From positions 1 through 21,787 of the forward strand of contig JBFLYA010000048.1 in the NCBI GenBank assembly GCA_040757115.1: DNA of 21,787 nucleotides. Reading direction: 5' to 3'. Numbering within the stretch: the stretch's first letter is position 1; each line of letters begins with the position of its first letter. The notes beneath the pieces were generated by a model that worked only from the letters and a program-made list of their open reading frames with translations, was not told where the DNA came from and searched no databases. This stretch comes from a bacterium. Lineage in GTDB: Bacteria; UBA9089; CG2-30-40-21; SBAY01. Shown one piece after another: positions 1-21,787 of the stretch. The translations under genes were made by a program, and so were the position numbers.

Positions 1-213
1 TATTATTAAAAAAATTGAAATTAATAGAAACTAATAGAAATTTATGGAAATTTGTTGTTTTCCACAATCAATTTCTACCTATTTCTATAAATTTCAATCT
101 ATTTCTATTATCTTATCTCCATATCCCTCTTATCTCCTTATCCCCTTTCTTACACTTTTGATATATAGCCTGAACGGTTACCTACATTATTGATATTGAA
201 TGGTAGGAATATA
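1..213. other. Leader region upstream of rnfC
   Basis: This stretch carries no gene. Positions 15-112 form a degenerate palindrome listed separately. Positions 113-160 are pyrimidine-rich, and 168-181 read gcctgaacggttac, which resembles the outer end of the interspersed repeat at 3864-4103 in reverse orientation. No promoter with convincing -35 and -10 boxes could be picked out, so the operon may start here weakly or be read from further upstream. Confidence 0.5.
15..112. repeat. Palindromic repeat with TAGAAA-type units
   Basis: The left arm (about 15-54) has repeated tagaaa/ggaaat units spaced 10-11 bases apart. The right arm (about 67-112) carries the same units as their reverse complement (tttcta, tttctat). 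Over the best 28 bases the two arms agree at roughly 24 positions, and the arms are separated by the short stretch around 55-66 (ttgttttccac). RNA from either strand would fold into an imperfect hairpin. The structure matches the other palindromic repeats of the window, made of tandem 9-11-base units that invert at the centre. No coding potential is seen. Confidence 0.6.
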
Positions 214-1521
214 ATGGATGTATTAACATTTAAAGGCGGGATTCATCCCAGAGATGAAAAAGTCTGGACACAAGATAAAGTTATCCGTGAGATGTCATTG
301 CCGGGTAAAGTGGTTATTCCTCTAAGACAACATATTGGTGCCCCTTGTGAACTATGTGTAGCAAAAGGAGATGAGGTTAAAACAGGCCAGGTAATCGGCA
401 AGAGTCCAGGTTATGTCTGTGCTAATGTGCATGCGACTATTTCTGGTAAAGTAATTGAGATAGGTCAGATGCCACATCCTGTTCTTGGTAGTTGTTTGGC
501 TATTACCATTGAATCTGATAATGAAAATAAATGGGTAGAATTAGAATCTCACCGTGATTGGGAAAGATTTCCGAAAGAAAAATTACGCGGCATAATCAAA
601 GAGGCAGGTATTGTTGGTTTAGGGGGTGCTGGATTCCCAACCCATGTAAAATTATCTCCACCAGAAGATAAACCTATTGATACGATTATATTGAATGGTG
701 CTGAATGTGAACCATATCTTACTGCAGACCAACGAATTATGATAGAAAGGGCTAAAGATATAACCGTAGGGTTGAAAATTATTATGAAGGTATTAGAGGC
801 TAAAAAGGCACTTATTGCTATTGAAATAAATAAACCTTCTGTCCTATCATTAATGGCAAAAGCGACTAAAGAGGAAAAAAATATCAAGGTAATTCCACTT
901 CAAACAAAATATCCACAGGGTGGAGAAAAACAACTTATTAAGGCGGTATTATCTCGTGAGGTGCCATCAGGGGGGCTTCCTTTAGATGTGGGTGTCGTTG
1001 TGCAAAATGCCGCCACAACATTAGCCATTATGGAAGCAGTTATTTTAGGCAAACCGCTCATAGATAGAATAGTCACAGTCACGGGGTTAGCTATCAAAGA
1101 ACCACAAAATCTACGAGTAAGGATTGGCACTTTATTCCAAAATGTCATAGATGCCTGTGGTGGTTTTGATAAAGAGCCAGGAAAAATAATTATGGGTGGG
1201 CCAATGATGGGACTATCTCAAAAAAATACTGAAGTGCCAGTGATAAAAACTACCTCTGGAATCTTAGTTTTGCCTAAAAAAGAAACCAGAATATCATCTC
1301 ACCGCGACTGTATTAGATGTGGTCGATGTATTGAAGTCTGCCCAATGCGATTGATGCCTAATATGCTTAGTATCCTGGTTGAACGAGGAAGATTTAATGA
1401 GGCTAAAGATTATCACCTGTTAGATTGTATAGAATGTGGTTGCTGTGGGTATGTATGTCCGTCTAATCGCTCATTAGTGCATTTTATTAAATTAGGTAAG
1501 TTTAAGATAAGTAAGAAGTAA
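214..1521 (+). CDS. rnfC: Rnf electron-transport complex subunit C
   Basis: RnfC is the peripheral NADH-side subunit of the Rnf complex, which couples electron transfer between ferredoxin and NAD to ion transport across the cytoplasmic membrane. The protein has an N-terminal biotinyl/lipoyl-like segment, the glycine-rich GLGGAGFPT nucleotide/flavin-binding motif near residue 135-145, and an SLBB-like central part. Two [4Fe-4S] motifs lie in the C-terminal region: C366-C369-C372-C376 and C405-C408-C411-C415. At 435 residues it is the normal bacterial length. I chose the ATG at 214, preceded by taggaa; a TTG at 190 would add eight residues with no homology-like character. It opens a cluster with rnfD and rnfG, but an MNT-HEPN gene follows 23 bp downstream instead of rnfD. 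Confidence 0.96.
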   Translation: MDVLTFKGGIHPRDEKVWTQDKVIREMSLPGKVVIPLRQHIGAPCELCVAKGDEVKTGQVIGKSPGYVCANVHATISGKVIEIGQMPHPVLGSCLAITIESDNENKWVELESHRDWERFPKEKLRGIIKEAGIVGLGGAGFPTHVKLSPPEDKPIDTIILNGAECEPYLTADQRIMIERAKDITVGLKIIMKVLEAKKALIAIEINKPSVLSLMAKATKEEKNIKVIPLQTKYPQGGEKQLIKAVLSREVPSGGLPLDVGVVVQNAATTLAIMEAVILGKPLIDRIVTVTGLAIKEPQNLRVRIGTLFQNVIDACGGFDKEPGKIIMGGPMMGLSQKNTEVPVIKTTSGILVLPKKETRISSHRDCIRCGRCIEVCPMRLMPNMLSILVERGRFNEAKDYHLLDCIECGCCGYVCPSNRSLVHFIKLGKFKISKK

Positions 1522-1544
1522 TTTACAATGAAAAGGTAGAAAAA

Positions 1545-2387
1545 ATGGATAATAAAATTAAAACTCTTAAAAGATATTTTAATGGAAAGGAGGAAGTATT
1601 ACTTGCATTTATCTTTGGCTCAAGGGCTAAAAAAACTCAAAATGTATCCTCTGACTGGGATATTGCGGTCTATTTTAATCCTTATCAAGACGCAGAGATA
1701 GAAACAAAAAATGATTATCCCTTAGAAAATAAGATTTGGGCAGATATAGAAAGAGTTTTATGCTCTGATAATGTTGATTTATTGATTTTAAATAGGGCAA
1801 AACCATCTCTTGTCTTCTCTATATTAAATTCTGGAATTCCACTTGTCATAAAAAATAGAAATCTTTATTTAAAACTTTTAATTAAAACCCATTATGAAGC
1901 GGTTGATTTCTGGAATTTTACAAAGGAGTTTTTTGAAATAGGGCAAAGGGCAAAATCGTTATCTGAAGAAGATAAATCTCTTTTAAGAGAACATATTAGA
2001 TTTTTAGAAAACGAATTTGAGGATTTAGAAGAACTTACAAAATTAACTCAAAATGAATATATTCAAGATAGAAATAAAAGAAGAAATATAGAAAGATGGG
2101 TTGAGAATCTGGTGATGTCAGCAATAGACATTTCAAAGATAATTTTAGCCTCTGAAAAAAGTAATATTCCACAAACTTATAAAGAGGTTTTATTATGGCT
2201 TGGTCTGAAATTTATGGATGAGGAGATAGCCAATAGATTTTCTGAATTCGCTTATTTAAGAAATATTGTTGTGCATGAATACTTGGATATTAAATGGGAA
2301 CGAATAAAAGGCTTTATTAAAGATGCCAGACAGATTTTACCCGTTTTTATTGATGAAGTGAAAAATAGATGGTTATTGGGGGAATAA
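1545..2387 (+). CDS. Fused MNT-HEPN protein (MntA-HepT-like toxin-antitoxin in one chain)
   Basis: This 280-residue protein joins two domains that are normally separate proteins. The N-terminal part (about 1-110) is a minimal nucleotidyltransferase. It shows G25-S26, ten residues, then D37-W-D39, the exact GSX10DXD signature of MntA antitoxins, with D78 as a likely third acidic residue. The C-terminal part (about 130-275) is a helical HEPN domain with R239-NIVV-H244-E-Y246, the exact RX4HXY motif of HepT toxins. In the known two-gene system MntA adds AMP to the tyrosine of that motif and silences the HEPN RNase; a fused protein could do this within one chain. It starts 23 bp after rnfC and ends 5 bp before the rnfD start, and its last codons contain the rnfD ribosome site. 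All key residues are intact, so it is probably functional. Confidence 0.88.
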   Translation: MDNKIKTLKRYFNGKEEVLLAFIFGSRAKKTQNVSSDWDIAVYFNPYQDAEIETKNDYPLENKIWADIERVLCSDNVDLLILNRAKPSLVFSILNSGIPLVIKNRNLYLKLLIKTHYEAVDFWNFTKEFFEIGQRAKSLSEEDKSLLREHIRFLENEFEDLEELTKLTQNEYIQDRNKRRNIERWVENLVMSAIDISKIILASEKSNIPQTYKEVLLWLGLKFMDEEIANRFSEFAYLRNIVVHEYLDIKWERIKGFIKDARQILPVFIDEVKNRWLLGE

Positions 2388-2392
2388 ATACT

Positions 2393-3340
2393 ATGGATAA
2401 ATTAGTCGTTTCAAATTCGCCTCATATTAAAAATATAGAATCTGTTCCGAGGATAATGTGGGGGGTGAATTTTGCTCTATTCCCGGCAATTGTAGGGGCA
2501 GTATATTTCTTTGGGATTTATGCCTTATGGGTAATTTTATCCTCAGTCATAAGTGCGGTCATCACTGAAGCAATAATACAAAAATTCCTGTTAAAAAAAC
2601 CTGTGACTATTTCAGATGGCAGTGCGGTGACAACGGGAATTTTGCTGGCATTTAGCATTCCGCCTGCTGTGCCACTCTGGTTACCTGCTGTTGGCTCTTT
2701 TGTGGCGATTGCTATTGCCAAGCAATGCTTTGGTGGGTTAGGCTGGAATATATTTAACCCAGCAATGATTGGTCGGGCATTTTTATTAATCTCCTGGCCC
2801 GTAGAAATGACTACCTGGACTTCACCCGTAGATAGTGTTACCGGTGCATCTCCTCTTGGCATTTTAAAAGAAGAAGGATTTGAAAAGGTAGTAGAATTCT
2901 TTGGCGATAGATGGACAATGTATGCAGACCTGTTTACTGGGAACATTCGAGGTTCATTAGGTGAAACATCCTGTTTGCTTTTAATCCTCGGAGCGATTTA
3001 CCTGCTCTATAAAGGTTATATCTCCTGGCAGATTCCCATTAGTTTTCTTGGCACAGTATTTTTACTAAGCTGGATAACTGGCGGTGACCCTTTATTTGCT
3101 ATCTTATCTGGGGGCTGTATTTTAGGGGCGTTTTTTATTGCCACGGATATGGTTACTTCACCAGTAACAAAAACAGGACAATTAATCTTTGGTGCAGGAA
3201 TTGGCGTTTTAATTGTCTTAATTCGCGCTAAATCTGGCTATCCAGAAGGTGTTTGCTATGCAGTTTTATTAATGAATACCCTCACGCCTTTAATCGATAG
3301 ATATATTAAAACTAAACCGTATGGAGTTGTTAAGAAATGA
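2393..3340 (+). CDS. rnfD: Rnf electron-transport complex subunit D
   Basis: RnfD is a multi-pass membrane flavoprotein of the Rnf complex. The 315-residue product is strongly hydrophobic with many membrane helices, and shows family sequence such as GWNIFNPAMIGRAF and a late FFIATDMVTSPVT segment. I chose the ATG at 2393, which has a good ribosome site (gggggaa, 2378-2384) lying in the last codons of the upstream MNT-HEPN gene; this implies translational coupling. The TTG at 2369 lies inside that gene. The expected covalent-FMN motif SGATPL reads VTGASPL here, so the usual acceptor threonine is serine (Ser153, codon tct at 2849-2851). The stop overlaps the start of rnfG by four bases. Confidence 0.95.
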   Translation: MDKLVVSNSPHIKNIESVPRIMWGVNFALFPAIVGAVYFFGIYALWVILSSVISAVITEAIIQKFLLKKPVTISDGSAVTTGILLAFSIPPAVPLWLPAVGSFVAIAIAKQCFGGLGWNIFNPAMIGRAFLLISWPVEMTTWTSPVDSVTGASPLGILKEEGFEKVVEFFGDRWTMYADLFTGNIRGSLGETSCLLLILGAIYLLYKGYISWQIPISFLGTVFLLSWITGGDPLFAILSGGCILGAFFIATDMVTSPVTKTGQLIFGAGIGVLIVLIRAKSGYPEGVCYAVLLMNTLTPLIDRYIKTKPYGVVKK

Positions 3341-3897
3341 TTAAGAATATCTTTAAAATTGGCATTAATTTGATGATTATCAGTTTAATTGGTGCAGTTA
3401 TTTTAGCCATTACGGATGCGGTAACTAAACCTAAAATTAAAGAGGTAGAAGAAATGGCTAAATTAAAAGCCCGTCAAACTGTTTTACCACAGGCACTTGA
3501 ATTCAAAGAATTTAAAACGAAAAAAGGGTTCTTTAGAGGATTTGATTGCGAAGACAAATTAGTTGGATATGTTATTTCCTGTCTGGCTGAAGGCTATAGT
3601 GGTGGATTCTGGATTATGGCAGGTGTAAATAAGGAATTCAAAATTGTGGAAATAAATATATTAACTCACAAAGAAACTCCAGGACTGGGTAATAAAATCG
3701 AAGAGGCAGAATTCCGTAATCAATACAAATCTAAAGGCATAGAAAACTTAGAGGTAGTTAAAGTGCCAACTAAAGATAAGATTCAAGCAATTACTGGAGC
3801 GACTATTTCCTCTAAAGCCGTAACCGAAGCAGTGAAAAAGGGATTAGAGGAATTAGAAAAAAATGTAACTATTCAGCGACTGATTAACACGGATTAG
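3337..3897 (+). CDS. rnfG: Rnf electron-transport complex subunit G
   Basis: RnfG is a single-pass membrane flavoprotein with an outward-facing FMN-binding domain. The 186-residue product has an N-terminal hydrophobic anchor (about 9-29), the HKETPGLG motif near residue 110, and ITGATISS near the C terminus, where Thr156 is the expected covalent FMN attachment residue. It overlaps rnfD by four bases (ATGA). The last ten codons and the stop (3865-3897) lie inside the interspersed repeat at 3864-4103, so its C-terminal tail (VTIQRLINTD) is repeat-derived and follows the FMN domain. The usual next genes rnfE, rnfA and rnfB are not present downstream in this window. Confidence 0.94.
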   Translation: MIKNIFKIGINLMIISLIGAVILAITDAVTKPKIKEVEEMAKLKARQTVLPQALEFKEFKTKKGFFRGFDCEDKLVGYVISCLAEGYSGGFWIMAGVNKEFKIVEINILTHKETPGLGNKIEEAEFRNQYKSKGIENLEVVKVPTKDKIQAITGATISSKAVTEAVKKGLEELEKNVTIQRLINTD

Positions 3898-4103
3898 CAC
3901 GGATAAATACAAAGGTCAGAAGACAGATAAGAAAGGGGAAAACGGGGAAACGGAGAAAGGGAGAAACGGAGAAGGAGAGGAGACACGAGGCACTATACCT
4001 GAATTTTCAGCCATCAGCCTTCAGCCTGATTACGGACACGGAAAATGGATACGATTTACGAATTTTCCGTGTTTCATCCGTGTTCAGCCGCGGCTGAACA
4101 GTT
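3864..4103 (+). repeat. Interspersed repeat with terminal inverted repeats, copy 1
   Basis: This 240-bp element is repeated at 13356-13583. Its left end (taactattcag..., then cacggat units 10 bases apart) and the reverse complement of its right end (aactgttcagcc..., then cacggat and cacgga units) agree over about 42 bases, giving imperfect terminal inverted repeats. The centre is purine-rich (gagaaacggagaagg). It encodes no transposase and is MITE-like in build. The left end overlaps the final codons of rnfG and supplies its stop. Confidence 0.8.
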
Positions 4104-4188
4104 ACCAATATACGAGCGGCTAAGTTTTCGTGATAGTGGAAGATATAAAGGGATGAGTCCACATCAGGCTATGAATCCTGATATATAG
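4102..4188 (+). pseudogene. Possible C-terminal remnant of an unidentified gene
   Basis: Directly after the repeat element one frame reads LPIYERLSFRDSGRYKGMS followed by PHQAMNPDI and a TAG stop (4186-4188). Its composition is protein-like, and the ending faintly resembles the C termini of some transposases or integrases. There is no start, and the frame runs back into the repeat. I cannot name a family; it may be chance. Confidence 0.2.
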
Positions 4189-4230
4189 CAGTTATTAGTC
4201 AAAACTTTACTCAGAGTGGATAAGTAAAAA

Positions 4231-4386
4231 AAATCCCAAATCCCAAGCACCAAATCTCAAATAAACACCAAATTCCACATACCAAAAAGCGAATTAGAGA
4301 TTAGTGAATTAGAGATTAGATTTTACTAATTCGCTAATTCGTTTAATTCACTAATTCACTAAATAGAATTTGTGATTTGGAATTTC
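4231..4386. repeat. Nested palindromic repeat (gaattag hairpin inside ccaaat hairpin)
   Basis: The inner palindrome (about 4289-4373) is made of 9-base gaattagYg-type units on the left (to about 4320) and their reverse complement (cactaattc, cgctaattc) on the right. It is flanked by an AC-rich arm of ccaaatc/ccaaatt units (4231-4281) and by the inverse (gaatttgtgatttggaatt) at about 4366-4386. One palindrome therefore sits in the loop of another. Part of this structure recurs in inverted orientation at the right end of the window. Confidence 0.6.
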
Positions 4387-4426
4387 ATAGCCATATCTAT
4401 GTCAAATTTCGATTAATAAGTGCTAT
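4309..4426 (+). repeat. Long repeat, left copy of an inverted pair
   Basis: These 118 bases match the reverse complement of 21662-21787 almost base for base. The main difference is that about nine bases (a ggaatttgg-like unit) are missing here after position 4363. The shared part includes half of the gaattag palindrome and a unique-looking tail (catagccatatctatgtcaa) extending to tgctata. A short peptide reading (EFHSHIYVKFRLISA) is common to both copies only because the DNA is repeated. Confidence 0.85.
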
Positions 4427-4642
4427 ACGGATAGGATGGGTTGATTGGCTAATGATAGATTGGGTAGAGGATTATAATAGTTTGTCACCGTCTCTAAATA
4501 GGCTAAAAATGTCAAACGACAGAAAAGGGGTAGAAAAATGGGGTAAAATGGCAAAATCCCCTTGAAAAATCTATAAACTAACCATAAGTCCCAAATTGTG
4601 AACGCTCCCCATAATTCTATCTGCACAGGTCGCAAATTTTTG

Positions 4643-4671
4643 TTGACATTTATCTTCCTATCATGTATAAT
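4643..4671 (+). promoter_or_regulatory. Consensus sigma-70 promoter of the glycan operon
   Basis: TTGACA at 4643-4648 and TATAAT at 4666-4671 are separated by 17 bases, an exact match to the housekeeping consensus. Transcription would begin near 4678 and leave a leader of about 150 nt before the epimerase gene at 4831. Confidence 0.8.
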
Positions 4672-4686
4672 ACTAATAATGGCAAA

Positions 4687-4708
4687 GATGGAAATCTTTA
4701 TTTCCATC
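4687..4708 (+). promoter_or_regulatory. Leader hairpin in the glycan operon 5' UTR
   Basis: gatggaaa (4687-4694) and tttccatc (4701-4708) form a perfect 8-bp stem with a 6-nt loop, starting about 10 nt after the predicted transcript start. No T-run follows, so it is not a classical terminator. It may stabilise the 5' end or bind a regulator. Confidence 0.4.
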
Positions 4709-4719
4709 GATTGTAGTAG

Positions 4720-4748
4720 TTGACAGGAACACAGAAACATAATAAAAC
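4720..4748 (+). promoter_or_regulatory. Possible second, weaker promoter
   Basis: TTGACA at 4720-4725 is followed after 17 bases by TAAAAC (4743-4748), matching four of the six -10 positions. It would act in tandem with the consensus promoter 77 bases upstream. The -10 box is weak, so this could be chance. Confidence 0.3.
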
Positions 4749-4830
4749 ATAGAAAATAGACCGAAGTGAATCTTTTAACAAACTAAGTGAGAGAGAGGTT
4801 AGATATTCATCATAAAGGAATAATCACCAA

Positions 4831-5820
4831 ATGAGGAATATATTAATTACCGGAGGAGCAGGTTATGTAGGAGCTGTTTTGGTCCCTAAACTGCTTGAGA
4901 AAGGGTATGGAGTAAAGGTTATTGACCTGTATATCTATGGGGAAGATGTCTTAGATAGCGTCAAAGACCATCCAAACCTTGTTCAGATAAAAGGGGATAT
5001 TAGAGAGAGAGGGCTTCTTGAAAGAGAGATTGTAGGCTACAGCGACATAATCCACCTTGCCTGTATATCTAATGATCCAAGCTATGAGCTGAATCCCGAG
5101 CTTGGCAAATCAATAAATTATGATGCCTTTGTCCAATTGGTAGATGTAGCAAAGGGAAATAGGGTAAAGCGGTTTATCTATGCTTCAAGCTCCAGTGTAT
5201 ATGGGATCAAGGAGGAACAAGAAGTAACAGAGGACCTTCCCCTGGAACCTTTGACGGATTATTCCAAATACAAAGCTAAATGCGAGGAGGTTTTATTAAA
5301 GGCTGCTGCTGCTGATTTTGTAGTAACGGTTATCAGACCTTCGACCGTATGTGGTTACTCACCTCGAATGAGGCTCGACCTTACAGTTAATATCTTAACC
5401 AACTACGCTATTAACAAAGGAGAGATTACTGTTTTTGGGGGAGAGCAGATGCGTCCCAACATCCACATTGAAGATATGGTAGACCTTTATGTCTATCTAT
5501 TGGAACTGCCTGCTGAAAAAATAGACAAAAAAATCTACAATGCCGGATATGAAAACTACAAGGTTAAAGATATTGCAGAAATGGTCAGGGAGGTGATTGG
5601 GAAACAGGTGATAATTAAGACTATCCCAAGTGATGATATGAGGTCATATCATGTCTCTTCAAAAAGAATCAAGGAAGAAATATGCTTTGTTCCTAAACAT
5701 ACAGTTAAAGAAGCAATCCTTGATTTAAAGAGGGCTTTTGAAGAGGGTAAGATTCCGAATTCTATGACAGATATACGGTATTACAATATTAAAGCCATGC
5801 AGGCATTGAATCTTAAATGA
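4831..5820 (+). CDS. NAD-dependent epimerase/dehydratase (extended SDR)
   Basis: This is a 329-residue extended short-chain dehydrogenase of the nucleotide-sugar epimerase/dehydratase type, acting in the cytoplasm. The Rossmann motif GGAGYVG lies at 8-14 and the acidic cofactor-binding residue D32 follows at the end of the second strand. The SSSSVYG segment (119-125) and the catalytic Y144-SKY-K148 are intact. It opens the glycan operon after an approximately 150-nt leader; aaagga about 12 bases upstream supports the ATG. Substrate cannot be read from sequence. With two aminotransferases behind it, it likely makes or modifies a keto-sugar intermediate. Its end overlaps the next gene by four bases. 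Confidence 0.88.
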   Translation: MRNILITGGAGYVGAVLVPKLLEKGYGVKVIDLYIYGEDVLDSVKDHPNLVQIKGDIRERGLLEREIVGYSDIIHLACISNDPSYELNPELGKSINYDAFVQLVDVAKGNRVKRFIYASSSSVYGIKEEQEVTEDLPLEPLTDYSKYKAKCEEVLLKAAAADFVVTVIRPSTVCGYSPRMRLDLTVNILTNYAINKGEITVFGGEQMRPNIHIEDMVDLYVYLLELPAEKIDKKIYNAGYENYKVKDIAEMVREVIGKQVIIKTIPSDDMRSYHVSSKRIKEEICFVPKHTVKEAILDLKRAFEEGKIPNSMTDIRYYNIKAMQALNLK

Positions 5821-6941
5821 AGACAGATGTAAAAGTGCCCTATGTAAATATTGTTGCTCAACATAAGCCAATTAAAGACGAGCTCTTAAGCGCTATAGAT
5901 AAAGTAATTAATCATGGCCAGTTTATCTTTGGCGATGAAGTTGTTGAGTTTGAACAGCGGTTTGCTGAGTTGTGTGATGTGCAGTACGCCATAGGTGTTA
6001 ATTCTGGCACCGATGCACTTATTTTAGCCCTCAGGGCTTTGGGGATAGGACAAGGCGATGAAGTAATCACTCCTCCAAACTCTTTTGTTAGCACTTCCAG
6101 TTGTATCGCACTTCTTGGCGCACGACCTATTTTTGTAGATGTAGGAGATGATTACAACATAGACCCCGCTTTAATCAAGGAAGCTATCACACCCTGTACG
6201 CGGGCTATAATCCCGGTACATCTCACTGGTCGGCCGGCAGATATGGATGCAATTAGGAAAGTGGCGGCAAAACATAACCTGTATGTGATTGAAGACTGTG
6301 CCCAGGCAATAACAGCAGAGTATAAAGGCCGACGGGTTGGTTCAATGGGTAGCGTGGGGTGTTTTAGTCTTCACCCATTAAAAACTTTGAATGCTTGTGG
6401 CGACGGTGGTATGTTAACCACCAACGACAAAAAGCTATATGAAAAACTCAAAATTATGCGCAATCTTGGCCTGAAAAATCGCAATGAGTGTGTAATATGG
6501 AGTGGGAACTCTCGATTAGATACCTTGCAAGCAGCTATTCTACTGGTTAAGCTGAAGTATCTGGATGAATGGACAGAAAAGCGGCGGGCCAATGCCGCTT
6601 TTTACCAACAAAGACTGAATAGTATTCCCCAGATGCGAATACCAATAGATAAAATATATGAGAAGGCAGTTTATCACACCTTTGTTATTCAATGTGAGCG
6701 TCGTAATGAGCTGCAGGAATATTTAGCCGTGCAAGGAATAGAAACGGCCATTCATTATCCGATTCCTATCCATCTCCAAAAAGCAGCTTCAGAACTTGGT
6801 TATCAGGAAGGCAGTTTTCCGGTAGCCGAAGAGCAAGCAAAGAGAATTCTTAGTTTGCCGATTTATCCAGAACTCACGAGCAATGAGCTGGAATATATTG
6901 TAAAATGTTTATCTAATTTTTATCAAAGGAAGGGGAAATAA
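5817..6941 (+). CDS. DegT/DnrJ/EryC1/StrS aminotransferase, first of a tandem pair
   Basis: This 374-residue PLP enzyme belongs to the sugar aminotransferase family, which moves an amino group from glutamate onto a keto sugar, usually nucleotide-linked. The phosphate-binding NSGTDAL lies at 62-68, D160 and Q163 (EDCAQ) contact the cofactor, and K189 in SLHPLKTL is the Schiff-base lysine. The C-terminal substrate-loop sequence ([12 protein letters not shown]) is typical of the family. All catalytic residues are present. The start ATG overlaps the SDR stop (ATGA), and its TAA shares a base with the start of a second, clearly related aminotransferase. Confidence 0.92.
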
Positions 6942-8047
6942 TGCAAGTACCGTTTTCTTACCTTGACCGTCAATTTGCCGATATTGATCTATATCTTAAT
7001 GATGTTAGGGAGCTGGTAAAAAGTGGTGATTTTACATTGGGCAGACAGCTTCTTGAATTTGAGAAGCGTTTTGGGGAAATAACAGGTATCCCTCATGCCA
7101 TAGGGGTAGCCAGTGGTACGGATGCACTCATTCTTTCTTTAAAAGTTCTTGGTGTTGGGCCGGGGGACGAGGTTATTACTACTCCAATGACTTTTATCGC
7201 CACAGTAGGTGCAATCGTAATGGCAGGAGCCAAGCCTGTATTTGTGGATAGTGAAGATGGGTTTGTCATTGACCCGGCAAAGATTGAGGCAGCAATTACA
7301 CTCCAAACTAAAGCAATTCTTCCGGTACACTATACTGGAAATGTACCAGATATGCCTGCGATTGCCGAAATTGCCAGGCGACATAATCTAATAGTAGTAG
7401 AGGATGCTTGTCAGGCTATTTTAGCAGAGTTGGATGAAAAACCGGTGGGTTCATGGGGTCAGACAGCCGCTTTTAGCTTACATCCCCTTAAGAACCTGAA
7501 TGTCTGGGGCGATGGTGGAATGATCGTTACCCGCTCGGCAGACCTGGCGGAAAAACTGCGATTGCTTCGTAATCACGGACTTACCAATAGAGATGAAGTC
7601 GCTATTTTTGGAGGCAATTCCCGCCTGGATACATTACAGGCAGTCATCGGTAACAGACTGATTAAGGAGGTAGAATTTATTACCGAACAACGTATTACTA
7701 ATGCCAAACGGTATGATGAGTCCTTTTCGCAAATGAGTGAGTTCATCCATATTCCCAAACGACGGCCTGGGGTGAAACATGTTTTCCACCTTTATATGAT
7801 ATGCGCCAAATACCGCGACGAACTGCTGACCTATCTGTGCGAAAATGGGGTTGAAGCTAAGATTCATTATCCCATTCCCGTACATTTACAGAAAGCAGCT
7901 CGATATTTAGGGTACAAAGAGGGTGATTTCCCAGTGTGTGAAGAAGATTGCCGGAATATTATTACCTTACCTGCCCATCAACACTTAACAGAATTGGAAA
8001 TAGATTATACCATCGATATGGTTCATAGGTTTTATAAAAGGAAGTAA
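6941..8047 (+). CDS. DegT/DnrJ/EryC1/StrS aminotransferase, second of a tandem pair
   Basis: A second sugar aminotransferase of 368 residues, homologous to its upstream neighbour along the whole length. It has SGTDAL near 59-64, EDACQ with D155 and Q158, the PLP lysine K184 in SLHPLKNL, and the same [14 protein letters not shown]-terminal loop. Both copies keep every expected active-site residue, so this is not an obvious decaying duplicate. Either the two act on different positions of one sugar, or they form a heteromeric enzyme. The start is coupled to the previous stop (TAATG), and the transketolase gene begins two bases after its stop. Confidence 0.92.
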
Positions 8048-8049
8048 TC

Positions 8050-8865
8050 ATGCTGGAAAATAAAGGGATTTTTTTAAGAGAGAAGGCTGACTATATTAGA
8101 AAGGACATTGTAAGGATTTGCGTGCCGAACGGTGCAGGGCATATTGCACCGTCACTGTCATGTGTGGATATATTGGTGGCTTTATATTACGGGGCACTCT
8201 CTTATGACGATAATAACCCGTTCTGGGATGAGCGAGATAGATTGGTTTTTTCAAAAGCTCATGGGTGTTATGCCCTTTATTCTATTTTGGCGGATAAAGG
8301 TATAATTCCTGGGGAAGAATGGGAAAACTTTTATAAAGAAGGAAGAAGTAGTTTGTCCGGATGTGTTGAGAGAGAAATAAAATATGGGCTTGAAGCAGGC
8401 TGTGGTTCCCTTGGTCATGGATTGCCTATAGCTACAGGCATAGCCTTTGGCGCAAAATTACAGACCAAAATTTATCATACATTTTGTCTAGTTGGGGACG
8501 GTGAATTGCAAGAAGGAACTACCTGGGAAGCATTACAGTTTGCCGTAAAGCATGAATTAGGTAATTTAATAATCGTGGTTGATCGTAATCACCTTCAGGC
8601 CATGGACTTTATTGTTAACATACTTGACAGAACTGATGAAGATATTATTAAAAGATTAAAAGGGTTTGGAGTGGATATTGAGATTTGTCTAGGGCACGAT
8701 GTGGTCAGGCTTTTTCATCTTTTTCAAGAATTAAAATCAAAAGTTAGTAATGTTCCAAAGGTGGTTATTGCTGAGACAATTAAAGGGTTTGGTTTGAAAT
8801 GGATGGAGAATGTACCCAGATTTCATTTCTGTGTTCCTACTGAGGAAGAACTGAAGGAAGGATAG
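8050..8865 (+). CDS. Transketolase, N-terminal (TPP pyrophosphate-binding) subunit
   Basis: This 271-residue protein is the PP-domain half of a split transketolase. It shows GAGHIAPSLS (28-37, containing the conserved His31), SKAHG (68-72), GSLGHGLP (119-126), and the ThDP-binding GDG at 149-151 with Asn at the end of the motif (N172 or N180). Transketolases move two-carbon ketol units between sugar phosphates and can make sedoheptulose 7-phosphate, the entry metabolite of bacterial heptose synthesis. Placed inside a sugar-activation operon, it is likely a dedicated enzyme and not the central-metabolism copy. Its stop overlaps the start region of the partner subunit. Confidence 0.88.
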   Translation: MLENKGIFLREKADYIRKDIVRICVPNGAGHIAPSLSCVDILVALYYGALSYDDNNPFWDERDRLVFSKAHGCYALYSILADKGIIPGEEWENFYKEGRSSLSGCVEREIKYGLEAGCGSLGHGLPIATGIAFGAKLQTKIYHTFCLVGDGELQEGTTWEALQFAVKHELGNLIIVVDRNHLQAMDFIVNILDRTDEDIIKRLKGFGVDIEICLGHDVVRLFHLFQELKSKVSNVPKVVIAETIKGFGLKWMENVPRFHFCVPTEEELKEG

Positions 8866-8867
8866 TG

Positions 8868-9350
8868 ATGGTCAATTACCGCAAAGATATTATAAATGCT
8901 GCTATCCCCTATTTCCATGAGGATGAACGATATTATCTTCTGGTGGAAGATATGGGGTTTGGGGCAATTGATTTACTCAAGAAAGAATTTCCTTCAAGGG
9001 TAATAAATTGTGGTATAATGGAACAGAGTACGGTTGGTATTGCTGCGGGGATGAGTATGTCCGGTTTAATACCTATTGTATATTCAATAGTAAACTTTTT
9101 AGTTTTTAGAGCACTTGAGCAAATCAGGAACGATGTTATCCTGCAAAATCTTAATGTAAAATTTGTCGGTACTGGATGCAATAATTATTTTAAATTTCTC
9201 GGGCCTTCACATTGTTGTGGAAGTGATGATATTACCTTAATGGACTTAATTGGCCTGAAGGTATATGATCCTTATGCTGAAACAAAATCTTTTTCTGAGG
9301 TTGTTGAGGAATGGATATGTAGTACCAGCCCGGGATATATACGGGTTTGA
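8868..9350 (+). CDS. Transketolase, pyrimidine-binding subunit lacking the C-terminal domain
   Basis: This 160-residue protein is the Pyr-domain partner. CGIMEQSTVGIAAGM carries the catalytic Glu (E52) that activates thiamine diphosphate, and the protein ends at the GYIRV strand that closes this domain. Split transketolase second subunits are usually about 300 residues because a C-terminal transketolase_C domain follows; here it is absent, and the next gene begins at once, so there is no degraded remnant. I chose the ATG at 8868, with aaggaagga just upstream; a GTG at 8865 is possible. The enzyme could still be active, because the active site is formed by the PP and Pyr domains. Confidence 0.82.
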   Translation: MVNYRKDIINAAIPYFHEDERYYLLVEDMGFGAIDLLKKEFPSRVINCGIMEQSTVGIAAGMSMSGLIPIVYSIVNFLVFRALEQIRNDVILQNLNVKFVGTGCNNYFKFLGPSHCCGSDDITLMDLIGLKVYDPYAETKSFSEVVEEWICSTSPGYIRV

Positions 9351-9373
9351 AAAAAATAAAGGGGATGCGAAGA

Positions 9374-10906
9374 ATGAAAGATAAGAAGATCCCTTCAAAG
9401 ATCTTAGATCTTAAGACGATAGCCGGACTCTGTGCTAAGGCTAAAAAAGAAGGCAAAAAGGTCGTTTACTGCCATGGGTGTTTTGATCTGATGCACATTG
9501 GGCACATTAAATATCTCCAGGCAGCCAGGAAGAGAGGTGATGTTTTAGTGGTGACCATCACCCCAGATCGTTATGTAACCAGGGGTCCTGGCCGCCCGGT
9601 TTTTACCGAAATTCACCGTTTGGAGTCGATTGCTGCTCTTGACTGTGTTGATTATGTGGCTCTTAATCAATGGCCTACCGCAGTGGAGTCAATTCATCTC
9701 CTCAAACCGAATTTTTATATCAAAGGTAGCGATTTTGGTTCGGTAGAAGGTGACCCAACCGGTCGCCTGGTTAAGGAAGAAGAAGCCGTTAAATCTATTA
9801 ATGGGGAATTAGTTTTCACCAATGAAGAGGTATTCTCTTCAAGCAAGCTTCTCAAAGATTATTTTGGTGTCCTGCCTAAGGAGTTGGAGAAATTTTTGGT
9901 GGGTTTTACTCAGAGGTTTAACACTAATGATATCATTGGGGTCTTTGATAGCATAAAGGATTTGCGTGTTCTGGTGATAGGAGAACCTATCATAGATGAA
10001 TACAATTTCTGTAGTCTCCTCCAACGGGCATCCAAAGCCCCAACGGTGGCCACAAGATGGGCTTCTTCGGAAACATACGCGGGCGGGTCACTGGCTGTGG
10101 CTAATCATCTGGCAGGACTTGTCAAGGAGGTGGGGCTTATCGGACTACTTGGCAGGAAAGACTCACGGGAGGAATTCATTCGGGCGAATCTGCAACCAAA
10201 TATTCAGTTTTTTCCATGCTTTCGTGATGATAGCTCAACAATAATAAAAACCCGCTTCCTTGAAGAGGCATTTAAACAGAAAATGTTTGAGGTATGCTAT
10301 TTTAATGATTATCCTATCAATGGTAAAACAGAAGAGGAGACCATCAGTCTACTAAAAAAACTACTTACTAACTACGATCTTGTAATCTCGGCAGACTTTG
10401 GCCATGGTTTTATAACCAGAGAAATCATTAATCTGCTGTGTAAAGAAGCTCCCTATCTGGTAGTCATGGCCCAGTCGAACAGTGCCAATCTTGGATTTAA
10501 CCCGGTGACCAAATATCATCGGGCAGACTATATTGTGGTAGATCATGTGGAGATAAGATTGGCCTGTCATGAGCAGCATTCTGATCTTGAGCCGCTGGTA
10601 AGGAATATATCCAAACGACTTAAATGTCCCCGGATTAATGTAACCCTTGGTCATGAGGGAACTCTTTATTACCATAGTAATACTTTTTATCGGGTACCGG
10701 TTGCCTCCTGGAAAGTGGTTGATACCATTGGTGCTGGGGATGCGGTTCTGGCAGTGACATCCCCTTTAACTTACTTAAATCTGGATGCGCAGGTAGTAGC
10801 ATTTATTGGTAATTGTGCCGGCGCATTGGCTGTTCAGTACCTTGGGAATAAGGAGAGGATTAACCCGGCTCATCTGAGAAAGTTGATTGAGACATTGATG
10901 AAATAG
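9374..10906 (+). CDS. Bifunctional nucleotidyltransferase-sugar kinase (HldE/RfaE-like, reversed domain order)
   Basis: This 510-residue fusion has an N-terminal cytidylyltransferase-like domain (about 28-165) with HGCFDLMHIGH (HIGH at 41-44). The C-terminal PfkB-family kinase begins near residue 198 (VLVIGEPIIDE) and has DTIGAGD at 450-456 with the catalytic base D456. In E. coli HldE the order is kinase then nucleotidyltransferase, so this is the reverse arrangement. By family it should phosphorylate a heptose 7-phosphate and attach a nucleotide to a heptose 1-phosphate. I chose the ATG at 9374 because aaagggg lies nine bases upstream; TTG 9347 and ATG 9365 are weaker. A GmhB phosphatase, needed between the two steps, is not visible here. 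Confidence 0.87.
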   Translation: MKDKKIPSKILDLKTIAGLCAKAKKEGKKVVYCHGCFDLMHIGHIKYLQAARKRGDVLVVTITPDRYVTRGPGRPVFTEIHRLESIAALDCVDYVALNQWPTAVESIHLLKPNFYIKGSDFGSVEGDPTGRLVKEEEAVKSINGELVFTNEEVFSSSKLLKDYFGVLPKELEKFLVGFTQRFNTNDIIGVFDSIKDLRVLVIGEPIIDEYNFCSLLQRASKAPTVATRWASSETYAGGSLAVANHLAGLVKEVGLIGLLGRKDSREEFIRANLQPNIQFFPCFRDDSSTIIKTRFLEEAFKQKMFEVCYFNDYPINGKTEEETISLLKKLLTNYDLVISADFGHGFITREIINLLCKEAPYLVVMAQSNSANLGFNPVTKYHRADYIVVDHVEIRLACHEQHSDLEPLVRNISKRLKCPRINVTLGHEGTLYYHSNTFYRVPVASWKVVDTIGAGDAVLAVTSPLTYLNLDAQVVAFIGNCAGALAVQYLGNKERINPAHLRKLIETLMK

Positions 10907-10922
10907 AAGGAAGCAGGAAGCT

Positions 10923-11480
10923 ATGAGACCATGGCTGAAAAACTATATTGAAGACCATATAAAGATAATTCAAGCGCTTGACCAAGAAAGAACGGCCAAT
11001 CTCATTGAACTGGTTAAGGAAACCCGTGATTTGGAGAGGCAAATTTTTGTAATAGGTAACGGTGGAAGTGCCGCCTGTAGTTCCCATCTGGCAGTTGACT
11101 TAGGAAAGGGTGCTTCTCTAAATAAGAAGAGGCGTTTCAGGATCTTTTCACCGGTTGACCATATCCCCTGGTTAACGGCTTTAGGCAATGATCTGAGTTA
11201 TGATGATATATTCTCGGAGCAAATTGAGAATTTTGCTCAGGAAGGAGACCTACTTCTGGCAATTAGCGTCAGTGGTAGCTCTCCAAATCTTGTCAAAGCA
11301 GTTGAGCGGGCAAAGCACCTTAAACTTAAAACAGCAGCTTTAGTGGGGGATAAGAATGGGAAGCTAATCAATATGGTAGATCTGGTGATTGTCATTCCGT
11401 CTAAACACTATGGCCATGTTGAAGATATACAAACTGCTATCTGCCACATGATCAGTTATTATTTTATAGAGAGAGAATAA
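10923..11480 (+). CDS. GmhA-like SIS-domain phosphosugar isomerase
   Basis: This 185-residue protein is a SIS-domain isomerase of the sedoheptulose 7-phosphate isomerase type, which forms D-glycero-D-manno-heptose 7-phosphate. GNGGSAACSSH (45-55) and SVSGSSPN (115-122) bind the sugar phosphate. Compared from memory with E. coli GmhA, H55 and H175 match its zinc ligands H61 and H180, but the catalytic Glu65 position is Asp59 and the Gln172 position is Glu167. This fits a variant subfamily that could accept another phosphosugar. It lies 16 bases after the kinase/nucleotidyltransferase gene and overlaps the next start by one base, which supports a joint pathway. Confidence 0.84.
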   Translation: MRPWLKNYIEDHIKIIQALDQERTANLIELVKETRDLERQIFVIGNGGSAACSSHLAVDLGKGASLNKKRRFRIFSPVDHIPWLTALGNDLSYDDIFSEQIENFAQEGDLLLAISVSGSSPNLVKAVERAKHLKLKTAALVGDKNGKLINMVDLVIVIPSKHYGHVEDIQTAICHMISYYFIERE

Positions 11481-12466
11481 TGAAGGGACTTGATAAGTTT
11501 GATCGGTCATCTTTACATATTTTGCCTATTTCGGAACGCCAATCCGACTTAAGTATTAAAGATTTCTCTAATAAGGTCGAAATACCATATCACCATTCTG
11601 ATTTGAATATATTAGCTGGTAAAATAGTTAAAGCCTATGAGGATAAGAGACAAACCATCCTTATGATGGGAGCTCATGTAATTCGTTCAGGGGTATCAAG
11701 ATATATAATTGAGCTTATGGATAAAGGGGTGATAACTCATATTGCCATGAATGGGGCCGGTCCTATTCATGAATATGAGTTAGTGAGGTTTGGCTGGACA
11801 ACAGAATCTGTCGCTTATTATATAAAAAAAGGGCAGTTTGGACTGTGGAAAGAGATAGGAGAGCTAAATGAGGTAATTAATACGGCTTATAAAAAGGGGA
11901 TTGGTTTTGGAGAGGCAGTAGGGAGATTTCTTGAGGAAAGCAACTGGCCACATAAAGATATAAGTATTTTAGCCGCAGGATACAGACTTAAGATTCCTGT
12001 AACAGTTCATGTAGGTATAGGATATGATATATTGCATGAGCATCCCAACTGTGATGGGGCAGCCATTGGAGCTACTTCATACAAAGATTTTTTGAGATTT
12101 GCCATGAGTGTTCAAGAGCTTGAAAAAGGGGTGGTTATGTGTTTTGGCACCGCAGTCATGGGTCCAGAGGTGTTCCTCAAGGCCCTTTCTATGGCCAGAA
12201 ATATTGCTCATCAAAGAGGAGAAAAGATATCCTCCTTTACAACCGCAGTATTTGATCTGATAGATATAGAGGGGGACTATCATAAGGAACCCTCTAACTC
12301 CAGTCCAATGTATTACTATAGACCATGGAAGTCACTCCTTGTTCGGACTGTTTCAGAGGAAGGACAAAGCTTCTATTTTAAAGGAGACCACAGGGCAACC
12401 ATCCCTGCCCTATATCACTTAATTATGGAAGGAATTGCTCCTCAAAAGGAGAAAACTTATGAATGA
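11480..12466 (+). CDS. Conserved protein resembling deoxyhypusine synthase-type NAD-binding fold
   Basis: No firm function can be given. The 328-residue protein looks cytoplasmic, with alternating strands and helices and glycine-rich turns: MMGAHVIRSGVS (62-73), AMNGAGPIHE (89-98), HVGIGYDILHEHP, and DGAAIGATS. A late YYYRPWKSLLVRT segment looks family-specific. The pattern of ordered glycine turns recalls deoxyhypusine synthase-like proteins, but I do not see the catalytic lysine motif of true deoxyhypusine synthase, and its place next to GmhA- and HldE-like genes argues for a sugar role. It starts at the last base of the isomerase gene and overlaps the glycosyltransferase by eight bases, so it is firmly in the operon. 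Confidence 0.55.
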   Translation: MKGLDKFDRSSLHILPISERQSDLSIKDFSNKVEIPYHHSDLNILAGKIVKAYEDKRQTILMMGAHVIRSGVSRYIIELMDKGVITHIAMNGAGPIHEYELVRFGWTTESVAYYIKKGQFGLWKEIGELNEVINTAYKKGIGFGEAVGRFLEESNWPHKDISILAAGYRLKIPVTVHVGIGYDILHEHPNCDGAAIGATSYKDFLRFAMSVQELEKGVVMCFGTAVMGPEVFLKALSMARNIAHQRGEKISSFTTAVFDLIDIEGDYHKEPSNSSPMYYYRPWKSLLVRTVSEEGQSFYFKGDHRATIPALYHLIMEGIAPQKEKTYE

Positions 12467-13274
12467 AGATGACAATAAAAGACTGGTTGTTTCTGTTATC
12501 ATGCCAGCCCTTAATGAAGAGAAGAATATTCTGGCGGCGATTAATAACATACTAAAAGCTCTGGAAGATTTTAATATTAATGGTGAAGTTATTGCTGTTA
12601 ATGACGGGAGTACCGATGCTACAGAAGAGATGGTGCGCGATATTATGAATAAAGATAATCGGGTCAGGATGTTGAGGCATGAAAAACCTCAAGGCATAGG
12701 GACATCATTCTGGGACGGGGTGGATAATGCTAAGGGAGATATAGTTATTATGCTTCCTGGGGACAATGAGAACGACCCCTGGGAGATTTTGCGTTATTAC
12801 GAGCTGCTTGACCATGTAGATATGATTATCCCCTTTATTTTCAATAAAGAAGCGAGGTCATTATTTCGAAATGTGCTCTCTTTTATTTATCGTTTTATTA
12901 TTAATACCACCTTTCTTGTCTATTTTAATTACACCAATGGCACGGTTCTTTATCGAAAATCCATTCTAAAAGAACTGGAGTATAGAAGTCACAGTTTCTT
13001 CTTTCAAACCGATATTTTAATAAGGTTAGTAAAGAGGGGGTATCTTTTTGCTGAAGTTCCCTACAGGCTTGGTTTAAGAAAAGAAGGAGTATCCAAAGCC
13101 ATTACCTTTCCTTCTTTATTACAGGTTACAAAGGGCTATTTTCAGCTCCTGAACGATATTTATTTTAAGAAGAAGAATAAGGCTTGTTTTTCGGATGATT
13201 CTCAAACAGCACTCAGGCGACAAAAAGCAGATGAGTTAGGGTTCTGCAAAATAGGATTTGGGGGAGACAACTGA
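12459..13274 (+). CDS. Family 2 glycosyltransferase
   Basis: A GT-A fold glycosyltransferase of 271 residues. The N terminus has VIMPALNEEKNI and then VNDGSTD, the nucleotide-binding motif with Asn replacing the first Asp; PGDNEND stands where DXD-type metal binding is expected. The FNYTNGTVLYRK segment is typical of the polyprenyl-phosphate glycosyltransferase-like subgroup, but there is no C-terminal membrane domain. I chose the ATG at 12459, with aaggag (12446-12451) seven bases upstream; the TTG at 12435 lies within the previous gene. As last gene of the operon it probably transfers the sugar made by the upstream enzymes. Confidence 0.85.
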   Translation: MNEDDNKRLVVSVIMPALNEEKNILAAINNILKALEDFNINGEVIAVNDGSTDATEEMVRDIMNKDNRVRMLRHEKPQGIGTSFWDGVDNAKGDIVIMLPGDNENDPWEILRYYELLDHVDMIIPFIFNKEARSLFRNVLSFIYRFIINTTFLVYFNYTNGTVLYRKSILKELEYRSHSFFFQTDILIRLVKRGYLFAEVPYRLGLRKEGVSKAITFPSLLQVTKGYFQLLNDIYFKKKNKACFSDDSQTALRRQKADELGFCKIGFGGDN

Positions 13275-13295
13275 GAGTTAGACCTGAAATTAGAG

Positions 13296-13642
13296 ATAAA
13301 AAATCAAATATCAAATAGCAAAATGCAAAATTACAAATCAAATTTCAAAAAGGACTGTAACTATTCAGCCACTGATTGACACGGATTAGCACGGATAAAT
13401 ACAGAGGTTAGAAGATAGAGGTCAGAGGACAGAGGAGAAAGGGAGAAACGGAGAAGGAGAGGAGACACGAGGCACTATACCTGAATTTGCCTTCAACCTT
13501 GAGCCTAATTACGGACACGGATACCGGACACAGATTCACGAATTTTCCGTGTTTCATCCGTGTTTATCTGTGGCTGAACAGTTCAGATAATTTTACATTT
13601 TGATATGTAATTTTTATATTTGCTTTTTGCATTTTGATCTTT
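13296..13642. repeat. caaaatgcaaaa-type palindrome split by another element
   Basis: The left arm (about 13296-13350) is a run of caaat/caaaatgcaaaa units. The right arm (about 13589-13642) carries the same units inverted (ttttgcattttgatc, ttttacattttgatat). Aligning the left arm with the reverse complement of the right arm gives clear agreement over about 50 bases. The loop is occupied by the element at 13356-13583, so that element either inserted into, or evolved within, the older palindrome. Confidence 0.6.
13356..13583 (+). repeat. Interspersed repeat with terminal inverted repeats, copy 2
   Basis: Same element and orientation as 3864-4103, 228 bp here. Both begin tgtaactattcag, share the purine-rich centre including gagaaggagaggagacacga, and end ggctgaacagtt. 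Differences are scattered substitutions and a shorter centre. Ends: cacggattagcacggataaa on the left and the inverse of cacggatgaaacacgga on the right. No reading frame of note. Confidence 0.8.
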
Positions 13643-13743
13643 GGAGGAAATTGATAAAAATAGAGGTTTTAAATACCCGCTTAAAAATTACAGTTTCCTA
13701 ATTTTGCAGAACTCTAAGCAGATGAGTAATAAAGGACTTTTTG

Positions 13744-14847
13744 ATGAGTGAACTAATCCTTGATGGCCACAAATTGGCTTGGCATAAAGAAAGAGTGAAT
13801 GCCTGGTTAAAAGGAGAAAGGATTGCACCTATCACTATTGATTGTGCTTTGACCAGACGATGCACTTATAGATGTGTCTATTGTTACGGTCAACTCCAGG
13901 CTAACGATGAAAAAAGGATGACACAGGATGTAATATTTAGATTCTTAGATGATGCGGCTGAGATTGGTGTAAAAGCCATAAGTTTTGTCAGTGATGGAGA
14001 AAGCACCTGCTCTCCCTATTTAACCCAGGCAATTATAAGGGGTAAAAAAAATGGTCTGGATATGGCCCTGGGAACAAATGGCTATTTATTAAAGGATGAA
14101 AAATTAGAGGAAATTCTGCCCTGTTTGACTTATCTTAGATTCAATATTTCTGCAGCCAGCCCTTCCCGCTACGCTCAAATAATGGGCTGCAAAGAAAAAT
14201 GTTTCCATAAAGTATACCATACTATAAAAGAGTGTATCAGAATAAAAAAAGAAAAAAACCTCCATGTAACTATAGGATTACAAATGGTCTTGCTACCTCA
14301 ATTTTCCGACCAGGTTATTCCCTTTGCCAACATTGGTAAAGAATTAGGAGTTGATTACTCAGTTATTAAGCATTGCAGTGATGATGAGGAGGGAAGTTTA
14401 GGGGTGGATTACGATAAATACCTTAATTTGGTTGATATTCTAAAGCAGGCAGAAAGCTGCTCAACTGAAGGATACTTAGTCAAGGCAAAATGGTCTAAGA
14501 TTTTAAGTAAAGGAAAGCGTAAATATTCCCAATGTTATGGTCCACCGTTTATTACCCAGTTTTCCGGTTCTGGGCTGGTTGCCCCTTGTGGGATGTTGTT
14601 TAACAGGAAGTATAAAAGATTTCATATCGGTAATATTGCCAATACATCTTTTAAAGAAATCTGGCAAAGCGAGCGTTATTGGGAGGTCATGAATCTTATT
14701 GCTTCAAGTAAGTTTGATGCCAAAACGATGTGCGGTACTTTATGTCTTCAGCATAAGGTAAATGAGTTTCTCTGGGATTTAAAACAAGGAAAGACTTCCC
14801 TTAAAGAAGGAATGGGTGAGACTCCAATGCATATAAATTTCATTTAA
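13744..14847 (+). CDS. Radical SAM/SPASM protein
   Basis: This 367-residue enzyme should bind a [4Fe-4S] cluster through C40-C44-C47 (CTYRCVYC) and cleave S-adenosylmethionine to start radical chemistry. The C-terminal third carries further cysteines (CYGPPF, CGML, CGTLC) in a SPASM-like arrangement that normally holds auxiliary clusters. The ATG at 13744 is preceded at seven bases by aaagga; a TTG at 13741 is less likely. The substrate is unknown: SPASM enzymes modify peptides, enzymes, sugars or lipids. It heads a five-gene operon with a TIM-barrel isomerase, two membrane proteins and a membrane glycosyltransferase, which favours a glycan or lipid-linked substrate. Confidence 0.85.
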   Translation: MSELILDGHKLAWHKERVNAWLKGERIAPITIDCALTRRCTYRCVYCYGQLQANDEKRMTQDVIFRFLDDAAEIGVKAISFVSDGESTCSPYLTQAIIRGKKNGLDMALGTNGYLLKDEKLEEILPCLTYLRFNISAASPSRYAQIMGCKEKCFHKVYHTIKECIRIKKEKNLHVTIGLQMVLLPQFSDQVIPFANIGKELGVDYSVIKHCSDDEEGSLGVDYDKYLNLVDILKQAESCSTEGYLVKAKWSKILSKGKRKYSQCYGPPFITQFSGSGLVAPCGMLFNRKYKRFHIGNIANTSFKEIWQSERYWEVMNLIASSKFDAKTMCGTLCLQHKVNEFLWDLKQGKTSLKEGMGETPMHINFI

Positions 14848-14854
14848 TTCTACT

Positions 14855-15556
14855 ATGTCTATTATTATAGCCGCTAAGTGCGCACCTCAAAAAGAAATAC
14901 TCTATAATATTGAGAGAGCAGGTCTGAAAGCAGTAGAGTTATATCTATCAGAAGAGATACTGAATGATTTGGATAAAACTATACAACTATGCAGAAATTT
15001 TTCTTTCATATATGCTTTTCATGCACCAACAGAGGGATGCAAACTGGATAAGCTGGCAGAATTGGTCAAGGCTATTGGTGGGAAGATAGTTGTGTTTCAT
15101 AACATCTATTGGGAAGAGGAGTGGAAGAAGATAGTAAGAACTTTTAGAGATGTTGAGGCTAATCTGTGCATGGAGAATACCTATAGTGTGCATGAGCCGG
15201 TAAAATTTATGCAAAGATATGGGGTGGGTAGATGCTTGGACCTGGAGCATTTACAGATGGAATGTGCGGGGGTCTACGAGGAAGTGTTTATTCCTGTTAT
15301 AAAACAGGCTTCTCATATCCATTTAACCGGTTATACTTATGGCTCACAACTATGGCATACTCATATCCATTATTCACAGGAGCATAATTTGTATATGTTG
15401 GATTTGTTGAAGAAAGCAGGTTATTCGGGTCTTCTTGTCTCTGAAGCCAGAGAATCACTTCAGACTTATGAAGAGTTTAAGAAATTAAATAATTTTTTTA
15501 AAATATGGGAATCTCGTGACAAACATGAAGTTGGGAATTGGGATTCCCGATTCTAA
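14855..15556 (+). CDS. Xylose isomerase-like TIM-barrel protein (sugar phosphate isomerase/epimerase family)
   Basis: This 233-residue protein has the succession of short strands with acidic and histidine residues typical of the AP-endonuclease-2/xylose-isomerase barrel: VELYLSEE, FHAP, VFHN, CMENTYS, CLDLEHL, HIHLTGY, and a final VSEAR. The Glu of MENT, the Asp/His of LDLEH, the HIH and the last Glu would make the divalent metal site. Family members isomerise or epimerise sugars, but some are endonucleases or dehydratases. It is short for the family, which usually has 250-300 residues. It starts seven bases after the radical SAM stop without a clear ribosome site, so translation is probably coupled. 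Confidence 0.75.
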   Translation: MSIIIAAKCAPQKEILYNIERAGLKAVELYLSEEILNDLDKTIQLCRNFSFIYAFHAPTEGCKLDKLAELVKAIGGKIVVFHNIYWEEEWKKIVRTFRDVEANLCMENTYSVHEPVKFMQRYGVGRCLDLEHLQMECAGVYEEVFIPVIKQASHIHLTGYTYGSQLWHTHIHYSQEHNLYMLDLLKKAGYSGLLVSEARESLQTYEEFKKLNNFFKIWESRDKHEVGNWDSRF

Positions 15557-15577
15557 TTAAGAAAAGGTCGATATCTT

Positions 15578-16087
15578 ATGAAGGTATTATTTTGGGGTTC
15601 AACTATTTTTTGTCTGGCTTTCTTTTTACATCTAATCGTCTGGAAGATACATTTACCCAAAAGACAAACAAAAGCTTTATTGGAAATATTTTTTGGTACT
15701 TTAATTATAAGTATTCTTACTTTATGGAATAGTGCATCATTTGGAATATTTGTTGTGGAAAGTTTTTTAGAATATTTTCATATTTGCCTGTTTTTTATTT
15801 CTTTCACACTAGCTTATATAATTACTTATTCAGGGATAGAGGCGGATAGTCCTTCGCTGGTAATAATAAGAAAAGTTGCCGAGGCTGGTTCAGAGGGGTT
15901 AGATCAAAAAGAGTTTGATCGAATGATGAGAGACGACCTTTTGATAAAACCAAGAATAAAAGACCTTCTTAGTGATAAAATGGTCTATATGGAAGGGGAT
16001 AAGTATAAATTGAGGTCAAAAGGTGCTTTGATGGCACGCATATTTATTTTCTATCGCCAGCTGTTAAATGCTCCCAAAGGTGGTTAA
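15578..16087 (+). CDS. Small membrane protein with C-terminal winged-helix-like domain (type A)
   Basis: The 169-residue protein has hydrophobic segments at about 1-22, 33-50 and 55-86, then a soluble tail (about 95-169). In the tail, GSEGLDQKEFDRMM, RIKDLLSDKMVYMEG and DKYKLRSKG look like a small winged-helix domain ending in a basic helix. Conserved blocks WKIHLPKRQ (22-30) and IEADSPSL (87-94) recur exactly in a paralogue on the minus strand at 18663-19179. No characterised family is recognised. It could be a membrane-tethered regulator or a scaffold for glycan enzymes. A gaaaagg ribosome site lies upstream, and the next gene starts six bases after its stop. Confidence 0.72.
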   Translation: MKVLFWGSTIFCLAFFLHLIVWKIHLPKRQTKALLEIFFGTLIISILTLWNSASFGIFVVESFLEYFHICLFFISFTLAYIITYSGIEADSPSLVIIRKVAEAGSEGLDQKEFDRMMRDDLLIKPRIKDLLSDKMVYMEGDKYKLRSKGALMARIFIFYRQLLNAPKGG

Positions 16088-16093
16088 TCGCAT

Positions 16094-16621
16094 ATGTCTT
16101 ACCATGCTATGCAAGTTCTGGATCCGGTTATCGGGTTGATGGTAAATGTTCTGGTCCAGATACTTGGCAGTCGTTTTGTTCCTGGATTGGGGATGTTAAA
16201 ATCTGTTGTTTTAGGGTTCATCACCGGGGGGCTCAGTGTAATCCTGACTGAATTATATTTGTTGGTGGGCAGTGGAATGCCCATAGGTGATGCCCTGGGC
16301 AACATGGTCACTAACCTGATAATTTATGCTTGCCTGGGATATTGTTATTTTCATTTTATAAACCTGGGGGAAACAGCCCGCAGGATTAGAATATTAAGAG
16401 AATTGTACGATTCTAAAGAAGGTCTTTCTATGGATGAGATTCTAAAACGATATAATGCCAGAGATATAGTTAAGATAAGAATTAACAGGCTGGTTAATAA
16501 TGGTCAGATAATATTCAAAAATAACAGATATTACATTGGCAAGCCAATTATGTTGTTAATGGCAAAGATTATAATCAGAATGAAGTTAATGGTTCTTGGT
16601 AAAGAAAGTGAGTTTGATTGA
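16094..16621 (+). CDS. Small membrane protein with C-terminal winged-helix-like domain (type B)
   Basis: The 175-residue protein has hydrophobic segments at about 8-24, 33-58 and 68-90, followed by a soluble part (97-175). That part, RILRELYDSKEGLSMDEIL then IKIRINRLVNNGQI-like helix and NNRYYIGKP wing, resembles a winged helix followed by a hydrophobic/basic helix. The overall plan matches the neighbouring type A protein although the sequences differ, so they may be distant relatives or partners. aaaggtgg at the end of the previous gene is the likely ribosome site. Function unknown; membership in a glycosyltransferase operon is the only clue. Confidence 0.7.
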   Translation: MSYHAMQVLDPVIGLMVNVLVQILGSRFVPGLGMLKSVVLGFITGGLSVILTELYLLVGSGMPIGDALGNMVTNLIIYACLGYCYFHFINLGETARRIRILRELYDSKEGLSMDEILKRYNARDIVKIRINRLVNNGQIIFKNNRYYIGKPIMLLMAKIIIRMKLMVLGKESEFD

Positions 16622-16651
16622 TTTTAACTTACATTAACCAGGAGGCAAAGA

Positions 16652-18352
16652 ATGATATTAGGAAATAAATTCATGAGAAAGGTTATAGAATACAAATTTC
16701 TAATTTTTATTCTTATTATAGGAAGTTTTTTACTTTTTTTTAATTTAGGCACTAATAGGTATCTTAATGGGGATTCAGCAAATGAGGGATTATTGGCAAA
16801 AAGTATATGTTCCTGTGGACTCCCAAATCATTGGGATGGAAAGAATATATTCGCTGATGCATATGGTAATGAGTTTAAACGAGTGGGAAATTATTATATT
16901 TTGTCTCACCATCCTTGGTTACATTTATATGTAATTGCTGCTTCATATCTACTTTTGGGGAGAACTGCATTTTCAACACTTTTCCCCGGGGCATTGGTTG
17001 CACTTTTTACTATATTTTTATCTTACTTTTTTGCTATTAAAATATCAAGGGATAAAGAGATTGCTATCATAACAACTCTATTATTACTCTTATCTGTTCA
17101 ATTCTTGCTATTTGGAAGAGGGGATAGGTATTATGCGTTAATAGCACTTTTTACACTTTTAATGTTATATTTTTATTTAAAGTTTTTAGAAGATAAAAAA
17201 GGAAGTATGATTGGATTTGGAATTTCTGCTATATTGTTCTTTCACAGTAATTATGTACCTTTCATAGCAGTAATGGGGGGAATAATGACACATTTCTTTT
17301 TATTTGAATTTAAGAAAGAAAGATTAAAATCAATTTTACTTTCATTACTTACTATATCCCTTTTTACTACCCCATGGATTTTATTTTTTCATCCTTCTTC
17401 AAGTGTAATACAAAGTTGGAGTAGTCTTGGGGCATATAATTCAATAAAAGAGTTTTTATTTGTATTTACACATACTTTATTAAAAATAAATAATCATCTC
17501 TTTCCTTTCCTATTATTTGTATTAGTTCCCTTTATTATGATAAAAAGAACGGGGCATAAATTAGTTGTTAATAATCGATATATTCTTATATTGTTAGTAA
17601 TATGTTTCATATTATTAACTTTTTTATTACATGATGTAGGACGTAGTTTTAATAGCATGATTCCTTTATTTTGTTTATTATCTGCAAGTATTTATAAATT
17701 TATTAAAGGGAAAAATAGAATAATTGCATATGTATTCTTAATCCTATTATTATTTACAAATATTATAAATGTTACACCTACTATATTATTCAAGAGTTGT
17801 ATTTCTACAAACAACTTTGCCAATATTATATCCTTTATCATTCATGGAGATAAAGAAAAAGTGTTAGAAAAATTAAAAGAAAGGGATGCAGAAAAGAAGA
17901 TTGAAGAATATGCAAAGATAAAATTCCTAATTTGTGATTTTCTATATGAAATTACTCATGATTATGATAACGCTATAGAGGGCATAATTAAATACTTGCA
18001 AAAATATGGGAAGAAAGATGAGACTGTAATGATTCGGTGTGTAGAAGGATTAGCAAGTAATATCATATTTTATACAGGGATGAAGGTTATCTATAAAGTT
18101 AGTGATAACGAGGTTCTTTTCCCACCTACAGAGGATTTCTTAAAACTAAATCAAATGCCTCCTCGGGGAATAGATTGGTATATAAAAATACCATCTGAAC
18201 CTCTAGACTATATGCCTGAAGGTAAATATGAGAAAATAATTATTGATTATCCAGAGACAGTGTTTGATAATTATCCATTCTTACCAAGTCATCAATTTAA
18301 AACATTAAATGATGGACCCAAAGTAGTTATTTATCACAAGATGAACGACTAA
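16652..18352 (+). CDS. GT-C membrane glycosyltransferase (ArnT/PMT, GT39-like)
   Basis: A 566-residue multi-pass membrane protein. After the first helix (about 13-31) the first outer loop has NGDSANEG with D41 and E45, where GT-C enzymes place their catalytic acidic pair; the HHPWLHLY segment follows. About ten hydrophobic segments extend to roughly residue 380, and the last 160 residues are soluble. Such enzymes move a sugar from a polyprenyl-phosphate donor to an acceptor on the outer face of the membrane. The ATG at 16652 has an aggagg site six bases upstream. The gene is visibly more AT-rich than the 5-11 kb genes. It is the last gene of the operon. Confidence 0.83.
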   Translation: MILGNKFMRKVIEYKFLIFILIIGSFLLFFNLGTNRYLNGDSANEGLLAKSICSCGLPNHWDGKNIFADAYGNEFKRVGNYYILSHHPWLHLYVIAASYLLLGRTAFSTLFPGALVALFTIFLSYFFAIKISRDKEIAIITTLLLLLSVQFLLFGRGDRYYALIALFTLLMLYFYLKFLEDKKGSMIGFGISAILFFHSNYVPFIAVMGGIMTHFFLFEFKKERLKSILLSLLTISLFTTPWILFFHPSSSVIQSWSSLGAYNSIKEFLFVFTHTLLKINNHLFPFLLFVLVPFIMIKRTGHKLVVNNRYILILLVICFILLTFLLHDVGRSFNSMIPLFCLLSASIYKFIKGKNRIIAYVFLILLLFTNIINVTPTILFKSCISTNNFANIISFIIHGDKEKVLEKLKERDAEKKIEEYAKIKFLICDFLYEITHDYDNAIEGIIKYLQKYGKKDETVMIRCVEGLASNIIFYTGMKVIYKVSDNEVLFPPTEDFLKLNQMPPRGIDWYIKIPSEPLDYMPEGKYEKIIIDYPETVFDNYPFLPSHQFKTLNDGPKVVIYHKMND

Positions 18353-18391
18353 TACTTTAAAAGTATTATTGAGATAAGAGCAATAGTATTA

Positions 18392-18484
18392 AGAGTCTAT
18401 CCGAAAAGTTGGAAGGCAAAACTTATTCTTGGCATTTTCCCTCAACAAGTTGAGTCATCCGTTGGTTTTTTTCGGAGAGGTTCT
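18392..18484. repeat. Possible MITE-like element
   Basis: agagtctatccgaaaa (18392-18407) matches the reverse complement of ttttcggagaggttct (18469-18484) at 13 of 16 positions, and ctcaa/ttgag form a further small stem inside. No coding capacity and no second copy in the window, so assignment as a mobile element is tentative. Confidence 0.35.
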
Positions 18485-18507
18485 AAAAGCAAGTCTCTTG
18501 GATAAAA

Positions 18508-18543
18508 ATGAAGGAGCAAGGGGAAAAGACCTTGTTCCTTCAT
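18508..18543. terminator. Strong hairpin between convergent operons
   Basis: Positions 18508-18521 and 18530-18543 form a 14-bp stem (one G-T pair, read as RNA) around an 8-nt loop. There is no U-run directly after it on either strand, so it is not a textbook intrinsic terminator, but its place between convergent genes suits a shared transcription end. Confidence 0.45.
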
Positions 18544-18662
18544 GAAGAATGAGGAATAATTGTTATCTTTATGATGCATAACTTAAGTAAAATTAAGAGA
18601 CAAATTAATTTATCCACTCACATTCTTTTAAAAAAATATGTAGGAATTTTATTGTATTAAAA

Positions 18663-19179
18663 TTAGCCACCTTTTTTGTCTCTTCTTAAAAGCCTTCTAT
18701 ATTTGATAAATATCTTGGAAATTAAAATGCCTTTTGGGGTAAGTCTATATCTCGTTTTGTCTTTATATGCCAGACCGCTATTGATAAGATCTTTTATTCT
18801 GGGTATTACCAAAATTTCATCATTCATCTTCTGCTCAAATAGACCTTTATCAAGCCCTTTGGGCTCTGTTTCGGCAATACTCATTATCATCACAAGCGAA
18901 GGACTGTCTGCTTCAATTGCAGGGTAGGTAACTATATAGGCAAAGGCTAAGGAAATATACATAAAAGAAAGTTGAATATATTCATAAAATCTAGCAGGGG
19001 GCCCCTATGCCAAACAGCAAGATAAACGCTTTAAATAAATATATACCTACAATAAGATTAATAAAAAATATTAACAATAAAGTTTCAGCTTGCCTTTTTG
19101 GCAGATGTATTTTCCAAATAAAAAAATGTATCATAAAGGCACACATAAATAGTAATATCCCATAAAATAACACACTCAT
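18663..19179 (-). pseudogene. Frameshifted paralogue of the type A membrane/winged-helix protein
   Basis: Read on the minus strand, the first part (start 19179, MSVLFYG..., WKIHLPKRQ) and the second part (ending 18663, IEADSPSL..., YRLTPKG) together match the whole plus-strand protein at 15578-16087. The reading frame breaks at the run of five G at 18997-19001 on the plus strand. Dropping one base there joins the halves as GAPARFYEYIQL, and the combined protein would be about 172 residues. The start overlaps the stop of the radical SAM gene (ATGA). It may be a true pseudogene, a phase-variable gene or a base-calling error. Confidence 0.8.
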
Positions 19180-20279
19180 CTTTTGACTGCCTGTCTGGTT
19201 TTCATCACAAATAAGCGAAACCATTCGCGGATAATCATAGGATAAAACTTTGGGCTATATAATAGATTCAGGGCTGTTACATTCTCCCATGTACAATAGC
19301 ATTTTTTGTTTTGGCTTATATTTTCTATTACTGTTCTGTTTCTTTGGGAAAACAAAATTTGCTTTATATCGTAATTGGCCTGCCTTAGATTTCCTAATTT
19401 ATGCCCTAAGATTTCGCAGGGATAAACATCGCCATTCTCATAGATAACTAATAATTTTCTTCCTGCTTGACAAGGAACGGTTTGTTTCTTATCTACATAA
19501 TTATCTACCACTATCTTATTAACAACCATCTCAAGCGCTTCTTTAAGGGCTAAAGAAGAAAATGGGCTGATATTGTTATCTACTTGATATTTAAAATTTC
19601 TGTAAAAATCGCGGTATCTTATATAATCGATGACCTTCTCTTCTTTATCTTTAACATCGCCGCGTATAAAGGCCAAGGAAGGTTTAACACTACCTATATT
19701 GTTTTGTATAAATCTTATAGTATCCGCAAATGAATCAATTGTTGAATGGCTGAAGATGGTGCTTGTTATTAAATTCAGATTTTTAAATTTGTCTTTCAGT
19801 TTCTTTAATCCATCTATAGTCTCAAGGATTTTATCAAAACCGCCTTTTACGCCTCGAAAACGGTCATGTCCATCCTTTATACCGTCTATAGAAATACAGA
19901 CAATTACGCCTAAATCTTTAAATTTGTCTAAAACATTCCCAACTGTATCAACAACTTTTTTAGTCAGAAAGGCGTTAGTATGAAAAGAGATATACTGAAT
20001 CCTGTTATTCTTATAAAATACAGAGACAATCTCTGCTAAATCATCTCTTAAAAACGGCTCTCCGCCACTAATTACTAAAACTTTTATATGTCCAAAATTT
20101 TTTGAAATCTTTTCGATTTCATCAAGGCTCAGTTCTTCTTTTAAGCTAGCTTCTTGCTGTCTTTGATAATTAAAACAGTGGGGGCACGATGCGTTGCATT
20201 TTGAAGTAGGATAAAATATCACATAGAACGGCAATCTATTAAATAAAAATTTAAATTCTTTTAAAAAAGTAGGCGCCAT
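19176..20279 (-). CDS. Radical SAM/SPASM protein
   Basis: This 367-residue protein binds a radical SAM [4Fe-4S] cluster through C28-C32-C35 (CNASCPHC) and has the SGGEP motif for S-adenosylmethionine binding. The C-terminal part contains cysteines in a SPASM-like setting (CQAG, CEILG, CYCTWE). A short hydrophobic start (about 9-23) and the final IREWFRLFVM helix could hold it to the membrane. It begins seven bases after the glycosyltransferase stop and is coupled to the broken membrane gene that follows, so the three form one operon. It is only distantly related to the radical SAM gene at 13744. The substrate is unknown, probably linked to surface glycan. Confidence 0.85.
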   Translation of the reverse strand: MAPTFLKEFKFLFNRLPFYVIFYPTSKCNASCPHCFNYQRQQEASLKEELSLDEIEKISKNFGHIKVLVISGGEPFLRDDLAEIVSVFYKNNRIQYISFHTNAFLTKKVVDTVGNVLDKFKDLGVIVCISIDGIKDGHDRFRGVKGGFDKILETIDGLKKLKDKFKNLNLITSTIFSHSTIDSFADTIRFIQNNIGSVKPSLAFIRGDVKDKEEKVIDYIRYRDFYRNFKYQVDNNISPFSSLALKEALEMVVNKIVVDNYVDKKQTVPCQAGRKLLVIYENGDVYPCEILGHKLGNLRQANYDIKQILFSQRNRTVIENISQNKKCYCTWENVTALNLLYSPKFYPMIIREWFRLFVMKTRQAVKR

Positions 20280-20286
20280 ATTTTTC

Positions 20287-21303
20287 TTATACCCTGTAAT
20301 CCTTCTGCCTCAAAACAAAATATATATATATTGCCTTAAGTATCCCCAATAACCTGGGCAGCATAATAGTAAAATCGGCAACTGCCCTTTTCATCGCAAA
20401 AAAGATACCTTTTTCTTTCAATAGGAAAAATAGAAATTTATAGATATTAATTATATATATAAGCAGAAGTATTATGAATAGAATTAAGGCAAGCCTTGCC
20501 TTAAAAAATAGCAAAAAGAAATTTATACCCATCAACGATATTATTATTATGCTGAGTTTGTCCTGTAAGGGGACAGAATTGCTGTGTAACTTCATAAAAT
20601 CCTTGTTTTTAGCCTGAAACGAAAGGATAGAAAAATTGATTGTTCTTCTGTATATCTTCTTTAATGCTGGCAATATATTCCCAAATCCGTGTTCAACAAA
20701 TATATCTGGATAATAAAATATCTTATATCTAGCCAGAAGGCGTATTCCGAGTTCGTGTTCCTCTCCGCCAGAAAACTTATATCCTTCATTAAATCCTTTA
20801 AAATAATTAAATACTTCTTTTCTAATCCCAAGGCAGCCTGTCTCAAGGTTTGCCGCCTCAATGCGTCTTTTGTCCTTAAACAAACCCGCAAAATTATACG
20901 TATACTTTAATAAAAAAAATTCCGAAGAAAATGTTGAAATTGGTGACTTTCTATCCCACCTGCCCTGAATAATATAGGCGTCCGTATCTTCTTCAAAATG
21001 TCTCAGAAATTTTTCTAAAGTATCTTTTTTTAGAATTACATCAGCGTCAAAAAAGAAAATAATATCTCCTTTTGCCTCTTTGATTCCAAAATTCCTTGCT
21101 GCAGCAACACCGGATTTTTCTATTCTAAGATATCTGCACGCAAACTCTTGCACAACCCCAGCAGTATTATCTGTGCTGCCGTCATCCACAATTATAACTT
21201 CAAAAGGAACTTTTATGTTGCTTGAAAAAATGGAATCAAGGCAACGGCCTATAGTTTTTTCTCCATTATAAACAGGGATTACAATAGATATCTTAGATAG
21301 CAT
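20287..21303 (-). CDS. Family 2 glycosyltransferase with C-terminal membrane helices
   Basis: This 338-residue GT-A enzyme has IVIPVYNGEKTI at the N terminus, VDDGSTD for nucleotide binding, FFDADV as the DXD metal motif, and a GGEEHELG block that matches the catalytic-base region of family 2 enzymes. Two hydrophobic segments at about 248-290 and a final hydrophobic stretch anchor it at the inner membrane. It uses nucleotide sugars to extend a surface glycan or lipid-linked sugar; the specific sugar cannot be read. It is the first gene of the minus-strand operon, about 85 bases from the predicted transcript start. Confidence 0.9.
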   Translation of the reverse strand: MLSKISIVIPVYNGEKTIGRCLDSIFSSNIKVPFEVIIVDDGSTDNTAGVVQEFACRYLRIEKSGVAAARNFGIKEAKGDIIFFFDADVILKKDTLEKFLRHFEEDTDAYIIQGRWDRKSPISTFSSEFFLLKYTYNFAGLFKDKRRIEAANLETGCLGIRKEVFNYFKGFNEGYKFSGGEEHELGIRLLARYKIFYYPDIFVEHGFGNILPALKKIYRRTINFSILSFQAKNKDFMKLHSNSVPLQDKLSIIIISLMGINFFLLFFKARLALILFIILLLIYIINIYKFLFFLLKEKGIFFAMKRAVADFTIMLPRLLGILKAIYIYFVLRQKDYRV

Positions 21304-21394
21304 AGCAATTTATTAGAGATTGGGAATTATATTTTAAGATTGAGTGTTTTGGGTATTTTTGGGTATTATATCCATTTGTACTCATTGTGAGGAT

Positions 21395-21423
21395 ATTTTA
21401 CCACAAATTTTATCCTTTGTCAA
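21395..21423 (-). promoter_or_regulatory. Sigma-70-type promoter of the minus-strand operon
   Basis: On the minus strand TTGACA (21423-21418) is followed after 17 bases by TAAAAT (21400-21395), one mismatch from consensus. Transcription would start near 21388, giving a leader of about 85 nt before the glycosyltransferase gene. Confidence 0.75.
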
Positions 21424-21661
21424 CAAAAATTTTTAACTGATCACCAAAAAGATCAAAAATTAGGTAAATTAGGTTCAAAAATAAGTTTGATGAGACAAAA
21501 ACGAGAAAGTTTCATTTTAGCCATCAGATTTTGGACACACTTATCCTACGGAAGGTCCTTGGAAGATCATAAAAGAAAGGACTAAAAAGTAGGTGAGAAT
21601 TATGAAGGGTATCATCTTCCATGCCAGGAACCATTATAAAACCATTTCTTAGCCTCTGGCA

Positions 21662-21787
21662 TATAGCACTTATTAATCGAAATTTGACATAGATATGGCT
21701 ATGAAATTCCAAATCACAAATTCCAAATTCCATTTAGTGAATTAGTGAATTAAGCGAATTAGCGAATTAGTAAAATCTAATCTCTAA
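21662..21787 (-). repeat. Long repeat, right copy of an inverted pair
   Basis: This is the reverse-orientation copy of 4309-4426, nearly identical apart from about nine extra bases in the ccaaattcc part. It is cut off by the window end inside the gaattag palindrome, so the true repeat may be longer. Confidence 0.85.

Follow-up and report, generated by a model that had tools for sequence, protein, structure and literature searches.

Amino-heptoses are, to our knowledge, rare. The heptose of septacidin and spicamycin is later aminated, and the lincomycin GDP-octose pathway starts with a transaldolase that builds a higher-carbon sugar phosphate, which is then isomerised and activated before oxidation and amination. 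Activated heptose is made by the ADP-heptose pathway GmhA-HldE-GmhB-HldD of E. coli and Vibrio, and the work of Tang et al. 2018, as far as it is cited there, derives the septacidin/spicamycin heptose from sedoheptulose 7-phosphate via ADP-heptose (PMC10948575). In C. jejuni, modification of GDP-heptose (Cj1423-1430) goes on from C4 oxidation with C3/C5 epimerases and C4 reductases, and no aminotransferases take part (PMC10680097). The hallmark of the Cj1427 type is ping-pong C4 oxidation with alpha-ketoglutarate. In Geobacter, GSU2086 sits between hldE (GSU2085) and gmhA (GSU2087), and the Tn-seq defects of GSU2085, GSU2086 and GSU2087 are similar (-3.1, -3.2 and -3.7, respectively) (PMC5585712).

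The locus described here lies in a window (the whole stretch of bacterial DNA analysed) of 21,787 nucleotides. Like the ADP-heptose pathway, it brings together a SIS isomerase, a PfkB kinase and a nucleotidyltransferase, with a GmhB-like HAD encoded elsewhere in the genome, but the fusion is reversed, the parts score under the equivalog cut-offs, a GSU2086 protein stands in place of HldD, and a short-chain dehydrogenase/reductase (SDR), two aminotransferases, a transketolase and a radical SAM protein are added. No such additional enzymes are known to us with GSU2085-GSU2087 of G. sulfurreducens, which otherwise offers the same grouping of hldE, GSU2086 and gmhA. The C. jejuni system has a related SDR for C4 oxidation, but its kinase and GDP nucleotidyltransferase are separate, whereas they are fused here. 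The septacidin/spicamycin genes, which form a Streptomyces antibiotic cluster, are likened to the locus at the level of the pathway, and lincomycin differs in its octose and in its kinase and nucleotidyltransferase families. No paper on this enzyme set came up in a literature search. The word ‘undescribed’ in the initial annotation is nevertheless right only in part, GDP-4-keto-heptose chemistry and the septacidin heptose being known already. We give roughly even chances to the reading that the operon is a duplicated, specialised heptose branch that supplies a surface glycan with activated amino-heptose.

Gene content and a second, heptose-like set in the genome

The operon consists of nine open reading frames, all on the + strand, with neighbours overlapping or at most 16 bp apart. 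A sigma-70-type promoter (TTGACA-17-TATAAT, positions 4643 to 4671, + strand) lies 160 bp 5′ of it, and its 12/12 match, a match to the consensus only, occurred in 0 of 100 shuffled sequences. Reading frames and domain matches bear out the gene set initially listed as one operon (an SDR, two DegT aminotransferases, a transketolase, an isomerase, a fusion, a DHS-like protein and a glycosyltransferase), as well as the lack, within the operon, of two enzymes typical of the common routes, a 4,6-dehydratase and a sugar-1-phosphate nucleotidyltransferase, the SDR scoring far under those models.

The SDR (4831 to 5820; PF01370) has its best PDB sequence match in 6vo6 (E 2e-43, runner-up 1e-24), which we take to be Cj1427, the GDP-heptose 4-dehydrogenase; its active-site pattern, SSSSVYG and YSKYK, presumably distinguishes it from 4,6-dehydratases, with their TDE. 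It is thus proposed to be a Cj1427-like nucleotide-heptose 4-dehydrogenase. Aminotransferases AT1 (5817 to 6941; PF01041, 404 bits; PLP lysine in SLHPLKTLN) and AT2 (6941 to 8047; PF01041, 352 bits; PLP lysine in SLHPLKNLN) are 47% identical, and each has the domain and the PLP lysine, within HPLK, of a DegT sugar aminotransferase; the nearest solved structures to AT1 are 7b0d (glutamine:scyllo-inositol transaminase), QdtB (3frk) and 2oga. A single SDR for two aminotransferases counts against the heptose reading, the second amination having no obvious oxidation step.

Two genes encode a split transketolase. The ThDP-binding subunit (8050 to 8865; PF00456, Transketolase_N, 95 bits) matches the split transketolase 6yak (E 5e-44, PDB sequence search), and the pyrimidine-domain subunit, a short form (8865 to 9350; PF02779, Transket_pyr, 59 bits), matches 6yaj (E 6e-13). 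Both ThDP domains are present, with the catalytic Glu in GIMEQ, a His in GPSH and a final Arg in YIR, and the C-terminal domain is absent (the second subunit has 161 aa). A frameshift as the origin of the short second gene was rejected: the same length class recurs in four related loci (L120, L161, L164 and L174).

The next gene (9347 to 10906) was initially described as an HldE-like kinase/nucleotidyltransferase. The fusion is there (cytidylyltransferase-like plus PfkB), but a normal HldE was rejected on domain order (nucleotidyltransferase at residues 29-169 and kinase at 201-512, opposite to HldE) and on scores, the kinase part reaching 112.7 bits against a cut-off of 345 and the nucleotidyltransferase part 104 against 181.5 (equivalog models for GmhA and HldE: TIGR00441, TIGR02198 and TIGR02199). 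The nucleotidyltransferase part is nearest to ethanolamine-phosphate cytidylyltransferase, the kinase family is broad, and the fusion occurs at full length in about 17 of 290 genomes. Likewise, the GmhA-like SIS isomerase (10923 to 11480) scores 98.9 bits against a cut-off of 209. Its group keeps the catalytic His and metal-type ligands, with H..D..E..H replacing the H..E..Q..H of GmhA (E-to-D and Q-to-E changes) and the arginine of TGR lost. These changes point to an altered substrate, and isomerase, kinase and nucleotidyltransferase are too divergent for their substrates to be assigned from sequence.

The operon ends with a GSU2086-family protein (11480 to 12466) and a family 2 glycosyltransferase (GT2; 12435 to 13274; PF00535, 86 bits), the proposed transferase of the sugar. 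Translation of GT2 may in fact begin at an ATG a few codons inside the annotated frame. Downstream on the + strand, a radical SAM/SPASM protein (13741 to 14847; PF04055, PF13186) found no relatives in a PDB sequence search. It is counted as a member of the set, with a proposed role in tailoring within this pathway, because in the orthologous loci L120/L005 and L161 its counterparts (674-702 bits) are part of the operon. After a gap of 8 bp follows a xylose-isomerase-like TIM barrel protein (14855 to 15556; + strand), a possible member scoring 25.5 bits with PF01261, below the cut-off of 31.1.

Elsewhere, the same genome encodes a canonical GmhA (C11), an HldE kinase and nucleotidyltransferase (C72) and a second GSU2086 protein (C27). 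GmhB, lacking in the operon itself and suggested earlier as something to seek in the rest of the genome, was represented there by a GmhB-like HAD (C108) that falls narrowly short of one cut-off (175.5 bits against 178). Taken together, these genes make the window copy a divergent second set; its paralogous trio GmhA/HldE/GSU2086 is as expected of a heptose route.

The GSU2086 family and HldD

The ‘unknown DHS-like protein’ of the initial annotation is DHS-like in its modelled fold, but its family is NCBIfam GSU2086 (NF052581 GSU2086_dom, 383 bits, cut-off 250) and it has no Pfam match, the DS model included, with which a real deoxyhypusine synthase (DHS) scores 279. The predicted structure (pLDDT 88.5) aligns with AgrE at Z 18.9 and with DHS at Z 17-18, matches that include NAD complexes. 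It thus shares a fold and an NAD-type scaffold with DHS and with the C-terminal (LOR/SDH) domain of AgrE/ArgZ, but differs in its neighbours and in its low identity to these structures (10-16%). A PDB sequence search found no relatives, and when profiles were compared, single DHS and LOR/SDH sequences gave only weak matches (probabilities of 57 and 70%). Its invariant K284 may be equivalent to the DHS catalytic lysine in an alignment made only by eye.

Two subfamilies are separated with a split support of 100/100. Subfamily I, the main one, was found in 95 of 281 genomes and HldD in 82, with no genome holding both, and among the 150 genomes with a canonical HldE kinase, 73 have subfamily I, 57 HldD, none both and 20 neither; this exclusion is correlative and partly tracks clades, in a sample drawn mostly from different families. 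Both states (HldD and GSU2086) occur within one family (f19) and within the phylum of the window. A canonical heptose gene lies within about 1.5 kb of 16 of the 36 subfamily-I loci. These distributions suggest that GSU2086 proteins take the place of HldD in roughly one in three of the sampled genomes. Replacement of GmhB was rejected, as GmhB-like and DHS-like genes share gene runs in three loci (L064, L083 and L116).

The window copy belongs to subfamily II, also found in Acidobacteria and Chloroflexota adjoining HAD and PfkB genes. For this type the exclusion does not hold, HldD being present in four genomes as well. We advance only tentatively, with less than even confidence, the full proposal that the GSU2086 family comprises new NAD-dependent heptose epimerases of DHS fold, which are not related to HldD but substitute for it as above, and that the window copy serves a novel pathway whose product is a nucleotide heptose with two amino groups and possibly a carbon branch.

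Proposed route and competing interpretations

From gene content, own-genome paralogy, folds, conservation and HldD exclusivity we infer substrates, products and order as follows. The GmhA-like enzyme would isomerise a ketose phosphate, probably sedoheptulose 7-phosphate (S7P), and the kinase half would phosphorylate the product at C1. The GmhB-like HAD, whose gene lies outside the operon, would then remove a phosphate before the nucleotidyltransferase half activates the sugar. At a carbon that carries a hydroxyl group (C6, if the analogy with HldD holds), the GSU2086 protein would invert the configuration through transient oxidation by bound NAD. The SDR would oxidise C4, and the two DegT enzymes would aminate C4 and a second keto position, perhaps C3; tailoring by the radical SAM protein and transfer of the sugar by GT2 may follow. 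A heptose-type precursor route is backed because the trio is paralogous to genes that cluster at heptose loci and follow the distribution of HldE from genome to genome, because an archaeal locus (L064) has TalC and an above-cut-off GmhB in one gene run with DHS, nucleotidyltransferase, nucleotidyltransferase-kinase, GmhA, radical SAM and transketolase genes, and because the best solved relative of the SDR matches a GDP-heptose 4-dehydrogenase. The step from S7P to activated heptose, as initially claimed, gains from these three points, but loses from the divergence of the enzymes, their altered active-site residues and a transketolase that may act downstream.

The transketolase would serve either as the source of the heptulose phosphate or as an enzyme acting on a ketosugar. 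Across related operons the nucleotidyltransferase-kinase core is constant and aminotransferases are optional, and the transketolase may act downstream because pairs resembling PDH-E1 sometimes take its place. In that case the heptose genes would provide the initial NDP-sugar, and the transketolase, instead of supplying S7P, could extend the SDR-derived keto group by a two-carbon glycolyl unit to give a branched or longer sugar. Acyl-branching of 4-ketosugars by ThDP enzymes is known from yersiniose A and avilamycin. PDH-E1 alpha/beta-like pairs adjoin the SDR and core in L083, L170 and L173, and E1-alpha-like genes lie beside the fusion in L123 and L165; E1 enzymes use 2-oxo acids and could not make S7P. 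A methyltransferase directly follows the transketolase pair in four loci (L006, L064, L122 and L163), as in tailoring, and further transketolase genes elsewhere in the window's genome count the same way. However, TalC in L064 fits S7P supply, the window's transketolase keeps the GPSH histidine and YIR arginine, presumably sugar-phosphate binders in transketolases, its aminotransferases also need the ketone that branching would use, and L170 and L173 have both kinds of ThDP pair. Glycolyl branching is unlikely, though it deserves real weight.

It is also conceivable, if rather improbable, that isomerase and fusion use another sugar phosphate (pentulose, hexulose or octulose phosphate) and that the aminated product is no heptose. 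Scores far below the heptose equivalogs, group-wide active-site changes, the cytidylyltransferase likeness, the breadth of the kinase family and the comparable logic of the lincomycin octose agree with this, whereas the co-occurring paralogue of a family tied to heptose genes, the Cj1427-like SDR and the GmhB of L064 argue for a heptose. A second ordinary ADP-L,D-heptose set for the lipopolysaccharide core, with the aminotransferases serving another sugar, would explain the trio, but it is very improbable given the canonical copies elsewhere and the fact that SDR, aminotransferases, transketolase and radical SAM protein stay with the fusion gene in L120 and L161. A DHS-type role for the DHS-like protein, with a protein or polyamine as its substrate, is scarcely credible: the fold (Z about 17) and a putative EF-P-like reading frame about 3 kb from the genome's own subfamily-I copy would agree with it, but the missing DS match, the linkage with heptose genes in many genomes and the similar phenotypes of GSU2085-2087 mutants do not.

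Beyond the operon itself, the analysis offers a testable answer for the many heptose makers that lack HldD, in which a DHS-fold protein, now named only by a locus tag, might finish ADP-heptose. If this is true, annotations would be corrected in around one hundred genomes of the sample, and a fold so far associated with the chemistry of polyamines and amino acids would gain sugar epimerisation.

The operon as a probable second, divergent heptose set

The nine genes at 4831–13274 on the + strand overlap one another or are spaced by at most 16 bp, with a perfect match to the sigma-70 consensus upstream (4643–4671). Pfam and NCBIfam searches identified an SDR, two DegT aminotransferases (AT1 and AT2), a split transketolase (TKN and TKC), a nucleotidyltransferase–PfkB kinase fusion, a GmhA-like SIS protein and a GT2 protein. 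Gene layout and families agree, bearing out the nine-gene observation of the initial annotation; its reading as a candidate undescribed amino-heptose pathway is supported in part. The gene set is a new variant of already known heptose chemistry.

Compared with HldE, the fusion has its two domains in reverse order. Scores of the three heptose-like enzymes in the window reach about one-third to three-fifths of the NCBIfam equivalog cut-offs. Elsewhere in this genome (99.9% complete) are found a canonical GmhA (contig C11, 215 bits), the canonical HldE kinase and nucleotidyltransferase (contig C72, 393 and 198 bits) and a second GSU2086 protein (contig C27); the GmhA/HldE/GSU2086 trio of the window is therefore paralogous. 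The search for GmhB outside the window yielded a GmhB-like HAD phosphatase on contig C108, but at 175.5 bits it falls under the cut-off of 178. With few exceptions, the operon GmhA-like group retains the catalytic histidine, while glutamate is replaced by aspartate, glutamine by glutamate, and the TGR arginine is gone; canonical copies retain the glutamate, glutamine and arginine. These residues suggest an isomerase site that is still intact but whose specificity has changed.

By sequence comparison, the best solved relative of the SDR is 6vo6 (E 2e-43; next 1e-24), presumably Cj1427, the GDP-heptose 4-dehydrogenase. Both DegT proteins carry the PLP lysine and are 47% identical; nearest to AT1 are 7b0d, QdtB and 2oga, a group rich in 3-amino-sugar enzymes.

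Several other features of the window were recorded. Upstream of the radical SAM/SPASM gene (13741–14847), a 10/12 promoter-like site (13592–13620) may be a chance match (29 found in the region, 28.5 expected). Close behind this gene and a TIM-barrel gene, 15578–18352 encodes two small putative membrane proteins, for which no Pfam family was matched, then a PMT_2 glycosyltransferase-like membrane protein; the first small protein has a shorter relative at 18663–18962 (− strand). On the opposite strand, 19176–21303 (− strand) encodes another radical SAM/SPASM protein together with a GT2. At 1545–2387, between rnfC-like and rnfD-like ORFs and overlapping the latter, an MNT-type nucleotidyltransferase is fused to a HepT-like protein (Polbeta 70 bits, HepT-like 55 bits).

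Related operons and the role of the transketolase

The reversed fusion, full length in ~17 of 290 genomes from many families, served as anchor for the comparison of 24 loci. Close orthologues (L120/L005 and L161) retain the SDR, both aminotransferases, TKN, TKC, the fusion and the radical SAM gene; L120 also has GmhA and the GSU2086 (DHS-like) gene, and L161 stops at a contig edge. L006/L114 retain the SDR, transketolase, fusion, GmhA and DHS-like genes without aminotransferases, with a NeuB-like gene beyond. L064, on a contig labelled archaeon, combines TalC (346 bits, cut-off 246) and GmhB (202 bits, cut-off 178) with DHS-like, nucleotidyltransferase, fusion, GmhA, radical SAM, B12-radical SAM, TKN, TKC and methyltransferase genes. 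PDH-E1 alpha/beta-like pairs lie close to the SDR in L083, L170 and L173. To judge from this gene content, the fusion, also the anchor of the comparison, is the constant part; the ThDP pair can be exchanged for another, and aminotransferases may be present or absent. The refuting condition set by the initial annotation, heptose genes missing from operons that otherwise match, has a mixed outcome in these loci: operons with aminotransferases keep the fusion, but L164 has aminotransferase, transketolase and radical SAM genes without GmhA and the DHS-like gene.

The nearest relative of TKN/TKC is the Carboxydothermus split transketolase (6yak, 6yaj). For the window, a supply of sedoheptulose 7-phosphate is slightly favoured as its role, in agreement with L064, where TalC is also present; the alternative, in which the pair would add two carbons to a ketosugar, comes slightly behind and agrees with the E1-like pairs standing in the transketolase's place near the SDR.

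In aminotransferase-less relatives, a second radical SAM type adjoins a long-form transketolase (L006:5759–6829, L064:16165–17235, L163 and L166), accompanied by a methyltransferase in three of the four, which suggests a separate tailoring branch.

The GSU2086 family and HldD

The eighth gene product (11480–12466, + strand) belongs to the NCBIfam GSU2086 family (383 bits, cut-off 250); no Pfam family was matched, and no reported activity for any member was found in the literature searched. Its AlphaFold model (pLDDT 88.5, pTM 0.89) aligns at Z 17–19 over 207–245 residues with AgrE/ArgZ (LOR/SDH) and deoxyhypusine synthase, two groups whose characterised members use NAD. The family tree splits into subfamilies I and II (support 100/100), the latter including the window protein and its operon relatives. 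A conserved set of HAD, subfamily II and HldA-like PfkB kinase genes, for a pathway without a name, recurs in Chloroflexota (L016 and others) and in Acidobacteria (L030:9167–13336 and similar loci), where a ROK kinase gene and a GmhA-like gene come next.

Among 281 genomes, 95 have subfamily I and 82 have HldD (TIGR02197 score over cut-off), and none has both. Subfamily I was counted here as copies outside known nucleotidyltransferase–kinase clusters rather than labelled from a tree containing all copies. Of the 150 genomes listed with a canonical HldE kinase, 73 have subfamily I, 57 have HldD, none has both and 20 have neither. Fisher p values of ~1e-19 to 1e-24 are inflated by relatedness; both states occur within the window's own phylum and within one family of genomes (f19). 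A canonical heptose gene lies within ~1.5 kb at 16 of the 36 subfamily I loci examined, and in a wider sample 16 copies lie within 4 kb of a canonical kinase. In L111:9771–13635 (contig C27), the subfamily I gene of the window's own genome is upstream of ORFs resembling, by eye, aroQ, pepP and efp. The last would encode EF-P, the relative of eIF5A in bacteria; this proximity is probably due to chance, since many other copies adjoin heptose genes. In G. sulfurreducens grown on electrodes, Tn-seq effects are similar for GSU2085 hldE (−3.1), GSU2086 (−3.2) and GSU2087 gmhA (−3.7) (PMC5585712).

On the simplest reading, subfamily I would perform the job of HldD, the ADP-heptose 6-epimerase, through a transient oxidation that uses NAD, making it a candidate non-orthologous replacement; subfamily II would carry out a similar reaction on a different heptose. 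That GSU2086 subfamily I and HldD exclude each other is the strongest general result, bigger than the finding in the window itself.
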